Source: Chitinivorax sp. B
Lineage (GTDB): Bacteria; Pseudomonadota; Gammaproteobacteria; Burkholderiales; SCOH01
Reading direction: 5' to 3'
NCBI RefSeq assembly: GCF_005503445.1
Contig: NZ_SCOH01000017.1
Coordinates: 41,358 to 105,357, forward strand
Length of the DNA stretch: 64,000 bases
Part shown: in pieces, positions 1 through 64,000 of the stretch
How positions within the stretch are numbered: position 1 is the stretch's first letter
Layout of the letters: each line of letters starts with the position of its first letter
Made by a program: the position numbers and the translations under genes
The notes under the pieces: model-generated
What the model saw: the letters and a program-made list of their open reading frames with translations, nothing else
Databases searched by the model: none
Told to the model about the DNA's origin: nothing

Positions 1-737
<737 letters not shown>

Positions 738-796
738 CCAATCGGACACCACCCAGCACGACCAATCCGATCGAATCGAAACGAAGGGGAATTTGA

Positions 797-1678
797 ATGC
801 AGAAGGTCAAGAAAGCAGTGTTCCCGGTTGCAGGAATGGGCACGCGCTTTTTACCTGCCACCAAGGCAAGTCCGAAGGAAATGATGCCGGTTGTTGACAA
901 GCCGTTGATTCAATATGCGGTGGAGGAAGCCGTTGAGGCTGGTATCACCGAGATGATCTTCATCACCGGACGCAACAAGCGCTCCATCGAAGATCACTTC
1001 GACAAAGCCTACGAGCTGGAAAACGAGCTGGAGATGCGTAGCAAGCATCAAATGCTCGAAATCGTGCAAAGTATCATTCCGAAAAATGTGACCTGCATCT
1101 ACATCCGTCAACCAGAAGCATTGGGGCTGGGGCACGCGGTGCTCTGCGCCCAGCCGGTGGTTGGGCATGAGCCGTTCGCCGTGATCCTGGCCGATGATCT
1201 GTGCGATGCCAAGAAGCCTGTCATGAAGCAGATGGTGGATGAGTTCGATCGTTGCCATTGTTCGATTCTGGGTGTGGAAAACGTCGAGCCGGAGCAGACT
1301 GGCTCGTATGGCATCGTGGCGGTTGATGAAGAAAAGCCGCATGTGCACAGGATTCGTTCCATTGTTGAGAAGCCGAAACCCGCTGAAGCACCGTCAACGT
1401 TGGCCGTAGTGGGTCGATACATCCTTACCCCACGCATTTTCGACATGCTGTTGAATGTGCAGCCTGGCGCGGGTGGCGAGATTCAGTTGACTGACGGAAT
1501 TGCTGCATTGCTGAAATACGAAGCAGCTTTTGCATATGAATACGATGGCATTCGTTATGATTGCGGTTCGAAGATGGGTTATCTGCAAGCTACCATTCAG
1601 TACGGTTTGAAGCATCCCGAGGTTGGCGCAAAATTTGCCGAATACCTTAAACAGCATCACTGCGACTGGGTAGCGTAA
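797..1678 (+). CDS. galU: UTP-glucose-1-phosphate uridylyltransferase GalU
   Basis: A 293-residue protein of normal GalU length. It makes UDP-glucose from UTP and glucose-1-phosphate for cell-surface polysaccharide synthesis. The nucleotide-binding signature [17 protein letters not shown] is at residues 12-28, and the family segments [19 protein letters not shown] and [10 protein letters not shown] are intact. The ATG at 797 has a purine-rich ribosome site (AAGGGGA) a few bases upstream. The gene stands alone between ligA and a strong terminator, so it is probably monocistronic or read through from ligA. The assignment as GalU rather than another nucleotidylyltransferase rests on close match over the whole length. 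Confidence 0.96.
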
Positions 1679-1694
1679 GCGCTCAGTGCAATTG

Positions 1695-1728
1695 AAAAAG
1701 GCACACGTCACCGGCGTGTGCCTTTTTT
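1695..1728 (+). terminator. Rho-independent terminator after galU
   Basis: An 8-bp perfect stem (GGCACACG at 1700-1707 with CGTGTGCC at 1715-1722), extended by A-T pairs, has a 7-base loop and is followed by a run of six T. It starts 17 bases after the galU stop. The flanking A run means it could also work on the other strand. Confidence 0.9.
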
Positions 1729-1863
1729 GTTTCGCTTTACCCGTATTTACCCCGCCAAGCCGCGCCAGTGCTGGCGTTACCCGCAGAAACGGCCGATAAT
1801 GAAAATATCCCGTCTCGCCATCTCTCAGTGCGAGGCGCCTAACATCCAGTCAGAGGAGATGCG

Positions 1864-2610
1864 ATGCTTGCCATCATCGGCGGCACGGGCATGACCCAGC
1901 TTGCCAATCTTGAAATTACCCATCGACAGGTAATCCGTACCCCCTACGGTGAACCCTCTGGACCACTCACATTTGGTCGTATCAATCAACACAATGTGGT
2001 GTTTCTGGCTCGCCATGGTTATGGGCACACCATACCACCGCACGAAATCAATTACCGTGCCAACGTCTGGGCATTATCGACACAGAAAGTCAAACGCATC
2101 ATTGCGGTTGCCTCGGTGGGGGGCATCAAACCTGAGTTGGGGCCCGGTGTGCTGGCCGTGCCCAATCAGCTGATCGATTACACTTACGGTCGTAAATTCA
2201 CCTATTTTGAAGGAGGTGAGAAACCGGTTACACATGTGGACTTTACCGAACCCTATTCAGACCGTTTGCGCAAACGTCTGTTGAAAGCAGCCAAGGCTGC
2301 CAAGGTGCCGGTGCATGACGGTGGGGTGTATGCAGCCATGCAGGGGCCACGCCTGGAAACGGCTGCCGAGATCAATCGCCTAGAGCGTGATGGTGCCACC
2401 ATGGTGGGCATGACCGGCATGCCGGAAGCCGCATTGGCGCGTGAATTGGGTATCGAGTACGCCGCACTGGCCGTGGTGGCCAACTATGCGGCTGGCCGTC
2501 AGCCGCAAGGCAAAGCCATCGACATGTCGGCGATTCATGATGTGCTGACGGCCTCCATGGAACAAGTAAGAGATATCTTGGAATACGTGGTGGATCACGA
2601 TGCCGATTAA
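1864..2610 (+). CDS. S-methyl-5'-thioinosine (or thioadenosine) phosphorylase
   Basis: A 248-residue member of the PNP/MTAP phosphorylase family, which cleaves methylthio-nucleosides with phosphate for methionine and purine salvage. Visible motifs are the N-terminal phosphate loop [26 protein letters not shown], the central [25 protein letters not shown], and the substrate segment [10 protein letters not shown] followed by [14 protein letters not shown]. The shorter length and the [12 protein letters not shown] segment resemble the Pseudomonas-type methylthioinosine phosphorylases more than classical MTAP, but the substrate cannot be fixed by eye. A GGAG ribosome site lies just before the ATG. 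Its end overlaps the def gene by 11 bp, so the two are translationally coupled. Confidence 0.88.
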
Positions 2611-3142
2611 ATCAGTACTGAAAATGGGCGATCCGTTGCTCTGGCAACAGGCCAAGCCGGTCGAGACATTTGATACGCCAGGGTTACATGGTCTGATTCG
2701 TGACCTGGAAGACACCATGTCGGCGATGAATGGTGCAGGTATCGCCGCCCCGCAGATTGGGGTCAGTCTGCAAGTGGTGATTTTTGGCAGTCACGAACCC
2801 CGGGACAATCCACGCTATCCGGATGCAGGTCATGTGCCCTATACCGTGCTGTGCAATCCTGAAATCGATCCATTGGGCGATGAGATGGAAGAGGACTGGG
2901 AAGGTTGTCTGTCAGTGCCGGGTTTACGGGGGCTGGTGCCCCGCTACAGCGCCATCCGCTATCGTGGGCAGGATCAATATGGCCAATCGATTGACCGTAC
3001 GGTAACGGGTTTTCATGCCCGTGTGGTGCAACATGAATGCGACCATCTGTGGGGTGTGCTATACCCGATGCGGGTACAGGACATGAAACAGTTCGGATTT
3101 ACCGACGTATTGTTCCCGGAAATGCAAGGTGAGGAAGACTAG
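2600..3142 (+). CDS. def: Peptide deformylase
   Basis: A 180-residue polypeptide deformylase that removes the formyl group from the initiator Met of new proteins. All three metal-site motifs are present: GIAAPQIG (Gln52), EGCLSVP with the metal ligand Cys103, and QHECDHL with His145, catalytic Glu146 and His149. It starts inside the end of the phosphorylase gene (11-bp overlap). There is no fmt neighbour, unlike the usual housekeeping def-fmt pair, so this may be a second deformylase paralogue. That is inference, because the rest of the genome is not visible. Confidence 0.95.
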
Positions 3143-3201
3143 TGTAATGCCCTGCGTTGCATTGATCACCGATCACGGTGATGTTGAAAAGGAAAGTCAG
3201 A

Positions 3202-3612
3202 ATGCCCGTGCAGTTGATCACACAGTGGTGGCGTGAACAGAAAGAGAAAGAACGGTGTGCCTTGGCGGCGGGTGAGATTTCGGCCGATGAATGCCATATG
3301 GATGAGCTGTTTCCTGATGCCTTCATTGAGCAGACCGAACAGTTGCTCAGGGCCTTCATTGCGGAAATCGATCAATGTGCCACAACGGACACCGGCTTTC
3401 CAAGGGTGATGAAAGGCATCGAAGTCCTGGTGTTGGCACTCAACGAAGTCAACGATCAGTTTGATGGCAGCGTCATCGAGACCGGTGAGCGCGAAGCGTT
3501 ATGTGACTTCATTGATCAGGTCATCGTAAACAGAGGTATCGACATCGAGGCGTTGGCGGCGTCACAACAATGCAGTCGTTATGAACTGACTGATAGCTGG
3601 CGCGATTGGTAG
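3202..3612 (+). CDS. Hypothetical protein, about 136 residues
   Basis: A small acidic cytoplasmic protein (begins MPVQLITQWW) without signal peptide or membrane segment. An AAAAGGA ribosome site about nine bases upstream favours the ATG at 3202 over the in-frame GTG at 3178. Several conserved-looking acidic and aromatic stretches (DELFPDAFIEQTEQLLRAF, ALNEVNDQFDGSVIETGERE) suggest an alpha-helical fold. It sits between def and the pseudaminic acid cluster in the same direction. I do not recognise the family and assign no function. Confidence 0.7.
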   Translation: MPVQLITQWWREQKEKERCALAAGEISADECHMDELFPDAFIEQTEQLLRAFIAEIDQCATTDTGFPRVMKGIEVLVLALNEVNDQFDGSVIETGEREALCDFIDQVIVNRGIDIEALAASQQCSRYELTDSWRDW

Positions 3613-5825
<2,213 letters not shown>

Positions 5826-5829
5826 CACA

Positions 5830-6906
5830 ATGGCTGTTCATTTTGGCAAGCGTAAGGTTGGCGATGGCGAACCTTGTTTTATTACCTACGAAGCCGGCCC
5901 CACCCATGACGGCCTAGTATCTGCAAAACGATTGGTCAAGCTGGCCAGCGAGGCCGGTGCCGACGCGGTGAAGTTCCAGATTCTGGATCCAGACCGATTG
6001 GTGGCAGACAAAAAACTGTTGTTCAGCTACGAAGTGTTGGTTGACAAGGCCACGGGCAGGCTTGAAACCGTGGAGGAACCCTTATATGACATCCTTTGCC
6101 GTCGTTCGATGGGCCATGTCGAATGGCGGGAACTGAAAGCCTATTGCGATGAGCTTGGCTTGGCATTTTTCGCCACGGTTGGGTTTGACGACGAAATCGC
6201 CTTGTTGGAAAGCCTACATTGCGATTCGATCAAGATCGCCTCTGCCGATGTCAATCATTTCCCCCTGATCCGCAAAGCGGCTCGTACTGGCATGTGTATT
6301 CAGCTGGATACTGGCAATGCCTCGCTAGGTGAGGTTGAACAGGCGGTGGATGTGATTCGCAGTGAAGGCAATGAGAACATCATCATCCACCAATGCCCCA
6401 GTGGCTATCCGGCACGGTTGGAAAGCATCAATCTCAATATCATCAAAACCCTGAAGCAGATGTTTCCCTATCCGGTGGCGTTTTCCGACCATACTCCGGG
6501 CTGGGAGATGGATGTGGCTGCGTTGGCGGTTGGCGCCAACCTGTTGGAAAAAACCATTACCGAAGACCGCTGCACCCGCAGTGTGGAGCATGTGTTTTCG
6601 CTGGAACCGCAAGATATGCGCCAATTCATCCAGACCATTCGCGATGTGGAAACGGCGTTTGGCGGTAATCGGCGCATCTTGCATGCAGAGGAGCTAGCCA
6701 AACGCAAACGCATCCGCCGCAGCGTGCACCTGAATCAACCAGTACAGGCCGGGCAGAAGCTGGCTGATGTGGCGGTCGAATTCCGTCGCCCCGGTTTTGG
6801 AATTACGCCAGATCAGTACGAAGGCCTATTACAGTGCACTTTCAATCAGGCATTGCCAGTAGGCACTTTGCTGGCACCGGAACACCTTCGTAGTAGTGAG
6901 GGTTGA
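5830..6906 (+). CDS. NeuB-family nonulosonic acid synthase (first paralogue)
   Basis: A 358-residue member of the sialic/pseudaminic/legionaminic acid synthase family: an N-terminal TIM barrel (AGPTHDGLVSAKRLVKLASEAGADAVKFQ) and a C-terminal SAF antifreeze-like domain (from about residue 290, KRIRRSVHLNQPVQAGQKL). These enzymes condense PEP with a hexosamine. It is clearly not the usual PseI: the segment that reads EKHFTL in the second paralogue at 12784 reads EKTITEDRCTRSVEHVFS here. It lies between pseC and the hisH/hisF-like pair, so its substrate is probably a related amino sugar. I leave the exact substrate open. Confidence 0.85.
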   Translation: MAVHFGKRKVGDGEPCFITYEAGPTHDGLVSAKRLVKLASEAGADAVKFQILDPDRLVADKKLLFSYEVLVDKATGRLETVEEPLYDILCRRSMGHVEWRELKAYCDELGLAFFATVGFDDEIALLESLHCDSIKIASADVNHFPLIRKAARTGMCIQLDTGNASLGEVEQAVDVIRSEGNENIIIHQCPSGYPARLESINLNIIKTLKQMFPYPVAFSDHTPGWEMDVAALAVGANLLEKTITEDRCTRSVEHVFSLEPQDMRQFIQTIRDVETAFGGNRRILHAEELAKRKRIRRSVHLNQPVQAGQKLADVAVEFRRPGFGITPDQYEGLLQCTFNQALPVGTLLAPEHLRSSEG

Positions 6907-6909
6907 GCA

Positions 6910-7569
6910 ATGAGTTTGCGAATTGGGATCGCCGATTATGGCATCGGCAACATGCGCTCCGTCTGCAATGCCATACTGGCCGCAGGTGGGCAGGCCGATA
7001 TCGTGACCGATCCAAATGCCTTGCGTCGTTACGATAAGTTGATCCTGCCCGGTGTTGGCGCGTTTGGCGATGCGGCACGCCAGTTGCAGGATAGCGGCAT
7101 GGCGGCTGCGTTGACGGAGCTGCAGCGAGCAGGCAAGGACATCATGGGTATCTGCCTGGGCATGCAATTGATGTGTATCGATTCCAGTGAAGATGGTTTG
7201 CATCAAGGGTTAGGGTGGTTTGATGCCCATGTACGGCGCTTCCCTGATCAGCTGGGCCAGAAGGTGCCACATATCGGCTGGAATGATCTGAGCTTCCCAC
7301 GCAACCATCCGGTACTGCTTGACCTGACAGCCCATCCCGATGTGTACTTTGTGCACAGTTACCGTGTGGAAGCGACCGATGCCACTGATGTGCTGGCCTG
7401 GTGTGACTATGGTGAACCGTTTGCGGCGATGATTGCGCGCGATAATCTGATCGGCATCCAGTTTCATCCGGAAAAGAGCCAACGCATCGGCTTGGCCATC
7501 CTCAAGAACTTCATCATCACCCAGACGGCGGTCAGCGTGCCGCGGGAAGCCGAGGCGCTTGCATGCTGA
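6910..7569 (+). CDS. HisH-like glutamine amidotransferase of the sugar amidination system
   Basis: A 219-residue class I glutaminase. Its triad is visible: Cys82 in GICLGMQ, and His186 and Glu188 in QFHPEKSQ. It resembles the HisH subunit of imidazole glycerol phosphate synthase. The genomic position, between nonulosonic acid genes and directly before a HisF-like gene and a PseA-like gene, indicates the HisH2 type that supplies ammonia to an N-acetyl sugar amidotransferase, as in Campylobacter jejuni flagellin-sugar loci and Pseudomonas O-antigen loci. It overlaps the HisF-like gene by 7 bp. No other histidine genes are nearby. Confidence 0.9.
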   Translation: MSLRIGIADYGIGNMRSVCNAILAAGGQADIVTDPNALRRYDKLILPGVGAFGDAARQLQDSGMAAALTELQRAGKDIMGICLGMQLMCIDSSEDGLHQGLGWFDAHVRRFPDQLGQKVPHIGWNDLSFPRNHPVLLDLTAHPDVYFVHSYRVEATDATDVLAWCDYGEPFAAMIARDNLIGIQFHPEKSQRIGLAILKNFIITQTAVSVPREAEALAC

Positions 7570-8324
7570 AAAAGCGCCTGATTGCTGTATTGATTCTGCG
7601 TGATGGGCAAGTGGTGCAAAGTGTGCGATTCAAACACACCAATGTCATTCATTATGATGCAGTCCATGCTGTTGAGTGCTTCAACAAATGGGCTGTCGAT
7701 GAATTGGTGATGCTGAATGTCTCGCCTGATGCAGCATCGGCCAAGGGATTTGCTGAGGTGGTGCGAAATATCTCCGGCCAGTGTTTCGTGCCTTTGTCTG
7801 CCGGTGGCTGGATCACCGATGCCAGCTATGCAGAAGAACTGCTACGTAGTGGGGCTGACAAGCTGGTCCTCAATACAGCCTTTCATACCCAACCCGAGCT
7901 CACCCAGTCGCTGTCTGCCCGTTACGGCAGGCAGTGCATTGTGGCGTCGATGGATGTCAAACAGCACGAATCCGGCCAGGCGACGGTCATGGTCAATCGT
8001 GGCCGGGACGATACCGCTATCAGCCCGGTGGAGTGGGCCAAACAGGTTGTGGCATTGGGGGCAGGTGAGATTTTCTTCAATTCCATCGATCACGATGGTG
8101 CCCGCAAAGGTTACAACCTACCGATACTGACGGAGGTGTGCCATGCGGTGGATGTGCCGGTGATTGCGTTTGGTGGTGTGTTCACTTGGCAGCACCTGGT
8201 CGATGGACTGAATGCTGGCGCGCAGGCCGCTGCTGCGGCCAATATCTTCCACTACACTGAGCATAGCACCCGCAAGGCCAAGCGGTATCTGGTCGAGGCG
8301 GGCATTCCAGTCAGGAGCGAATAA
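7563..8324 (+). CDS. HisF-like cyclase-fold partner, catalytic Asp11 replaced
   Basis: A 253-residue TIM-barrel protein of the HisF type. Real HisF begins IIPCLDVRDGQVV with catalytic Asp11. Here the corresponding stretch is LIAVLILRDGQVV, so Asp11 is Ile11, while the second catalytic Asp (Asp131 in CIVASMDVK) is kept. Loss of the general acid argues against imidazole glycerol phosphate cyclisation and for a role as ammonia conduit between the glutaminase and the downstream PseA-like enzyme. GAGEIFFNSIDHDGARKGYN is the conserved phosphate-binding region. It overlaps hisH and is 1 bp from the next gene. Confidence 0.9.
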   Translation: MLKKRLIAVLILRDGQVVQSVRFKHTNVIHYDAVHAVECFNKWAVDELVMLNVSPDAASAKGFAEVVRNISGQCFVPLSAGGWITDASYAEELLRSGADKLVLNTAFHTQPELTQSLSARYGRQCIVASMDVKQHESGQATVMVNRGRDDTAISPVEWAKQVVALGAGEIFFNSIDHDGARKGYNLPILTEVCHAVDVPVIAFGGVFTWQHLVDGLNAGAQAAAAANIFHYTEHSTRKAKRYLVEAGIPVRSE

Positions 8325-8325
8325 T

Positions 8326-9618
8326 ATGCGGTACTGCGCCCGTTGTCTTTACCCGGAAAATGCCAAGCCCACCATCATTTTCGACGACGAGGGCGTATGC
8401 AGTGGCTGCCGTTACCATGAAAGCCGCAGCCGGCTGGAAGTGGATTGGGCGTCGCGTCTGGGCATGTTGGAGCAAATCCTCGACGAAGCCCGGCGCATGG
8501 CCAAGGCCCGTGGCAACTGCCACGATTGCATCATCCCCGTGTCAGGTGGTAAGGATTCGCACTACCAAGTGTGGTTGCTGAAGAAAAAATATGGCATGAA
8601 CCCGCTGCTGGTCACGTTCAACCATGTCTACAACTCGCCGGCGGGGTTGCGCAACCTGTCCAATCTGGTCGAAAAGTCCGGGTGCGATCTGATCCGCTAC
8701 ACAGCCGGAGTGGATTCGGTACGGCGCCTGTCCCGCTTCATGCTGCAGACCGTGGGTGACTTGACTTGGCACTACCACGGCGGTATCCGTACCTTCCCGT
8801 TTCAGGTGGCGGTCAAATACAATATTCCATTGATTGTGTGGGGCGAGCATGGCTTCGCCGAACTGACCGGCATCGTGTCACTGGAGGATTTTGTCGAATT
8901 CACCCGCTGGACGCGCAAAGAGCATGACATGCGTGGCTATGAACCGCATGACCTGATCGGCAAGGGCGGCATTACCTTGGGTGACGTGGCACCTTATATC
9001 TATCCCAGTGACGAAGAAATCGAAAAGACCGAAGTGCGAGGCATCTATTTGTCCAATTTTGTGGACTGGAATGCCAAGGAGCATGCCGAGCTGATGATCC
9101 GCGAATGGGACTTTGCACCGGTAGCATACGAACGGGATCGCAGCTTCAATCTGCATGCCAAGATCGAAGACCACGCCAATGATGTGCATGACTATCTGAA
9201 ATACCTGAAATTCGGTTACGGTCGGTCCACGGATGACGCCAGCATGGAAATCCGCCACGGTCGGATGACGCGCGAAGAGGGCATCGCACAGGTTGCCTAT
9301 TATGATCATCGGGAACCCAGAACCCTGGAAACCTATTGCGACTTCTTGGGCATCAGCAAAACCGAGTTCTATGCCTTGGTCGATAACCAGCGTGATCCGC
9401 GTATCTGGGCACGTGATGCAAGCGGCGCCTGGGCGCCGTTGGATTCGGTATGTCGCCATACCATTGGCGAAGTGGAGGAGAAGCAGCGGGTCAAGCAGGT
9501 GGTGGATCGAACCATGTCGGACGCAAACCGGCATCTGTACTACAACCTGGCGAATCCACCCCAACCAACCGGTAATCCTGTGCTGGATGTGCAGAGTTTG
9601 AAATTTAATGTGATGTGA
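8326..9618 (+). CDS. pseA: N-acetyl sugar amidotransferase (PseA/WbpG type)
   Basis: A 430-residue ATP-pyrophosphatase-fold enzyme that turns an N-acetyl into an acetamidino group on a sugar. The N terminus MRYCARCLYP with a second CSGC gives two CxxC pairs expected to bind zinc. The P-loop SGGKDSHYQVW is the ATP site. The ATG at 8326 is preceded by AGGAG at 8312-8316 and begins one base after the hisF-like stop; a longer in-frame extension inside hisF is not credible. The trio glutaminase, HisF-like, PseA matches the arrangement that makes acetamidino-pseudaminic acid in Campylobacter. The ligand is inferred from context. Confidence 0.9.
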   Translation: MRYCARCLYPENAKPTIIFDDEGVCSGCRYHESRSRLEVDWASRLGMLEQILDEARRMAKARGNCHDCIIPVSGGKDSHYQVWLLKKKYGMNPLLVTFNHVYNSPAGLRNLSNLVEKSGCDLIRYTAGVDSVRRLSRFMLQTVGDLTWHYHGGIRTFPFQVAVKYNIPLIVWGEHGFAELTGIVSLEDFVEFTRWTRKEHDMRGYEPHDLIGKGGITLGDVAPYIYPSDEEIEKTEVRGIYLSNFVDWNAKEHAELMIREWDFAPVAYERDRSFNLHAKIEDHANDVHDYLKYLKFGYGRSTDDASMEIRHGRMTREEGIAQVAYYDHREPRTLETYCDFLGISKTEFYALVDNQRDPRIWARDASGAWAPLDSVCRHTIGEVEEKQRVKQVVDRTMSDANRHLYYNLANPPQPTGNPVLDVQSLKFNVM

Positions 9619-9695
9619 TCAACGTAGCTGATCATGTCGTAGCCTGAGTTGATCAAGGTTAAGATGCCGGCAGGTGTAGTCAAAAAGGTGTAGTA

Positions 9696-10550
9696 ATGCG
9701 TTTCTTGGCACAGGCTGTGGCCTGCTTATTGTTAGGTGGCGATATTGCGTTGGCAGGTAATTGCGGAAAAACGGACTTATGTATCAATCAACTGACTTTC
9801 AAAGTGCCAGACGGCATTGTTTTCGAAGAGTCGGAAACACGAGATCAAGACCGGATGTGGCGTATCACCGACACGGGCAGAGAATCAATCCAGATACTTG
9901 GCCAAAAACAGCATCATCTGTTGTTGATGAAGCTACCAAAAGGTATGTGCCAGCAACTGGCGAATGAGCAGCCACCTTTTCTCTCAATTGCAGACAGATT
10001 GATGACGGGGCTGGGGCCACGGTTGATGTTATCAAAGGCTTTTCCTGATGGGCGGATAACCTTGCCCGGCAATGGCAAAGTTGTAGATAGATGGGTGGAG
10101 AGTTCCTGGGCTTACGGGCGCGAGATTTTTGCGGTGCATGTAGAAGGTATGGGTGAAGCACGCTGGGCTTATCGCATCGAGAAAAAACAGACCATCGAGA
10201 CGCCAAGTCAGAATGCGCCTGGAACTGCTATCGAAGAAGAGCCCTGCGCAAAACCGAAAATATCATCGGAAGAGGCAACCGCCCGCATGCAGCGTGGTGA
10301 AGCTGTTTTAACCTGCCAGATCATCTGGTACACAATCGAGACCCGTGATGACCGCGCAGCCGCACGCGCCAAGCTGACACCAGTTGGGCAGGTCTGGACG
10401 GGTGAGTTCAATACTCAGTATGCCAAGCCATTGCCGGATGGATTCTCGCTTGCAGGTTGGCACAATGAAAAACATGTTCAATTTGCTACATTGGGCGATG
10501 CGCGTGCACAGCCTCCGCGGCCGTTAAAGCAGTTGGCGCCTTGTGACTAG
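9696..10550 (+). CDS. Unrecognised exported protein within the pseudaminic acid cluster
   Basis: A 284-residue protein with an N-terminal signal-like segment (MRFLAQAVACLLLGGDIALAG) and several cysteines in the mature part (NCGKTDLCINQ, EEPCAKP, TCQIIW, C-terminal LAPCD), suggesting a disulphide-bonded periplasmic protein. A purine-rich ribosome site (AAAAAGG) precedes the ATG. It is separated by 77 bp from pseA and 60 bp from pseF, looser than the rest of the operon, and has no obvious sugar-enzyme motif. It looks like an insertion into the pathway. I do not recognise the family. Confidence 0.7.
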   Translation: MRFLAQAVACLLLGGDIALAGNCGKTDLCINQLTFKVPDGIVFEESETRDQDRMWRITDTGRESIQILGQKQHHLLLMKLPKGMCQQLANEQPPFLSIADRLMTGLGPRLMLSKAFPDGRITLPGNGKVVDRWVESSWAYGREIFAVHVEGMGEARWAYRIEKKQTIETPSQNAPGTAIEEEPCAKPKISSEEATARMQRGEAVLTCQIIWYTIETRDDRAAARAKLTPVGQVWTGEFNTQYAKPLPDGFSLAGWHNEKHVQFATLGDARAQPPRPLKQLAPCD

Positions 10551-10610
10551 CCAGCGGTGGCTGGCAGATTTTCTTGTACATTGACATCGTTCGTGTTGAC
10601 GGTACCTGCC

Positions 10611-11300
10611 ATGACCACATTGACGCTTATCCCCGCCAAGGGTGGCTCCACCCGGCTTCCACACAAGAACATCCTGCCGCTGGGTGGCAAGCCATTGCTG
10701 GCTTGGGCGGCAGATGCAGCTCGGCAATCCGGTGTTTGCGGTCGTATTATTGTGTCAACTGAGGATGAGGCAGTGACCAGCGTTGCACAACAGTATGGCA
10801 TTGAAGTCCCTTTCATCCGCCCAGCAGAATTGGGCCGCGACCCAGCAGGTGTGGTGCAGGTCGCACTGCATGCCATTCAGGCCCTGCGTGAGCAAGGGGA
10901 TGAATACACCCGCTTGATCATTCTGCTGCCAACCAGCCCCTTCCGCACGGCAGACGATATTCGTCAAGCCTGCGCGCTGTTTGAACAACAGCAGGCGCAA
11001 TTCCTGATGAGCGTCTCGCCATTCGACCATACCCCTTTTGCAGCGATGAAGCTGGAGGACGGCGCCGTTTCACCTTGGTTTCCTGATTATTTTGGTCGTA
11101 AATCACAGGAGATGCCGGCTGCGTATCGACCCAATGGCGCAATACATGTGTTGGATGTGGCGGCATTCGAGGTGGCCCGCAGCTACTTTGGCCAACCTTT
11201 GTATGCTTATCAGATGCCTTGGCCCCGTTCATTGGATATCGATACCCCAGCTGATCTGGCGATGGCAGAGGCGGTGTTGGCGGCTGGACTGGTGAGGTAG
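10611..11300 (+). CDS. pseF: CMP-nonulosonic acid cytidylyltransferase (PseF type)
   Basis: A 229-residue nucleotidyltransferase that activates the nonulosonic acid with CTP to the CMP-sugar. The start MTTLTLIPAKGGSTRLPHKN contains the NTP-binding signature (IPAKGGSTRLPHKN). LPTSPFRTADDI and the metal-site region SLDIDTPADL are also conserved. An in-frame upstream extension to 10557 is possible, but it places a non-conserved hydrophobic stretch before the catalytic loop, so I use the ATG at 10611. It lies 3 bp before the fused pseG-pseH gene. Legionaminic or sialic acid specificity cannot be excluded by sequence alone. Confidence 0.9.
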   Translation: MTTLTLIPAKGGSTRLPHKNILPLGGKPLLAWAADAARQSGVCGRIIVSTEDEAVTSVAQQYGIEVPFIRPAELGRDPAGVVQVALHAIQALREQGDEYTRLIILLPTSPFRTADDIRQACALFEQQQAQFLMSVSPFDHTPFAAMKLEDGAVSPWFPDYFGRKSQEMPAAYRPNGAIHVLDVAAFEVARSYFGQPLYAYQMPWPRSLDIDTPADLAMAEAVLAAGLVR

Positions 11301-11303
11301 CGC

Positions 11304-12782
11304 ATGCGGATTGCCTTTCGTTGCGATGCGTCGATCCAGCTGGGTACCGGCCATGTGATGCGCTGTCTGACACTGGCGGATGCGTTGGCAGCCCAAGGCG
11401 GGCATTGCTTGTTCATTTGTGCAGATGGGCCGGGTGAAATGACCGCAACGATTGTTGCGCGAGGACATGAGGCAGTCTGTTTACCTGCTGGCATGGGTGC
11501 TGACAAAGATGCCGCAGCGACCTTGGCGGCACTGGGTGGCATGGTGATCAATTGGCTGGTGGTGGACCATTATCCGCTTGATCAGGACTGGCACCGTGCC
11601 CTGCGAGTCGTGGCTGAGCGTATCCTGGTGATTGACGATCTGGCCAATCGCACACTGGACGCCGATATGGTGCTTGACCAGAATCTTTCCGTTCATGCCG
11701 ACACACGATATGTCGATCTGGTGGGCGCACAGTGCCGACAATTGATTGGCCCGCACTATGCTTTGTTGGGGCCGGATTTCGGTCGACTAAGGCAAATGCA
11801 GCGACAACCTGCCTCGCCAGTGCGCGTGCTGGTGAGCTTTGGTGGCAGTGATCCGGCCGGTTTGACCTTACCGGTTTTGCAAGCCTTGCTGGCAGCAGAA
11901 TTGGGTGATGTCCGCTTCGATGTGGTGATTGGCAGTCAATGTTCGGCGAAGCAGTCCATTGAAGCGCTGGGTAGAACAGATCAACGGGTGACTTGCCATG
12001 TCGCGACGCCCCACATGGCTGCGCTGATGGCCGGCGCCAGTGTCTTTGTGGGTGCCGGCGGGGCGACCTCCTGGGAGCGGTGTTGCATGGGGGTACCCTC
12101 AGTCATTGCTGCGGTGGCTGACAATCAGCAGGCGGGTTGTGAAGCGTTAGCGGCCATAGGTGCCCAGCTGTACCTAGGCCGTTGTGAGTCGGTACCAATA
12201 CAGGCCTGGGTTGCTGCCACTACTTTGTTGTTACAGTCGCACACGGTTGCTCAGACCTTGTCACAAGTGGCGGCAACGGTGGTGGATGGCCAAGGAACTC
12301 AGCGAGTTGTGCGTGCGATGTTGCAAGCTGATCCAGGCCGATTGTGCCAACTGCGCTCTGCTACGCTGGATGATGCAGCCAACCTGCATGCCTGGCGGAA
12401 TCATCCGGATGTGCGCCGTTTTGCCGGCGATGATCGCGACATCCCGTTGATACAACACATGGCCTGGCTCAACCGGCTGTTCGCCGATCCCCAGCGGGTC
12501 TTGTTGATCGCAGAGGATGAGGCCGGGCCTGTTGGTGTACTACGTTACGACAGGGAAGATGAAATAGCCATCGTCTCTATTTACTTGGTCCCTGGCCGGA
12601 TTGGGCAAGGTCTTGGTGCAGGATTGCTGACCGCGGGTGAGCACTGGTTATGTACGCACTGGCCGACGGTGCGTCAAATCAAGGCCGTGGTACGTGCCGA
12701 CAATCCCCGCTCGGCCCGCTTGTTTGCCGCAGCGGGTTATCAACCTGTCACCCATCATTTACTGAAACAGATCGGAGCCTGA
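11304..12782 (+). CDS. pseG: PseG-PseH fusion: UDP-sugar hydrolase plus N-acetyltransferase
   Basis: A 492-residue two-domain protein. Residues 1 to about 340 are PseG, a GT-B-fold hydrolase that removes UDP from UDP-2,4-diacetamido-trideoxy-altrose: RCDASIQLGTGHVMRC with the catalytic-type His17, then VSFGGSDPAGLT and GAGGATSWERCCMGVPS. Residues from about 345 are a GNAT acetyltransferase (LRSATLDDAANLHAWRNHPDVRRF, then IYLVPGRIGQGLGAGLL for acetyl-CoA), equivalent to PseH, which acetylates the 4-amino group made by PseC. No separate pseH is present in the cluster, which supports the fusion. pseI follows after 1 bp. Confidence 0.93.
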   Translation: MRIAFRCDASIQLGTGHVMRCLTLADALAAQGGHCLFICADGPGEMTATIVARGHEAVCLPAGMGADKDAAATLAALGGMVINWLVVDHYPLDQDWHRALRVVAERILVIDDLANRTLDADMVLDQNLSVHADTRYVDLVGAQCRQLIGPHYALLGPDFGRLRQMQRQPASPVRVLVSFGGSDPAGLTLPVLQALLAAELGDVRFDVVIGSQCSAKQSIEALGRTDQRVTCHVATPHMAALMAGASVFVGAGGATSWERCCMGVPSVIAAVADNQQAGCEALAAIGAQLYLGRCESVPIQAWVAATTLLLQSHTVAQTLSQVAATVVDGQGTQRVVRAMLQADPGRLCQLRSATLDDAANLHAWRNHPDVRRFAGDDRDIPLIQHMAWLNRLFADPQRVLLIAEDEAGPVGVLRYDREDEIAIVSIYLVPGRIGQGLGAGLLTAGEHWLCTHWPTVRQIKAVVRADNPRSARLFAAAGYQPVTHHLLKQIGA

Positions 12783-12783
12783 C

Positions 12784-13842
12784 ATGTCGAGCCAACCGTT
12801 TCTAATCGGCCCGCGCGAAATCGGGCCGCATTGCCCGCCGTTCGTGATTGCCGAAATGTCAGGTAATCACAATCAATCATTGGATCGCGCGTTGGCGATT
12901 GTCGATGCCGCGGCTCAGGCTGGCGCCCATGCACTCAAGCTGCAGACTTACACCGCCGATACCATGACCATCGATTGCGATGCGCCCGGTTTTCGCATCG
13001 ACGACCCGAACAGCCTGTGGGCTGGCCGCACACTGCACTCGTTGTATCACGAAGCCCACACGCCATGGGACTGGCATCAGCCGATCATGGAACGTTGTGC
13101 AGCGCAGGGCATGCTCTGTTTCAGTACGCCATTTGATGATACTGCAGTGGACTTTCTGGAATCGCTGGCAGTGCCCTGTTACAAGATTGCCTCGTTCGAA
13201 AACACCGATCTGCCGCTGATCTGTAAGGTAGCCAGTACCGGCAAGCCGATGATCATCTCCACCGGCATGGCCAGCGTGGCAGAACTGGATGAGACTGTAC
13301 GGACGGCCCGTCAGGCGGGTTGCCGGCAATTGGTCCTACTGAAATGCACCAGCACCTATCCTGCTACACCGGCGAACTCCAATGTTCGTACTATTCCACA
13401 TCTGCGGGAATTGTTTGGGTGTGAGGTGGGCCTGTCCGACCATACCATGGGGGTAGGTGCATCGGTCGCGGCAGTGGCTTTGGGTGCAACGGTAATCGAA
13501 AAGCACTTTACCCTGAGACGGGCCGACGGTGGGGTGGATTCGGCTTTTTCACTGGAGCCGGATGAAATGCATTCCCTGGTGGTGGAAACGGAAAGAGCCT
13601 GGCAATCGCTGGGGCAGGTGCGTTATGGCGCAGGCGAGGCTGAGCAGAAATCGCTGGCTTTCCGGCGTTCGTTGTATGTGGTGACTGATGTGGTAGCCGG
13701 GATGGTATTGACGCACGCGCATGTACGGGCGATTCGTCCTGGCTTTGGTTTGCCGCCGAAGCATCTTGACCAGGTCATCGGGCGTATCGCCAAAACCGCC
13801 ATCCGGCGCGGTACGCCGTTGTCGTGGGACTTGCTGGGCTAA
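12784..13842 (+). CDS. pseI: Pseudaminic acid synthase PseI
   Basis: A 352-residue NeuB-family enzyme that condenses the PseG product with PEP to pseudaminic acid. It has the barrel start IGPHCPPFVIAEMSGNHNQS, catalytic region KCTSTYPA, SDHTMGVGASVAAVALGATVIEKHFTL and a C-terminal SAF domain (SLAFRRSLYVVTDVVAG, IRPGFGLPPKH). It matches PseI better than the other NeuB paralogue of this cluster. It closes the core biosynthetic set, so PseB, C, H, G, I and F are all encoded between 3.7 and 13.8 kb. Confidence 0.93.
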   Translation: MSSQPFLIGPREIGPHCPPFVIAEMSGNHNQSLDRALAIVDAAAQAGAHALKLQTYTADTMTIDCDAPGFRIDDPNSLWAGRTLHSLYHEAHTPWDWHQPIMERCAAQGMLCFSTPFDDTAVDFLESLAVPCYKIASFENTDLPLICKVASTGKPMIISTGMASVAELDETVRTARQAGCRQLVLLKCTSTYPATPANSNVRTIPHLRELFGCEVGLSDHTMGVGASVAAVALGATVIEKHFTLRRADGGVDSAFSLEPDEMHSLVVETERAWQSLGQVRYGAGEAEQKSLAFRRSLYVVTDVVAGMVLTHAHVRAIRPGFGLPPKHLDQVIGRIAKTAIRRGTPLSWDLLG

Positions 13843-13940
13843 AAATCGGCGACTACACTGCTATCAGCACCAGCGGTAACAATAAAAAATCCCTATGACG
13901 AGCCCCCAGCTCGTCTTCATTTCACAATAATGGAACCGTT

Positions 13941-15212
13941 ATGGCGAATGTGGACCGGCTGATCAACTGGAAGACCGATGCCTGGAAAGATCCGCAGATG
14001 GTGGCGTGGTATTCACGCCGTATGGTGGAGAACAGCGGTACCAATCGCCTCAATAATGCGTTGGAAACCAGTCTGATTGCACAATATTGCCTGGGAGAGA
14101 CGGTACTGGATGTTGGCATTGGCACCGGCCGTGCCTCGCTGCCGTTGGTACGGGAAGGCAAACAGGTCACGGGTGTAGATAGTTCGCAGGCGATGCTGGA
14201 TGAAACCCGTCGCTTGGCTGACGGATTGCCGATTACGCTGATTCCTGGCGATGTGCTGGATCTGCCGGTTGCGAACCAGAGCTATGACACGTTGTGCGCC
14301 TTGAATGTGTTGACACATTTCCCTCACTGGCGCGAAGTGTTGCCGCATTGGGCCAGTAAAGTGAAACCCGGCGGACGGCTGGTGTTCGATGTCTATTCGT
14401 TGGATCACCTGCGTGTTGCGACTGGTAAAGCCTTGACTGAAGCGGACATGTTGCCCAGGGAAGGGGACGATTCGTCCATCTCCCGTTTCAATTTGCGGAT
14501 CGCCGTGGAAGATCTGGTGACGGCGGCAGATCAAATGGGTCTGACCATTGTTGCCGTGGTGCCCTACCGAGGTTTTTTCGGCTCCACCGATACCAATCAG
14601 CTGCTGGCACCTTGGTTGGAGGGACAGCAACGCTGGGAGCGATTGTTGTCATGGTTGGCAACCGATCAGCGCATGTTGGATTGTGCCTTGTTCCTGGAAA
14701 AACATTTCATTGCACCGTTGACCAGTCAGGTCTCGGGTAAATTGATGCTGGTTCTAGATCATCGACCAGACCCATCTGCCAATGCCCGTTGGCTGGCCCG
14801 GAATACCGAAATGAATGCAATATTGGCAAGCGAGCGTCTGTCGTTACCGATGTTGACACCTTATCTACCTGCTTCTGCCGAGCAGATTTGTGATCAATTG
14901 GCGCAGCATTTGTTGCCCTTGCGCAATCAGATGTTGCTGTACCGTATTGTCAAACCCATGTTGGCCAACGCCCAGCGCTTCGACCTGGCCAGCCTGTTGC
15001 CTGACCCAGTATTCGGCAGGTTTGTCGATTGGTTCCGACGAGAGTTGCTGGATCAGATGGCCAGTCGTGTCGCCGGCCATTGGTCAACTTGTCTTCCTGC
15101 CGAGCAGGCCACTCATTATGAAGGTGTGGATGTGGCAGTTGCGACCCAATATGCATTGACCGAACGTTTGTTGACCGAACATCTCGGTCGCTTCAGCGGG
15201 GTACGCACATGA
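13941..15212 (+). CDS. SAM-dependent methyltransferase with extra C-terminal domain
   Basis: A 423-residue protein. The N-terminal 200 residues are a class I methyltransferase: motif I VLDVGIGTGRASLPL, then GVDSSQAMLDE and ALNVLTHFPHWREVLPHWASKVKPGGRLVFDVYS. The remaining roughly 200 residues are not recognised and look helical. It starts 98 bp after pseI, where a new promoter is possible, and overlaps the following glycosyltransferase gene by 4 bp. Its position suggests methylation of the nonulosonic acid or of another sugar in the glycan. The acceptor is unknown. Confidence 0.8.
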   Translation: MANVDRLINWKTDAWKDPQMVAWYSRRMVENSGTNRLNNALETSLIAQYCLGETVLDVGIGTGRASLPLVREGKQVTGVDSSQAMLDETRRLADGLPITLIPGDVLDLPVANQSYDTLCALNVLTHFPHWREVLPHWASKVKPGGRLVFDVYSLDHLRVATGKALTEADMLPREGDDSSISRFNLRIAVEDLVTAADQMGLTIVAVVPYRGFFGSTDTNQLLAPWLEGQQRWERLLSWLATDQRMLDCALFLEKHFIAPLTSQVSGKLMLVLDHRPDPSANARWLARNTEMNAILASERLSLPMLTPYLPASAEQICDQLAQHLLPLRNQMLLYRIVKPMLANAQRFDLASLLPDPVFGRFVDWFRRELLDQMASRVAGHWSTCLPAEQATHYEGVDVAVATQYALTERLLTEHLGRFSGVRT

Positions 15213-18200
15213 AGCAGCAGGCGCTGGTCTATTTCTTGTGGGAAAAGAATATCGATGTATTGCGCCATCACCTGGCGCGCTTTCCCGAGTGCGTGATTCT
15301 GGTCTACGGTCCCTATACCGGGGCCCTATCACCTGCCATACAGGAGCTGGCTGGCAGCCGCCTGGTCGACATCGGCCAGTTGCTGACCCAGGCCGATTTA
15401 CCCGAGCTTCAGCAGGCGCTGGCCCTGTACGAACAGCATGTGGATACCCTGGGTCAGACCGATGCCTGGTTGGGGTTGTGCGAAACCTTATCACTGGCGC
15501 CACTTGACGTTGCTGAATCGGTCATCGAATCGGCCCGGGGGCATGGCGCATTGGGCATTCAGTTGCTAGCCGCTTTGAGCAAGGCCCGCCGTCTTTACGA
15601 TATCCGGCTGTTACTGTTGAATGAAGATGTGACGGCCGCTGGCCGGTTGACTACAGGTTGGGGCCGAGCCCATGGCGTACCCAGCCTATTGGTGCAGCAC
15701 GGGGTACAGCTATCCACTGCTTATACAGTCCATGGCGATTTGTTTGCCGATGCTGCCGCAGTGTTTGGTGGTCGTGGCACTGAAGCTTACCTGGACGTAG
15801 GGGTAGCGCCTGAACGATTGTTCATTACCGGCAATCCTGCGTGGGATCGTTATCCAGACTGGATTGCCCAGCGTGAGACATTGCGTGCCGATTTATGCGC
15901 ACGACACAGCCGTGACGCTGCCCAGCCCATTATTTTGTTCGGTACCACGTGGGCGGCCAACCTGACTGCGTTGGGGGACGAACAGATCTATGGCGATACC
16001 TTGCGTGATTTCATGCGGGCTTTGCCGCCATTGTTGGCAGCCGGTTTATCGCCGCAGTTCGTGATCAAGGATCGTGCCGCCAACGCGCACTTTGGTACTG
16101 AACGTTACCAGCAGATTGCGGTCGAGGAGGGCATCGATCCAGCTTTGTTTACCTATGCCACTGCTGACACCGAAGCCTGGGTGGTCGCCAGCGATGTGGT
16201 GATCTCAGTCGATTCCAATCTCAGCATTGAAGCGATGATGGCAGGTACGCCAACCATCAACTTGATGAATGAAACCGGCATGCTGTTAGGCCCCAGCTTT
16301 GATGCCGATGCCGGTGTGCTGGAAGTGGAAGCGGATGAGTTGGCAGGTACGCTGGCCAACTTATTGACTGATGGCGGTTTCCGTTTCACCTTGCGTCAGC
16401 AAATGGCTGCCCGGTTACCCCATTACAACCATCGCAGCGAACAGACTGCCGCTGAGCGGGTATCAGAGCTGGTGGCGCGCCTGGGGCAATTCCATGCGAC
16501 CGAACAGCACTACGTATGGCAGCAATACCTGGAAGTGGAAGATATTGATGCCACCGGTTACCACGAGGGTGCACGGGGTGATCTGGTGGCCATGTTCACC
16601 AATACACCACGCCTGGTGCTCGATATCGGTTGTGCTGCGGGCGGTACCGGCCGGGTGCTGAAGCAGCTGTATCCGGATGCGCAGGTGTGGGGTATCGAAA
16701 CCAACCGGGCGGCGGCGGAGGTGGCAGCCACCCGGCTGGACAGGGTGCTGGTCGGCAAGTTCGAGGAATTCGACCTGGAGCGCGAAGGCATCACAAAGGG
16801 CAGCCTGGATGGCGTGATTGTGGCTGACGTGCTGGAACATATGTACAACCCGTGGAAGGTGATGGAGACCCTGCGGCCATACCTGTCACCACGGGCTCAG
16901 GTCATCGCCAGTATCCCCAATGTCCGTAATCTGGCGTTGATGAACGACCTGGCCAATGGCCATTGGAAGTATGAAGCGTTGGGTTTGCTGGACATTACCC
17001 ACATCCGCTTCTTTACCTATAAGGAAGTGGAACGTTTCTTCCGTGAGACCGGATACCGGGTGGTGCGCACCACCTATGGCATCGATACCCGCCTGAAGGA
17101 TGTCTTCGAGCAGCATCGGGATCATTGTCCGACCAACCTCGACACGGGCAAGATGTTGTTGCGTGATGTGAGCCAGGAAGAACTGTATGAATTGTGCAGC
17201 CTGCAATTCTATGTGGTGGCCGTGCCATCGGAAGCGGCCGATGCCGATCCGGTAGCGTTGGATGCCGGACAGGTGCCGGCCTTACGCCATCAACAACTGT
17301 TGAAACAGCATACGTTATCCGTGGCGGAGGCCGAACAGTTCGAACTGCGCATGGCGCAATGGCGGGATCATCCATTGTTCCATGTGGCGGTGATTTTGAC
17401 AGCCGAATCCGGTCCGCAACTGGGGCAAACCATTCAGTCGCTGGCGCAACAGGGCTATTACCGGGTAAGGATATCCATTCTCTCCGGCAGTGCAGCCCCT
17501 GCCGATTTCGTCGGCAATGAGCGCATTGAATGGTGCCAAGCGGAAGGCAGTGTCTTTGACGCGCTCAACCATTTGTTTGCACATACCGACGCGGATTGGT
17601 TGCTGGTATTGAATGCCGGCGATCAGGTGGCGCCTCACAGCTTGCTGTTTGTTGCTGAACAGGCGTATCGGCACCCGGCCTGGCGCTTGATCTATAGCGA
17701 TGAAGACACCATTGGGCAGGATGGCAAGCCAGCGTTGCCTTATTTCAAACCGGATTTCAGTCCGGACTACCTGCGTGGTTATCCTTATATCGGTGCATTG
17801 GCGTGGTTGTCCAAACCAGCTTTCAATCGCATGCTGGGTTTCCAGGCTGCATTGGCAGGTGCTGAATGGTATGACCTGCAATTGCGTCTGTTGGCAGCCT
17901 TCGGACCAGATGCATTTGGACATGTGGCCGATATTCTGATCCATCGCTGGCCAAATCAACGTTTCGATGACCTCCCTACATTGCAGATCGTCAACGCCAA
18001 TGCAACCGCGCTGCAAAGTCATCTGGCAGCAACCAATACTCCAGCGACGTTGGCGTTGGGCGCCGTGCCGGGTAGCTATCGATTGCGTTACCAGCTGAGC
18101 GATCACCCGCTGGTATCGATCATCATTCCAACCCTCGATAATCTGGCTTTCCTGCGTCGTTGCCTGGAAACAGTGCTGGAGCAGACCGATTATCCACGTT

Positions 18201-19951
18201 ATGAATTGCTGATCATTGATACTGGTAGTCAGGATTCGGAAACCCTTACTTATCTGCAAGGGTTGGAGGCATTGGGTTCGGAAAGTGTTCGCGTCTATAC
18301 CTTGTCGGGCCCATTCAACTTCTCGCATGTGATGAACCTGGCAGCGGCCGAAGCCCATGGTGAATACCTGCTGTTGCTGAACAATGATGTTGCCCCTTTA
18401 TCGACCGATTGGCTGACCGAATTGATGGGTTACGCGGTCAGGCCCGATGTGGGTGTGGTAGGGCCGAGACTGCTCAAGCCGGATGGCACGGTGCAACAGG
18501 CTGGTTTGACATTGGGCCTGCTTGGCGCGGCCGATACTGCATTTTTCGGTATTCCGCATGATTCCAACCTGGGTTTCGGTCGTGCACAACTGGTGCAGAA
18601 TGTTTCGGCCGTTTCAGGCTCTTGTCTGCTGATTCGCAAAGCAGTATTCGAGCAGGTGGGGGGCATGAATGAAGCCATCGCGATTGCCTATAACGATGTC
18701 GATTTATGCTTGCGAGTGCGCGAGCTAGGGTTACTGGTGGTGTATACGCCCTATGCGACACTACTGCATGAAGGTGGCGCTACCCTGAAGAATCCGGACC
18801 TGGCTGGTAATATTGGCACCAGGCTGGAAGCAGACCGGCGTGAACTGCATCTTCGCTGGCTGCCGCAACTGGCTCGTGATCCTTATTACAACACCAATTT
18901 GTCGCTGAACGAATATGGTGGCCAGATCGAAACCCGAGCCGGGCTGACCTGGAGCCCGCTGTCCTGGAAGCCGTTACCCCGCATTCTGGCGCACCCTGCC
19001 GATAATCAGGGCTGCGGCCACTATCGCATCATCCAGCCTTTGAGCCGCGCAGTCGATCATGGTTTGATTGAAGCGACCCATTCCTTCTCGTATTACACTC
19101 CGGTGGAGATGGAGCGCTTCGAAATCGATACCTGGTTGCTGCAACGTCAGTTGCAGCCACACCAAACTGAGATCATCCGTCAATACAAGGCATTGCATAA
19201 ATGCCTGCTGGTGTTCGAGCTGGATGATCTGACCACCAATCTGCCAATGAAAAGTCTGCACCGCGAACATATCCCCAAAGACATCCGCAAGTGGCTACGT
19301 GAGGCGGTAGGGCTGTGTGATCGTTTCGTGGTGTCAACTGAACCACTGGCTGAGGCTTATCGCGATCTGAGCGCCGATATCCGGGTGGTCAAGAATGCCA
19401 TCGACACGCGTCAGTGGGGTCATTTTTCACCTAAACGGCGTGTGACTGTCAAACCGCGTGTGGGTTGGGCCGGTGGGGTAAGTCATACCGGTGATCTGGA
19501 GCTGTTCGCCGGTGTGGTGGCGGCACTTGCCAATGAGGTGGACTGGGTCTTCATGGGCATGTGCCCCGACAAGCTGCGGCCGCATGTCAAGGAATTCCAT
19601 CCTGGTGTGCCGATTGATCGTTACCCCACGGCATTGGCTGCGCTGAATCTGGACTTGGCGCTTGCACCACTTGAACTCAATCATTTCAACGAATGCAAAA
19701 GCAATCTTCGGTTACTGGAATACGGCATCCTGGGCTATCCTGTGATTGCAACCGATATTCTGCCGTATCAGGGCAACTTTCCGATTACGCTGGTAAAGAA
19801 CCGTGACCGCGACTGGATTCATGCGATTCGTGAGCAGCTGACTGATCTGGATGCATTGGCAGCTCAGGGCGACAGGTTGCGCACCTACGTGTTGGAACAT
19901 TGGACCATCGAAAAACATCTGGAAAACTGGATGTCTGCCTGGTTCAAATAA
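15209..19951 (+). CDS. Giant multi-domain glycosyltransferase, probably for flagellin glycan
   Basis: A 1580-residue protein with at least four modules. Residues 1-435: a GT-B-like transferase (VQHGVQLS, GNPAWDRYP, SNLSIEAMMAGTPTINL) resembling CDP-glycerol/polysaccharide transferases. About 450-620: a methyltransferase (VLDIGCAAGGTGRVL near 470, GVIVADVLEHMYNPW). About 720-950: a GT2-like domain (YSDEDTIG near 828). About 965-1240: a second GT2 domain (VSIIIPTLDN, LLLLNNDVAP, YNDVDLCLRVRE). From 1258: a GT4-like C-terminal region (HPADNQGCGHYRI, LEYGILGYPVIATD). It is coupled by 4-bp overlap to the methyltransferase gene and ends directly before the flagellin promoter. Assembly and attachment of a flagellin glycan is a context-based inference; O-antigen synthesis is the alternative. 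Confidence 0.85.
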   Translation: MKQQALVYFLWEKNIDVLRHHLARFPECVILVYGPYTGALSPAIQELAGSRLVDIGQLLTQADLPELQQALALYEQHVDTLGQTDAWLGLCETLSLAPLDVAESVIESARGHGALGIQLLAALSKARRLYDIRLLLLNEDVTAAGRLTTGWGRAHGVPSLLVQHGVQLSTAYTVHGDLFADAAAVFGGRGTEAYLDVGVAPERLFITGNPAWDRYPDWIAQRETLRADLCARHSRDAAQPIILFGTTWAANLTALGDEQIYGDTLRDFMRALPPLLAAGLSPQFVIKDRAANAHFGTERYQQIAVEEGIDPALFTYATADTEAWVVASDVVISVDSNLSIEAMMAGTPTINLMNETGMLLGPSFDADAGVLEVEADELAGTLANLLTDGGFRFTLRQQMAARLPHYNHRSEQTAAERVSELVARLGQFHATEQHYVWQQYLEVEDIDATGYHEGARGDLVAMFTNTPRLVLDIGCAAGGTGRVLKQLYPDAQVWGIETNRAAAEVAATRLDRVLVGKFEEFDLEREGITKGSLDGVIVADVLEHMYNPWKVMETLRPYLSPRAQVIASIPNVRNLALMNDLANGHWKYEALGLLDITHIRFFTYKEVERFFRETGYRVVRTTYGIDTRLKDVFEQHRDHCPTNLDTGKMLLRDVSQEELYELCSLQFYVVAVPSEAADADPVALDAGQVPALRHQQLLKQHTLSVAEAEQFELRMAQWRDHPLFHVAVILTAESGPQLGQTIQSLAQQGYYRVRISILSGSAAPADFVGNERIEWCQAEGSVFDALNHLFAHTDADWLLVLNAGDQVAPHSLLFVAEQAYRHPAWRLIYSDEDTIGQDGKPALPYFKPDFSPDYLRGYPYIGALAWLSKPAFNRMLGFQAALAGAEWYDLQLRLLAAFGPDAFGHVADILIHRWPNQRFDDLPTLQIVNANATALQSHLAATNTPATLALGAVPGSYRLRYQLSDHPLVSIIIPTLDNLAFLRRCLETVLEQTDYPRYELLIIDTGSQDSETLTYLQGLEALGSESVRVYTLSGPFNFSHVMNLAAAEAHGEYLLLLNNDVAPLSTDWLTELMGYAVRPDVGVVGPRLLKPDGTVQQAGLTLGLLGAADTAFFGIPHDSNLGFGRAQLVQNVSAVSGSCLLIRKAVFEQVGGMNEAIAIAYNDVDLCLRVRELGLLVVYTPYATLLHEGGATLKNPDLAGNIGTRLEADRRELHLRWLPQLARDPYYNTNLSLNEYGGQIETRAGLTWSPLSWKPLPRILAHPADNQGCGHYRIIQPLSRAVDHGLIEATHSFSYYTPVEMERFEIDTWLLQRQLQPHQTEIIRQYKALHKCLLVFELDDLTTNLPMKSLHREHIPKDIRKWLREAVGLCDRFVVSTEPLAEAYRDLSADIRVVKNAIDTRQWGHFSPKRRVTVKPRVGWAGGVSHTGDLELFAGVVAALANEVDWVFMGMCPDKLRPHVKEFHPGVPIDRYPTALAALNLDLALAPLELNHFNECKSNLRLLEYGILGYPVIATDILPYQGNFPITLVKNRDRDWIHAIREQLTDLDALAAQGDRLRTYVLEHWTIEKHLENWMSAWFK

Positions 19952-19967
19952 TTTTTGGGGTTTTGGC

Positions 19968-19994
19968 TAAAGTAGTGTTAGCGAATGCCGATAT
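19968..19994 (+). promoter_or_regulatory. Sigma-28 (FliA) promoter of flagellin gene
   Basis: TAAA at 19968-19971, exactly 15 bases, then GCCGATAT at 19987-19994: the flagellar sigma-28 consensus TAAA-N15-GCCGATAA with one mismatch. It begins 17 bases after the stop of the giant glycosyltransferase and 91 bases before the flagellin ATG, so flagellin is expressed as a late, FliA-dependent gene independent of the sugar operon. Confidence 0.9.
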
Positions 19995-20058
19995 TCGATT
20001 CAGAGACGTGAGCAACGTCTTATTGAACGAACTAGGCTGCACCTGAAAGGAGCACAAC

Positions 20059-21564
20059 ATGCAGGTCATCAACACGAACATTGCTTCACTGAATTCGCAG
20101 CGCAATCTATCGCGCTCGCAAGACAGTCTGGCAACCTCCCTGCAGCGCCTGTCGTCCGGTCTGCGCATTAACAGCGCAAAAGACGATGCTGCAGGTCTCG
20201 CAATTTCCGAACGTTTTACAGCCCAGATTCGTGGCCTTGACCAGGCTCGCCGCAACGCCAACGACGGTGTGTCGATTGCGCAGACCGGTGAAGGTGCGCT
20301 GGAACAAATGGGTAACATCCTGCAGCGTGTTCGCGAGCTGGCTGTTCAATCCGCCAATGCGTCGAACTCCGCCGGTGACCGTCAAGCACTGAACTCTGAA
20401 GTCACCCAACTGGTTTCGGAACTGGACCGTTTCGCGACGACCACTGAATTCAACGGACAAAAACTGTTCGATGGTTCATTCGGTTCGGCAATCTATCAGG
20501 TCGGCGCCAACGCCAACCAGACAATTACCGCGACCACGGCAAACTTCCGTACTGATCAATATGGTACTTACCAATTGGGTAACGCCACCACTGCCAACGC
20601 CGGTGCGTCCGGCACGACCAACGCAGTACAAACCGGGGCGGCGATCACCACCTCGGGTAATCTGGTGATCAACGGTTCCGATGGTTCTGCAACGGTCGCG
20701 TTGGCTGTTGATGATAGCGCCAAGACCATCGCCAGCAAGATCAACTCGCAAACCCAGACAGGGGTGCGGGCAACGGCTAAAACCGAAGCTACCTTCACTT
20801 TCGGTGCGACCGGTTCTTACTCGGTGTCGGTGTTCGGCAGCAACAGTACAGCGCAGACCATCAGCTTCAGTTTGACCTCGACCAATACCGCCGGTGGATT
20901 GTCGCAAGCAGTGCAGGCCTTCAACGACCAATCGTCGAAGACTGGTATCACAGCTCGCCTCAACAACACCAACGACGGTATCGTTCTGACGGCAGACGAT
21001 GGCAGCAACGTCACCTTGGGGGCAGCAGGTACGACCTCACTGGGTGCGGGTTCGGGTACCATCCAGTTGTCGGGTGCAGCGGCTACGACTATCCTGACAT
21101 CAGGTACATCGGGTGCCTTGACGGTAGCAGGTCAAGTGACACTGGATTCGTCGAAGTCCTACTCGATCAGCACCAGCGGTTCAGCCATCAACTCAGGTGT
21201 GATCGGTGCAAACTCGATTGCAGCCAGTACCACTTCGGTGTCGGCTCTGCAGAAAGTATCGAACCTGGACATCTCGACGGTGGTCAACGCCACCAACGCA
21301 CTGCGCATCGTCGACAGCGCACTGGGTATCGTCAACGACCAACGAGCCAAGTTTGGTGCCTTGCAGAACCGCTTTGCGGCAACCATCTCGAATCTGCAGA
21401 CTACGTCGGAAAACCTGTCGTCAGCCCGCAGCCGAATTCGCGATGCAGACTTCGCGACAGAAACCGCGAACCTGAGCCGTACACAGATTCTGCAACAAGC
21501 AGGTACCGCAATGCTGGCCCAGGCGAACCAACTACCACAACAAGTACTCCAACTGTTGCGGTAA
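20059..21564 (+). CDS. fliC: Flagellin FliC
   Basis: A 501-residue filament protein. The conserved N-terminal D0/D1 region ([35 protein letters not shown]) and C-terminal D1/D0 region ([41 protein letters not shown], ending [10 protein letters not shown]) are complete. The middle (about residues 175-390) is rich in Ser, Thr, Ala and Gly and lacks bulky residues, a plausible target surface for O-glycosylation with the pseudaminic acid made by the upstream operon. An AAAGGAG site precedes the ATG, and a sigma-28 promoter lies upstream. Flagellin export is through the flagellar apparatus, so no signal peptide is expected or seen. Confidence 0.98.
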
Positions 21565-21588
21565 GTCGATAGCGCTTAACATCGTCGT

Positions 21589-21616
21589 GCCCGGCCGGCT
21601 TGTCCGGTCGGGCTTT
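21589..21616 (+). terminator. Terminator-like hairpin between fliC and flaG
   Basis: A 10-bp stem (21589-21598 with 21604-21613, one G-U pair) rich in G and C, with a 5-base loop, followed by a short TTT. It is 24 bases after the flagellin stop and may reduce read-through from the highly expressed flagellin gene into flaG. The T run is short, so termination may be partial. Confidence 0.7.
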
Positions 21617-21637
21617 GTGCCGTAAAGGAGTGATAAG

Positions 21638-22027
21638 ATGACCGTTCCTTCCGTCAGCCTACCGACTCAGGTCGGTTCGGCACAGCTGGATACGTACGCC
21701 GGCGGTGTTCGAAAGCAGGACAATGCAGCACAAACCAGCGTCAGCCAGGCCGTCAATCGTGCCAACGAACAGGCTGTGGCCGAGCAGACCAGGCGGCCCA
21801 CGTCGGTCGAAGAGCTGAAAAAAGCCGCCGATAAGCTGAACAAAGTGGTCAATGTGTATGCAAGCGAGCTGAAGTTTACCGTGGACGAAGACACGGGTTT
21901 TGATGTCGTACGCGTGATCGATACCCAGTCGAAAGAGGTGATCCGTCAGATCCCCTCTGAAGAGATGCTGAAGATCGCTGAAAGTATCGAACACTTGCAA
22001 GGCTTGCTGGTACGCCAGAAGGCATGA
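21638..22027 (+). CDS. flaG: Flagellar protein FlaG
   Basis: A 129-residue FlaG-family protein: variable N-terminal half, conserved C-terminal half (VNVYASELKFTVDEDTGF, VVRVIDTQSKEVIRQIPSEEML). FlaG affects filament length and normally sits between flagellin and fliD, as here. An AAGGAG site lies before the ATG. No export signal. Confidence 0.93.
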   Translation: MTVPSVSLPTQVGSAQLDTYAGGVRKQDNAAQTSVSQAVNRANEQAVAEQTRRPTSVEELKKAADKLNKVVNVYASELKFTVDEDTGFDVVRVIDTQSKEVIRQIPSEEMLKIAESIEHLQGLLVRQKA

Positions 22028-22086
22028 TCGTCTGCCGGCCGATCGCCGGCGACGACCCAGCATGACCGTCACTCAAGGAGATTGCC

Positions 22087-24117
22087 ATGGCCATCGCATC
22101 CCCCGGCGTCGGCTCCGGGCTTGATATCGGCAGCATCATCTCGCAGCTGATGAAAATTGAGCAACAACCGCTTACCGCTCTCGCTAGCAAGGAAATCGGC
22201 ATTCAGGCCAAACTGTCGGCCTTCGGCACCGTCAAGGGTGCGTTGTCATCCTTGCAAAGTGCGATTCGTGGCTTGGCTGATGCCGGCAAGTTCCAGGCCA
22301 GCAAGTCGGCAACCTCCTCCAGCAGTGAAACTCTTACCGCAACGGCTGCAGCCGGAGCGGCGCTGGGTAGCTACAATATCGAGGTCAGCAAGTTGGCGCA
22401 GGCGCAACGTTTGACCACTACCGGTCAGACTGCCAAAAACACCGTAATTGGTAACGGTACCTTGAGCTTCACGTTCGGCACCATTTCAGGTGGTACTTAT
22501 GATGCCGACACGGGTAAGTATACCGGGGCCAGCTTTACCAGTAGCGGCAGCGCAGCCAAGACCGTTACCATTGATGCCACCAACAACAGTCTCGAAGGTA
22601 TTCGTGATGCCATCAATAAGGCAGGTATCGGCGTCACGGCATCCATTGTCAATGATGGTAGCGGTACACCTTATCGTCTGACCTTGTCATCGAATAATCC
22701 GGGTGTCAGCAACAGTATCAAGATCGGTGTGACAGGTGATGCTGCGTTGCAAAACCTGTTGGCGCATGATCCGGCCGTCGATGCCGGACAGGCATTGCAG
22801 CAGACTGTCACTGCTCAGAATAGTGAGCTTAAGGTAGATGGCATTGCCATCAGCAAGCCCAGCACTACCATTACCGATGCGATTGAAGGCGTGACCCTCA
22901 ATCTGTTGAAGACCAACGTCGGTACGCCGACCAAGATCACGGTTGCAACCAGCGGCAGCTCCCTCACGACTGCAGTGACTGCTTTCGTCAAAGCCTACAA
23001 TGACATGAACAAGTTGCTGGATGAGATCACCGCCTATGATGCCAGTGGTGCCAAAGCCGGTGGTACGGTAGGTAAATCAGGTCCGTTGCAGGGAGATACC
23101 ACAATCCGTAGTATGCAATATCGCTTGCGGCAACTGTTTGGTACAGAGATGGTTGGGGTTGATGCCTCGGTCAACTCGCTGGGCAAGGTGGGGATCGCGT
23201 TCCAGAAGGACGGGACATTGAAAGTGGATTCGGCCAAGCTGCAGTCCGCGATTGACAATAAGTTCAATGATGTGACTGCCCTGTTCGCTGCCACGGGCAA
23301 CGCGACAGATAGTCTGGTCAAGTATCAGGGTTCCACCGCGTCCACCCAGGCGGGTACCTATACTATTAATGTCACCAGTTTGGCGACTCAGGGAAAATTG
23401 GTCGGAGGGGCGGTGACCAGTGGTTTGACCGTGACTGCCGGTGTGAATGACTCGTTGGCGGTGACCTTGGATGGCAAAGCTGCCACGGTGACGCTGACTG
23501 CCGGTACCTATACCAGTGTTGCCGAGCTGGCAGCCGAGGTTCAGTCCAAGGTCAACGGCAATACTGCTTTCTCAGGTAGCAAGGTGGCAATCACCGGAAC
23601 TGGGGATGCGACCAGCTTTACGTTGACAGCTACATCCGATCTGTATGGAGCCAATTCAGCTTTTACGGTAAGTGGTACGGCAGCAGCCTTTTTTGGTGGT
23701 ACGCCAACTGCGACCACCGGTGCCGATGTGGTGGGCACCATTGGTGGTGCGGCAGCCACGGGTAGTGGCCAGAAATTGACTTCTACGGCTGGCCCGGCAA
23801 TTGGTTTGGCGGTCAATATTACCGGTGGCGCCGAGAATAGCGATCGCGGTACCATTAGCTTCTCGCGCGGTTTCGCCGCCCAGATGGATAAGTTGTTGGA
23901 TGAATTCCTCGGCAGTAAAGGGGCGATTGCATCCCGTACCGAAGGCCTGAATGCATCGGTCAAGGATATCGACAAGCAGCGGGCCGCGATCAGCCGTCGC
24001 CTGGAAGATACCGAACAACGCTATCGCAAGCAGTTCACCGCACTGGATGTGATGCTGGCGAATATCAACAAGACCAGTCAATATCTGACCCAGCAGTTGG
24101 CAATGCTGAACCGTTAA
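22087..24117 (+). CDS. fliD: Flagellar filament capping protein FliD
   Basis: A 676-residue hook-associated protein 2, longer than the roughly 450-480 residues of many FliD proteins. The conserved N terminus (ASPGVGSGLDIGSIISQLMKIE) and C terminus (GAIASRTEGLNASVKDIDKQRAAISRRLEDTEQRYRKQFTALD) are present. The extra length lies in the Thr/Ser/Gly-rich middle, including a repeated fold-like stretch around residues 410-560. FliD caps the filament and helps flagellin polymerise. An AAGGAG site lies 9 bases before the ATG. fliS follows after 18 bp. Confidence 0.95.
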   Translation: MAIASPGVGSGLDIGSIISQLMKIEQQPLTALASKEIGIQAKLSAFGTVKGALSSLQSAIRGLADAGKFQASKSATSSSSETLTATAAAGAALGSYNIEVSKLAQAQRLTTTGQTAKNTVIGNGTLSFTFGTISGGTYDADTGKYTGASFTSSGSAAKTVTIDATNNSLEGIRDAINKAGIGVTASIVNDGSGTPYRLTLSSNNPGVSNSIKIGVTGDAALQNLLAHDPAVDAGQALQQTVTAQNSELKVDGIAISKPSTTITDAIEGVTLNLLKTNVGTPTKITVATSGSSLTTAVTAFVKAYNDMNKLLDEITAYDASGAKAGGTVGKSGPLQGDTTIRSMQYRLRQLFGTEMVGVDASVNSLGKVGIAFQKDGTLKVDSAKLQSAIDNKFNDVTALFAATGNATDSLVKYQGSTASTQAGTYTINVTSLATQGKLVGGAVTSGLTVTAGVNDSLAVTLDGKAATVTLTAGTYTSVAELAAEVQSKVNGNTAFSGSKVAITGTGDATSFTLTATSDLYGANSAFTVSGTAAAFFGGTPTATTGADVVGTIGGAAATGSGQKLTSTAGPAIGLAVNITGGAENSDRGTISFSRGFAAQMDKLLDEFLGSKGAIASRTEGLNASVKDIDKQRAAISRRLEDTEQRYRKQFTALDVMLANINKTSQYLTQQLAMLNR

Positions 24118-24135
24118 CCCACGCACGGCGACAAC

Positions 24136-24606
24136 ATGACCGGTTATCCACGTTCTGCAGTGCATGCTTATACCAAGCATGCACTGGAAAATGAAATCAA
24201 CAGCGCCAGCCCGCACAAGCTGATTCTGATGTTGTTCGACGGCGCACTGGCATCGATTGCTCAAGCCCGGTTACATATCGAATCATCGCAGATTGCTGCC
24301 AAAGGCAATGCCATCTCCAAAGCGATTGCGATTGTGGAGGAAGGGTTGCGCCTGAGTCTGGACAAGAACGTTGGTGGTGAGCTGGCGCAGAATCTGGATG
24401 CGTTATACGAATACATTTCGCATTGCCTGCTGATGGCCAATATTCAAAACGATATTGCCATGCTGGACGAATCCAGTACGCTACTGATTCAATTGCGTGA
24501 CGCTTGGCAGGCAATTGCACCTCAAGCAGGTACTAGCCCGACCGATCCTGTTCCACCCGCTCCGGATAACGGTGACCGTAACACCGCCAGCTATGGCAAG
24601 GTATGA
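24136..24606 (+). CDS. fliS: Flagellin export chaperone FliS
   Basis: A 156-residue FliS. It binds the flagellin C terminus in the cytoplasm and prevents early polymerisation. Conserved features are YPRSAVHAYTKHALENEINSAS-type N terminus, PHKLILMLFDGALASI and NALDALYEYISHCLLMAN-like helices. A Pro/Thr-rich tail of about 30 residues extends beyond the usual end. The stop overlaps the next gene's start (ATGA). Confidence 0.95.
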   Translation: MTGYPRSAVHAYTKHALENEINSASPHKLILMLFDGALASIAQARLHIESSQIAAKGNAISKAIAIVEEGLRLSLDKNVGGELAQNLDALYEYISHCLLMANIQNDIAMLDESSTLLIQLRDAWQAIAPQAGTSPTDPVPPAPDNGDRNTASYGKV

Positions 24607-24926
24607 ATGCCGACGAATTACTCAGCTGTTATGCTGAGCTGCATACACTCAGTCAGGAGATGTTGCTGCATGCCCAGCAGGAACAATGGGACGAGTTGCT
24701 TGCGTTGGAGCAGGCACGCATTCCACTGTTACAGCAAATCGCTAACGTGGATCTGAGCGATTTCGACCTACCTGCGGCCACACGTGTCGCCTTGCAAGAA
24801 CAGATTGCAGCCATTCTGGAGGCCGATCGGCAAACCGGCGAGCTGACCGAATCCTGGCTGAGTGAACTGAGGGGCATTTTCGCCAGTGCCAATAATGAAA
24901 GAAAGATTTCAGATACCTATCGCTAG
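24603..24926 (+). CDS. FliT-like flagellar chaperone
   Basis: A 107-residue helical protein directly after fliS, overlapping it by 4 bp. Size, position and the pattern (LSQEMLLHAQQEQWDELLALEQARIPLLQQI, then ILEADRQTGELTESWLSEL) fit FliT, the chaperone for FliD and modulator of FlhDC. FliT is poorly conserved, so the assignment leans on position and helical pattern. Confidence 0.8.
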   Translation: MNADELLSCYAELHTLSQEMLLHAQQEQWDELLALEQARIPLLQQIANVDLSDFDLPAATRVALQEQIAAILEADRQTGELTESWLSELRGIFASANNERKISDTYR

Positions 24927-25032
24927 CCACGATGTAGCTGATTGACAACGGTTGTGTCACATTGAGAAAAAGGCCTGTGCGGAGTAAGCTGAATCATGAT
25001 CTGCTTTTTGATGGGTATCGGGCCGTACTTAC

Positions 25033-25428
25033 ATGGATGCCATTGTTGTTACCTGGCGTGAGCTACTGGTCGTCGGGGCCATTGTTATCGGGATATATGT
25101 TGCCGAGTGGTTCGCATTCATGCGTGCGAGCAGGCGCGCCCGTGAAAAACGTGAAACCATCATGCCCAGTCCGGCCATGCATGAGTTGCTGGGTCGTCTG
25201 GAATTGTTGGAGGCTGAAATACAGGCCTTGCGTCAGCGGGTGGACGCGCCCAAGCAGCCAACTGCAGCAGCAAAAGGGGCGGAGTTGGACAAGCCTGGCT
25301 CTCCTTATAGTCAAGCGGTGGAGCTGGCCAAGCAAGGACTAGATGCCGCTACGCTGGCCGCTCATTGCGGTATTTCCCGTGGTGAGGCGGAGCTGATCAT
25401 CGCCTTACATCGGTTTGACTCGGTATGA
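25033..25428 (+). CDS. DUF2802 family membrane-anchored protein
   Basis: A 131-residue protein with one N-terminal membrane segment (LLVVGAIVIGIYVAEWFAF, residues 11-29), a basic stretch, a short coiled coil (LGRLELLEAEIQALRQRV) and a C-terminal helix-turn-helix-like region (YSQAVELAKQGLDAATLAAHCGISRGEAELII) characteristic of DUF2802. Genes of this family occur in flagellar clusters of beta- and gammaproteobacteria, but the function is unknown. It overlaps the fliK-like gene by 4 bp. A longer ORF in another frame (24962-25342) is a shadow. Confidence 0.8.
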   Translation: MDAIVVTWRELLVVGAIVIGIYVAEWFAFMRASRRAREKRETIMPSPAMHELLGRLELLEAEIQALRQRVDAPKQPTAAAKGAELDKPGSPYSQAVELAKQGLDAATLAAHCGISRGEAELIIALHRFDSV

Positions 25429-26585
25429 TTCACAATGATGCGCTAGGACAGCTTAATCAACTGGTCAGGCGGGTTTCGCCGACATTGATTGAGGCAAATC
25501 AGGAAAAGCCACCCGTCAGCAATGACCGGTCACAGCAGTTTGTTCCTGGTGAACGTATTCCCGCCCATGTACTGGCAGCTTTACCCAATGGGCGATTTGA
25601 AGTGCTGGTTAAAAACCAGCTACTCGATATGAATCTTCCTGGCAATGCGCAGCCCGGCGAGGCGCTGGACTTGACCTTCATTCGTGCCGAGCCGCGTCCC
25701 ACCTTTGCATTGACCAAGGACATGGCCGCGCTGGTGGGTAATGGCGCTGGCGAGGTCAAATTCAGTGAAACGGCCAAGTTTCTGGGCGCCTTGCTGTCTC
25801 GAGGTGAACAATCCCCAGTTGCAAAACAAGTGGTTGATGCTTCGCCAATCATCGACACGTCGGCACCGGATACCAAGGCGATTGCGCAGACATTGAATCA
25901 GGCGGTGACACGTAGTGGGTTCTTTTATGAATCGCATCAGGCGGAGTGGGTAACTGGCCAGCGCAGCCTGCAAACCTTGCAAGATGAGCCGCAAGCTAAA
26001 CTGGGCAGTGAACAGACTGTTGGGAAGGAGAGCACTGCTGCTCCGTCACGTGCTAAGGTTGAGTCTGCCTTGGTGGCACCCAGGGCCGAGCCTGCTGATG
26101 CAACCCGTGTCACTGGCCCGGCACGCGAGGCCACGCTGTTGTTACCGGATGCCAATACAATGACCGACAAAGCCAGCAGCCTGAATGGTGCGGAGCTTGC
26201 GCCTCAACTGAGGCAGATCGTGCAACAGCAACTGGGCATGCTCGATACTCGTCAGCTGATGTGGCACGGCATGGCATGGCCTAATCAGCCAATGGATTGG
26301 TCGATCGAAGAGCAATTGGCTGCTCAGCAAGGTGCAATGGAAGCCGGAGAGGATCGGGCATGGTATTCTCGCATGAAACTGAACTTGCCCAGTCTGGGTG
26401 AGGTGGTGATAGGTATCAGCCTGCGTGGTCAGGATGTCGCAGTCAACTTTCATGTGGCCAAGCCTGATACTGCAGATCGGATTCGTGAAGCCAGGGGTGA
26501 ATTGAATCATCAACTGGAGGCTGCAGGGCTTCGTCTGGCTGGGAGTACAGTTGATTTGAACGACGAAGCTGATGCAAATGGATAA
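25425..26585 (+). CDS. FliK-like flagellar hook-length control protein
   Basis: A 386-residue protein. The variable N-terminal and middle parts (Ala/Pro/Gln/Thr-rich) and the C-terminal domain with WSIEEQLAAQ, WYSRMKLNLPSLGEVVIGISLRGQDVAVNFHV and ARGELNHQLEAAGLRLAGSTVD match the Flg_hook C-terminal domain of FliK, which switches export specificity through FlhB. Its neighbours, a DUF2802 gene and an FlhB C-domain homologue (overlapping by 14 bp), fit. It may be an accessory paralogue of a FliK encoded elsewhere. Confidence 0.85.
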   Translation: MIHNDALGQLNQLVRRVSPTLIEANQEKPPVSNDRSQQFVPGERIPAHVLAALPNGRFEVLVKNQLLDMNLPGNAQPGEALDLTFIRAEPRPTFALTKDMAALVGNGAGEVKFSETAKFLGALLSRGEQSPVAKQVVDASPIIDTSAPDTKAIAQTLNQAVTRSGFFYESHQAEWVTGQRSLQTLQDEPQAKLGSEQTVGKESTAAPSRAKVESALVAPRAEPADATRVTGPAREATLLLPDANTMTDKASSLNGAELAPQLRQIVQQQLGMLDTRQLMWHGMAWPNQPMDWSIEEQLAAQQGAMEAGEDRAWYSRMKLNLPSLGEVVIGISLRGQDVAVNFHVAKPDTADRIREARGELNHQLEAAGLRLAGSTVDLNDEADANG

Positions 26586-26910
26586 AGATCGTCAGCGTCA
26601 GATGGCTGTGGCTATGGCCTACCAAACCGGAATGAATGCGCCGAAGGTAGTGGCGAAAGGCCGCGGCGTGCTGGCGGAAATGATCATTGAGCGTGCACGC
26701 GAGGCCGGCGTGTTCGTACATGAGTCGCCAGAGCTGGTGTCGTTGCTGATGCAGGTTGATCTGGATCAACATATTCCACCCGAACTTTATCGTGCAGTGG
26801 CGGAGCTACTGGCCTTTATCTACTTTCTGGAGCAGGGTGGCACTGCTGATGCCCCTGTACTGTCATTGTCGGAAATGTCCTCAACTGTCGATGGCGAACC
26901 ATCTGCCTGA
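26572..26910 (+). CDS. FlhB C-terminal-domain-like protein without the autocleavage motif
   Basis: A 112-residue soluble protein equivalent to the cytoplasmic domain of FlhB/YscU (AVAMAYQTGMNAPKVVAKGRGVLAEMIIERAREAGVFVHESPELVSLLMQVDLDQHIPPELYRAVAELLAF-like pattern). In FlhB this domain contains the NPTH autocleavage site; here the equivalent position reads MNAPKVVAKG, so self-cleavage is not expected. It has no membrane part. Such stand-alone homologues sit next to fliK-like genes and may modulate export switching. The ATG overlaps the fliK-like gene; an alternative ATG lies 6 bases later. Confidence 0.85.
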   Translation: MQMDKDRQRQMAVAMAYQTGMNAPKVVAKGRGVLAEMIIERAREAGVFVHESPELVSLLMQVDLDQHIPPELYRAVAELLAFIYFLEQGGTADAPVLSLSEMSSTVDGEPSA

Positions 26911-27032
26911 TCGCGTAGACTTCCGATTCATATTGATTTCGTTTTCCCATCCGTACTGATCCAATGGTGATAAACCATCCAGTCGCCGCCTGAGAGGTGG
27001 CACCACCCAGCTTTCTTCAATAAGGATTTCAA

Positions 27033-27914
27033 ATGACACAACCTGTAGTCGGCTATATCGGCTTGGGCATTATGGGCCGCCCCACGGCTTTAAATCTGAT
27101 CAAGGCAGGTTATGCCTTACACGTTTTCGCACGCAGGGCTGCGGCACTGGAACCACTTATTGCGGCAGGGGCCGTTGCCTACGATAGTCCGAAGGCAGTT
27201 GCGGCGGTGGCCGATATTATTTTCATCAATGTTTCCGATACGCCGGATGTGGAACAGGTATTGCTGGGTAGCGGTGGGGTGATTGAAGCAGGCAAGATGG
27301 AGCAGATTGTTGTCGATATGAGCACCATCGCACCCATTGCTGCCCGTAATATAGCTACCAAATTGGCAGCGCGGGGAATCGACCTGTTGGATGCCCCGGT
27401 GTCCGGCGGCGAGGCAGGTGCAATCGCCGGCACTTTGTCGATCATGGTTGGAGGCAAACAGACTGCCTTCGAGCGTGCCCTTCCCTTATTGCAGGTGCTG
27501 GGCAAGAATATTGTCCATGTTGGCGACAGTGGGGCGGGGCAAGTTGCCAAGGCGTGTAACCAGATCGTGGTGGCTGGCACGATTGCAGCAGTGGCCGAAG
27601 CAATGACCTTTGCCAGATGCAATCAGGTGGATGCAGGTAAAGTTCGTGAAGCTTTGATGGGTGGATTTGCAGGTAGCAAGATTCTGGAGGTGCATGGAAA
27701 GCGCATGCTGGATAATGATTTCAAGCCCGGATTCAAAAGTCGACTGCATCAGAAGGATATGCACATTGTGCTGGAGACGGCCCGCCAATTGGGTCTGGCA
27801 TTGCCTATTAGCAGTCAGACGACGCAATTGATCAATGCATTGTTGGGATCGGGGGACGGCGAATTGGATTCATCTGCCATGATCAAAGTGATTGAGAGAA
27901 TGTCTGGACAGTAA
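27033..27914 (+). CDS. 3-hydroxyacid dehydrogenase, 2-hydroxy-3-oxopropionate reductase type
   Basis: A 293-residue beta-hydroxyacid dehydrogenase. It has the N-terminal NAD(P) loop GYIGLGIMGRPTALNLIKAG, the substrate motif DAPVSGGEAGAIAGTLSIMVGG and the catalytic lysine in AKACNQIVVAGTIAAVAEA. The closest named members are tartronate semialdehyde reductases (GarR/GlxR), acting in glyoxylate or glucarate metabolism, but related enzymes use other small beta-hydroxyacids and no pathway neighbours are present. An AAGGA site precedes the ATG. Monocistronic, convergent with the lectin gene. Confidence 0.88.
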   Translation: MTQPVVGYIGLGIMGRPTALNLIKAGYALHVFARRAAALEPLIAAGAVAYDSPKAVAAVADIIFINVSDTPDVEQVLLGSGGVIEAGKMEQIVVDMSTIAPIAARNIATKLAARGIDLLDAPVSGGEAGAIAGTLSIMVGGKQTAFERALPLLQVLGKNIVHVGDSGAGQVAKACNQIVVAGTIAAVAEAMTFARCNQVDAGKVREALMGGFAGSKILEVHGKRMLDNDFKPGFKSRLHQKDMHIVLETARQLGLALPISSQTTQLINALLGSGDGELDSSAMIKVIERMSGQ

Positions 27915-28001
27915 TCTCTTGTAGTTGTTGTCACTGGCTGTCAATTCCTGGCGACTTTGAACGGGGGCGCCGTGACAGCTCTGCGTGTGCGATTTGCGGC
28001 A

Positions 28002-28397
28002 TTACTTGAAGGTCACCGTACACACTGCAAGAAAGTGATCGGATGGAGGTAGTCGACCCTCGCGATGGGCATTGATCTTGCAACGGTTGATTTGGAATTT
28101 GGTGCTATCCACGTGAATGACACGAATGTTATAGCTCACGACGGTCATACCTGGTCCTGGATCGTTGTTCTTCTGGAATAGCCAGGTCTGGTTAGGTTGG
28201 TCGGGATTACAAGACCATTGCTGGATATTGGCGCCGTCTTTCGTACTGGCTGCCAGCACATCCATGCATAACTGGCTATGTAGGTTTTTGATGGCATGGC
28301 GCCCACTTTCAATCGTTGCTGCATTGCCAGTGCTGAATAAGGCGATGCTACTGAGTAGCCCGAAAATCGGCCACCATCTGGATGGACTGAATGGCAT
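28002..28397 (-). CDS. Secreted protein with ricin-type lectin fold
   Basis: A 131-residue protein on the minus strand. An AAAGGAG site favours the ATG at 28397 over one 39 bases upstream. The signal peptide (WWPIFGLLSSIALFSTGNAA) is followed by a partial beta-trefoil pattern: NLHSQLCMDVLAASTKDGANIQQWSCNPDQPNQTWLFQ with the QxW-type repeat of ricin B lectins. Only one clear repeat is visible, so it is a small or degenerate carbohydrate-binding domain. It is flanked by a divergent 450-bp gap and is not part of an operon. The target sugar is unknown. Confidence 0.75.
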   Translation of the reverse strand: MPFSPSRWWPIFGLLSSIALFSTGNAATIESGRHAIKNLHSQLCMDVLAASTKDGANIQQWSCNPDQPNQTWLFQKNNDPGPGMTVVSYNIRVIHVDSTKFQINRCKINAHREGRLPPSDHFLAVCTVTFK

Positions 28398-28852
28398 AGT
28401 TTTCTCCTTTGCTGAGATTGAATGCAAGGTTGCCATGGATGTATCTGACCTTGATCGGATTACGTTCTATTTTTTTGTCATAGGGATGGCAACATGGCTG
28501 AGATGTGCTGGAAAAGGACTTGCAAACTGTTGATTCATGCCACTTGAGTAGAAAATGAAAGCGTTGTTATTTAGTCGGGGGAATTTTGCCTGAATGTTTG
28601 AACTCATTCTTTACATGGAGCAATTTCAAGCAATGACGGTTGAATGTCTGGCGTGGGCGTTTGATGGCTTAAAGGCGCTAAATCTGGGTGTGAGCCGGGG
28701 TAAGCGAAAAGTGCGTTCCGGCGGTACGGAGTCAGTCGATTTTTGTTGAAATGATACTTTGATATATCTTTTGCTTTGAAAAGGCTTGGCAAGATGGCAT
28801 AATGCTGTTTTACCCCCGATTAACTTTTACCTTAGAATTGAGGTCGATATCA
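28398..28852. other. Intergenic region between lectin gene and rpsU
   Basis: About 455 bp between divergent genes. It contains the likely rpsU promoter near its right end. No supported coding sequence: a 62-codon reverse frame and a forward frame overlapping the lectin gene have no ribosome sites or recognisable protein. The right part is AT-rich. Confidence 0.6.
28776..28803 (+). promoter_or_regulatory. Probable sigma-70 promoter of rpsU
   Basis: TTGAAA at 28776-28781, a 16-base spacer and CATAAT at 28798-28803, each with one or two mismatches to the housekeeping consensus. It lies 50 bases before the rpsU ATG. Confidence 0.55.
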
Positions 28853-29065
28853 ATGCCTAGCGTCCGCGTCAAGGAAAATGAGCCATTCGAAGTGGCTCTG
28901 CGTCGTTTCAAGCGTACTGTCGAAAAAACTGGTCTGTTGACTGAGTTGCGTGCTCGTGAGTTCTACGAGAAGCCGACTGCTGAACGTAAGCGCAAACTTG
29001 CTGCGGCCGTCAAGCGTCATTACAAACGTCTGCGCAGTCAACAACTGCCGCCGAAAATGTACTGA
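28853..29065 (+). CDS. rpsU: 30S ribosomal protein S21
   Basis: A 70-residue S21: [20 protein letters not shown], then the basic C-terminal region [19 protein letters not shown]. The ATG at 28853 gives the standard length. It heads the classic macromolecular-synthesis block rpsU-(yqeY)-dnaG-rpoD. A strong hairpin after it can limit read-through to downstream genes. Confidence 0.97.
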
Positions 29066-29087
29066 TCAGCCGCTTGAAGGCACAGAG

Positions 29088-29116
29088 AAAGGCCGCTAGT
29101 TGTTTAGCGGCCTTTT
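29088..29116 (+). terminator. Terminator/attenuator after rpsU
   Basis: GGCCGCTA at 29091-29098 pairs with TAGCGGCC at 29105-29112; the stem is extended by A-T pairs (AAA with TTT), the loop is 6 bases and TTTT follows. The yqeY ribosome site begins only 8 bases later. As in the E. coli rpsU-dnaG-rpoD operon, it probably lets most transcripts stop after rpsU. Confidence 0.88.
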
Positions 29117-29136
29117 GTATTTTAAAGGAGAAAACA

Positions 29137-29583
29137 ATGAGCCTGAAGCAACGCATTCAAGATGATATGAAAAATGCAATGCGCGAGAAAAACGCGCAGC
29201 GCTTGTCGGCCATCCGCCTGTTGACGGCTGCAATGAAGCAGAGGGAGGTCGATGAACGCATTGAGCTGACGGACGAACATGTCATTGCCATCATAGACAG
29301 GATGTTGAAGCAGCGCCGCGACTCAATTACTCAATTTGAGGCAGCAGGGCGGCAAGATCTGGCTGACAATGAAAAGTTTGAAATGACCGTGTTGCAAGAA
29401 TACATGCCTGTTCAGCTATCAGATGCTGAGGTTGAAGCTGAGGTGGTCGCGGCAATGGCGCAGATTGGTGCGACGGGGCCCCAGGATATGGGTAAGTTGA
29501 TGGGTGTGTTGAAGCCCAGGTTGGCGGGTCGTGCGGATATGACCAGGGTATCGCAACTGGTTAAGGTCAAGCTGGCGGGCTGA
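29137..29583 (+). CDS. GatB/YqeY domain protein
   Basis: A 148-residue YqeY-family protein (MSLKQRIQDDMKNAMREKN, LSAIRLLTAAMKQREVD, MGKLMGVLKPRLAGRADMTRVSQLVK). It resembles the tail domain of the GatB amidotransferase subunit, which contacts tRNA, but its own role is not established. An AAAGGAG site at 29124-29130 selects the ATG at 29137. Its position between rpsU and dnaG is common in proteobacteria. Confidence 0.93.
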   Translation: MSLKQRIQDDMKNAMREKNAQRLSAIRLLTAAMKQREVDERIELTDEHVIAIIDRMLKQRRDSITQFEAAGRQDLADNEKFEMTVLQEYMPVQLSDAEVEAEVVAAMAQIGATGPQDMGKLMGVLKPRLAGRADMTRVSQLVKVKLAG

Positions 29584-29681
29584 TTCACACATTGTGGGGG
29601 TTGGCTGGTCATTGACCGCCGGAATCCGTTAGAATAGGCATATTGCGCAGCATTCTGTTGCGCAATTTTTCTTCCATTCTC

Positions 29682-31490
29682 ATGTGGCCTGGTGTGTCCC
29701 GTATCCCTGATAGTTTCATCCAGGATTTGCTCAATCGTGTCGATATTGTCGATGTGGTGGATCGCTACGTTCCGCTCAAGAAGTCCGGCGGTGAGTATAA
29801 GGCCTGCTGTCCGTTTCACGGCGAAAAAACACCTTCATTTTATGTCAGCCCAGTCAAGCAGTTCTATCACTGCTTTGGTTGTGGTGCCAATGGCACAGTC
29901 ATCACATTTCTGATGGAGCATGCTGGCCTTGGCTTTGTTGAGGCGGTAAAAGAGTTGGCTCAGGCTGTGGGTATGCAGGTCCCGCAGGAAGATGCCACCC
30001 CGGAAGAGAAGCTGGTTGCGAAAAAGCGTGCCGAAGTTGAGGCGCTGGATTTGCCTGGTGTCATGCGAGCTGCCTGCGTGTATTACCGCAATCAACTGAA
30101 GCATGCGCCACATGCCATTCAGTACTTGAAGAAGCGAGGGGTGTCCGGCGAAATTGCTGCCAAGTTTGGTCTTGGTTATGCCCCGGATGGTTGGCACGCA
30201 TTGCAAGCAGCTTTTCAGGATTATGATTCCAATCCCGCGCTGATCGAATCGGGCCTAGTCAAGGAGCGAGAAGGGCGGCGGCATGATTTCTTCAATGATC
30301 GGGTGATGTTTCCGATCGTTAATCAGCGTGGTGCGATCATTGGGTTTGGTGGGCGGGTGATGGACAGGGGTGAGCCCAAGTACCTGAACTCACCAGAAAC
30401 GGTGTTGTTTGAAAAGGGTCGTGAGCTTTACGGCTTGTATCAGGCTAGGCAGTCGATTCGTGATGCCGGCAAAGCGTTGGTTGTCGAAGGGTACATGGAT
30501 GTCGTGTCGCTGGCTCAATATGGTGTGAGCTATGCTGTAGCGACGCTGGGTACTGCTACCACTGCGCATCACCTGCAGAAGCTGATGCGCCACACCGATC
30601 ACATTGTATTTTGCTTTGATGGTGATAAGGCTGGTCGCAAGGCGGCTTGGCGGGCATTGGAAAATGCGCTGCCGCTGTTGCAGGACGACAAGCGCCTGGA
30701 TTTTCTGTTTTTACCTGATGAGGAAGATCCTGATACCTATGTTCGCCATTTTGGGCGTGAGGCTTTCGAAGATCTGATGGCAAGGGATGCGCTGCCGCTG
30801 ACGGCCTTTATGCTGCGTGAGCTGGCAGCTAAGTCGGACTTGCAGACTGATGAAGGGCGTGCGCGACTGATCAAGCTGGCGCAGCCATTAATTACTCAGA
30901 TTCCTGCGCAGGCATTGAGCTTGATGCTGCGTAAGCGCTTTGCGGAGTTGTTGGGCATTGGTTCGGATGAATTGGATCGTCTGCTTGGGATTCGTGTTGC
31001 GCAGTCTCGTTATGGTAAGCCTAGGTCAAAGCCAGCATTGCCGCACTCTGGACGCCGTCAGGCGCCATCAATCGAGCGGAAGGTCATTGAGTGGTTTTTG
31101 CGTGCGCCAGGCTGGGCGCAGCATGTTGCATTGCCGCAGTGGGAGGGTGATCAGCCGGAGATGCAGGCGCTTTATGCGCTTTATGCTTATTTAGTAGCAC
31201 ACCCTGGATTGGCTAATGCCGCACAGGTCTTGGAGTGCTTTCGTGATTCCCCATATGAGGGAACGTTGCGACATGTTCTGGGGGCGGCAATGGATGAGCA
31301 CGAAGGCTTTTCTGATGAAGAGGCTTGGGTTGAATTGACTGATGCTGTTTCCAGGCTTGAGAGGCGTGTCAATGAACAGCAGAGCAGGCCGTTTATGGCG
31401 GAGAAGAATTTGTCGCCAAGCAGCCTCTCTGATGAGGATAAGCAGATTTGGCGCCAGCTCTCCATGACTAAGTTGCGATCGGAAGGGTGA
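29682..31490 (+). CDS. dnaG: DNA primase DnaG
   Basis: A primase of about 602 residues that makes RNA primers at the replication fork. In order: CHC2 zinc finger (CCPFHGEKTPSF, then YHCFGCGANG), the catalytic core with RVMFPI and GFGGRVMDRGEPKYLNSPET, the TOPRIM metal site VVEGYMDVVSLAQYG and FDGDKAGRKAA, and a C-terminal helicase-binding domain. Start choice is uncertain: ATG 29682 and GTG 29694 both lack a clear ribosome site, and the conserved protein begins at SRIPDSFIQDLLNR. An upstream extension to 29643 is unlikely. Confidence 0.95.
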   Translation: MWPGVSRIPDSFIQDLLNRVDIVDVVDRYVPLKKSGGEYKACCPFHGEKTPSFYVSPVKQFYHCFGCGANGTVITFLMEHAGLGFVEAVKELAQAVGMQVPQEDATPEEKLVAKKRAEVEALDLPGVMRAACVYYRNQLKHAPHAIQYLKKRGVSGEIAAKFGLGYAPDGWHALQAAFQDYDSNPALIESGLVKEREGRRHDFFNDRVMFPIVNQRGAIIGFGGRVMDRGEPKYLNSPETVLFEKGRELYGLYQARQSIRDAGKALVVEGYMDVVSLAQYGVSYAVATLGTATTAHHLQKLMRHTDHIVFCFDGDKAGRKAAWRALENALPLLQDDKRLDFLFLPDEEDPDTYVRHFGREAFEDLMARDALPLTAFMLRELAAKSDLQTDEGRARLIKLAQPLITQIPAQALSLMLRKRFAELLGIGSDELDRLLGIRVAQSRYGKPRSKPALPHSGRRQAPSIERKVIEWFLRAPGWAQHVALPQWEGDQPEMQALYALYAYLVAHPGLANAAQVLECFRDSPYEGTLRHVLGAAMDEHEGFSDEEAWVELTDAVSRLERRVNEQQSRPFMAEKNLSPSSLSDEDKQIWRQLSMTKLRSEG

Positions 31491-31650
31491 TTTTCCCGGT
31501 CTGGTGGCATTGGATGAGTTTGATTGTTGGCGGGGTTGCCTAGTAGGTTGGGGCGTCAAAACAGCCAGATTTGGTGTCATTTTGCGAGGTTTAGATCGAA
31601 ATATTAGTGTTCAATGAATCATTAACTAACAATTCGGTCTATAACTTGGA

Positions 31651-31656
31651 TATAAT
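31651..31656 (+). promoter_or_regulatory. Possible -10 box upstream of rpoD
   Basis: A perfect TATAAT lies 39 bases before the rpoD ATG in an AT-rich gap of about 200 bp after dnaG. No convincing -35 hexamer is found at the right distance, so this is only a candidate for an internal rpoD promoter. Confidence 0.35.
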
Positions 31657-31694
31657 CAACAGCTTTTTCAGTTTGAAAATCAGGAACGGAACCT

Positions 31695-33644
31695 ATGGCG
31701 GCAGATCAAGAATTCGACAAGCCTGACATCCCTCAGCCCGAGAAGGAGAGCGCCCCCAGTGGTCGCGCCATGTCGCCGGCCGACGCCGAGGCACGTCGTG
31801 CTCGCCTCAAGACGTTGATTGTGCTCGGCAAAGAGCGTGGTTACCTGACCTTTGCCGAAATCAACGACCATTTGCCGGAAGACATGCTGGATGCCGAACA
31901 GATTGAAGGCATCATCAGCATGATCGCCGACATGGGCATACAGGTGTATGACGAAGCACCGGATGCCGAGCAATTGCTGATGTCTGACGCAACCCCGGCT
32001 GTTGCAGACGACGACGCCGTGGAGGAGGCTGAAGCGGCGCTATCCACGGTTGATTCCGAGTTTGGTCGCACGACTGACCCGGTACGGATGTACATGCGTG
32101 AAATGGGTACCGTTGAACTGCTGACCCGTGAGGGCGAAATCGAAATCGCCAAGCGCATTGAAGAAGGCCTCAAGCACATGATCCAGGCGATCTCGGCATG
32201 TCCGATGACGATCGCCGAGATGCTGCGCTTGGCCGATGCTGTCGAAAAAGACGAGTTGCGTGTCGATGAATTCATTGATGGTATCGTCGACCCGAATGCA
32301 GTTGAGGCAGAAGAAGCAGAATTCAAAGAGCCGAGTGACGAAGAAGAGTTGGCTGCGGCGGAAGAGGAAGAAGAGGACGAAGAAGGTGGTGGTGGCGGTG
32401 CCATGAGCGCCAACCTTGAATTGCTCAAGGCTGACATGCTGGCGAAGTTCGCCATTATTCGTCCATTGTATGAAAAGATGATCAAGGCACTGCAGAAGTC
32501 AGGGCCGGGCAGTAAGCAATATGCTGAGGTGCAGGAAGCCATTTCCGCTGAGTTGCTGAACATCCGTTTCACGGTCAAGCAAATCGAAGCAATGTGTGAT
32601 GCATTGCGCAAGCAGGTTGAAGAGATCCGCAGTTACGAACGTGAGATCATGGAGATCTGTGTGAATCGCGCAGGCATGCCGCGCGAGTTGTTCATCAAGA
32701 GCTTCCCCAGCCATGAAGTAGATCATGATTGGGTGCTGGATCAGATTGGTCTCGCCAAGCCTTACAGTGAAGCCATTGACCGCCAGAAGCATGCAATTTT
32801 TGAAGCACAGAAGCGATTGTCGGTGATTCAGGATCAGGCAATGATCCCGATCAAGGAGTTGAAAGAGATCAATCGTCAGATGTCGACGGGCGAAGCCCGT
32901 GCCCGGCGTGCCAAGCGTGAAATGATCGAGGCCAACTTGCGTTTGGTGATTTCGATTGCCAAGAAATATACCAACCGTGGTTTGCAGTTCCTGGATCTGA
33001 TTCAAGAAGGCAATATTGGCTTGATGAAGGCAGTGGACAAGTTTGAATACCGTCGTGGCTATAAGTTCTCGACTTACGCTACGTGGTGGATTCGCCAGGC
33101 TATTACGCGTTCGATTGCCGATCAGGCGCGCACTATCCGGATTCCAGTGCACATGATCGAGACAATCAACAAGATGAATCGTATCTCGCGCCAGATTTTG
33201 CAGGAAACAGGCCTTGAGCCCGATCCGGCTTTGCTGGCGACCAAGATGGAAATGCCGGAAGAAAAGATCCGCAAGATCATGAAGATCTCGAAAGAGCCGA
33301 TTTCAATGGAAACACCGATCGGTGACGATGATGATTCTCATCTGGGTGATTTCATTGAGGATGCAGTGACGTTGGCGCCAAGTGATGCGGCTGTCTATGC
33401 TGGCTTGCGTGAGGCTACCAAGGAGGTGCTGGATACGTTGACTCCGCGTGAGGCTAAGGTACTGCGCATGCGTTTTGGTATTGAGATGAATACCGACCAT
33501 ACGCTGGAGGAAGTCGGCAAGCAGTTCGATGTGACCCGTGAGCGTATTCGTCAGATTGAGGCCAAGGCATTGCGTAAGCTGCGCCATCCGACACGTTCCG
33601 AGCGGTTGAAGAGCTTTCTGGATAACAACGAAAGCTCGCAATAA
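31695..33644 (+). CDS. rpoD: RNA polymerase sigma factor RpoD (sigma-70)
   Basis: A 649-residue primary sigma factor. Region 1.1 is at the N terminus ([25 protein letters not shown]), followed by region 1.2 ([31 protein letters not shown]), the non-conserved region with a very acidic tract ending in GGGGG (about residues 210-235), regions 2.1-2.4 ([35 protein letters not shown]) and region 4.2 ([29 protein letters not shown]). It ends the rpsU-dnaG-rpoD block. No unusual substitutions were seen in the promoter-recognition helices. Confidence 0.98.
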
Positions 33645-33665
33645 AGGTCTTAGGGCGCATCCAGC

Positions 33666-33693
33666 TTGGATTTGTCCAGAAAGCTGCTATAAT
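33666..33693 (+). promoter_or_regulatory. Promoter of the tRNA gene
   Basis: TTGGAT at 33666-33671, a 16-base spacer and a perfect TATAAT at 33688-33693, ending 11 bases before the first tRNA base. A GC-rich start region follows, as usual for stable RNA promoters. Confidence 0.75.
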
Positions 33694-33704
33694 AGCGGGC
33701 TTTC

Positions 33705-33781
33705 GGGCCTTTAGCTCAGTCGGTTAGAGCAGAGGACTCATAATCCTTTGGTCCCGGGTTCGAGTCCCGGAGGGCCCACCA
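33705..33781 (+). tRNA. tRNA with CAU anticodon, probably tRNA-Ile2 (lysidine type)
   Basis: A 77-base cloverleaf including encoded CCA. The acceptor GGGCCTT pairs with AGGGCCC (one G-U), and the D arm is GCTC with the GGTTAGAGC arrangement. The anticodon loop CTCATAA has CAT at 33739-33741, and the T arm is CCGGG-TTCGAGT-CCCGG. CAU is shared by elongator Met and Ile2 tRNAs. The anticodon-arm pattern (AGCAG..GACTCATAATC..TTGGTC) resembles E. coli ileX more than metT, so Ile2, modified to lysidine, is favoured but not certain. Confidence 0.93.
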
Positions 33782-33790
33782 AAATATAAA

Positions 33791-33820
33791 AAGGGGTTAG
33801 CTTTGTGCTAACCCCTTTTT
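33791..33820 (+). terminator. Terminator after the tRNA gene
   Basis: AAGGGGTTAGC at 33791-33801 pairs perfectly with GCTAACCCCTT at 33807-33817. The loop is 5 bases, with an A run before and a T run after. It starts 10 bases beyond the tRNA and is symmetric enough to stop transcription arriving from the minus-strand gene as well. Confidence 0.9.
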
Positions 33821-33856
33821 ATATTTGTCCTTGCCCTGAACTTGAGCAACTTCAGT

Positions 33857-34108
33857 TTACCTAAAATAAGGTTGGTTCATTCGTTCCACCGCAGCGGTGA
33901 TCAATTGTGTTGGCAATGTCTCAGCTTCCAGTGCCAATACGGTTGCATCCAGCTGTTGCTTCAATGCCCGTGCCAACTGCAAGCCGACTTGGTCACGAGT
34001 GATAACGATGCTGCCATAGCATTCCAGTCTGTCAGTCCGGTTTTCAAAGATCAGTTCACCAATCTGCAGGCTATCAGTTTCGTTGGCAAATGGGGTGATT
34101 GCGGACAT
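33857..34108 (-). CDS. Small conserved hypothetical protein, 83 residues
   Basis: Minus-strand gene. A GAGGAGA site just upstream selects the ATG at 34108 (MSAITPFANETDSLQIGEL). The body ENRTDRLECYGSIVITRDQVGLQLARALKQQLDATVLALEA resembles a small protein family that I recall in many beta- and gammaproteobacteria (pattern IENR-DR-YGSI-TRD--GL--A--LK). The function is unknown. Cytoplasmic, no signal. It ends convergently against the tRNA terminator. Confidence 0.65.
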   Translation of the reverse strand: MSAITPFANETDSLQIGELIFENRTDRLECYGSIVITRDQVGLQLARALKQQLDATVLALEAETLPTQLITAAVERMNQPYFR

Positions 34109-34123
34109 GGGATCTCCTCGCAT

Positions 34124-34234
34124 TCAAAATTGGCTTAACATGATTTGAATCATCGTCGGCATGGCTTGCTGGGTCAGCGAGATGATTGCCAGCCACGGCT
34201 TAATCCATTCAAGAGGTAGCTTGATGGATGTCAT
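34124..34234 (-). CDS. Possible 36-residue small protein
   Basis: A minus-strand frame from ATG (34234) to TGA (34124-34126), ending 15 bases before the 83-residue gene starts. It encodes a hydrophobic, aromatic peptide (contains EWIKPWLAIISLTQQAMPT). There is no good ribosome site, so it may be only chance. The position directly ahead of a real small gene and the amphipathic composition make it worth listing. Confidence 0.3.
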   Translation of the reverse strand: MTSIKLPLEWIKPWLAIISLTQQAMPTMIQIMLSQF

Positions 34235-34739
34235 ACTTGGTTGTGCTGGTGTATTGTGGTGCGACGGACTCGCAACACCATGGTTGTTGGCATCGTGGAT
34301 TGGATGCGCAAATGTTATTCAGTATTTTATGGCTGTTTATTAATACAGTCAATGCCGTTGAAGCCTTATTGGGACTGGATCTTATTGAGTATCAAACACT
34401 GCTCTTTTGGGTTTGTTCATGATGTTGGTGGCAAGCCCTTAGAGCCGCAACAAAACCCTTCTGGTGTTGTTGTGCAAACTCGTCGTACTTTCCGTACTGC
34501 TTCTGTTTGCACACCTAACCAGAACCACTTCGCTGGGTTTTGTTAGCGGCGCTTAGTAGGGGGTGTGTTGATCAGCACATGCGCCTCAATCAAGTATTTA
34601 CAAGCAGATGTTGAATGGATTCTTAAGATGATTTCGTTGTTGATTACACCCGTGCCATATTGAATATACGGGCTGGACGTGCGTGTGCGGATGGTCAGTA
34701 CATCGGCACTCGATGACTATCAAACCATGCTGGGGTGAC
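34235..34739. other. Intergenic region with palindromic repeat
   Basis: About 500 bp. It holds the first copy of the 119-bp palindromic element (34438-34556) and otherwise no supported gene. Forward frames around 34161-34546 are short, lack ribosome sites and partly run through the repeat. Confidence 0.6.
34438..34556 (+). repeat. 119-bp palindromic intergenic element, copy 1
   Basis: Ends are imperfect inverted repeats: left CTTAGAGCCGCAACAAAAC, right end in reverse complement CTAAGCGCCGCTAACAAAAC. Inside, the two arms pair again (GTGCAAAC with GTTTGCAC; TTCTGG with CCAGAA), with an asymmetric insert of about 10 bases (CCACTTCGCT) in the right arm. Near-identical copies lie at 51263-51381 (inverted) and 58314-58432. 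It could fold into a long hairpin and looks like a MITE or large REP-type element. Confidence 0.9.
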
Positions 34740-35039
34740 ATGAAGATGAAAGTCTTTCTAGATGATGAGCGTGCAACGCCGGAAGGTTGGGTGCGTGTAT
34801 TCTGGCCCGACGAGGCGATTGCGCTGCTTCAGACCGGTGAGGTTGAGGAAATCAGTCTCGATCATGACTTGGGTGATGATACGCGAGGTACGGGATACGA
34901 TGTCGTGATCTGGTTGGAAAATGAAGTAGCCATGCATGGATTGAAACCGCCGGTGATTCACGTTCATTCGGCCAATCCACCTGCCAGAGCACAGATGGAA
35001 CAGGGCGTTTTGGCGATTCAACGTTTGGCAAATCGCTAG
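34740..35039 (+). CDS. Cyclic-phosphate-processing receiver (cREC)-like protein
   Basis: A 99-residue stand-alone receiver-like domain: KVFLDDERATPEGWVRVFWPDEAIALL, ISLDHDLGDD, GTGYDVVIWLE and VIHVHSANPPARAQM. The acidic pocket (DDER) and DHDLG are hallmarks of the cREC family, which comparative genomics links to nucleotide or RNA cyclic phosphate processing rather than phospho-signalling. Function is unproven. The ATG at 34740 or 34746 may be used; a GGGGTG stretch precedes the first. No operon partner is evident. Confidence 0.75.
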   Translation: MKMKVFLDDERATPEGWVRVFWPDEAIALLQTGEVEEISLDHDLGDDTRGTGYDVVIWLENEVAMHGLKPPVIHVHSANPPARAQMEQGVLAIQRLANR

Positions 35040-35148
35040 ATGGTTGGCACGTCCGTGATAACTGAAATTAATCAGCACGTCGGTTGGAAAGGATGGCACT
35101 TGTTGTGTCATCGGTCAGAAAACCGTTCGCACTTAGTGATGCGGAGTT

Positions 35149-35520
35149 GTGAATTGGCACTTTATCTGGTGGCCATGTGATACATTTGCCATCATGCGTT
35201 ACCATCAATGGATCATGATCATCTGGCTGGCGATCAGCCTGCCTGTCAGCACTGCTGCTGCGGGGTCATTTGGCATGTGCCAGTCCATTGGTATGGCTCA
35301 GCCTGATAATGTGGAGGCTGAGCATGGCACGCACTGCCAAGATCAACAAGCCACCAAACTGACCACTTGCGATCAATGTAATTGGTGCCAACAGGTAGCC
35401 TCGGATGACTCGGTCAGTCCGTTACCTATCTTGGGTATGGTGGCGCCTTTGGCCTTTCTCTCAATACTATTTGCCCCGGATGGGGTGCTGTTTCGGCCTT
35501 TTCGTCCCCCTTCGTTCTGA
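35149..35520 (+). CDS. Small Cys-containing exported protein upstream of the multicopper oxidase
   Basis: A protein of 123 residues from GTG 35149, or 108 from ATG 35194. A hydrophobic signal (IMIIWLAISLPVSTAAAG) is followed by FGMCQS, HGTHC, CDQCNWCQQ and a C-terminal hydrophobic segment ending FRPFRPPSF. The Cys/His pairs and the RPP tail resemble small exported proteins often found beside copper genes; two other proteins in this window (37519 and 51447) share this layout. A role in binding or sensing copper is inferred. The longer start has a GCGGAG site, the shorter places the signal properly. Confidence 0.65.
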   Translation: MNWHFIWWPCDTFAIMRYHQWIMIIWLAISLPVSTAAAGSFGMCQSIGMAQPDNVEAEHGTHCQDQQATKLTTCDQCNWCQQVASDDSVSPLPILGMVAPLAFLSILFAPDGVLFRPFRPPSF

Positions 35521-35655
35521 TTGTAGTGGATTGGTACATCGTTGATGGCGATGTTGCCGTATCAGATTTGTGATGAATGAAGTGCTCCAATAAGCAGCTA
35601 CACTGAGTTTGGGCGGCTTGTTGATACGCATGATTGAACAGATTCAGGATGATTG

Positions 35656-37158
35656 ATGATGAAAAGACGTCGTTTTCTCACCTCGTTGGGTGGTTTGGCT
35701 ACCATGGGTTTTGTTGCGCCGTGGGCAAGGGCTGTGTCGGGTGACATGGCACATGGCATGCATGCAAGCATGTCTCAAGCTGCAACCGAATTGGCCGATA
35801 TCACGGCTTTACCCAAAGGCGCCTTGTTGGCAGATTTGCCACGGCTGGCCAATACAACCAAACAGGATGCTCTTTTCCGGGCTACCCTAGTTGCGGCACC
35901 GACCAAACATAAAGTGATGACAGGCACCGAAACCCAATGTTGGACCTATAACGGCAATCTGCCAGGTCCATTAATCGATGTGTTTGAGGGTGACACGGTC
36001 GAGATTTTGCTGGAAAACCGGTTACCGCAAGCAACTACCATTCATTGGCACGGCCTGCCAGTACCACCCGAGCATGACGGCAATCCGCAAGATGCAGTAC
36101 CACCTGGCGAGCAACGTTGGTATCGTTTTACCTTGCCCAAAGGCAGTGCCGGTACGTACTGGTATCATCCGCACCCACATGGCACCACGCCAGAACAAGT
36201 ATTCCGTGGCATGGCCGGGGTCTTCATTGTCCGTACCAAGGAGGATCCGCTGGCGGATATTCCGGAGCGGTTGTTGCTGGTATCTGATCTGAAGCTGGCC
36301 AAAGATGGCCAGATAGCGCCAAATGATACCAATGATGAGATGAACGGTCGTGAAGGGCAGTTTGTGTTGGTCAATGGACAGCACCAGCCGATATTGCGCT
36401 TCCACCAAGGTGGGCGAGAGCGTTGGCGTATCTGGAATGCCAGCAATGCTCGCTATTTACGCCTGACTTTGCCAGGGATGCGATTTGCGTTGGTCGGAAC
36501 GGATGGTGGGTTGCTGGAGCACCCCATACCTAACCTCACTGAATGGTTGGTGGCACCCGCTCAACGGGTGGAGCTGATTGTGGAGGTGGGTGAGCAGCCA
36601 GGTCTGATTGATCTGACGGCGGCGGTCTATGCGCGGGGTAAGATGGGGAGTGTTCAGCCAGACCAGCCCCAGCGTTTGCTGACGGTGGATTTTGGTGCGG
36701 TCAAAGCAACAACGCTGGCACCACTGCCAACGGTGTTGCGACGTATTGAGCCGCTGGGAAGGCATCGTGCCAAAAAGCGCGTGGTCTTTTCGGAGGAGAT
36801 GTCGATGGCTGACGGTCGCCACGATATGAAGTTTCTGCTGAATGGACGCCGCTACGATATGTCCCGGGTTGATCTGATCAGTCGCATCAATCAGATAGAA
36901 TTGTGGGAAATTGTCAACCAGGCGGACATGGATCATCCATTCCATATCCACGGCACACAGTTTCAGGTGGTGGAAAGTGTGTTTGAAGGAAAAACGACAC
37001 GGCCGGCTTATCGTGCTTGGTACGATACCGTCAACCTGCGGGCGGGTGAGATCGTACGTATCAAACTGGTACAGTCGTTCAAGGGGTTGCGTATGTTTCA
37101 TTGTCATATTCTGGAGCATGAAAATGCAGGCATGATGGCCCAATTGAAGGTGATTTGA
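35656..37158 (+). CDS. Multicopper oxidase (CopA/CueO-like), Tat-exported
   Basis: A 500-residue three-cupredoxin enzyme. The twin-arginine signal MMKRRRFLTSLGGLATMG is followed by a Met/His-rich start of the mature protein (GDMAHGMHASMSQ). The four copper motifs are intact: HWHG, WYHPHPHG, HPFHIHGTQF and HCHILEHENAGMM with the type 1 Cys. Such enzymes oxidise Cu(I) to less toxic Cu(II) in the periplasm. It lies between two small Cys-containing exported proteins and upstream of the methanobactin locus. ATG 35656 or 35659 may start it; both keep the Tat signal. Confidence 0.93.
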   Translation: MMKRRRFLTSLGGLATMGFVAPWARAVSGDMAHGMHASMSQAATELADITALPKGALLADLPRLANTTKQDALFRATLVAAPTKHKVMTGTETQCWTYNGNLPGPLIDVFEGDTVEILLENRLPQATTIHWHGLPVPPEHDGNPQDAVPPGEQRWYRFTLPKGSAGTYWYHPHPHGTTPEQVFRGMAGVFIVRTKEDPLADIPERLLLVSDLKLAKDGQIAPNDTNDEMNGREGQFVLVNGQHQPILRFHQGGRERWRIWNASNARYLRLTLPGMRFALVGTDGGLLEHPIPNLTEWLVAPAQRVELIVEVGEQPGLIDLTAAVYARGKMGSVQPDQPQRLLTVDFGAVKATTLAPLPTVLRRIEPLGRHRAKKRVVFSEEMSMADGRHDMKFLLNGRRYDMSRVDLISRINQIELWEIVNQADMDHPFHIHGTQFQVVESVFEGKTTRPAYRAWYDTVNLRAGEIVRIKLVQSFKGLRMFHCHILEHENAGMMAQLKVI

Positions 37159-37180
37159 TCAACCAGTCGATACGTCACAA

Positions 37181-37215
37181 AATGGCAGGTCCGCACTGCG
37201 GACCTGCCATTTTTG
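37181..37215 (+). terminator. Terminator after the multicopper oxidase gene
   Basis: A 14-bp perfect stem (AATGGCAGGTCCGC with GCGGACCTGCCATT, 37181-37194 and 37198-37211), a 3-base loop, preceded by A and followed by a T run. It lies 22 bases past the stop. Confidence 0.93.
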
Positions 37216-37518
37216 TTTTCAATGAAATTGATAGTTCAATATCCGTATTTAATTAAATATTGAATGGGTAAGTAATTTATGCGGGCAAGGTGGGATTAAT
37301 TGTCAAGACCTGTGTTCGGTTCAGTCAAAATGATGTCTGTCAATTGAATGGCTGGATAGGGTGAGAATACATCGGCGCAAGTACTGTGGCGGATTACACC
37401 TGATCTTTGCCAGCAGGTTGAATGATTCGTTTCAAATGACTGGGGCATAGTAATTGTGCTTATATTTAATTGACGTACCTACTTCCTAAATAGCAAGTGC
37501 AATTGTAGAATAGACACC
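37216..37518. other. Intergenic gap before the DUF2946-like gene
   Basis: About 300 bp, AT-rich towards the right. TTGACG at 37470-37475 could be a -35 box, but no good -10 follows at the usual distance. No gene is seen. Confidence 0.5.
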
Positions 37519-37914
37519 ATGCAGATCAATCACCGATTCCATCGTTTTATTTCCTGGCTGGCCATTCTGGCTGTGCTGATGGGAGCGTTGGTACCGACAA
37601 TTTCCTATGCAATGAAAACCCCATCCGCTGAATCGGGCTGGGTAGAAGTCTGCACCGCCAATGGCATGAAATGGATCAATACGGCTGGGGCGTTGGTTGA
37701 TAGCCCATCTTCGCTACCTAGTGATCATCACATCAAGCATTGTCCCTATTGTAATCTGCATACTGATCAGGCTGATTTGCCCCCTGCAGCCTCCCTGTCG
37801 CTACCTGTGATGCCTTTTACCTCACTGGTACCTGATCGTTTTCTCTCCGCGCATACCACTTTGCATGCCTGGGTTGCGGTACAACCCCGTGCCCCCCCTT
37901 TCCTGACTGTCTGA
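37519..37914 (+). CDS. DUF2946-like small exported protein
   Basis: A 131-residue protein with signal/membrane segment (FISWLAILAVLMGALVPTISYA), then WVEVCTANGMKWIN and HHIKHCPYCNLHTDQ, a His/Cys-rich site typical of DUF2946, and a C-terminal PRAPPFLTV. DUF2946 proteins commonly precede TonB receptors or copper genes; here the TonB receptor follows 124 bp downstream. Copper binding through HxxHCPYC is an inference. It could be the first gene of the methanobactin transcript. Confidence 0.78.
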   Translation: MQINHRFHRFISWLAILAVLMGALVPTISYAMKTPSAESGWVEVCTANGMKWINTAGALVDSPSSLPSDHHIKHCPYCNLHTDQADLPPAASLSLPVMPFTSLVPDRFLSAHTTLHAWVAVQPRAPPFLTV

Positions 37915-38038
37915 TTTCCCACGCAACTTGTTATTGTTGATTGCATGTTGGCCTGCGTGCTGCCGTGCGCCATTGCTTTTGATGTAACCGTCATCCGGTC
38001 ATCAAGGTGGTCTGCTGCCAGCATGCAATGCACTGTGT

Positions 38039-40132
38039 ATGAATGGATTGAAGATGCATTACCGTTTCTGCTGTCCCGATACAGGTTTGGCACGGGAAGC
38101 CGATGGCAGTCACCGTCGACAGATTGCTTGCCTGATCGGCATGGTAGTTGCGACCCAGGCTTGGGCCGCGTCTACTCAGCATCGTTCTGAAGAATCAGAA
38201 GCCATGGTGGTGACGGCCACGCGTACCCGTACACTGCTTTACACCACGCCAGCGGCAATCAGTCGACTGGACGAGGATGACTTGGCCACACGTCAGGCCC
38301 AGTCCATTGGTGACGTGTTGCAAGATATACCGGGTGTGGCTGTGGGCGGCGGTCCCCGCGTTGCGGGCCGCCTGCCATCTTTGCGTGGTTTTACGGGCAA
38401 GCAGATCACCATACTGGTCGATGGAGCCCGCATGAATGAGGCTGCAGGACTCACTACACCGGTGCTGATTGATCCTTGGTTGCTGGCCGATGCCGAAGTG
38501 TTGCGTGGGTCAGGTTCCGCGCTGTATGGCAGCGGTGGTCTGGGGGGTGTCATCTCATTGCGAACCATGACCGCACGCGAGTTACTAGGTAAAGGTCAAT
38601 CATGGGGGGGCGAAATACAGCAGCAATGGGATCAGGCTGATGCCAGTCAGGTGACGCGGGCAAGGGGCTATGGCTATCGCAACGGATTGGATCTGCTGGC
38701 TGGTATCAGTCGGCGTGATTGGGGTGAGATCCGTCAGGGTGGTGGGACCCGTTTGTCGCCAAATACCGGGCATGCGGGTCAAGGTGTGATCCGCACGGGC
38801 TATGAACTGATACCGGACGGGCATATTTCGATCAACCACCGGCGTTACCAAGAACAGTCAACCCGTCCCAATAATCCGCAAGCCGATATGGCGCTTGGTA
38901 ACCCGGGTTTAGTGCCAGTACAGCACAATCACATCGATCAGACCCAAACCGGCTTGGCTTGGGTGCAAAAAGATGCTCAGGGTGACCCGGTGATCACGGC
39001 ACAACTTTACCGCACTATGCTTGAAACCCGTGCTGATGCGAATCCTGAGCAGTTTTTACCTGCCAGCAACAGCCTTACCCAAACAGAAGGCGTCAATCTA
39101 CAATATGTATTGAAGCCGACACAGTGGCAGCCTCGGCTGAGTTTTGGCCTAGACGGGTTTCGTGATCGACAGGAGGCGGCGTTTGGCGGGCAGGACAATC
39201 CGGTCATTCCCAAGGGGGAGCAGGCCGTGATCGGGGCCTATGTTCAAGGTGCATGGCAGCCTGATTCGCGATGGTCGATGCTGACCGGCTTACGGTTGGA
39301 TCGATATCGCACAAAGACTGAAGCCGGCAGTTGGCTTCAACATCAACATGTCTCACCCAAAATGACCCTCTCATACCAGCTTGCGCCGCAATGGCAAGCC
39401 TGGGGCAGCCTGGCAGAGGCTTATCGTACCCCGTCTCTCAGCGAAACCCATATGAACCTGCGTTGTGACAACTGCTTGTTCAATTTTGCGCCCAACCTGG
39501 CCTTGAAACCGGAAATCGACCGTAGCCTGGAGCTGGGTATCAACCACTGGGGGAGAGATTGGTTGCAGGCGGGGGATCGGCTGATGCTGCGAGCCAGCAT
39601 GTTCCATTCCAGAACCCGGGACTTGATCAGCAATACCGTGGTAGATAGCTATAGCCGCCGCTTTCCGTTTGATGGAGAAGGACTGGTGTTCCAGTATCAG
39701 AATCAGACACGGACAGAGCGAACGGGTATCGAGGCAGCACTTTCCTGGCGTTGGGCGCCCTGGCAGGTTGATCTGGGCTACAGCCGCCTGCGGGTAAGAG
39801 ATCGTCAGACACGGGCACACCTGTTTGCACCGCCAGACAAATTGGTGGCGAATATCGGATGGCAGCAAGGCGAATGGAAAGTTCACTGGCGAGCACGTTG
39901 GGTTGCGGCGCAATCCTACGACAGCATTGAAGCACGGCGAACTGTTGGATACAGCACGCAGGATTTATGGTTGCAATGGACCCCAATCAAGCTGGATGGC
40001 TTGGCGCTGTCGCTGGGCGGTACCAACCTGGGAGACAAGCGCTACGTGGTGTACCAGACCGATAACCCTAGTGCACGGACCATTGAGGCGGGGCGAGCCT
40101 GGAAGTTGGCGGCAGGTTGGATTTTCCGGTGA
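38039..40132 (+). CDS. TonB-dependent outer-membrane receptor (candidate methanobactin/copper receptor)
   Basis: A 697-residue receptor. Signal segment (IACLIGMVVATQAWA), TonB box region (SEAMVVTATRTRTLL), plug domain (IGDVLQDIPGVAVGGG, LRGFTGKQITILVDGAR, SALYGSGGLGGVI) and a 22-strand barrel ending with aromatic-rich AWKLAAGWIFR. There is no FecA-type N-terminal signalling domain. It stops directly before mbnP (TGA then ATG), so it is in one operon with mbnP, mbnH and mbnABC. In known loci an MbnT receptor imports copper-methanobactin; that role is inferred here. The exact start (38039 or 38054) is uncertain. Confidence 0.9.
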   Translation: MNGLKMHYRFCCPDTGLAREADGSHRRQIACLIGMVVATQAWAASTQHRSEESEAMVVTATRTRTLLYTTPAAISRLDEDDLATRQAQSIGDVLQDIPGVAVGGGPRVAGRLPSLRGFTGKQITILVDGARMNEAAGLTTPVLIDPWLLADAEVLRGSGSALYGSGGLGGVISLRTMTARELLGKGQSWGGEIQQQWDQADASQVTRARGYGYRNGLDLLAGISRRDWGEIRQGGGTRLSPNTGHAGQGVIRTGYELIPDGHISINHRRYQEQSTRPNNPQADMALGNPGLVPVQHNHIDQTQTGLAWVQKDAQGDPVITAQLYRTMLETRADANPEQFLPASNSLTQTEGVNLQYVLKPTQWQPRLSFGLDGFRDRQEAAFGGQDNPVIPKGEQAVIGAYVQGAWQPDSRWSMLTGLRLDRYRTKTEAGSWLQHQHVSPKMTLSYQLAPQWQAWGSLAEAYRTPSLSETHMNLRCDNCLFNFAPNLALKPEIDRSLELGINHWGRDWLQAGDRLMLRASMFHSRTRDLISNTVVDSYSRRFPFDGEGLVFQYQNQTRTERTGIEAALSWRWAPWQVDLGYSRLRVRDRQTRAHLFAPPDKLVANIGWQQGEWKVHWRARWVAAQSYDSIEARRTVGYSTQDLWLQWTPIKLDGLALSLGGTNLGDKRYVVYQTDNPSARTIEAGRAWKLAAGWIFR

Positions 40133-40987
40133 ATGAACATGGCACAGAGAAAATGCTTGAATTTAGTAGGCTGCGTGATGTTGGGCTGGGGCATCAGTGG
40201 TACGGCTGACGCAGCCCGTACGCAGCTCATCACACTACAAGTTGAGCCACAACTGGCAGGTCAGCCAGTGATGTGTGGTGCCTCTTATCCATTGCAAGGT
40301 GCGGATGGTGTGACCGTGAGGTTTGCCGATCTGCGCCTGTTCGTGTCCGCCATCGAATTGGTGGATGTAGAGGGGAGGGCTGTGCCACTGAGATTGGAGC
40401 AGGATGGGCGCTGGCAATATCGTGATACCGTGTTGCTGGATTTTGAAGATGGTCAGGTGAGTTGTGCAAATGGATCGTCTGAACAGCATCGGGTAATCAC
40501 CGGCCGGATTCAACCCGGTCGCTATCGAGGATTGCGCTTTATGCTGGGTGTGCCGGCCAGATTCAATCACCAGGATGCCACGTTGGCACCCTCCCCGTTG
40601 AACCAGACCGCATTGTTCTGGAGCTGGCAAGGCGGCTACCGCTTCATGAAACTGGAACTGGACGTTTTGCAGAATGGGCAGGTCAGCGGCTTCCCAATTC
40701 ATCTGGGTAGTACGGGTTGCCAGTCGTCCAGTAATCACCAGCCGGCAACGCGTTGCCGGCAACCGAACAGGGTCCAGGTGGATTTGCCGGACTTTGACCT
40801 GGCTACCGACCGGGTCCGTATCGACCTGTCTACACTTATTGCGCACACTCGTTTGGCATCCCCAACGCCTAATACGGCACCAGGTTGCATGTCAGCACCA
40901 GATGATCCGGACTGCGACGGGGTGTTGTCCGCCTTGGGGTTGACGGGAGGGAATTCGCAACGAGTATTTGGCGTGGTGAAGCCGTGA
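40133..40987 (+). CDS. mbnP: MbnP-like metallo-mystery pair protein
   Basis: A 284-residue exported protein (signal CLNLVGCVMLGWGISGTADA) of the MbnP family. The beta-rich core has AGQPVMCGASYPLQGADGV and FADLRLFVSAIELVD, the aromatic signature LFWSWQGGYRFMKLEL, the four-Cys set (MCG, SCANG, GCQSS, TRCR) and HLGSTGC. In the methanotroph system MbnP binds copper, and a Trp is converted to kynurenine by its partner MbnH. It overlaps mbnH by 4 bp and begins immediately after the receptor stop. Confidence 0.9.
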   Translation: MNMAQRKCLNLVGCVMLGWGISGTADAARTQLITLQVEPQLAGQPVMCGASYPLQGADGVTVRFADLRLFVSAIELVDVEGRAVPLRLEQDGRWQYRDTVLLDFEDGQVSCANGSSEQHRVITGRIQPGRYRGLRFMLGVPARFNHQDATLAPSPLNQTALFWSWQGGYRFMKLELDVLQNGQVSGFPIHLGSTGCQSSSNHQPATRCRQPNRVQVDLPDFDLATDRVRIDLSTLIAHTRLASPTPNTAPGCMSAPDDPDCDGVLSALGLTGGNSQRVFGVVKP

Positions 40988-42162
40988 TGCGGTCTTCCTC
41001 TCGATTCATCGCGCTGGTGGCCTGTTTGGCCTTTTGTATGACGCAGGTGATGGCACAGGCAGGTTTGTCTGTGCCATCAACTTATCGCTGGCCACTGCCT
41101 GACTGGGCACCCAGGCCTGTGATACCAGCTGATAATCCGATGAGTGAGGCCAAAGTCGCGCTTGGTCGTGCACTGTTTTACGACAAGCGTCTGTCAGCCA
41201 ATCAAACCCAGGCCTGTGCTAGCTGCCATTTGCCTGCCCATGGATTTGGCGATGGCTTGGCATTGGCAGTTGGCAGTACTGGCGAAGCTGGCAAGCGCAA
41301 TGCCATGCCACTGGCCAATGTCGCCTACCTGCCAACACTGACTTGGGCCAATCCCAATGTCACCACGCTGGAACAGCAGATACTGACGCCATTGTTTGGT
41401 GAGCATCCGGTAGAAATGGGTATGTCGGGCAAGGAGCAGTTGCTGTTCGAGCGATTGAAGGCGGATATCGATTATCCACGGCTATTCCGGCAAGCATTTC
41501 CGGAATTGAAAGGTGATATCTCGTTGCGCACAATCACCCGTGCCATTGCAGCATTTGAGCGCACCTTGTTGTCATTTGATTCACCTTATGATCGTTACCG
41601 TTATGGCAAGCAAAATCAGGCGATCTCGACGTCTGCCAAGCGCGGTGAGCAATTGTTCTTTGGCGAACGGCTGGAGTGCTATCACTGTCATGGTGGCATG
41701 AATTTCACCGACAACCAGATTCACCGTATGCAGCCCTTGGGAGAGCGGGGATTTCACAACACCGGTTTGTACAACCAAGATGGCAAAGGGGCGTATCCCC
41801 CAGGGCATCAAGGCTTGCGCGAATTTACCCAGCAAGCTGCGGATGAAGGGAAGTTCCGTACGCCAAGTCTACGAAATGTCGCCGTCACGGCACCTTATAT
41901 GCATGACGGATCGATTCCTACCCTGAAGGAAGTGATTCGCCAGCACTATGCTGTCAACGGGCGTGCCGGTGGTGGAACCGGTGCCGCCAGCCCGTTGCGT
42001 AGCCAGTTCATTCAAGGCTTTCAGATAACCGAGTCAGAAATTGCCGACCTGATTGCTTTTTTGGAAAGCCTGACGGACCCGCGTTTTTTACGGCACGCCG
42101 CACATCAAGCGCCGGCCAATCGGCCGGATTCCGGTGTTCACCCTAAGCCGAAACGGAGGTAG
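40984..42162 (+). CDS. mbnH: MbnH-like di-haem cytochrome c peroxidase-family enzyme
   Basis: A 392-residue exported di-haem protein: signal IALVACLAFCMTQVMAQA, c-type haem motifs CASCH (78-82) and CYHCH (232-236), and peroxidase-family segments (VALGRALFYDKRLSANQT, RTPSLRNVAVTAPYMHDGSIPTLKEVI). MbnH of methanotrophs oxidises a Trp in MbnP. It overlaps mbnP, and the precursor ORF mbnA begins 66 bp after its stop. Ordinary cytochrome c peroxidases share the fold; the pairing with MbnP supports MbnH. Confidence 0.92.
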   Translation: MMRSSSRFIALVACLAFCMTQVMAQAGLSVPSTYRWPLPDWAPRPVIPADNPMSEAKVALGRALFYDKRLSANQTQACASCHLPAHGFGDGLALAVGSTGEAGKRNAMPLANVAYLPTLTWANPNVTTLEQQILTPLFGEHPVEMGMSGKEQLLFERLKADIDYPRLFRQAFPELKGDISLRTITRAIAAFERTLLSFDSPYDRYRYGKQNQAISTSAKRGEQLFFGERLECYHCHGGMNFTDNQIHRMQPLGERGFHNTGLYNQDGKGAYPPGHQGLREFTQQAADEGKFRTPSLRNVAVTAPYMHDGSIPTLKEVIRQHYAVNGRAGGGTGAASPLRSQFIQGFQITESEIADLIAFLESLTDPRFLRHAAHQAPANRPDSGVHPKPKRR

Positions 42163-42228
42163 TTCAACCATTCATGTCTCGTTTCAGGAAATCAGCTGTT
42201 TTATCAACTTTTCAACGAGGGGCACATC

Positions 42229-42318
42229 ATGAAAATCGTTATTGTTCGTAGACAGGAAATCACCGTACAAGGTCGCGTGGGCGCCCGTTGCGCCAGCGCT
42301 TGCCGCGTCAAGCAGTAA
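42229..42318 (+). CDS. mbnA: Methanobactin precursor peptide MbnA
   Basis: A 29-residue ORF, too short for routine calling. Ribosome site GAGGGG lies a few bases before the ATG. The leader is basic and hydrophobic (MKIVIVRR..., then VQGRVGA), and the core RCASACRVKQ has two cysteines in a Cys-x3-Cys pattern. Known precursors end their leaders with VIGRA-type sequence before the first core Cys, and Methylocystis cores start RCASTC; this one reads RCASAC. It is followed directly by mbnB and mbnC, whose products convert Cys plus the preceding residue into an oxazolone and thioamide that bind Cu(I). The expected bonds are Arg-Cys and Ala-Cys. The identification rests on pattern and position. Confidence 0.88.
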   Translation: MKIVIVRRQEITVQGRVGARCASACRVKQ

Positions 42319-42331
42319 TCTGTCGCATCGG

Positions 42332-42366
42332 CCGGCCTGCATATGGCATTAATGCAGGTCGGTTTT
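42332..42366 (+). terminator. Attenuator hairpin between mbnA and mbnB
   Basis: CCGGCCTGCAT at 42332-42342 pairs with ATGCAGGTCGG at 42352-42362 (11 bp, one G-U), loop of 9, then TTTT. It is 13 bases after the precursor stop and 38 before mbnB. A partial terminator here would give more precursor mRNA than enzyme mRNA, as is usual for peptide natural products. Confidence 0.75.
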
Positions 42367-42404
42367 CTGCCTTCTTACCTTAATCATGTGAGCTACGCCT
42401 TATC

Positions 42405-43208
42405 ATGCAGATCGGTTTTAACTTTACGCTGGGCGAAACCACCGCCATGGTGCAGCAATTGGTGCGGGAAGGGGCTATCGACTACGTCGAGCTACTGATC
42501 GACAACTTTTTGCATGTGCCACCAGAAGACATTGCCCGCGCGTTTGATGCACCTGTTGCATTCCACATCATGTTTTCGCGGTTTCTGGAGGCCGACGAGG
42601 CATTTCTGCATGATCTGGCCAGTCGTCTGCAGCCTTATATCCAAGTGCTCAGGCCTATGTATGTATCTGATCATATTGCATATTTCTCACATCAGGGCAG
42701 GGTGCTGTTTCACATCGGTGAAATTGAATATCTTACCGAATACGAGCATGTCCGATCACGGGTGATGCAATGGCAGGCAGCCTTGGGCTGTGTGGTGCAC
42801 TTTGAAAACTATCCGTCAATTGTTGATGGCAGTCACGATGCCCCGGCTTTTTTCGAGCGCCTGATGAACGACACTGACGCTGGTACCTTGTTCGACGTAT
42901 CGAATGCGATCTGCGCACAACGTAATGCCGGTCCGCCGATCAGCGACTGGGTTCGTGTGATGCGACATGCCCGCCATTTTCACGTATCGAGTTACAACAC
43001 GGCATTTGTCGACCAGCGTGTCACGGTGGATTCGCATGATGGACAACTGGCTGACGATACGCTGGATAGCCTGCGTCTGTATCGGCATTTGATGGACAAG
43101 CCCGGTGCGACACTCACCTATGAACGTGATGAAAACATCGAGTACGACAGTATTCTGCAGGATCTGATAACACTTCGCACATGTTATGCCGCATCGGACA
43201 AGGTTTGA
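42405..43208 (+). CDS. mbnB: Methanobactin biosynthesis protein MbnB (DUF692 family)
   Basis: A 267-residue TIM-barrel, iron-dependent oxygenase. The start MQIGFNFTLGET and VELLIDNFL are typical of MbnB. Candidate metal ligands are visible: His54 (FHIMFSR), His90 (SDHIAYF), Glu134 (HFENYP), Asp164 (FDVSNAI), His193 (HFHVSSYN), Asp209/His211 (DSHDG) and Glu240 (TYERDEN). With MbnC it forms oxazolone-thioamide groups on MbnA. Generic DUF692 proteins associate with other peptides, but the MbnC partner and the precursor make MbnB firm. No clear Shine-Dalgarno is seen before the ATG. Confidence 0.95.
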   Translation: MQIGFNFTLGETTAMVQQLVREGAIDYVELLIDNFLHVPPEDIARAFDAPVAFHIMFSRFLEADEAFLHDLASRLQPYIQVLRPMYVSDHIAYFSHQGRVLFHIGEIEYLTEYEHVRSRVMQWQAALGCVVHFENYPSIVDGSHDAPAFFERLMNDTDAGTLFDVSNAICAQRNAGPPISDWVRVMRHARHFHVSSYNTAFVDQRVTVDSHDGQLADDTLDSLRLYRHLMDKPGATLTYERDENIEYDSILQDLITLRTCYAASDKV

Positions 43209-43210
43209 AC

Positions 43211-43801
43211 ATGATCTACCCCAGTATCACTGCCTTACCTGATCGCGCCATCACTGACCGCGAACTGTTGGACTACCTGATTGATCCATCAGCCAGGACG
43301 ATGTTTCCAGTTGATAGTCGGGCTTTCGTGCGGGTCGATATCAGTTTGCGTCATTACTGGCACACGTTATTCGATGTCTGCCCGGAACTGCTCGATATTG
43401 CGGACCCGGAAGGAATGGAGATTTTTGAGCCATTTCTGGCTTGGGCTGCGACACATTCATTGAGTATGGGCTGGCATTACTACCTGTGGGTAGCCCGCTG
43501 GTTGGCACAATCGCCTTATGTCACACAACTGGACGGCACGCTCAATGAGCGCCTGATGGCAGCAGCTGCAGCTCGTTGGGCGGTACTGGATCGCAGCGCG
43601 AATGCTGGCATTGTCCTTGGGCGAACAGGGTCCGACAGTTGGATCGTTGCCTGGAAGCCGAATACCTTGACTGATGGACGTAGGGTGGAACGATTGGATG
43701 TCTGCGGGGCAGTGCCGGCACCGGTATTCGATTATGGTGTGTTTTTCGCCGCCACTGATGAATTGGATGAATTTCCGGGCTGGCAGCCTATTCCATGTTG
43801 A
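43211..43801 (+). CDS. mbnC: Methanobactin biosynthesis protein MbnC
   Basis: A 196-residue partner of MbnB. It starts MIYPSITALPDRAITDRELLDYLIDPSARTMFP-like, and contains VDISLRHYWHTLFDVCPELLDI and HSLSMGWHYYLWVARWLAQSPYV, typical of MbnC, which binds the precursor leader and core. The ATG at 43211 lies two bases after the mbnB stop with AAGG just ahead; an ATG at 43181 inside mbnB is possible. About 220 bp without a recognisable gene follow. Length and position fit the two-subunit MbnBC enzyme. Confidence 0.93.
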   Translation: MIYPSITALPDRAITDRELLDYLIDPSARTMFPVDSRAFVRVDISLRHYWHTLFDVCPELLDIADPEGMEIFEPFLAWAATHSLSMGWHYYLWVARWLAQSPYVTQLDGTLNERLMAAAAARWAVLDRSANAGIVLGRTGSDSWIVAWKPNTLTDGRRVERLDVCGAVPAPVFDYGVFFAATDELDEFPGWQPIPC

Positions 43802-44024
43802 TCAGGGTGCGCGATGGCGTGGGGTTGTCATCATGTCTGGTTTGGCGGGCGATTCTTTTTCTGACAATACTGATGACGAGGATGTATCGTGTTCCGTTCC
43901 AGTATGTCACCTAATTCAGCGTCTGCATGTTGTGTGATCGGCCGCATCGACCTCTATTGCAGATCACCGGGCATGAGGCGTGAATACCGGACTGGTGTGA
44001 GTCACTTTTCAGGAGATCGCCACG

Positions 44025-44528
44025 ATGTCTCGTCGATATGCCGCAAGATTGATGATCCCAGTCTTATCTCTGTCGCTGACAAACCTTGTTTGCCATGCGC
44101 AATCGCCGGCGGTGCCGGCACAGCCCACCTACGGTGTGGCAATCAGTACTGACCATGCACAAAGCGTGGTGGCAGCATCAATTGAAGAGGCCAGGAAAAA
44201 CAATTGGAAGATGGCGATTGCCATAGTTGATACCGGTGGGCACCTGGTGCATTTTGTCCGGATGCAGGATACCCAGATCGGGAGTATCGAGCTTTCCATC
44301 GAAAAAGCACGTACGGCAGCCCTGTTTCGGCGACCAACCAAGTCCTTTCAAGACAACATTGCTGCTGGTGGCGACGGTTGGCGGTTGTTGCGTGCACCCG
44401 GCATCACACCGCTGGAAGGTGGCATCCCCATCCTGTCTGATGGCAAGGTGATCGGTGCGATCGGTGTGTCAGGCGGGACTGGTGCACAAGATGCGCAGGT
44501 TGCCAAAGCAGGCGCCAACCCAGCTTAG
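44025..44528 (+). CDS. Exported HbpS/GlcG-like haem-binding family protein
   Basis: A 167-residue protein with signal peptide (MIPVLSLSLTNLVCHAQ) and a GlcG/HbpS domain (YGVAISTDHAQSVVAASIEEARKN, MAIAIVDTGGHLVHFVRMQDTQIGSIELSIEKARTAALFRRPTK, GIPILSDGKVIGAIGVSGGTGAQDAQVAKAG). Members bind haem or small molecules and act as oxidative-stress sensors or accessory proteins. Not a known methanobactin gene. A CAGGAG site lies 9 bases before the ATG, and it ends convergently against the BCCT transporter gene. Confidence 0.88.
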   Translation: MSRRYAARLMIPVLSLSLTNLVCHAQSPAVPAQPTYGVAISTDHAQSVVAASIEEARKNNWKMAIAIVDTGGHLVHFVRMQDTQIGSIELSIEKARTAALFRRPTKSFQDNIAAGGDGWRLLRAPGITPLEGGIPILSDGKVIGAIGVSGGTGAQDAQVAKAGANPA

Positions 44529-44603
44529 TAACACTATCTTGATAGGTCGGCTGGATATCAATGATTGCTCGTACCGGTGATGGGTGCCGTGGTGAAATGG
44601 ACA

Positions 44604-44623
44604 CCCGGTCTGGATTGACCGGG
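44604..44623. terminator. Hairpin between convergent genes
   Basis: CCCGGTC (44604-44610) pairs with GACCGGG (44617-44623), loop of 6, lying between the convergent HbpS-like and BCCT genes. No T run follows on either side, so termination is only suspected. Confidence 0.4.
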
Positions 44624-44633
44624 CACTGGGGGA

Positions 44634-46640
44634 TTAGCTGTGTGAAGGCGCCCGACTCAGCAATTGTCCGTGTTCCCGATACAACAGACTCAGGTATCGT
44701 TCATATTGTTTCAGCACATCGGCAATAATCTCTTGCCGCCGCAGAAAGCGGATGTCGTAGCCTTCCCGGCCATCGGCGAAGAAGGTTTGCGGTAGGTACT
44801 GCAATGGCTGTGAATCCCCCGGTAGATTGGTGGCAGACAGCACAAATGCAGGAACTGCATTTGCCACGCATTTCACGCCGTAAACGAAATCTCGTAGTGC
44901 TTGTTGTTGTACCCGCAACTGAATCTTGCCGTCTGGCTCATGAATTACACTGGCCTCCACCCCGCCTGCGGCTAGTTCTGCGACCACTGCCAGCAACGCT
45001 GGTCTGACTTCGTCAGAAATAAACGCCTGGATTTCGGTCGCTGATGATTGGTGCAGCAATTGAGCCAAGCGCATGCGCCAGTGTTGACCTGTCCAGAAGG
45101 TGGTGGCTGGTGCGAGCGGCTGTCGTTGATGCAACCGGTCAGCCTGCAAGCCGCGCAACAATCCGTAACCTAGCAACAACATGATGGCCGCGAAAGGCAA
45201 TGCACTGATCAAGGTCATTGCTTGCAGCGCTTTCAGCCCACCGGTAGCCAGCAGCACCGCGGCAGTTACCCCCAGCAGGGCTGCCCAGAACAGGCGTTGC
45301 CAAATGGGTGAATCGGGTGCGCCACGGCTGGCAATGCTATCCACCACCATAGCGCCGGAATCGGCAGAAGTAATGAAAAAGGTGGCGATCAGCAAGATCG
45401 CTATGCCAGAACTGGCATTGGGGAATGGCAGGTAATCAAGAAGGCGGAACAGTAACGCATCCACATTGCCGGCCGCTGCAGTCAATGAGCCGGCTGCCTG
45501 ATGCATGTCCAGCCAGATGGCACTGTTGCCGAATACCGTCATCCAGAGCAGGTTGAACAAGGTGGGCACGATCAGGACCCCGACAATGAACTCACGAATG
45601 GTGCGACCACGCGAAATGCGGGCGATGAACAGGCCGACAAATGGCGACCATGAGACCCACCAAGCCCAATATAGCAGGGTCCATCCACCAAACCAGCTTT
45701 GCTGATCGGGACCGCCATAACTGAAGGTGCGAAACGTCAACGTGACCATGCCAGAAACATATTGACCGATATTGTCGCTGAAGGCACCAAGTAGATGGCG
45801 AGTCGGGCCGGCACATAGGACAAACAGGAGCAGCGTGATTGCCAGCATCAGGTTCAGCTCACTCAGGCGGCGTACACCTTTGTCCAGCCCAGTTGCTGCA
45901 GAAAAACCAGCCAGCATCATGACTACTGCAATCAGGCCGATTTGAAAGGGAAGTGAAGTGGTATCCCAGCCTGTCAGGTCACCCAATCCGGCTGATAGCT
46001 GCAGGACGCCATAGCCCAGCGTCGTTGCAATGCCAAATACGGTGCAGACCAGTGCGAAGACATCGACAGCGTGTCCGATTGGACCATGAATTCGGTCGCC
46101 CAGTAGCGGGTAAAGGCCAGAACGCAAGGTCAGTGGTAACTGATAACGAAACCCGAAGTAGGCAAGCACCAATCCCACCAGTCCATAAATGGCCCAGGCA
46201 TGCAGACCCCAATGATGAAAGGTGGTCTGCAGGGCGACCTGGGCCGCTTCAGCAGGTGTTGCCGTAGAGACGGGGGGCGACAGATAGTGCTGTAACGGTT
46301 CGGCTACCCCGAAGTACATCAATCCGATGCCCATGCCGGCAGCAAACAGCATGGCCAGCCACGATGTCAGACTGAATGCTGGTTGTGCATCGTCTGGCCC
46401 CAGTTTGATATCACCAAAGCGACTGACAGCGATGCCCAGCAGGCCAATCAAGAAGGCGGCGACTGCCAGGGTGTAAAACCAACCGAACTGAGTTGTGATG
46501 ATCTGCTGTGCGTGACCAAAGAACTGTTCAGCAGTACCGGGTGATGCAATGGACCAGATCAGCATCCCGCAAATCAGCATCAGGCTGGGAATGAAAACTG
46601 GCATTGCCAGGGTGGACCGGAATGGATGGCGTGAATCCAT
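44634..46640 (-). CDS. BCCT family choline/glycine betaine transporter (BetT-like)
   Basis: A 668-residue transporter with about 12 membrane segments. Family signatures: MGIGLMYFGVAEPLQHYLSPP, YFGFRYQLPLTLRSGLYPLLGDR, WTLLYWAWWVSWSPFVGLFIARISRGRTIREF and ITSADSGAMVVDSIAS. A cytoplasmic C-terminal extension of about 150 residues is as in osmoregulated BetT proteins. The minus-strand ATG at 46640 is preceded by AAAGGG. No bet genes are adjacent, so whether choline, betaine or carnitine is the substrate is open. Confidence 0.93.
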   Translation of the reverse strand: MDSRHPFRSTLAMPVFIPSLMLICGMLIWSIASPGTAEQFFGHAQQIITTQFGWFYTLAVAAFLIGLLGIAVSRFGDIKLGPDDAQPAFSLTSWLAMLFAAGMGIGLMYFGVAEPLQHYLSPPVSTATPAEAAQVALQTTFHHWGLHAWAIYGLVGLVLAYFGFRYQLPLTLRSGLYPLLGDRIHGPIGHAVDVFALVCTVFGIATTLGYGVLQLSAGLGDLTGWDTTSLPFQIGLIAVVMMLAGFSAATGLDKGVRRLSELNLMLAITLLLFVLCAGPTRHLLGAFSDNIGQYVSGMVTLTFRTFSYGGPDQQSWFGGWTLLYWAWWVSWSPFVGLFIARISRGRTIREFIVGVLIVPTLFNLLWMTVFGNSAIWLDMHQAAGSLTAAAGNVDALLFRLLDYLPFPNASSGIAILLIATFFITSADSGAMVVDSIASRGAPDSPIWQRLFWAALLGVTAAVLLATGGLKALQAMTLISALPFAAIMLLLGYGLLRGLQADRLHQRQPLAPATTFWTGQHWRMRLAQLLHQSSATEIQAFISDEVRPALLAVVAELAAGGVEASVIHEPDGKIQLRVQQQALRDFVYGVKCVANAVPAFVLSATNLPGDSQPLQYLPQTFFADGREGYDIRFLRRQEIIADVLKQYERYLSLLYREHGQLLSRAPSHS

Positions 46641-47202
46641 GCTTTCCCTTTCATTGGAAAGGACGCCTCACCATAAACAAAGAAGAAACAGGGCGGGTCA
46701 CACTGCCAGACGGTATCGCTTGGCAGGCAGGCCATCGAGGCGCCCAAAGGTTATGCAGGAAGTAACGACACGAGCCGGGCGCGATGTACGTGGCGAAGCA
46801 CGTAGCAAGTACCGGAAAGATAGCTTAGGTGAACATGAGTAGGCCCGAAAAACGGGCACTGACAGATGGCACCATGCCGAAACGCGAAATGCAAATTTAT
46901 CAGAATATGCAGATAATGTAAATAATTAATAATTGTTAATTATACTGATTTTATTGTTTAAATTTAATTTAAAATCATTGTATTGTTATTGTTTTATCTC
47001 AATAGTTTATGTGCGGTTTGTGAGGTCTTTCTTGTGGGGTTGGGTCGATAATCTCAATCAAGTGAGTTGCCTGAAAAATCATATATGGTGGACGTCTCTG
47101 TAAGAACGGGATGTCGGGTATCTTGGCTGGAAAGCATCTGGCCGGATGCTTGATGAATCTTCATGTGCATCCGACGCAGCATGTTTGCCTGTGTGCGAAG
47201 TA
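46641..47202. other. Intergenic region, AT-rich in the middle
   Basis: About 560 bp between two minus-strand genes. It contains the likely promoter region for the BCCT gene on its left. A strikingly AT-rich block lies around 46890-47010. No supported gene; a forward frame crossing 46549-46842 is a shadow. Confidence 0.55.
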
Positions 47203-47943
47203 TTAGCGACGTATTCTCGATGTTTGTAACAAGCCGAGCCCAAGTAGTGTCAAGATGTCTGTCGCAGGCACGGGTACATTGACTGGGCGCTGGGGTAATG
47301 TCATATGCACTTGGGCAGCGTAACCCAGTCGCATGCCGCTGTTTTGGTCTTCAGACCAGGAATATGACCCGCCCTGGACATAGCGTTGCTGCGGTCCTTC
47401 CCAGCAGTAGAAATCCGACGCACTATCGCCAATACCATACAGGCCCCACATATTCCCGCCTTGGTCGCAGTCGGGGTCGCCACTGGCTTCCAGGTAAAAT
47501 GCGTTTGAGGCGGTGATCATTGTTCTGGCGGAGAAATCCAAATCCACGTAAACCTCAACAGACAGTGAAAGTTGACGTGGGGTCGTGTACATGGAGCCCG
47601 ATTTACTGATGATTCCAAGATCAAGTGCGGTCCCGTTCCATTTTGCTGTGAAATCCACATTGTCAATTGACTTGTTGAAATCGAAATGCTGGGTAGCTGG
47701 GTTTGAAAGATTGGCACTGAATACTGTGCCATTATCAAACAGGGTGGCGCGGATCTGTACCTTGCTTATTTGAGCCCACGGAATGGTGCCATCATTTGGA
47801 TCAAGGTCAGTCAAATTAATGGATGGGCTGAATGTGTTTGTTGTTTGAAATCGTAGTTGCCAAGGATTGGTTGTGCTTGGCATGGCATGGATTTGACTAC
47901 TTGCTAAAAGTAACAGGCCACTTACAACCCATAATGTTTTCAC
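47203..47943 (-). CDS. Exported protein with PEP-CTERM-like C terminus
   Basis: A 246-residue protein starting at GTG 47943, preceded by AAAGGA. Signal peptide VKTLWVVSGLLLLASSQIHA; body rich in Thr, Ser, Asn and Asp with TDLDPNDGTIPWAQISKVQIRATLF and a Cys pair (DPDCDQ, DFYCWE). The end VPVPATDILTLLGLGLLQTSRIRR has motif, hydrophobic helix and basic tail as in PEP-CTERM proteins, but Val replaces the usual Glu (VPEPAT). It would be sorted by an exosortase encoded elsewhere if the variant is accepted. An open frame upstream to 48201 has no start signals. Confidence 0.75.
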   Translation of the reverse strand: MKTLWVVSGLLLLASSQIHAMPSTTNPWQLRFQTTNTFSPSINLTDLDPNDGTIPWAQISKVQIRATLFDNGTVFSANLSNPATQHFDFNKSIDNVDFTAKWNGTALDLGIISKSGSMYTTPRQLSLSVEVYVDLDFSARTMITASNAFYLEASGDPDCDQGGNMWGLYGIGDSASDFYCWEGPQQRYVQGGSYSWSEDQNSGMRLGYAAQVHMTLPQRPVNVPVPATDILTLLGLGLLQTSRIRR

Positions 47944-48534
47944 TATTGATCCTTTGGTTTGAGAGACGTAAATGGGTAACCCGCAATTGTCGTGCCAGAA
48001 ACGAAAGGGATTGTTTGCCAAGTCTAAACTTCCGCGCCGAGCTATACATATGGACTTTGCTGTAAAAGTAAGCGGCTCCGCCAAACGGGGGGTGTGTTGT
48101 TTGGGCAGGGCTGGCAAAAGGCAATTGTCAAGATTGATGTGGTTAAGATTAGTTAATGTTGCGTTGACCCTCCGGCAATGCGACCACCGGCATACTGCCA
48201 ACCATCAACTCTTTCATGGGCGACCGAGTTGACGCTGTGCGACACCGAGGAGCGGGCCGCACAGCTGTGAATTTAACCGTTAGTCGCCTTGGTGCGATTA
48301 CGGTTTCAGTTTGTCGGAGTCAAGAGCGAGGTCCGATATTTGCTTGGGTGTCTGGGAAGCCAGCACCCATTTTTTCATCCGTTTTCTCGTTGGCTGTGAG
48401 CCCAATGTATTGACGGCCATTGCAGCATTAGCTATTGCATAAAACAATACTCTGCTGGAACAATCTCCCATGGCAGCGCGCAGACAATGATCTGGCGCTT
48501 TGCCGCCCGATTGTGGTTCAAGAGATGGTTGTAC
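47944..48534. other. Intergenic region without recognised gene
   Basis: About 590 bp between the divergent PEP-CTERM-like gene and the small exported protein gene. Short frames on both strands lack ribosome sites and recognisable content. It presumably carries promoters for both flanking genes, but no clear boxes were found. Confidence 0.5.
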
Positions 48535-48978
48535 ATGAACGTAAAAAAACATCTGATTCTTCTGATGATGAGCTGTTGCGGCCTGGTTTGGGCTGATCAA
48601 CCTCCGCCGCCCGATGAAGGGGGGCAGCGCACCCAGATCCGGGCGGCACAGCTGTATGGCTGGCGCCCAATCGACGGTGAGCATCTGCTATTGTGGACTG
48701 GCAAGGAAGAGGTCTGGCGGCTGTCTGTTGCACCTTCATGTCCATCCCTGAATCGTGCGCGCAATATCGTGGTCACGGCAGATCGTCGTCATATCAAGGT
48801 GGGTCGTGATCGAGTTCAGATTGATGATCAGGAATGCCTGATCCGTGAGTTGGCATTTCCAGAAGTGCCGGACAACAAGAAGCGCCCAGTCCCGAAAAAG
48901 GGTTACGTGGCGACTTTGTCGGTTGTCGAATCCGTGCCGGAGACCAAACCGACACCTACACAGAAGGGGCCAAAGTAA
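48535..48978 (+). CDS. Small exported protein, DUF6491-like
   Basis: A 147-residue protein. The ATG at 48535 places a signal peptide (HLILLMMSCCGLVWA) correctly; an upstream in-frame start does not. Body: LLLWTGKEEVWRLSVAPSCPSLNRARNIVVTADRRHIKVGRDRVQIDDQECLIRELAF, a pattern with two conserved cysteines matching DUF6491. C-terminal tail is Lys/Pro-rich. It ends 3 bp before the response regulator gene, so it is likely co-transcribed with it and may be part of its signalling output. Function unknown. Confidence 0.75.
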   Translation: MNVKKHLILLMMSCCGLVWADQPPPPDEGGQRTQIRAAQLYGWRPIDGEHLLLWTGKEEVWRLSVAPSCPSLNRARNIVVTADRRHIKVGRDRVQIDDQECLIRELAFPEVPDNKKRPVPKKGYVATLSVVESVPETKPTPTQKGPK

Positions 48979-48981
48979 GTC

Positions 48982-49668
48982 ATGCGGCTCTTGCTGGTCG
49001 AAGATCAAGCCGATACGGCGGAATTTGTCCTGAAAGCCCTGCGCGAAGCGGGTCATGCGGCAGATTGTGCACGAGACGGCAAGGAAGGCTTGTTCCTGGC
49101 CACTACCGAACCTTACGATGCGATCATTCTCGACCGCATGCTTCCCAAGGTGGATGGCCTGACTGTATTGCGTACCCTGCGTGCATCGGGTATTGCGGTG
49201 CCAGTGCTCATCTTGTCCGCATTGGGCGAGCTGGATGATCGTGTGGAAGGGCTGCGAGCCGGCAGTGACGACTATCTGGTCAAACCATTCTCTACTATCG
49301 AACTCTTGGCCAGGTTGGATGCGATTACCCGTCGCCAATCGCCAACCGGCGAACCTGACAATCACATGCTGCGGGTAGCTGACCTGGAATTGAACCGCTT
49401 ATCTCGAGTGGTCAAACGGGGTAGTCGCACCATCGAACTGCAGCAACGCGAATATCAGCTGCTGGAGTATCTGATGCGCCATGCGGGGCAGGTTGTGACC
49501 CGCACCATGTTGTTGGAATCTGTCTGGGATTACCATTTCGACCCCGGCACCAATGTCATCGATGTTCATGTCAGCAAACTGCGCGCCAAGATTGATCACC
49601 CAGGTCAACCTGCCTTGTTGCATACTGTACGGGGTGCCGGTTATCGACTGGCTGCTGGCGTTAGCTGA
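48982..49668 (+). CDS. OmpR-family response regulator
   Basis: A 228-residue regulator: receiver domain with acidic pocket ED at 7-8, phospho-acceptor Asp51 (IILDRMLP) and Lys in YLVKPFS, and a winged-helix DNA-binding domain (LQQREYQLLEYLMRHAGQVVTRTMLLESVWDYHFDPGTNVIDVHVSKLRAKID). Its kinase is the next gene. Resembles the QseB/PmrA/CusR group; the cus operon lies about 2 kb downstream, so copper control is possible but not shown. Confidence 0.93.
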   Translation: MRLLLVEDQADTAEFVLKALREAGHAADCARDGKEGLFLATTEPYDAIILDRMLPKVDGLTVLRTLRASGIAVPVLILSALGELDDRVEGLRAGSDDYLVKPFSTIELLARLDAITRRQSPTGEPDNHMLRVADLELNRLSRVVKRGSRTIELQQREYQLLEYLMRHAGQVVTRTMLLESVWDYHFDPGTNVIDVHVSKLRAKIDHPGQPALLHTVRGAGYRLAAGVS

Positions 49669-49716
49669 TCAGCTTGCCCCGCCTGCCCACGGGGTTTCAT
49701 TTTCATTGCCCTCACC

Positions 49717-51057
49717 ATGCGCATCAATCCATTCACACGTTTTGTGATTCTGCTGCCGACTTGCCTGTTGCTGGGCGTTACCTTGTTTGCCAGTGTCAGC
49801 TATCGTGAAACGCGCAATGCCATGATTGCTGAGTTCCAGGCTGCTTTGCGTGAAGAAATCACGGCATTGGAAACCATCTACCAACAGCAAGGACACAAGG
49901 CACTGATTGAGGTGGTAACCGCGCGTGCCAAAGCCAATGTCGGTGAGTCGCCCAATGAAACGGTAGCTGTCTATTTGCTGACTGATGCCAAAGGCAAGAA
50001 GTTGGCCGGTAACCTGGTTGCGTGGCCAGATACTGTACAAGCCCAGGACGAAAGCTCATTGCAGTTTGTCGATCCAATTACGGGTGATACGGTTGTTGCC
50101 GTGGTGTTTCTGCTTTATGCGGATCAACGCCTGTTGGTTGGTAGGCGCGCTTTGTTTGAACATGTAGGCCGCCACCTTTGGGAAAATTATGCTTTGCTGG
50201 TGACGGCTGTGTTGCTGGTATCGCTGATCAGCGGCTGGGCTTTTACCAGTGGGTTACGCCAACGATTGGGACGGATCAGTGCCACAGCCGAGCGGATTCG
50301 GCATGGTCACATGAATGAGCGTATTCCAGAGTCGCGTAGCGAGGACGAGATCGAACGTTTGGTACGCCAGCTCAATCGCATGCTGGATCAGGTCGAAAGC
50401 CTGATGCTTCATGCTCGTACTACATCCAGCGCCATTGCGCATGATCTGCGTCATCCAATCAGTCGACTGCGTAATGAGCTGGAACTGTTGGCAGACGAGG
50501 CCGGGGACACCCCCATGCGTGATCGGATCGAAGCACTGCAAAATAATATTGATCATATCCTGCGGGTATTTCAGGCAGTATTACGCTTGGGTCGCCTGGA
50601 GGCTGGTGCCTATACCCTACAAGTTGAAGAAACCGATCTGGCAGAGCTGGTCAGTGATGCGGTATCGCTCTACGAACCCATGGCTGAAGCACAGGGTAGG
50701 ATATTGCAGTTACAAGGTGTTGCGGGCGTGACGGCGATCGATCGCGAATTGGTATTTCAAGCTGTTGCCAATTTGATTGAAAATGCCCTGACATATGGTG
50801 AAGAAGGGATTGAGGTTAGTGTCGCACACCATACCATCAGCGTGCGGGATCACGGCCCCGGCATTCCGGAGGCAGAGCGTGAACGCGTATTGCAGCCCTT
50901 TGTACGCTTGGATGACAGTCGTAGTATCTCTGGTAGCGGGCTCGGGCTAAGCCTCGTTCGAGCGATTGTGGAATCACATGGGGGGGAATTGACCCTGGAG
51001 GATGCGCAACCAGGCTTGCGGGTGATACTGACCTTCCCAACTACTGTCAATAGCTGA
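49717..51057 (+). CDS. Sensor histidine kinase
   Basis: A 446-residue membrane kinase paired with the preceding regulator. Membrane segments at about residues 8-28 (FVILLPTCLLLGVTLFASV) and 158-176 (YALLVTAVLLVSLISGWAF) enclose a periplasmic sensor of about 125 residues without Cys/His clusters. HAMP follows, then HisKA with His242 (SSAIAHDLRHPISRLRNELE) and HATPase with N box (LIENALTYG), G1 (VRDHGPGIP) and G2 (GSGLGLSLVRAI). The sensed signal is unknown; no obvious metal-ligand clusters in the sensor. Confidence 0.93.
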   Translation: MRINPFTRFVILLPTCLLLGVTLFASVSYRETRNAMIAEFQAALREEITALETIYQQQGHKALIEVVTARAKANVGESPNETVAVYLLTDAKGKKLAGNLVAWPDTVQAQDESSLQFVDPITGDTVVAVVFLLYADQRLLVGRRALFEHVGRHLWENYALLVTAVLLVSLISGWAFTSGLRQRLGRISATAERIRHGHMNERIPESRSEDEIERLVRQLNRMLDQVESLMLHARTTSSAIAHDLRHPISRLRNELELLADEAGDTPMRDRIEALQNNIDHILRVFQAVLRLGRLEAGAYTLQVEETDLAELVSDAVSLYEPMAEAQGRILQLQGVAGVTAIDRELVFQAVANLIENALTYGEEGIEVSVAHHTISVRDHGPGIPEAERERVLQPFVRLDDSRSISGSGLGLSLVRAIVESHGGELTLEDAQPGLRVILTFPTTVNS

Positions 51058-51446
51058 TGGGGGTAGGTTGCTTACTCGGCGAAGTCGTTATATACACAAA
51101 GTATATGGACGTTCCCCGGTTATTTGTTGTTGAGCAGGACTGTGTGTGGTGACATGATAAGCCCATGGAAGGGTGGCTTGGCGGGTGTCCTTTGTCGATT
51201 TACGGTGCTTGGGATGCCTGAAATCGTACAGGGTCGATGTAAGCAGTTTGTCACTTTCGCGACTAAGAACCGATAACAAAGCCCAGCGAAGTGGTTCTGG
51301 TTAGGCGTGCAAACAAAGGCGGTACGAGCGTACGACGAGTTTGCACAACAACACCAGAAGGGTTTTGTTAGCGGCGCTAAGCAAAAAACATGCTGGGTTT
51401 TGTCACCATCCAGCTTGGAATCCCTCTATCCATCACGCACACTGAC
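51058..51446. other. Intergenic region holding repeat copy 2
   Basis: About 390 bp between the kinase gene and the small exported protein gene of the cus cluster. The inverted copy of the 119-bp element occupies 51263-51381; nothing else is recognised. The element lies only 65 bases before the next start and could carry or block a promoter. Confidence 0.55.
51263..51381 (-). repeat. 119-bp palindromic intergenic element, copy 2 (inverted)
   Basis: Same element as 34438-34556 but in opposite orientation: CCCAGCGAAGTGGTTCTGG near its left side is the reverse complement of the right arm of copy 1, and the right side carries CACCAGAAGGGTTTTGTTAGCG. It is more diverged at its left end (CTAAGAACCGATAACAAAG). 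The length is identical. Confidence 0.88.
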
Positions 51447-51797
51447 ATGTACACGATTGTTCGCTTTTTTCTGCTGGTCGTTTTGACTATTAGTCTGCCG
51501 TTTGCCGGCAGGGCAGATGCACGCGCGGTGACAGATGCATGTCCGATGTTATCGATGGGTGCACCAGTGCAGTTGGATGCCGGCCAGGCAAGTTGTTGCA
51601 ACGATCTGGCTACTGCGCAAAAAACTGGCCATCCTTGTAAGGTTGGACAGGATTGCAAAGCAGGTAGTGCCACCCAAGCCATTGAGCTGATGACTGGCTC
51701 GCCCGTTCTTGGTTCGACCCCGTTGGTTCAAACCCTCTCTCATCCTTTATCGTCGGCTGATCTGGCCGGTTGTTGGCGTCCTCCGCGTTCTCTCTGA
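51447..51797 (+). CDS. Small Cys-rich exported protein at the head of the cus cluster
   Basis: A 116-residue protein; the ATG at 51447 places a signal peptide at the N terminus (FFLLVVLTISLPFAGRADA). Mature part has DACPMLSMG, ASCCNDLATAQKTGHPCKVGQDCKAG and the C-terminal AGCWRPPRSL. The Cys-pair and WRPP tail recur in small proteins next to copper or other heavy-metal efflux genes. Metal binding in the periplasm is inferred. It precedes cusC by 86 bp in the same direction. Confidence 0.7.
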   Translation: MYTIVRFFLLVVLTISLPFAGRADARAVTDACPMLSMGAPVQLDAGQASCCNDLATAQKTGHPCKVGQDCKAGSATQAIELMTGSPVLGSTPLVQTLSHPLSSADLAGCWRPPRSL

Positions 51798-51883
51798 TCG
51801 TATCAAACCACTGATTCTTCGCCCAGGCGAAGGGTTCTGTCATGCGTGCTTGTCGCACGCATGGGTAACGATCGGAGTCATCC

Positions 51884-53116
51884 ATGTTTTCCCGTTCTAT
51901 ATGGCCAATTCTTTGCGGATTGGCTGGGCTCGCACACGCCGAGCCATTGACCTTCCAGGCTGCCCTTGGATTGGCTGAACAACAATCGCCGGCATTGGCA
52001 GCCCGATACGCCCGCATTCGGGCGATGCAGTCACAAGTGATCAGTGCGGATGCCTTACCTGATCCCAAGCTGATCGTGGGTATCGACAATCTTCCCATCT
52101 CCGGTGCCGATGCATGGCGGTTGAATCGCGATTTCATGACCATGCAGAAAATTGGGGTGATGCAAGAAGTCCCCAATGCGGACAAACGCCGGGCACGCGC
52201 CGCCATGGCAACTGCCGATGTTGCGCTGACTCTGGCCGAAAGCCGAGTTGAGCAGCAAAAGGTACGCATTGCCACGGCACGGGCGTGGCTGACGCGGTAC
52301 TACCTTGAACAACGTCAGGCCCTGTTTACCGAATTACGGCAAGAGAACACCTTGTTGACTGAGGCGGTCCATACGCAAATTGCAGCGGGTCGCGGCGGGA
52401 TCGCCGATGCAGTGGCGCCCCAACTAGAGGCCGCACAACTGGCGGATCAAGCGGAGCTGTTGCAGCGCGATGTCGCCAAGGCAACGGCCGAACTCCGCCG
52501 CTGGCTCGGTACTGCGGCTGATGAGTCGTTAGCGGGCACTCCACCCGTGCTGCCTATCGACCCCTTGCATTTTCGGCAACAGTTGCATGCTCACCCCGAT
52601 TTGCAGGTGTTCGAGCCGGCTCGCCAAAAAGCCTTGGCAGAAGTACGTGAAACGCGCGCCACCAAACAGTCCGATTGGGGTGTGGAATTCGCTTATCAGC
52701 GGCGGGGCCCGCAGTTCGGGGACATGATCTCGTTGCAGGTCAGCTTTGACTTACCTCTGTTCAGTAAGACACGTCAGGATCCGCGCATTGCAGCCAAAGC
52801 TCAGCAAGTCACCCAACTGGATGGCGAGCGGGAAGCCATGCTACGCAGTCATCGTACCGACCTGGACAATGATCTGGCTGACTATGCCAGCGTGAATCGT
52901 CAATTGGTGCGAGCCCAACAGACCTTTTTACCATTGGCCCAGCAAAAGGTCGACCTGCAACTCGCCAGCTATCGGGCTGGCAAGGCCGAGCTGAGCAATG
53001 TGCTGACGGCGCGGCGCGAGTTGACTGAACAGCGGATGAAGGTGATTGAGCTGATACTGCAACAGCAGCTGGTGGCCAGCAAACTCTATTTCAGCTATGG
53101 GGAGGGCGCACCATGA
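51884..53116 (+). CDS. cusC: TolC-family outer-membrane channel of a copper efflux system (CusC/CzcC type)
   Basis: A 410-residue outer-membrane efflux protein with signal peptide (SIWPILCGLAGLAHA), two coiled-coil repeats (LAEQQSPALAARYARIRAMQSQV, then MRSHRTDLDNDLADYASVNRQL-type) and the beta-barrel segments between. It forms the outer exit duct of the RND pump encoded by the next two genes. Overlaps cusB by 4 bp. Whether CusC or CzcC fits best depends on the metal; the partner CusB supports Cu/Ag. Confidence 0.88.
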   Translation: MFSRSIWPILCGLAGLAHAEPLTFQAALGLAEQQSPALAARYARIRAMQSQVISADALPDPKLIVGIDNLPISGADAWRLNRDFMTMQKIGVMQEVPNADKRRARAAMATADVALTLAESRVEQQKVRIATARAWLTRYYLEQRQALFTELRQENTLLTEAVHTQIAAGRGGIADAVAPQLEAAQLADQAELLQRDVAKATAELRRWLGTAADESLAGTPPVLPIDPLHFRQQLHAHPDLQVFEPARQKALAEVRETRATKQSDWGVEFAYQRRGPQFGDMISLQVSFDLPLFSKTRQDPRIAAKAQQVTQLDGEREAMLRSHRTDLDNDLADYASVNRQLVRAQQTFLPLAQQKVDLQLASYRAGKAELSNVLTARRELTEQRMKVIELILQQQLVASKLYFSYGEGAP

Positions 53117-54609
53117 ACAACAAGCTCATACAGATAGCCCTACTGATGACTGTGATCTGTGCCGCGGGCGGTACTGGTTACTGGTTGGCCCAAAGCCAAG
53201 CCAGAGATAGGGTGGGGGGAGGCAAGTCGCCGACCGAAACAGCAACACAAGGGCAAGATCGCCCAGTACGTTACTGGTATGACCCAATGGTGCCAAACCA
53301 GCATTTCGACAAACCGGGTAAATCCCCGTTCATGGATATGCAATTGGTGCCGAAATATGCCGACGAAGGCGGCGAGGCTGCCACCGTCAAGGTAGATGCC
53401 CGAATCATGCAGAACCTGGGTATACGGCTGGCCAAAGTGGAGCGTACCCAGCTGGCACCGTCGATCGATGTGGCAGCCAGCGTGGCCTTCAATGACCGGG
53501 ATGTGGCCATGGTGCAAGCGCGTAGTAACGGCTTTGTCGAACGCGTGTATGGGCGGGCTCCGGGTGATGTGGTCGTGGCTGGCGCCCCGTTGGCTGATGT
53601 GCTGATACCCGAATGGACTGCTGCACAAACTGAGTTCCTGGCGTTGGCACGCTATGGCGACAAGGCCTTGGTGGAGGCAGCCCGTCAGCGGCTGCGCTTG
53701 ACAGGGATGCCCGCTGGTCTGATCGCGCAAGTTGAACGTTCCGGACAGGTTCATGCGGTCACTACCCTGAGCACACCGATTGACGGGGTGATTCAAACGC
53801 TGGAAGTACGGGCGGGCATGACACTGAATGCCGGGATGACCCTGGCCAAAGTCAACGGGTTGTCTTCGGTTTGGGTAGAAGCTGCTGTACCGGAGATACT
53901 GGCGGGTCAGCTTCAGGTGGGTCAGGTCGCAGACGTGCAATTGACGGCCTACCCTGGCGAAAGGGTGCAAGGCAAGGTCATTGCAATCTTGCCGGAAGTC
54001 AATATTGATAACCGTACACTGCGAGTGCGGGTCGAATTGGCCAACCCAAAGACACGTTTCAAGCCAGGTATGTATGCCCAGTTACGCTTGGCTGCGGGCG
54101 CTGGCCAAGCGACGTTGCTGGTGCCCTCGGAAGCGGTGATCCGTACCGGTTTGCGCAATGTGGTGATGACCGCATTGGATGGTGGCCGTTTCCAACCGGT
54201 TGAGGTTGAGTTGGGACGCGAAATCGGTGGCAAGACCGAGGTGCTGCAAGGCTTGCAGGAAGGACAGCAAGTGGTGGCTTCAGGCCAATTCTTGATCGAT
54301 TCGGAAGCGAGCTTGAGTGGTGTCATGGCTCGTCTGAGCAAGGCGGACGATGAGAGTAGGTCAGTGCCAGTCGATCAGCCACGTCACCATGGTATCGGCC
54401 GGATCGAGGCCTTGTCGGACAAGGAAATCACGTTGTCCCATGAAGCGATTCCATCCGTAGGCTGGGGGGCCATGACCATGCCGTTCAAGCTGGTCAAGCC
54501 TGGCCTGGCACAGGGGCTCAAGGTTGGTGATCGGGTCAAGTTCGATTTCACAGCACAGGATGATCGCTTTGTCATTCAGCAATTCAGCCAACCGGGAGCG
54601 CAGCCATGA
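53113..54609 (+). CDS. cusB: CusB periplasmic adaptor fused to a CusF-like domain
   Basis: A 498-residue membrane fusion protein. After one N-terminal membrane anchor, residues about 55-80 ([19 protein letters not shown], then [13 protein letters not shown]) match the Met-based metal site of E. coli CusB. The adaptor core follows. The last about 75 residues ([47 protein letters not shown]) are a CusF-like domain with the Trp and Met residues that bind Cu(I)/Ag(I). The fusion replaces a separate CusF. It overlaps both neighbours by 4 bp. Confidence 0.93.
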
Positions 54610-57600
54610 TCGAAAAACTGATCCGCTGGTCGGTCGCCAACCGCTTCCTGGTATTGCTGGCAACCTTATTCGTAGCGGCTTGCGGTGTATGGGCCGTCAA
54701 AACCGCGCCAGTCGATGCGCTACCTGACCTTTCTGACGTACAGGTCATCATTCGCACCAGCTATCCCGGCCAGGCGCCGCAGTTGGTGGAGAACCAGGTT
54801 ACCTATCCGCTGGCTACCACCATGCTGTCGGTACCTGGCGCCAAGATCGTGCGTGGCTTTTCCTTTTTTGGTGATAGCTTCGTCTATGTGTTGTTCGACG
54901 ATGGGACGGATTTGTATTGGGCTCGTTCGCGTGTTTTGGAATACCTGAATCAGGTACAAGGACGGCTGCCCAGTACGGCCAAGGCATCACTCGGCCCAGA
55001 TGCCACCGGTGTTGGCTGGATTTACGAATACGCCTTGGTTGATCGCAGTGGCCAGCATGACCTAAGCCAGTTGCGCAGCTTGCAAGACTGGTTTTTGAAG
55101 TTTGAATTGAAGAGCCTGCTCAATGTCTCCGAGGTGGCCACGGTTGGCGGCATGGTGCGTCAGTATCAAGTTGTGCTGGATCCGCTGAAGCTGGTTGCCT
55201 ATCGCATTCCGCAAGGCAAGGTGATCGAGGCGATTCGCCGTGCCAATCAGGAGACTGGCGGTGCCGTGCTGGAATTGGCTGAGACGGAGTACATGGTACG
55301 CGCATCCGGTTATCTGAAGACACTGGATGACTTTCGTGCGATTCCGCTTGGGGTCAATCAGGCCGGTGTGTCGGTGACGCTGGGCGATGTGGCCACGGTG
55401 CAACTTGGACCGGAGATGCGCCGGGGCATTGCTGAGTTGAATGGGCAGGGTGAAACGGTGGGTGGCGTGGTGATCCTGCGAAGCGGCAAAAACGCACGCG
55501 AGACCATCGCCGCGGTCAAGGCAAAACTTCTGGAACTGAAGAAGAGCTTGCCACCCGGTATTGAAATCGTCACCACCTATGACCGTAGTCAACTGATCGA
55601 TCGTGCCATCGATAACCTGACCCATAAATTGATTGAGGAATTCATCGTTGTTGCCGTGGTGTGTGCCGTGTTTCTGTGGCACCTGCGTTCAGCACTGGTG
55701 GCCATCATCTCACTACCACTGGGTATCATGGCGGCCTTTGTGGTGATGCGCTATCAGGGGGTGAACGCCAACATCATGTCGTTGGGTGGCATAGCCATTG
55801 CCGTCGGCGCCATGGTCGATGCGGCAGTGGTGATGATCGAGAATGCCCACAAGCACGTGGAAGCCTGGAAGCATCAACACCCGGATCAGGCATTGACGGG
55901 GGAGGCTCACTGGCATGTGATGACCGAAGCGGCCGTTGAGGTGGGACCAGCGCTGTTCTTTTCGTTGATGATCATCACCCTCAGCTTTATCCCGGTCTTT
56001 ACGCTAGAGGCCCAGGAGGGGCGACTATTCGGGCCATTGGCATTTACCAAAACCTACGCCATGGCGGCGGCAGCTGGTTTAGCCGTAACCTTGATCCCGG
56101 TGCTGATGGGTTACTGGATTCGCGGCCACATTCCCGATGAGCAACGCAATCCACTCAACCGCGTACTGATTCGCCTGTATCGACCGGTACTGGATTGGGT
56201 ACTCCGTCGACCCAAAGCAACCGTCACCATCGCCATGTTGGCGCTTGTGACGACCGCTTGGCCAATTAGCCAGTTGGGCGGCGAATTCATGCCACCCCTG
56301 AATGAAGGTGACCTGCTGTATATGCCATCGGCCTTACCAGGCTTGTCTACGGCCAAGGCGGGTGAGTTGTTGCAGCAGACCGACCGGTTGATCAAAACTA
56401 TCCCAGAGGTGGCCAGTGTGTTCGGCAAGGCCGGCCGTGCCGAAACAGCTACCGATCCTGCACCGATGGAGATGTTCGAAACTACCATCCAGTTCAAGCC
56501 GCGTGAGCAGTGGCGACCCGGCATGACTCCTGAGAAGCTGGTCGACGAGTTGGATCGTGTGGTTAAGGTACCTGGCTTGTCGAATATCTGGGTACCGCCC
56601 ATTCGCAACCGGATCGATATGTTGGCCACCGGTATCAAGAGTCCGATCGGGGTCAAGGTCAGTGGTACCAATCTTACTGAGATCGACCACGTCAGCCGTG
56701 AGGTGGAACGGGTCGCCAAGACCGTCCCTGGCGTCAGCTCTGCCTTGGCGGAACGATTGACCGGGGGGCGCTATCTCGATATCGACATTGATCGCCTGGC
56801 CGCCGCGCGTTATGGGCTGAACATTGCCGACGTGCAATCGATCGTGGCGTCCAGCATTGGCGGCGAAAACATTGGCGAAACCGTATCAGGGCTGGCACGT
56901 TATCCGATCAATGTACGTTACCCACGCGAAATCCGTGATTCGCTCGAACGATTGCGGCAGTTGCCCATCCTCACCGAAATGGGGGCACAAATTACCTTGG
57001 GGACCGTGGCCCAGATCCGGGTAACGGAAGGCCCGCCCATGCTGAAGAGCGAAAATGCTCGACCTTCCGGCTGGGTGTATGTGGATGTCCGTGGTCGTGA
57101 CCTGTCCTCAACTGTGATGGACTTACGCCGCGCCGTGACCGAACAGGTGAAGCTGGTACCGGGAGTCAGTATTGCCTATTCAGGTCAGTTTGAGTTTCTG
57201 GAGCGGGCCAATGCCCGGCTCAAACTGGTGGTGCCTGCCACGTTGTTGATTATCTTTGTGTTGCTCTACCTGACGTTCCGGCGCTTCGATGAGGCGATAC
57301 TGATCATGGCAACATTACCCTTCGCGCTGGTTGGGGGTATCTGGTTTCTCTACCTGCAAAGTTACAACCTATCGGTTGCCACGGGTGTTGGTTTCATCGC
57401 CCTGGCGGGTGTCTCTGCCGAGTTTGGCGTGGTGATGTTGTTGTACCTGAAACAGGCTGTCGCAGAGCGTGAAGACAAAGGTCTGCAGTTGACGGTAGAT
57501 ATCCTTGATGAAGCTATCCGTGACGGGGCGGTATTGCGGGTTCGACCCAAGGCCATGACGGTAGCCGTCATTTTGGGCGGCCTGTTGCCAATTCTGTGGG

Positions 57601-57743
57601 GGAGTGGCACTGGGTCTGAAGTGATGAGTCGCATCGCCGCACCCATGGTGGGTGGCATGGTGACTGCGCCATTGCTATCGATGCTGGTGATTCCAGCAAT
57701 CTATCGATTGATGAGACAAGCAGAGGAGAAATCTTCACGTTGA
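54606..57743 (+). CDS. cusA: CusA-type heavy-metal RND efflux pump
   Basis: A 1045-residue inner-membrane proton antiporter of the HME-RND family. N-terminal [24 protein letters not shown], periplasmic [26 protein letters not shown], the membrane signature [26 protein letters not shown] with charged residues for proton relay, [17 protein letters not shown], and C-terminal [39 protein letters not shown]. It pumps Cu(I) or Ag(I) from periplasm or cytosol to the CusC channel. A terminator follows 46 bases after the stop. Confidence 0.95.
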
Positions 57744-57789
57744 CCAGGCATGCAACCTACGCGTTTTCAGCTAGATGGAAGTAGGTGAT

Positions 57790-57836
57790 ACCGGTCATTC
57801 GATACTGTGTTGGCAGGATCGAAATGACCGGTTTTT
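57790..57836 (+). terminator. Terminator after cusA
   Basis: A long stem: ACCGGTCATT plus CGAT (57790-57803) against ATCG, one bulged A, AATGACCGGT (57817-57831), loop of about 13, then TTTTT. It ends the cus operon. Confidence 0.9.
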
Positions 57837-59260
57837 ACTTGCTCTGTTGTCGTCGTCAAACAGTCAGGGGGTGCGGCAGGCTGTTTGTTGTAACACATTT
57901 CAACCTAAGCCAATGCTGTGGCCATTCTGCGCCACATTGTTTGTAGCGTGCTGGCGGATGATGTACCAGTACCTGCACCATACCATAGCTATGGAGCCAA
58001 CTTTGCAGGAATGGCCTACAGAAAAGTTGTCCGGCTGGGACATCTGATCGGTACATCAAAAGGCGCTGCCTCTACAGACGTGATGTATACAGCCAGATGC
58101 TGCAGTGAGCTTGGTTGATTCCTCAAGCAACCACCTGTTTAATTCTGAAATTTCCTTTACCCACCTTTATCAGATTTCCACCTGACGGTTTGATGCTGAT
58201 TCAACTTGGTAAGTCTAATGTAACGTGAGGCATCATTAAGTTACCACGCTGCCTGCACAATTTCTCAATCGATAGTCCAGCCCGTGCAAGGTGTCTTCTG
58301 GATTCGGTTCCCATTAAGAGCCGCTAATAAAACCCTTCTGGTGTTGCTGTGCAAACTTGTCGTACTCAAGTACTGCCTTCGTTTGCACACCTAACCAGAA
58401 TCACTTCGCTGGGTTTTGTTAGCGGCGCTAAGTATGTGTACCTAGATTGTGCGCTACTTCATCTTTCCTATCATTCAAACTCACTTATTGTTGGGTTACC
58501 TGTCGAAACGTGGCCACGTTATCTTGACTGTCATCATGACAAATAGAATTTTGCTTGAATGGTTGAGCGGTTTTCAATGACCTATTGAACTAATTGTAAG
58601 TGAGCTGGTCGCCTTACTGATTCGTAGTAGATCTTGTTGTAAGTGGTAGGTCTTATCGGATTTTTAAAGTGGTTTGATTTTATTTTCATGTGGTTTTTCA
58701 TTAAAAAATAACCTTACTTTCATTCTGGAAATTATTAAGCTGTTGATGTAAATGGTAAAATGACGTCAGGATTTGCCTGCGTTAATAGGGTTGTATTTGT
58801 TGTGGTTATTACATTACTTAATTCGGATTTTGTTGTGTTCGAAACTGCGTGATAGCATTCTTTCAAGCTTCCTTTTTGCCGGATATCGGGCATTGGTTCA
58901 GTCAGTGCTCACGGAAAGCTAGGCTGTAGCAGTACTTCATCTGATGAAATTCAATGCTCATGGCTTTCTATTTTCAGGCGCTCATTTTTGGAGATATTTA
59001 ATCAGTTTCGTAAATAAGTATATTTGAAATATGAGAATTTGTGATTTCCACTGGATGTTGATGGTGATCGCAAGAGAATTTGTGAAATATTCTGGTGCTA
59101 ACATTGTGATTATGGCTTATTGATTCATATAAAACTCCATTTAGCTCAAGTGCTTGATGTGGATTTCAGTGCTGTTGCTACCTGTGTGAGATGGCCTGTT
59201 CCAAAGGTGGTTGTTTCATGAGGCAATGGCGAATGATCAAACGGATTTAATTGCCTTTAA
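57837..59260. other. Long non-coding stretch between cusA and the NRPS gene
   Basis: About 1.4 kb without a supported gene. It carries repeat copy 3 (58314-58432). The part from about 58540 to 59260 is visibly AT-rich compared with the flanking genes, with many T and A runs, and probably contains the NRPS promoter, although no clear boxes were found. Short frames (57918-58118, 58349-58546) have no ribosome sites or recognisable products. Confidence 0.6.
58314..58432 (+). repeat. 119-bp palindromic intergenic element, copy 3
   Basis: Same orientation as copy 1. Near-identical right arm (GTTTGCACACCTAACCAGAA, then CACTTCGCTGGGTTTTGTT and AGCGGCGCTAAG) and left arm (AAAACCCTTCTGGTGTTGCT). Small indels compensate so that the length is again 119 bp. 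It lies 950 bases before the NRPS gene. Confidence 0.9.
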
Positions 59261-62200
59261 ATGAACACGACTCCTACGCATAAATATTCCCTCTCGGTAG
59301 CGCAGCAAGAGATTCTTTTCCATCAAATGCGGTTTCCTGATTCGCCCATGTATAACATAGGTGGATACGTTGAAATCCGCCAGGAAATTGACTTTGAGAA
59401 AATGGCTGCTGCGTTTGGCAGCAGTATTCTAGAGAATTGTCAGCTGCATGTTCGGATTGACCTTGCTGGTGGTGATTCCGTTCAGCAATTGCCACTGGAA
59501 AATAAGCACGTGGCGTTTCAATTGATTGACATGAGTGATCAGTTGGAAGCGGACGTTGCTGCAAGGCAATGGTTGCAAATTTGTTTTACCCAAGCTTTTT
59601 CACTGGAGGAAGGGCCGCTTTATCGAGCTGGCTTGATCAGGCTGGCACCTGATCGTTATTGGTATTACACCGTTGCCCATCACATCATCATAGATGGCTG
59701 GGGGTTTACCAATTGGCTGAAATGCGTGTTCGGCCATTATATGGGTTCATCACCTGCTGAGATTCGGGCTGCTGGCCAATCGATACGGGAGGAGCGTGCG
59801 GCGACTGACATGTCGCTGGCGCAATCCGCGCGTTTCTGGCAGCAGGAGCTGGGCTCGCTGCCTGCGTTGTTGTGCTCACGTCGGAGTGGGGTGCAGATGT
59901 CCGATGGGGCACGTTGCAGTGCGCGTATCGTGGCACCGCTGTCGCCCGAGCTGGTGGTTGGGTTGCGACGAGTGTGTGCAACCAGTGGGGTGACCGAATT
60001 CTCATTGTTTCTGGCGTTGCTCCATGCATATTTTGCCCGAATCGAAGGCCGCCACGACACGTTGTTTGGTATTCCAGTCCACAACCGGCGTAATGCACAG
60101 CAAAAGCAAGCGGTGAACATGGCGATGCAGGTTGGCCCATTGCTGGTTCGGGCCGAGCCAGAACAATCTGTGGTGTCGATTGCAGCCGATATCGCGCGTA
60201 CTCTGCGTCGAAGCTATCGCCACATTGATTATCCGCTCAGTCGTCTTCATCGGGATTTGGGCGAGCAGATGATATCAAGGCCATTCCTGTTCGATGTCAA
60301 TTTCAACTACCAGAAACTTGATTTTGATTTTTCGATATTGGGGCTTGATGCCGATACGCATTTCCTGCCGAATGGTCATGAACAGACACCATTGACCCTG
60401 ACGGTCTGCGATTATGGTGCGGATCAGGGTGTGCAGATTCAGATCGATTATCACCAGCAATATTTCGATGCCGATTCAGTCGCTACATTGGCCAGTGTCT
60501 ACTTGCAGCTGCTTGCCGAGACAGTGGCAGATCCAGTGCGCTCACTGGGTTCGCTGAATCTGGTTTCGGCAGAAATGGCGCAATGCTTGCAAGCCTGGAA
60601 TGCCAATACGGCAGTGTACCCAGGGCAGTATTGTCTGCACGAACTGTTCGAACAGCAGGTGCGGAAGACGCCTGATGCGATAGCAGTATTGCATGCCGGC
60701 ACATCGGTGAGCTATCGGGAGCTTGATCAGCGCGCGACTCGCCTTGCACATGCGCTTATCCAGCAGGGCGTGGGACCAGACAGGTTGGTGGCAGTCTGCC
60801 TGGCTCGCGGAGTCGATCTGCTGGTGGGTTTGTTGGCGGTGCTGAAATCTGGTGGTGCCTATGTACCGCTGGACCCACACCATCCGGCCGAGCGATTGGT
60901 CAATATGCTGGAGGATGCGAAGCCGACGTTGATCCTGACCCAGGCTGCCTTTGAGGATCATTTTGCTGGAACAGGCGTGCCGATACAGGTATTGGACGCC
61001 AATGACCTTGCAGTTGTACAGCACGCTGACGATGGGTTGCCGATGGTGTCGTGCAAGGTCGATTCCCGTCATCTTGCCTACGTCATTTTTACCTCCGGCT
61101 CAACGGGTAAGCCGAAAGGGGTCATGATCGAGCATCGCAGCGTGGCCAATCTGTTATCTGCGATGCAGCGTCTGTTGAACATGGATGCCAACCAACGGAT
61201 GGTTGCGCTGACGACGATCTCCTTCGATATCGCCGGGCTGGAGTTGTTTCTGCCATTGATCAGCGGCGCAGCGGTTGTGGTCGCGGATCATGAAACCAGT
61301 AGTGATCCTGCGGCGTTGGCGCGGTTGATTACCGATACAGGGGCGAAGCTGGTGCAAGCGACGCCAGCCACCTGGAGCATGCTGCTGGACAATGGCTGGA
61401 CTGGTGACCCCAAGCTGACATTGCTGTGTGGTGGGGAGGCTTTGTCCGCTCATTTGGCCACGCGTTTGCTGGCTGTTGCCGGTGCGGTATGGAATGTCTA
61501 TGGGCCGACGGAAACCACGATTTGGTCGACTGCACATCAGGTGAGCGCGGCGTCGCTGATTGACGTTGCCCACGTGACCATTGGCCGCCCGCTTGCCAAT
61601 ACCAGCATTCATATCGTCGATAGTGCCGGGCAGCCGGTGCCGATCGGGGCTGTGGGGGAATTGCTGATTGGTGGTGATGGTGTGGCACGTGGCTATCTGA
61701 ACCAACCTGACCTGACCGCTGCCCGTTTCATCGCTGATCCTTTCAGTCATGATGCTGATGCGCGGCTGTATCGCACCGGTGATTTGGGGCGGTGGCGTGC
61801 GGATGGCTCGATTGAGTTCCTGGGGCGAAATGACCATCAGGTGAAGTTGCGTGGCTTCCGCATTGAGTTGGGGGAGATCGAGGTGCAGCTGGCTGCCCAT
61901 CCGGCACTGCAGGATGCGGTTGTGATTGCGTGGGAAGGCATGGCTGGCCCACAGCTTGCTGCCTATTATCGACTGCGGCCAGGGATGGATGAGCCGGGGG
62001 GGATGTCGCTACATCAACATCTGGCCAAGCGGTTACCAGCCTATATGTTGCCCAGTAGCTACATGCAATTGGACAGCTGGCCAATGACACCGAATGGCAA
62101 GCTTGATCGCAAGGCACTACCTGTGCCGAGCCAAGATATGGGCAGTCAGCTGCAGTATGAGGCGCCGCTTGGGGAGCGGGAGCAACAGATTGCAGCGGTT

Positions 62201-64000
62201 TGGGCCTCGTTGTTGCAGCAAGAGCGCATTGGCCGTCACGACAGTTTTTTCATGCTGGGTGGGCACTCATTGTTGGCTGTGCAGGCTGTATCACGGTTGA
62301 GACAAGTCCTTGCCCTGGATGTGACCTTGAAAAGCCTGTTCAGCAGTGCCAGTCTGGCCGATTTTGCTGCGAACCTGTCAGCCGTGCCGGCTGTCGTCCA
62401 ATCCCCTGTTCCACGTACCTCGCGTGATGGTGTATTGCCGCTATCGTTTGCACAGCAACGTTTATGGTTTCTTGACCAGTTAGAAGGGGCGGGTCGGGCT
62501 TATCTGATGGCAGGTGGCTTGCGCCTTCAAGGCCAACTGGATTGTGCTGCCTTGCAACTCGCGCTGGATGAGTTGGTGGCACGTCACGAGTCGTTACGCA
62601 CCCGTTTCACCTTGGTTGATGGCCAACCGGTCCAGGATATTCTCGCTGAACACAGTGGCTTCAGATTGCTGCATGGCGATCTGCAAGGACACCCCGAACA
62701 AACAGCCGAGTTCCAGCGCATCGCTGCACTGGAAGCCGAGACTGCTTTCGATCTTGAGGCTGGTCCATTGGTCCGTGGCCAGTTACTGCGGTTGGCTGAC
62801 GATGATCATGTATTGCTGGTGACCATGCATCACATCGTCTCCGACGGATGGTCGATGGGGGTGTTCATTGATGAATTGAGCCGGTTGTATGCCAGACATT
62901 GCCATCATGATATCAATGTATTGCCGGCATTGGCCGTGCAGTACGCTGACTATGCCGTTTGGCAACGGCACTGGCTGCAAGGGGAGGTGCTGTATCAGCA
63001 GGCGACTTATTGGCAACAAACATTGCAAGGTGCGCCCGGATTGTTGGAGCTGCCGACGGATCGTCGTCGTCCCGATATACAGGTATATGAGGGGGCAGCG
63101 GTCGAGCTGACACTTGATCGGGCATTGACCACGCGCCTGAAAGCACTGTCGAAACGTCACCAGACCACCTTATATACAACGCTACTGACCGGCTGGGCGA
63201 TATTGTTGGCTCGACTGTCCGGGCAGGCGGATGTTGTCATTGGCAGTCCGGTTGCCAATCGTCACCGGGCCGAACTGGAGCCATTGATCGGCCTGTTCGC
63301 CAACACGTTGGCGCTGAGAGTCGATACCAGTGGTTCACCTACTGTTGCCGAGTTGCTGGCCAGGGCGACGACACAGGTGCTGGATGCACAGGCACATCAG
63401 GACCTACCTTTCGATCAAGTGGTCGAGTTGTTGAACCCACCACGTAACTTGTCCCATACGCCACTGTTCCAGGTGATGTTCTCGTGGCAAAACACCCCAG
63501 CCAGTCAGCCTCAACTGCCAGGGCTGATGGCGACCCTGCTCAAGGCGCCTTTGACGACTGCGCAGTTCGATCTCTCCCTCAATTTAGGGGAGGGCGATGG
63601 GGTCATCGTTGGGGAGCTCGAATATGCAACGTCGCTTTTCGAGCAGGCCACGATCGTGTCATACCTTGAACACTGGCAATGTTTGCTGGCGGCCATGTGT
63701 GACAATGAATTGTCGACAATCGATACATTACCGCTGCTATCAACACGCCAGTGGCAGCAACTGAGCCGATTTGCCGGCGATGCAGCGATTGTCGAGGTGA
63801 CAGAACTGCTGCCGGCGCGGTTTGGGCGACTGGCAGCCCAGTATCCCGACCTGCCGGCGGTGGTGGATGCAGACCAGCAGCTCAGCTATGCCGAGCTGGA
63901 GGCACAATCGAACCGGCTGGCGCACTACCTGCTGCAACAAGGCGTCCAGGCCGAGCAGTTCGTGGCCTTCTGCGTCACCCGCAGCATCCTGCTGCCGGTG
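59261..64000 (+). CDS. Non-ribosomal peptide synthetase, N-terminal part (C-A-T-C-A...)
   Basis: An open frame of 1580 codons from ATG 59261 to the window end, no stop reached. Module 1: condensation domain from about residue 8 with active-site HHIIIDG (140-146); adenylation domain about 450-960 with YVIFTSGSTGKPKGV (607 on) and A10 Lys near 947 (NGKLDRKAL); thiolation domain FFMLGGHSLLAV with the phosphopantetheine Ser near 1003. Module 2: condensation from about 1060 with HHIVSDG (1190-1196), then a second adenylation domain beginning near 1510. The pocket of A1 (SFDIAGLEL, VQATPATW, LLCGGEA, NVYGPTETTIW) resembles the D-I-L-Q-L-G-x-I-W code reported for Gly; low certainty. A leading C domain suggests an N-acylated product. 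Confidence 0.95.
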   Translation, partial: MNTTPTHKYSLSVAQQEILFHQMRFPDSPMYNIGGYVEIRQEIDFEKMAAAFGSSILENCQLHVRIDLAGGDSVQQLPLENKHVAFQLIDMSDQLEADVAARQWLQICFTQAFSLEEGPLYRAGLIRLAPDRYWYYTVAHHIIIDGWGFTNWLKCVFGHYMGSSPAEIRAAGQSIREERAATDMSLAQSARFWQQELGSLPALLCSRRSGVQMSDGARCSARIVAPLSPELVVGLRRVCATSGVTEFSLFLALLHAYFARIEGRHDTLFGIPVHNRRNAQQKQAVNMAMQVGPLLVRAEPEQSVVSIAADIARTLRRSYRHIDYPLSRLHRDLGEQMISRPFLFDVNFNYQKLDFDFSILGLDADTHFLPNGHEQTPLTLTVCDYGADQGVQIQIDYHQQYFDADSVATLASVYLQLLAETVADPVRSLGSLNLVSAEMAQCLQAWNANTAVYPGQYCLHELFEQQVRKTPDAIAVLHAGTSVSYRELDQRATRLAHALIQQGVGPDRLVAVCLARGVDLLVGLLAVLKSGGAYVPLDPHHPAERLVNMLEDAKPTLILTQAAFEDHFAGTGVPIQVLDANDLAVVQHADDGLPMVSCKVDSRHLAYVIFTSGSTGKPKGVMIEHRSVANLLSAMQRLLNMDANQRMVALTTISFDIAGLELFLPLISGAAVVVADHETSSDPAALARLITDTGAKLVQATPATWSMLLDNGWTGDPKLTLLCGGEALSAHLATRLLAVAGAVWNVYGPTETTIWSTAHQVSAASLIDVAHVTIGRPLANTSIHIVDSAGQPVPIGAVGELLIGGDGVARGYLNQPDLTAARFIADPFSHDADARLYRTGDLGRWRADGSIEFLGRNDHQVKLRGFRIELGEIEVQLAAHPALQDAVVIAWEGMAGPQLAAYYRLRPGMDEPGGMSLHQHLAKRLPAYMLPSSYMQLDSWPMTPNGKLDRKALPVPSQDMGSQLQYEAPLGEREQQIAAVWASLLQQERIGRHDSFFMLGGHSLLAVQAVSRLRQVLALDVTLKSLFSSASLADFAANLSAVPAVVQSPVPRTSRDGVLPLSFAQQRLWFLDQLEGAGRAYLMAGGLRLQGQLDCAALQLALDELVARHESLRTRFTLVDGQPVQDILAEHSGFRLLHGDLQGHPEQTAEFQRIAALEAETAFDLEAGPLVRGQLLRLADDDHVLLVTMHHIVSDGWSMGVFIDELSRLYARHCHHDINVLPALAVQYADYAVWQRHWLQGEVLYQQATYWQQTLQGAPGLLELPTDRRRPDIQVYEGAAVELTLDRALTTRLKALSKRHQTTLYTTLLTGWAILLARLSGQADVVIGSPVANRHRAELEPLIGLFANTLALRVDTSGSPTVAELLARATTQVLDAQAHQDLPFDQVVELLNPPRNLSHTPLFQVMFSWQNTPASQPQLPGLMATLLKAPLTTAQFDLSLNLGEGDGVIVGELEYATSLFEQATIVSYLEHWQCLLAAMCDNELSTIDTLPLLSTRQWQQLSRFAGDAAIVEVTELLPARFGRLAAQYPDLPAVVDADQQLSYAELEAQSNRLAHYLLQQGVQAEQFVAFCVTRSILLPV

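Follow-up and report, generated by a model that had tools for sequence, protein, structure and literature searches.

How would a bacterium outside the methanotrophs tell when to make a copper-scavenging methanobactin? The question is raised by a Chitinivorax locus in a 64-kb window (the whole stretch of DNA analysed), in which a first-pass annotation had described a compact methanobactin locus of a flagellated betaproteobacterium. Both attributes hold: the genus confirms the betaproteobacterial placement, and genes for flagellin, FliD and FliK lie within the window. The implied novelty is weaker. As such the locus is not new: a 2013 study (PMC3621798) already described methanobactin operons from bacteria that are not methanotrophs, among them betaproteobacteria, and closely related enzymes from Rugamonas rubra have been reconstituted and crystallised (PMC8888699). 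The less expected part of the locus is a CruR-type leader gene. We put at roughly three in four the probability that the locus is a methanobactin operon with a full core set, led by CruR, and with the copper-scavenging peptide predicted to be made only when copper is scarce.

The core methanobactin gene set is complete

The six methanobactin features of the first-pass annotation are all present on the + strand, tightly packed from 38039 to 43801 in the ORF list of the window (Table 1). NCBIfam matches were scored against curated cut-offs (score vs cut-off, in bits). MbnA, MbnB and MbnC each exceeded theirs, which supports the methanobactin reading; a family-model search for the two enzymes and a phylogeny against generic DUF692 proteins had been named beforehand as checks. 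The core set of TonB receptor, mbnP, mbnH, mbnA, mbnB and mbnC is confirmed as complete. Neighbouring genes abut or overlap from the receptor to mbnH, mbnA starts 66 bases after mbnH, mbnB lies directly downstream of mbnA, and mbnC follows after a gap of 2 bases. All methanobactin operons hold a TonB-dependent receptor (TBDT) and/or a MATE exporter (PMC3621798), and at least one transporter gene, the TBDT, is present here. No MATE exporter was found at the locus, the MATE genes of this genome sitting on other contigs, and none of the ORFs adjoining the locus encodes MbnI/MbnR, MbnN, MbnS, MbnF or MbnM. The genome gave no match to the ammonia/methane monooxygenase family PF02461, an absence that counts for little because 14 control genomes gave no match either.

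Table 1. Features of the CruR-methanobactin locus, with positions in the window and scores given as bits vs cut-off
Feature	Position	Strand	Basis
Intrinsic-terminator-like hairpin	37179..37213	+	16-pair stem then T-rich tail
cruR-type DUF2946 leader gene, predicted copper-responsive arrest peptide	37519..37914	+	PF11162, CPYC-45-RAPP
C>G bubble over cruR 3' end, candidate Rho-utilisation region	37708..37942	+	C minus G 24.4 points
TonB-dependent receptor (TBDT), MbnT-like by linkage; predicted importer of copper-loaded methanobactin	38039..40132	+	PF00593 and PF07715
MbnP copper-binding protein	40133..40987	+	TIGR04052 265 vs 140; PF20243
MbnH di-haem enzyme	40984..42162	+	TIGR04039 475 vs 363
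mbnA, methanobactin precursor, Cys21 and Cys25	42229..42318	+	TIGR04071 38.0 vs 24; Pfam PF25751 49.5 vs 27
mbnA-mbnB intergenic hairpin	42319..42404	+	13-pair stem then UUUU, z -1.84
MbnB multinuclear iron oxidase	42405..43208	+	TIGR04159 418 vs 325
MbnC, leader-binding MbnB partner	43211..43801	+	TIGR04160 246 vs 185

The MbnA precursor has 29 aa, MKIVIVRRQEITVQGRVGARCASACRVKQ, and no signal peptide by eye. By definition (PMC3621798), an MbnA joins a leader rich in Lys and Arg to a core with the motif C(G/A/S)(S/T), which the CAS at residues 21-23 fits. The 29-codon ORF is kept in place in Chitinivorax tropicus (25/29 residues identical) and in Rugamonas sp. CCM 8940 (18/29), with 6 silent and 4 residue-changing codon differences from the former and 6 silent and 11 residue-changing from the latter. 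Its core, RCASACRVKQ, compares with RCASSCGAKS in Rugamonas sp. CCM 8940 and resembles the RCASTCAA of Methylocystis (PMC3621798). The Methylosinus and Methylocystis operons (Groups I and II) likewise have mbnA-mbnB-mbnC, a receptor and MbnP/MbnH.

Both enzymes resemble those of R. rubra (Group III). MbnB aligns without gaps over residues 1-261 to R. rubra MbnB (7fc0, E 4.9e-119), MbnC matches 7fc0_F (E 5.7e-75), and the R. rubra precursor has Cys21 and Cys25 as here. In R. rubra, modification of MbnA takes place at Cys21 or Cys25, and the modified peptide binds Cu2+ (PMC8888699); the same paper lists the ligands, His211 and the base for the Vibrio enzyme (7dz9). By alignment to 7dz9 and 7fc0, all ten positions considered, comprising eight iron ligands, His211 and the catalytic Asp242, are kept (H54, H90, E134, D164, N167, H193, D209, H211, E240 and D242). 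A phylogeny placed MbnB inside the methanobactin clade, with support of 100/100 for the split from five generic DUF692 proteins; its nearest neighbours are from C. tropicus, Rugamonas and Chitinimonas. The tree held 19 of the 120 listed homologues (17 organism-named and 2 near) plus the window protein, L004 and L006, with the five DUF692 proteins as outgroup; three further outgroup loci, L010, L014 and L015, had no BLASTP match and were left out.

Of the accessory proteins, MbnP has a match in 7l6g (E 2.1e-39), which was deposited under the name of metallo-mystery pair protein, and MbnH matches the di-heme enzyme 6e1c (E 8.4e-104). Each of the five compared mbn loci has a TBDT ahead of its mbnP and mbnH; in Cupriavidus this TBDT-P-H block lies on the strand opposite to mbnABC. 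The solved structures (PDB) closest to our TBDT are heme receptors, and its score against the TonB-hemin model is 307, just below the cut-off of 317. Judged by sequence, the protein may be a heme receptor. From linkage, we infer that the adjacent receptor re-imports the peptide and that MbnP and MbnH handle copper; the organism would then both make and re-import its methanobactin.

A CruR-type leader gene precedes the receptor

The first-pass annotation had the six genes right, but its start at 38039 does not stand: the unit extends upstream of the receptor to a DUF2946/CruR gene that had been overlooked. This gene comes first, 124 bases (37915-38038) ahead of the receptor, with the mbn genes further downstream. 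Its product scores 78 bits against PF11162 (DUF2946; cut-off 23.7) and carries CPYC, then 45 residues, then RAPP, which ends 4 residues before the C terminus. No other ORF in the window has the CPYC-45-RAPP arrangement, and 60 Markov simulations of the 64-kb window yielded no ORF with a spacing of 43-47 and two with a spacing of 30-60. The CxxC-RAPP spacing is exactly 45 in the window, in C. tropicus (L018) and in Rugamonas sp. CCM 8940 (L004) alike. The sequence establishes what the genes are and how they are ordered, that the active-site residues are intact and that the leader carries CxxC-45-RAPP.

We noted that the leader recurs beyond this locus. The same six genes follow CruR in the same order in C. 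tropicus and Rugamonas sp. CCM 8940, so that CruR heads three of the five mbn loci compared; it is absent in Gallionella and Cupriavidus. Among 17 other MbnH loci, six have a CruR-like ORF ahead of MbnPH without mbnABC, with a spacing of 43-46 and either RAPP (three) or RGPP (three); two of the 17 (L068 and L072) end at a contig edge before any leader position, and MbnP was not found at L068, L074 and L075. The Chitinivorax genome itself has two further DUF2946 genes with CxxC and RAPP, one preceding a TBDT-PepSY_TM pair and the other a PCuAC-like chaperone. CruR homologues upstream of MbnP/MbnH-like genes are reported in the accessible part of PMC9426467, which names MbnPH-like genes only; here a complete mbnABC stands behind CruR. 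In the open-licence literature, we found CruR noted ahead of MbnPH-like genes and no mention of it ahead of mbnABC. The Methylosinus and Methylocystis operons have a FecIR-type pair in contrast to the CruR leader here.

RNA and promoter signals around the leader

The terminator-like hairpin lies between the CruR-methanobactin unit and a multicopper oxidase gene upstream of it, although such sites are no commoner as a class than in shuffles (8 found vs 6.8). Of the 7 C>G bubbles listed on the + strand (78-base windows), only that over the 3' end of cruR exceeds 20 points. The same rule yields far more bubbles on the - strand, where many exceed 20 points; the comparison is limited to the + strand because most window genes lie on it and the - strand is mainly antisense. 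A clear bubble occupies the same position in Rugamonas (28.2 points), and in C. tropicus the C excess peaks at 18 points and covers too short a stretch for the listing rule. The candidate rut stretch (37780-37914) is no less structured than shuffles (z -1.13), and 37915-38050 is structured (z -2.06). The promoter scan found no + strand promoter upstream of cruR; it lists a promoter-like site within mbnH (41506-41534). The mbnA-mbnB hairpin is possibly a partial attenuator or an mRNA stabiliser; hairpins also occupy this interval in C. tropicus, where the score is unremarkable (z -0.51), and in Rugamonas (z -4.02).

Conservation and genomic setting

Between the two Chitinivorax species, dN is 0.21-0.36 for mbnT, mbnP, mbnH and mbnB against a dS of at least 1.8, which is near or past saturation; the codon comparison with Rugamonas covered neither cruR nor mbnC. 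In the order sample of 399 genomes, MbnC exceeds its cut-off in 2, each of them Chitinivorax, and the surroundings of the locus differ between these two species (ORFs judged by eye). We considered plasmid-borne spread and rejected it, as a plasmid search with MbnC matched Methylocystis and Methylosinus plasmids only (5 records). The two Chitinivorax genomes each encode LPMO_10 (PF03067), which none of three other family members has; it also occurs in Rugamonas and is missing from Gallionella and Cupriavidus. The base rate is 26 of 399 genomes, the two Chitinivorax included. A link between LPMO and the methanobactin locus is suggestive only, because the lineages are few and related.

A proposed copper switch and its alternatives

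In Bordetella pertussis, CruR is a leader that works as a copper-responsive arrest peptide. Its operon there, CruR-bfrG(crtA)-bp2921, likewise has a DUF2946 leader with CxxC-45-RAPP, a TonB receptor in second place, a long intergenic gap and a C>G bubble. It is a three-gene copper acquisition operon without chalkophore synthesis, whereas here mbnPH and mbnABC follow the leader. The leader-receptor gap is 124 bases here vs 162 in Bordetella, and whereas the region is reported as unstructured there, the candidate rut stretch here is no less structured than shuffles, with a structured gap behind it.

By analogy with Bordetella CruR, ribosomes would stall at RAPP when copper is absent; sitting over the 3' end of cruR, they would deny Rho access, and transcription would continue through the receptor gene, mbnPH and mbnABC. 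Once the nascent CxxC binds copper, the stall would be released, and Rho would stop transcription within the 124-base gap. By analogy with the R. rubra enzyme, MbnBC would convert both MbnA cysteines, Cys21 and Cys25, into oxazolone-thioamide groups by oxidation, and leader removal would leave a copper ligand with the core RCASACRVKQ. The calculated neutral monoisotopic mass of the entire precursor is 3254.81 without modification and 3246.75 when both sites are modified; for the core the corresponding values are 1120.56 and 1112.50. It is likely that a small leader gene of the CruR family would switch off the whole operon when copper is plentiful. That the switch is the nascent CruR chain itself, sensing copper on the ribosome and controlling the chalkophore operon through translation arrest and Rho, is a proposal to which we give even odds.

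How far down the operon would CruR act? Its control could end at the receptor, or perhaps mbnPH, with mbnABC under a promoter or regulator of their own. The 66-base gap before mbnA could hold a promoter, the site within mbnH is another candidate, and a second promoter inside the operon may exist. Because mbnABC lie opposite in strand to TBDT-P-H in Cupriavidus, the two parts can be uncoupled, and the six loci with a CruR-like ORF and no mbnABC point the same way. The scan shows no sigma-70-like site in 42163-42228, though it lists none for cruR either; the close packing from TBDT to mbnH, and the full order repeated behind CruR in C. tropicus and Rugamonas, argue for a single unit. We regard the divided arrangement as unlikely but a serious possibility. 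Another question is the sense of the switch. CutF, also assigned to the DUF2946 family, is reported to be opposite in sense (accessible part of PMC9973294), and a CutF-like leader, whose stall would be firmer with copper and whose operon would then be induced, would suit the structured gap. RAPP, the spacing of 45, the downstream receptor and the 124-base gap are marks of CruR, however, and a copper importer induced at high copper makes little sense; we give this version little credence.

The locus might instead be a degenerate or silent acquisition, in which enzyme genes persist and methanobactin is neither exported nor used. No exporter stands at the locus, and the rarity of MbnC and the differing surroundings in the two species would fit such a history. 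Yet the genes are open across the full family profiles, the active-site residues are intact, dN is well under dS, and six of the ten mbnA codon differences from C. tropicus are silent. Decay of the locus is not supported, and we hold the silent-locus explanation to be improbable. Lastly, MbnB shares its superfamily with bufferin- and oxazolin-type copper-protection enzymes, and weak BufB and HvfB matches in NCBIfam would allow it to be one of these. The BufB score is 73 bits vs a cut-off of 310, however, while MbnB clears its own model; MbnA and MbnC are both there, and the precursor lacks a visible signal peptide. On the family scores and the tree we rejected a generic DUF692 or bufferin enzyme.

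Discussion

Found at the corresponding position in two genera, the CruR leader offers a concrete and cheaply testable copper switch for a methanobactin operon. If the proposal holds, CruR would be the missing switch of methanobactin operons without MbnI/MbnR, and control by translation arrest would be tied to natural-product synthesis. Chitinivorax also brings into chalkophore biology a lineage that is not methanotrophic, and LPMO_10, found in both Chitinivorax genomes and in Rugamonas, is a possible copper client. The captured copper could then go to secreted LPMOs that cut polysaccharides, and not to methane monooxygenase.

A methanobactin locus in Chitinivorax is headed by a CruR-type leader gene

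All six features named in the first-pass annotation, from the TonB receptor to MbnC, lie in the window where it had placed them and on one strand. MbnB, MbnC, and the 29-residue MbnA score above their NCBIfam cut-offs, as its reading implied, and MbnA also exceeds that of the Pfam methanobactin model (49.5 versus 27). In a PDB sequence search, MbnB and MbnC both matched 7fc0, from Rugamonas rubra according to its paper, MbnB without gaps over residues 1-261; MbnP matched a protein deposited as a metallo-mystery pair protein, and MbnH matched a di-heme enzyme. The annotation overlooked the gene ahead of the receptor, which encodes a DUF2946 protein (CruR). A terminator-like hairpin sets this CruR-mbn unit apart from the preceding gene.

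Features of the mbn locus and neighboring copper genes (DUF2946 model for CruR; NCBIfam models for Mbn proteins, the methanobactin subfamily model for MbnA)
Feature	Position	Strand	Score/cut-off	PDB match (E)
Multicopper oxidase gene with small DUF2946-like ORF 5' of it	35149-37158			
Terminator-like hairpin	37179-37213			
CruR	37519-37914	+	78 bits/23.7	
TonB receptor (TBDT)	38039-40132	+		
MbnP	40133-40987	+	265 bits/140	7l6g (2.1e-39)
MbnH	40984-42162	+	475 bits/363	6e1c (8.4e-104)
MbnA	42229-42318	+	38.0/24	
Strong hairpin between mbnA and mbnB	42319-42404			
MbnB	42405-43208	+	418 bits/325	7fc0 (4.9e-119)
MbnC	43211-43801	+	246 bits/185	7fc0_F (5.7e-75)
Cus-type copper efflux set	49717-57743			

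In alignments to the Vibrio (7dz9) and R. rubra (7fc0) proteins, residues H54, H90, E134, D164, N167, H193, D209, H211, E240, and D242 of MbnB line up with eight ligands of the tri-iron center, His211, and the general base, as PMC8888699 describes them. The precursor carries Cys21 and Cys25, the positions at which R. rubra MbnA is modified, with measured shifts of -2 and -4 Da and measured Cu2+ binding by the modified peptide (PMC8888699). The Methylocystis core RCASTCAA (PMC3621798) suggests, by analogy, RCASACRVKQ as the predicted core here; removal of the leader and any change at the N terminus are presumed. Phylogeny also bore out the assignment against generic DUF692 proteins, in that the split between 22 Mbn rows, the window's included, and five DUF692 rows received 100/100 support. 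The window's MbnB groups with that of C. tropicus (100/98), joined next by Rugamonas and two further proteins (100/98), with Chitinimonas lacunae next outward (95/97).

C. tropicus and Rugamonas also have hairpins between mbnA and mbnB, unlike the window's in sequence; the hairpin may serve to yield more precursor than enzyme. An HbpS-like gene and a BCCT transporter lie 3' of the window's mbnC, and no MATE gene adjoins it.

The locus is rare, and what is new is probably the leader

The host is a betaproteobacterium, as first proposed, of the genus Chitinivorax, with a 5.66 Mb, 100% complete genome; PF02461 (ammonia and methane monooxygenase) had no match in it, nor in the control genomes. A methanobactin locus in an apparently non-methanotrophic bacterium is present, as the first-pass annotation held; operons of non-methanotrophs, beta-proteobacterial ones included, have been known since 2013 (PMC3621798), which makes it another case of a known type. 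Its novelty would lie in the CruR leader. Among the open-licence papers listed, DUF2946 and methanobactin occurred together only in PMC9426467, whose section on CruR neighbors names MbnPH-like genes, and no paper joined Chitinivorax with methanobactin. The words CruR and DUF2946 are absent from a 2025 survey of methanobactin-type enzymes (PMC12452194), and methanobactin appears only in passing or in references in passages of two 2026 papers on the Bordetella CruR operon (PMC12914433 and PMC13038864). Since the search covered open-licence papers without supplementary tables, a CruR-mbnABC link may already be published.

MbnC scored above cut-off in 1/369 genomes of a class sample and 1/398 of a phylum sample (the window's genome counted in each), and in 2 of the 399 genomes of an order sample, namely the window's and C. 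tropicus, whose MbnB also exceeds its cut-off (434 bits). Matches under the cut-off came from four more genomes in the order sample and five in the phylum sample. One MbnB cluster, of 89 member sequences, bears the name Metapseudomonas otitidis, a species that may therefore commonly carry methanobactin genes. Separately, locus L080 (3309-5818, genome G392) has two adjacent DUF692-like proteins, identified by eye, then a distant MbnC-like protein (79.5 bits, under cut-off) with no precursor identified, and is possibly an undescribed RiPP cluster.

LPMOs are copper enzymes. Two LPMO_10 genes occur in each Chitinivorax genome and two in Rugamonas, against a base rate of 26/399 genomes in the order sample; the Gallionella and Cupriavidus genomes have none. 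A possible link with methanobactin is suggested by two related lineages.

The leader carries the CruR motifs, with mixed signs of Rho control

The CruR of B. pertussis, a DUF2946 protein, acts as a leader that responds to copper: copper at the nascent CxxC relieves a C-terminal RAPP arrest, triggering Rho termination before a TonB receptor gene (PMC9426467). RAPP-dependent arrest has been shown in vitro (PMC12992588). The CxxC-RAPP spacing there is 45 residues, and within one or two of this in >2000 homologs (PMC9426467); it is likewise exactly 45 in the window, C. tropicus, and Rugamonas. No other ORF of this type occurs within the window, and 60 first-order Markov simulations of it gave two matches at spacing 30-60 and none at 43-47. 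The promoter scan listed no + strand site upstream of cruR.

The 3' end of the window's cruR coincides with a C>G bubble (24.4 points), and none of the other six listed on the + strand exceeds 20. The Rugamonas counterpart (5115-5499, 28.2 points) is one of nine listed for its locus. In C. tropicus the C excess at this site reaches 18 points at most and covers too little length to be listed under the same rule, and we therefore lowered our confidence in the reading slightly, from 0.80 to 0.77. Two observations argue against Rho involvement: the stretch proposed as rut is no less structured than its shuffles, and the gap after cruR is structured.

Gene content and motifs come from the sequence itself; for CruR regulation and peptide transport we propose the following. 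At low copper, ribosomes translating CruR would stall at RAPP and shield the C-rich region from Rho, letting transcription reach the receptor gene, mbnPH, and mbnABC. The MbnA peptide would be modified, exit the cell, bind copper, and re-enter via the receptor, while MbnH/MbnP would handle periplasmic copper, with a tryptophan-to-kynurenine step. Once copper bound the nascent CxxC, the ribosome would be freed and transcription would stop.

Further copper genes lie around the locus and elsewhere in the genome

The genome has two more DUF2946 CruR-type genes (L081 on contig C38 and L082 on C9). As in Bordetella, one stands ahead of a TBDT-PepSY_TM pair; the other precedes a PCuAC-like chaperone, an assignment made by eye. 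RAPP spacing is 39 in one, with RGPP at 44, and 48 in the other. These leaders point to a likely CruR copper-starvation regulon.

The small ORF before the multicopper oxidase gene (17.2 bits, under the DUF2946 cut-off of 23.7; CNWC motif, FRPPSF end) resembles a CutF/CopL leader, and with cruR it may form a tandem of nascent-chain copper sensors that act in opposite senses. The Cus-type set comprises a histidine kinase, an outer-membrane efflux protein, a CusB-CusF fusion, and an RND pump; copper genes therefore extend through 35-58 kb, with others interspersed.

CruR-MbnPH is a recurrent copper module

CruR comes first in three of the five mbn loci compared (window, C. tropicus, and Rugamonas), all ordered CruR-TBDT-P-H-A-B-C, with gaps 3' of cruR of 124, 303, and 191 bases, respectively. 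The Gallionella locus runs TBDT-P-H-A-B-C, and in Cupriavidus TBDT-P-H lies on the strand opposite to mbnABC, both without CruR and with mbnA assigned by pattern. A MATE-like ORF lies 3' of the Gallionella mbnC, by eye.

MbnH exceeded its cut-off in 19/399 genomes of the order sample. We compared 17 of these loci, leaving out the two Chitinivorax; several stretches are short at contig ends. CruR-like ORFs (spacing 43-46; three RAPP, three RGPP) lie 5' of MbnPH in six, and TBLASTN (E 1e-4) found MbnA, MbnB, or MbnC in none of the 17. A loose match at a further locus (RSGP, spacing 36, wrong strand) was taken as chance. Because CruR-like ORFs precede MbnPH in 6/17 loci, none with mbnABC, CruR-MbnPH is a recurrent copper module. 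In the Chitinivorax-Rugamonas clade, mbnABC appear to have been joined to this module, a direction that we infer.
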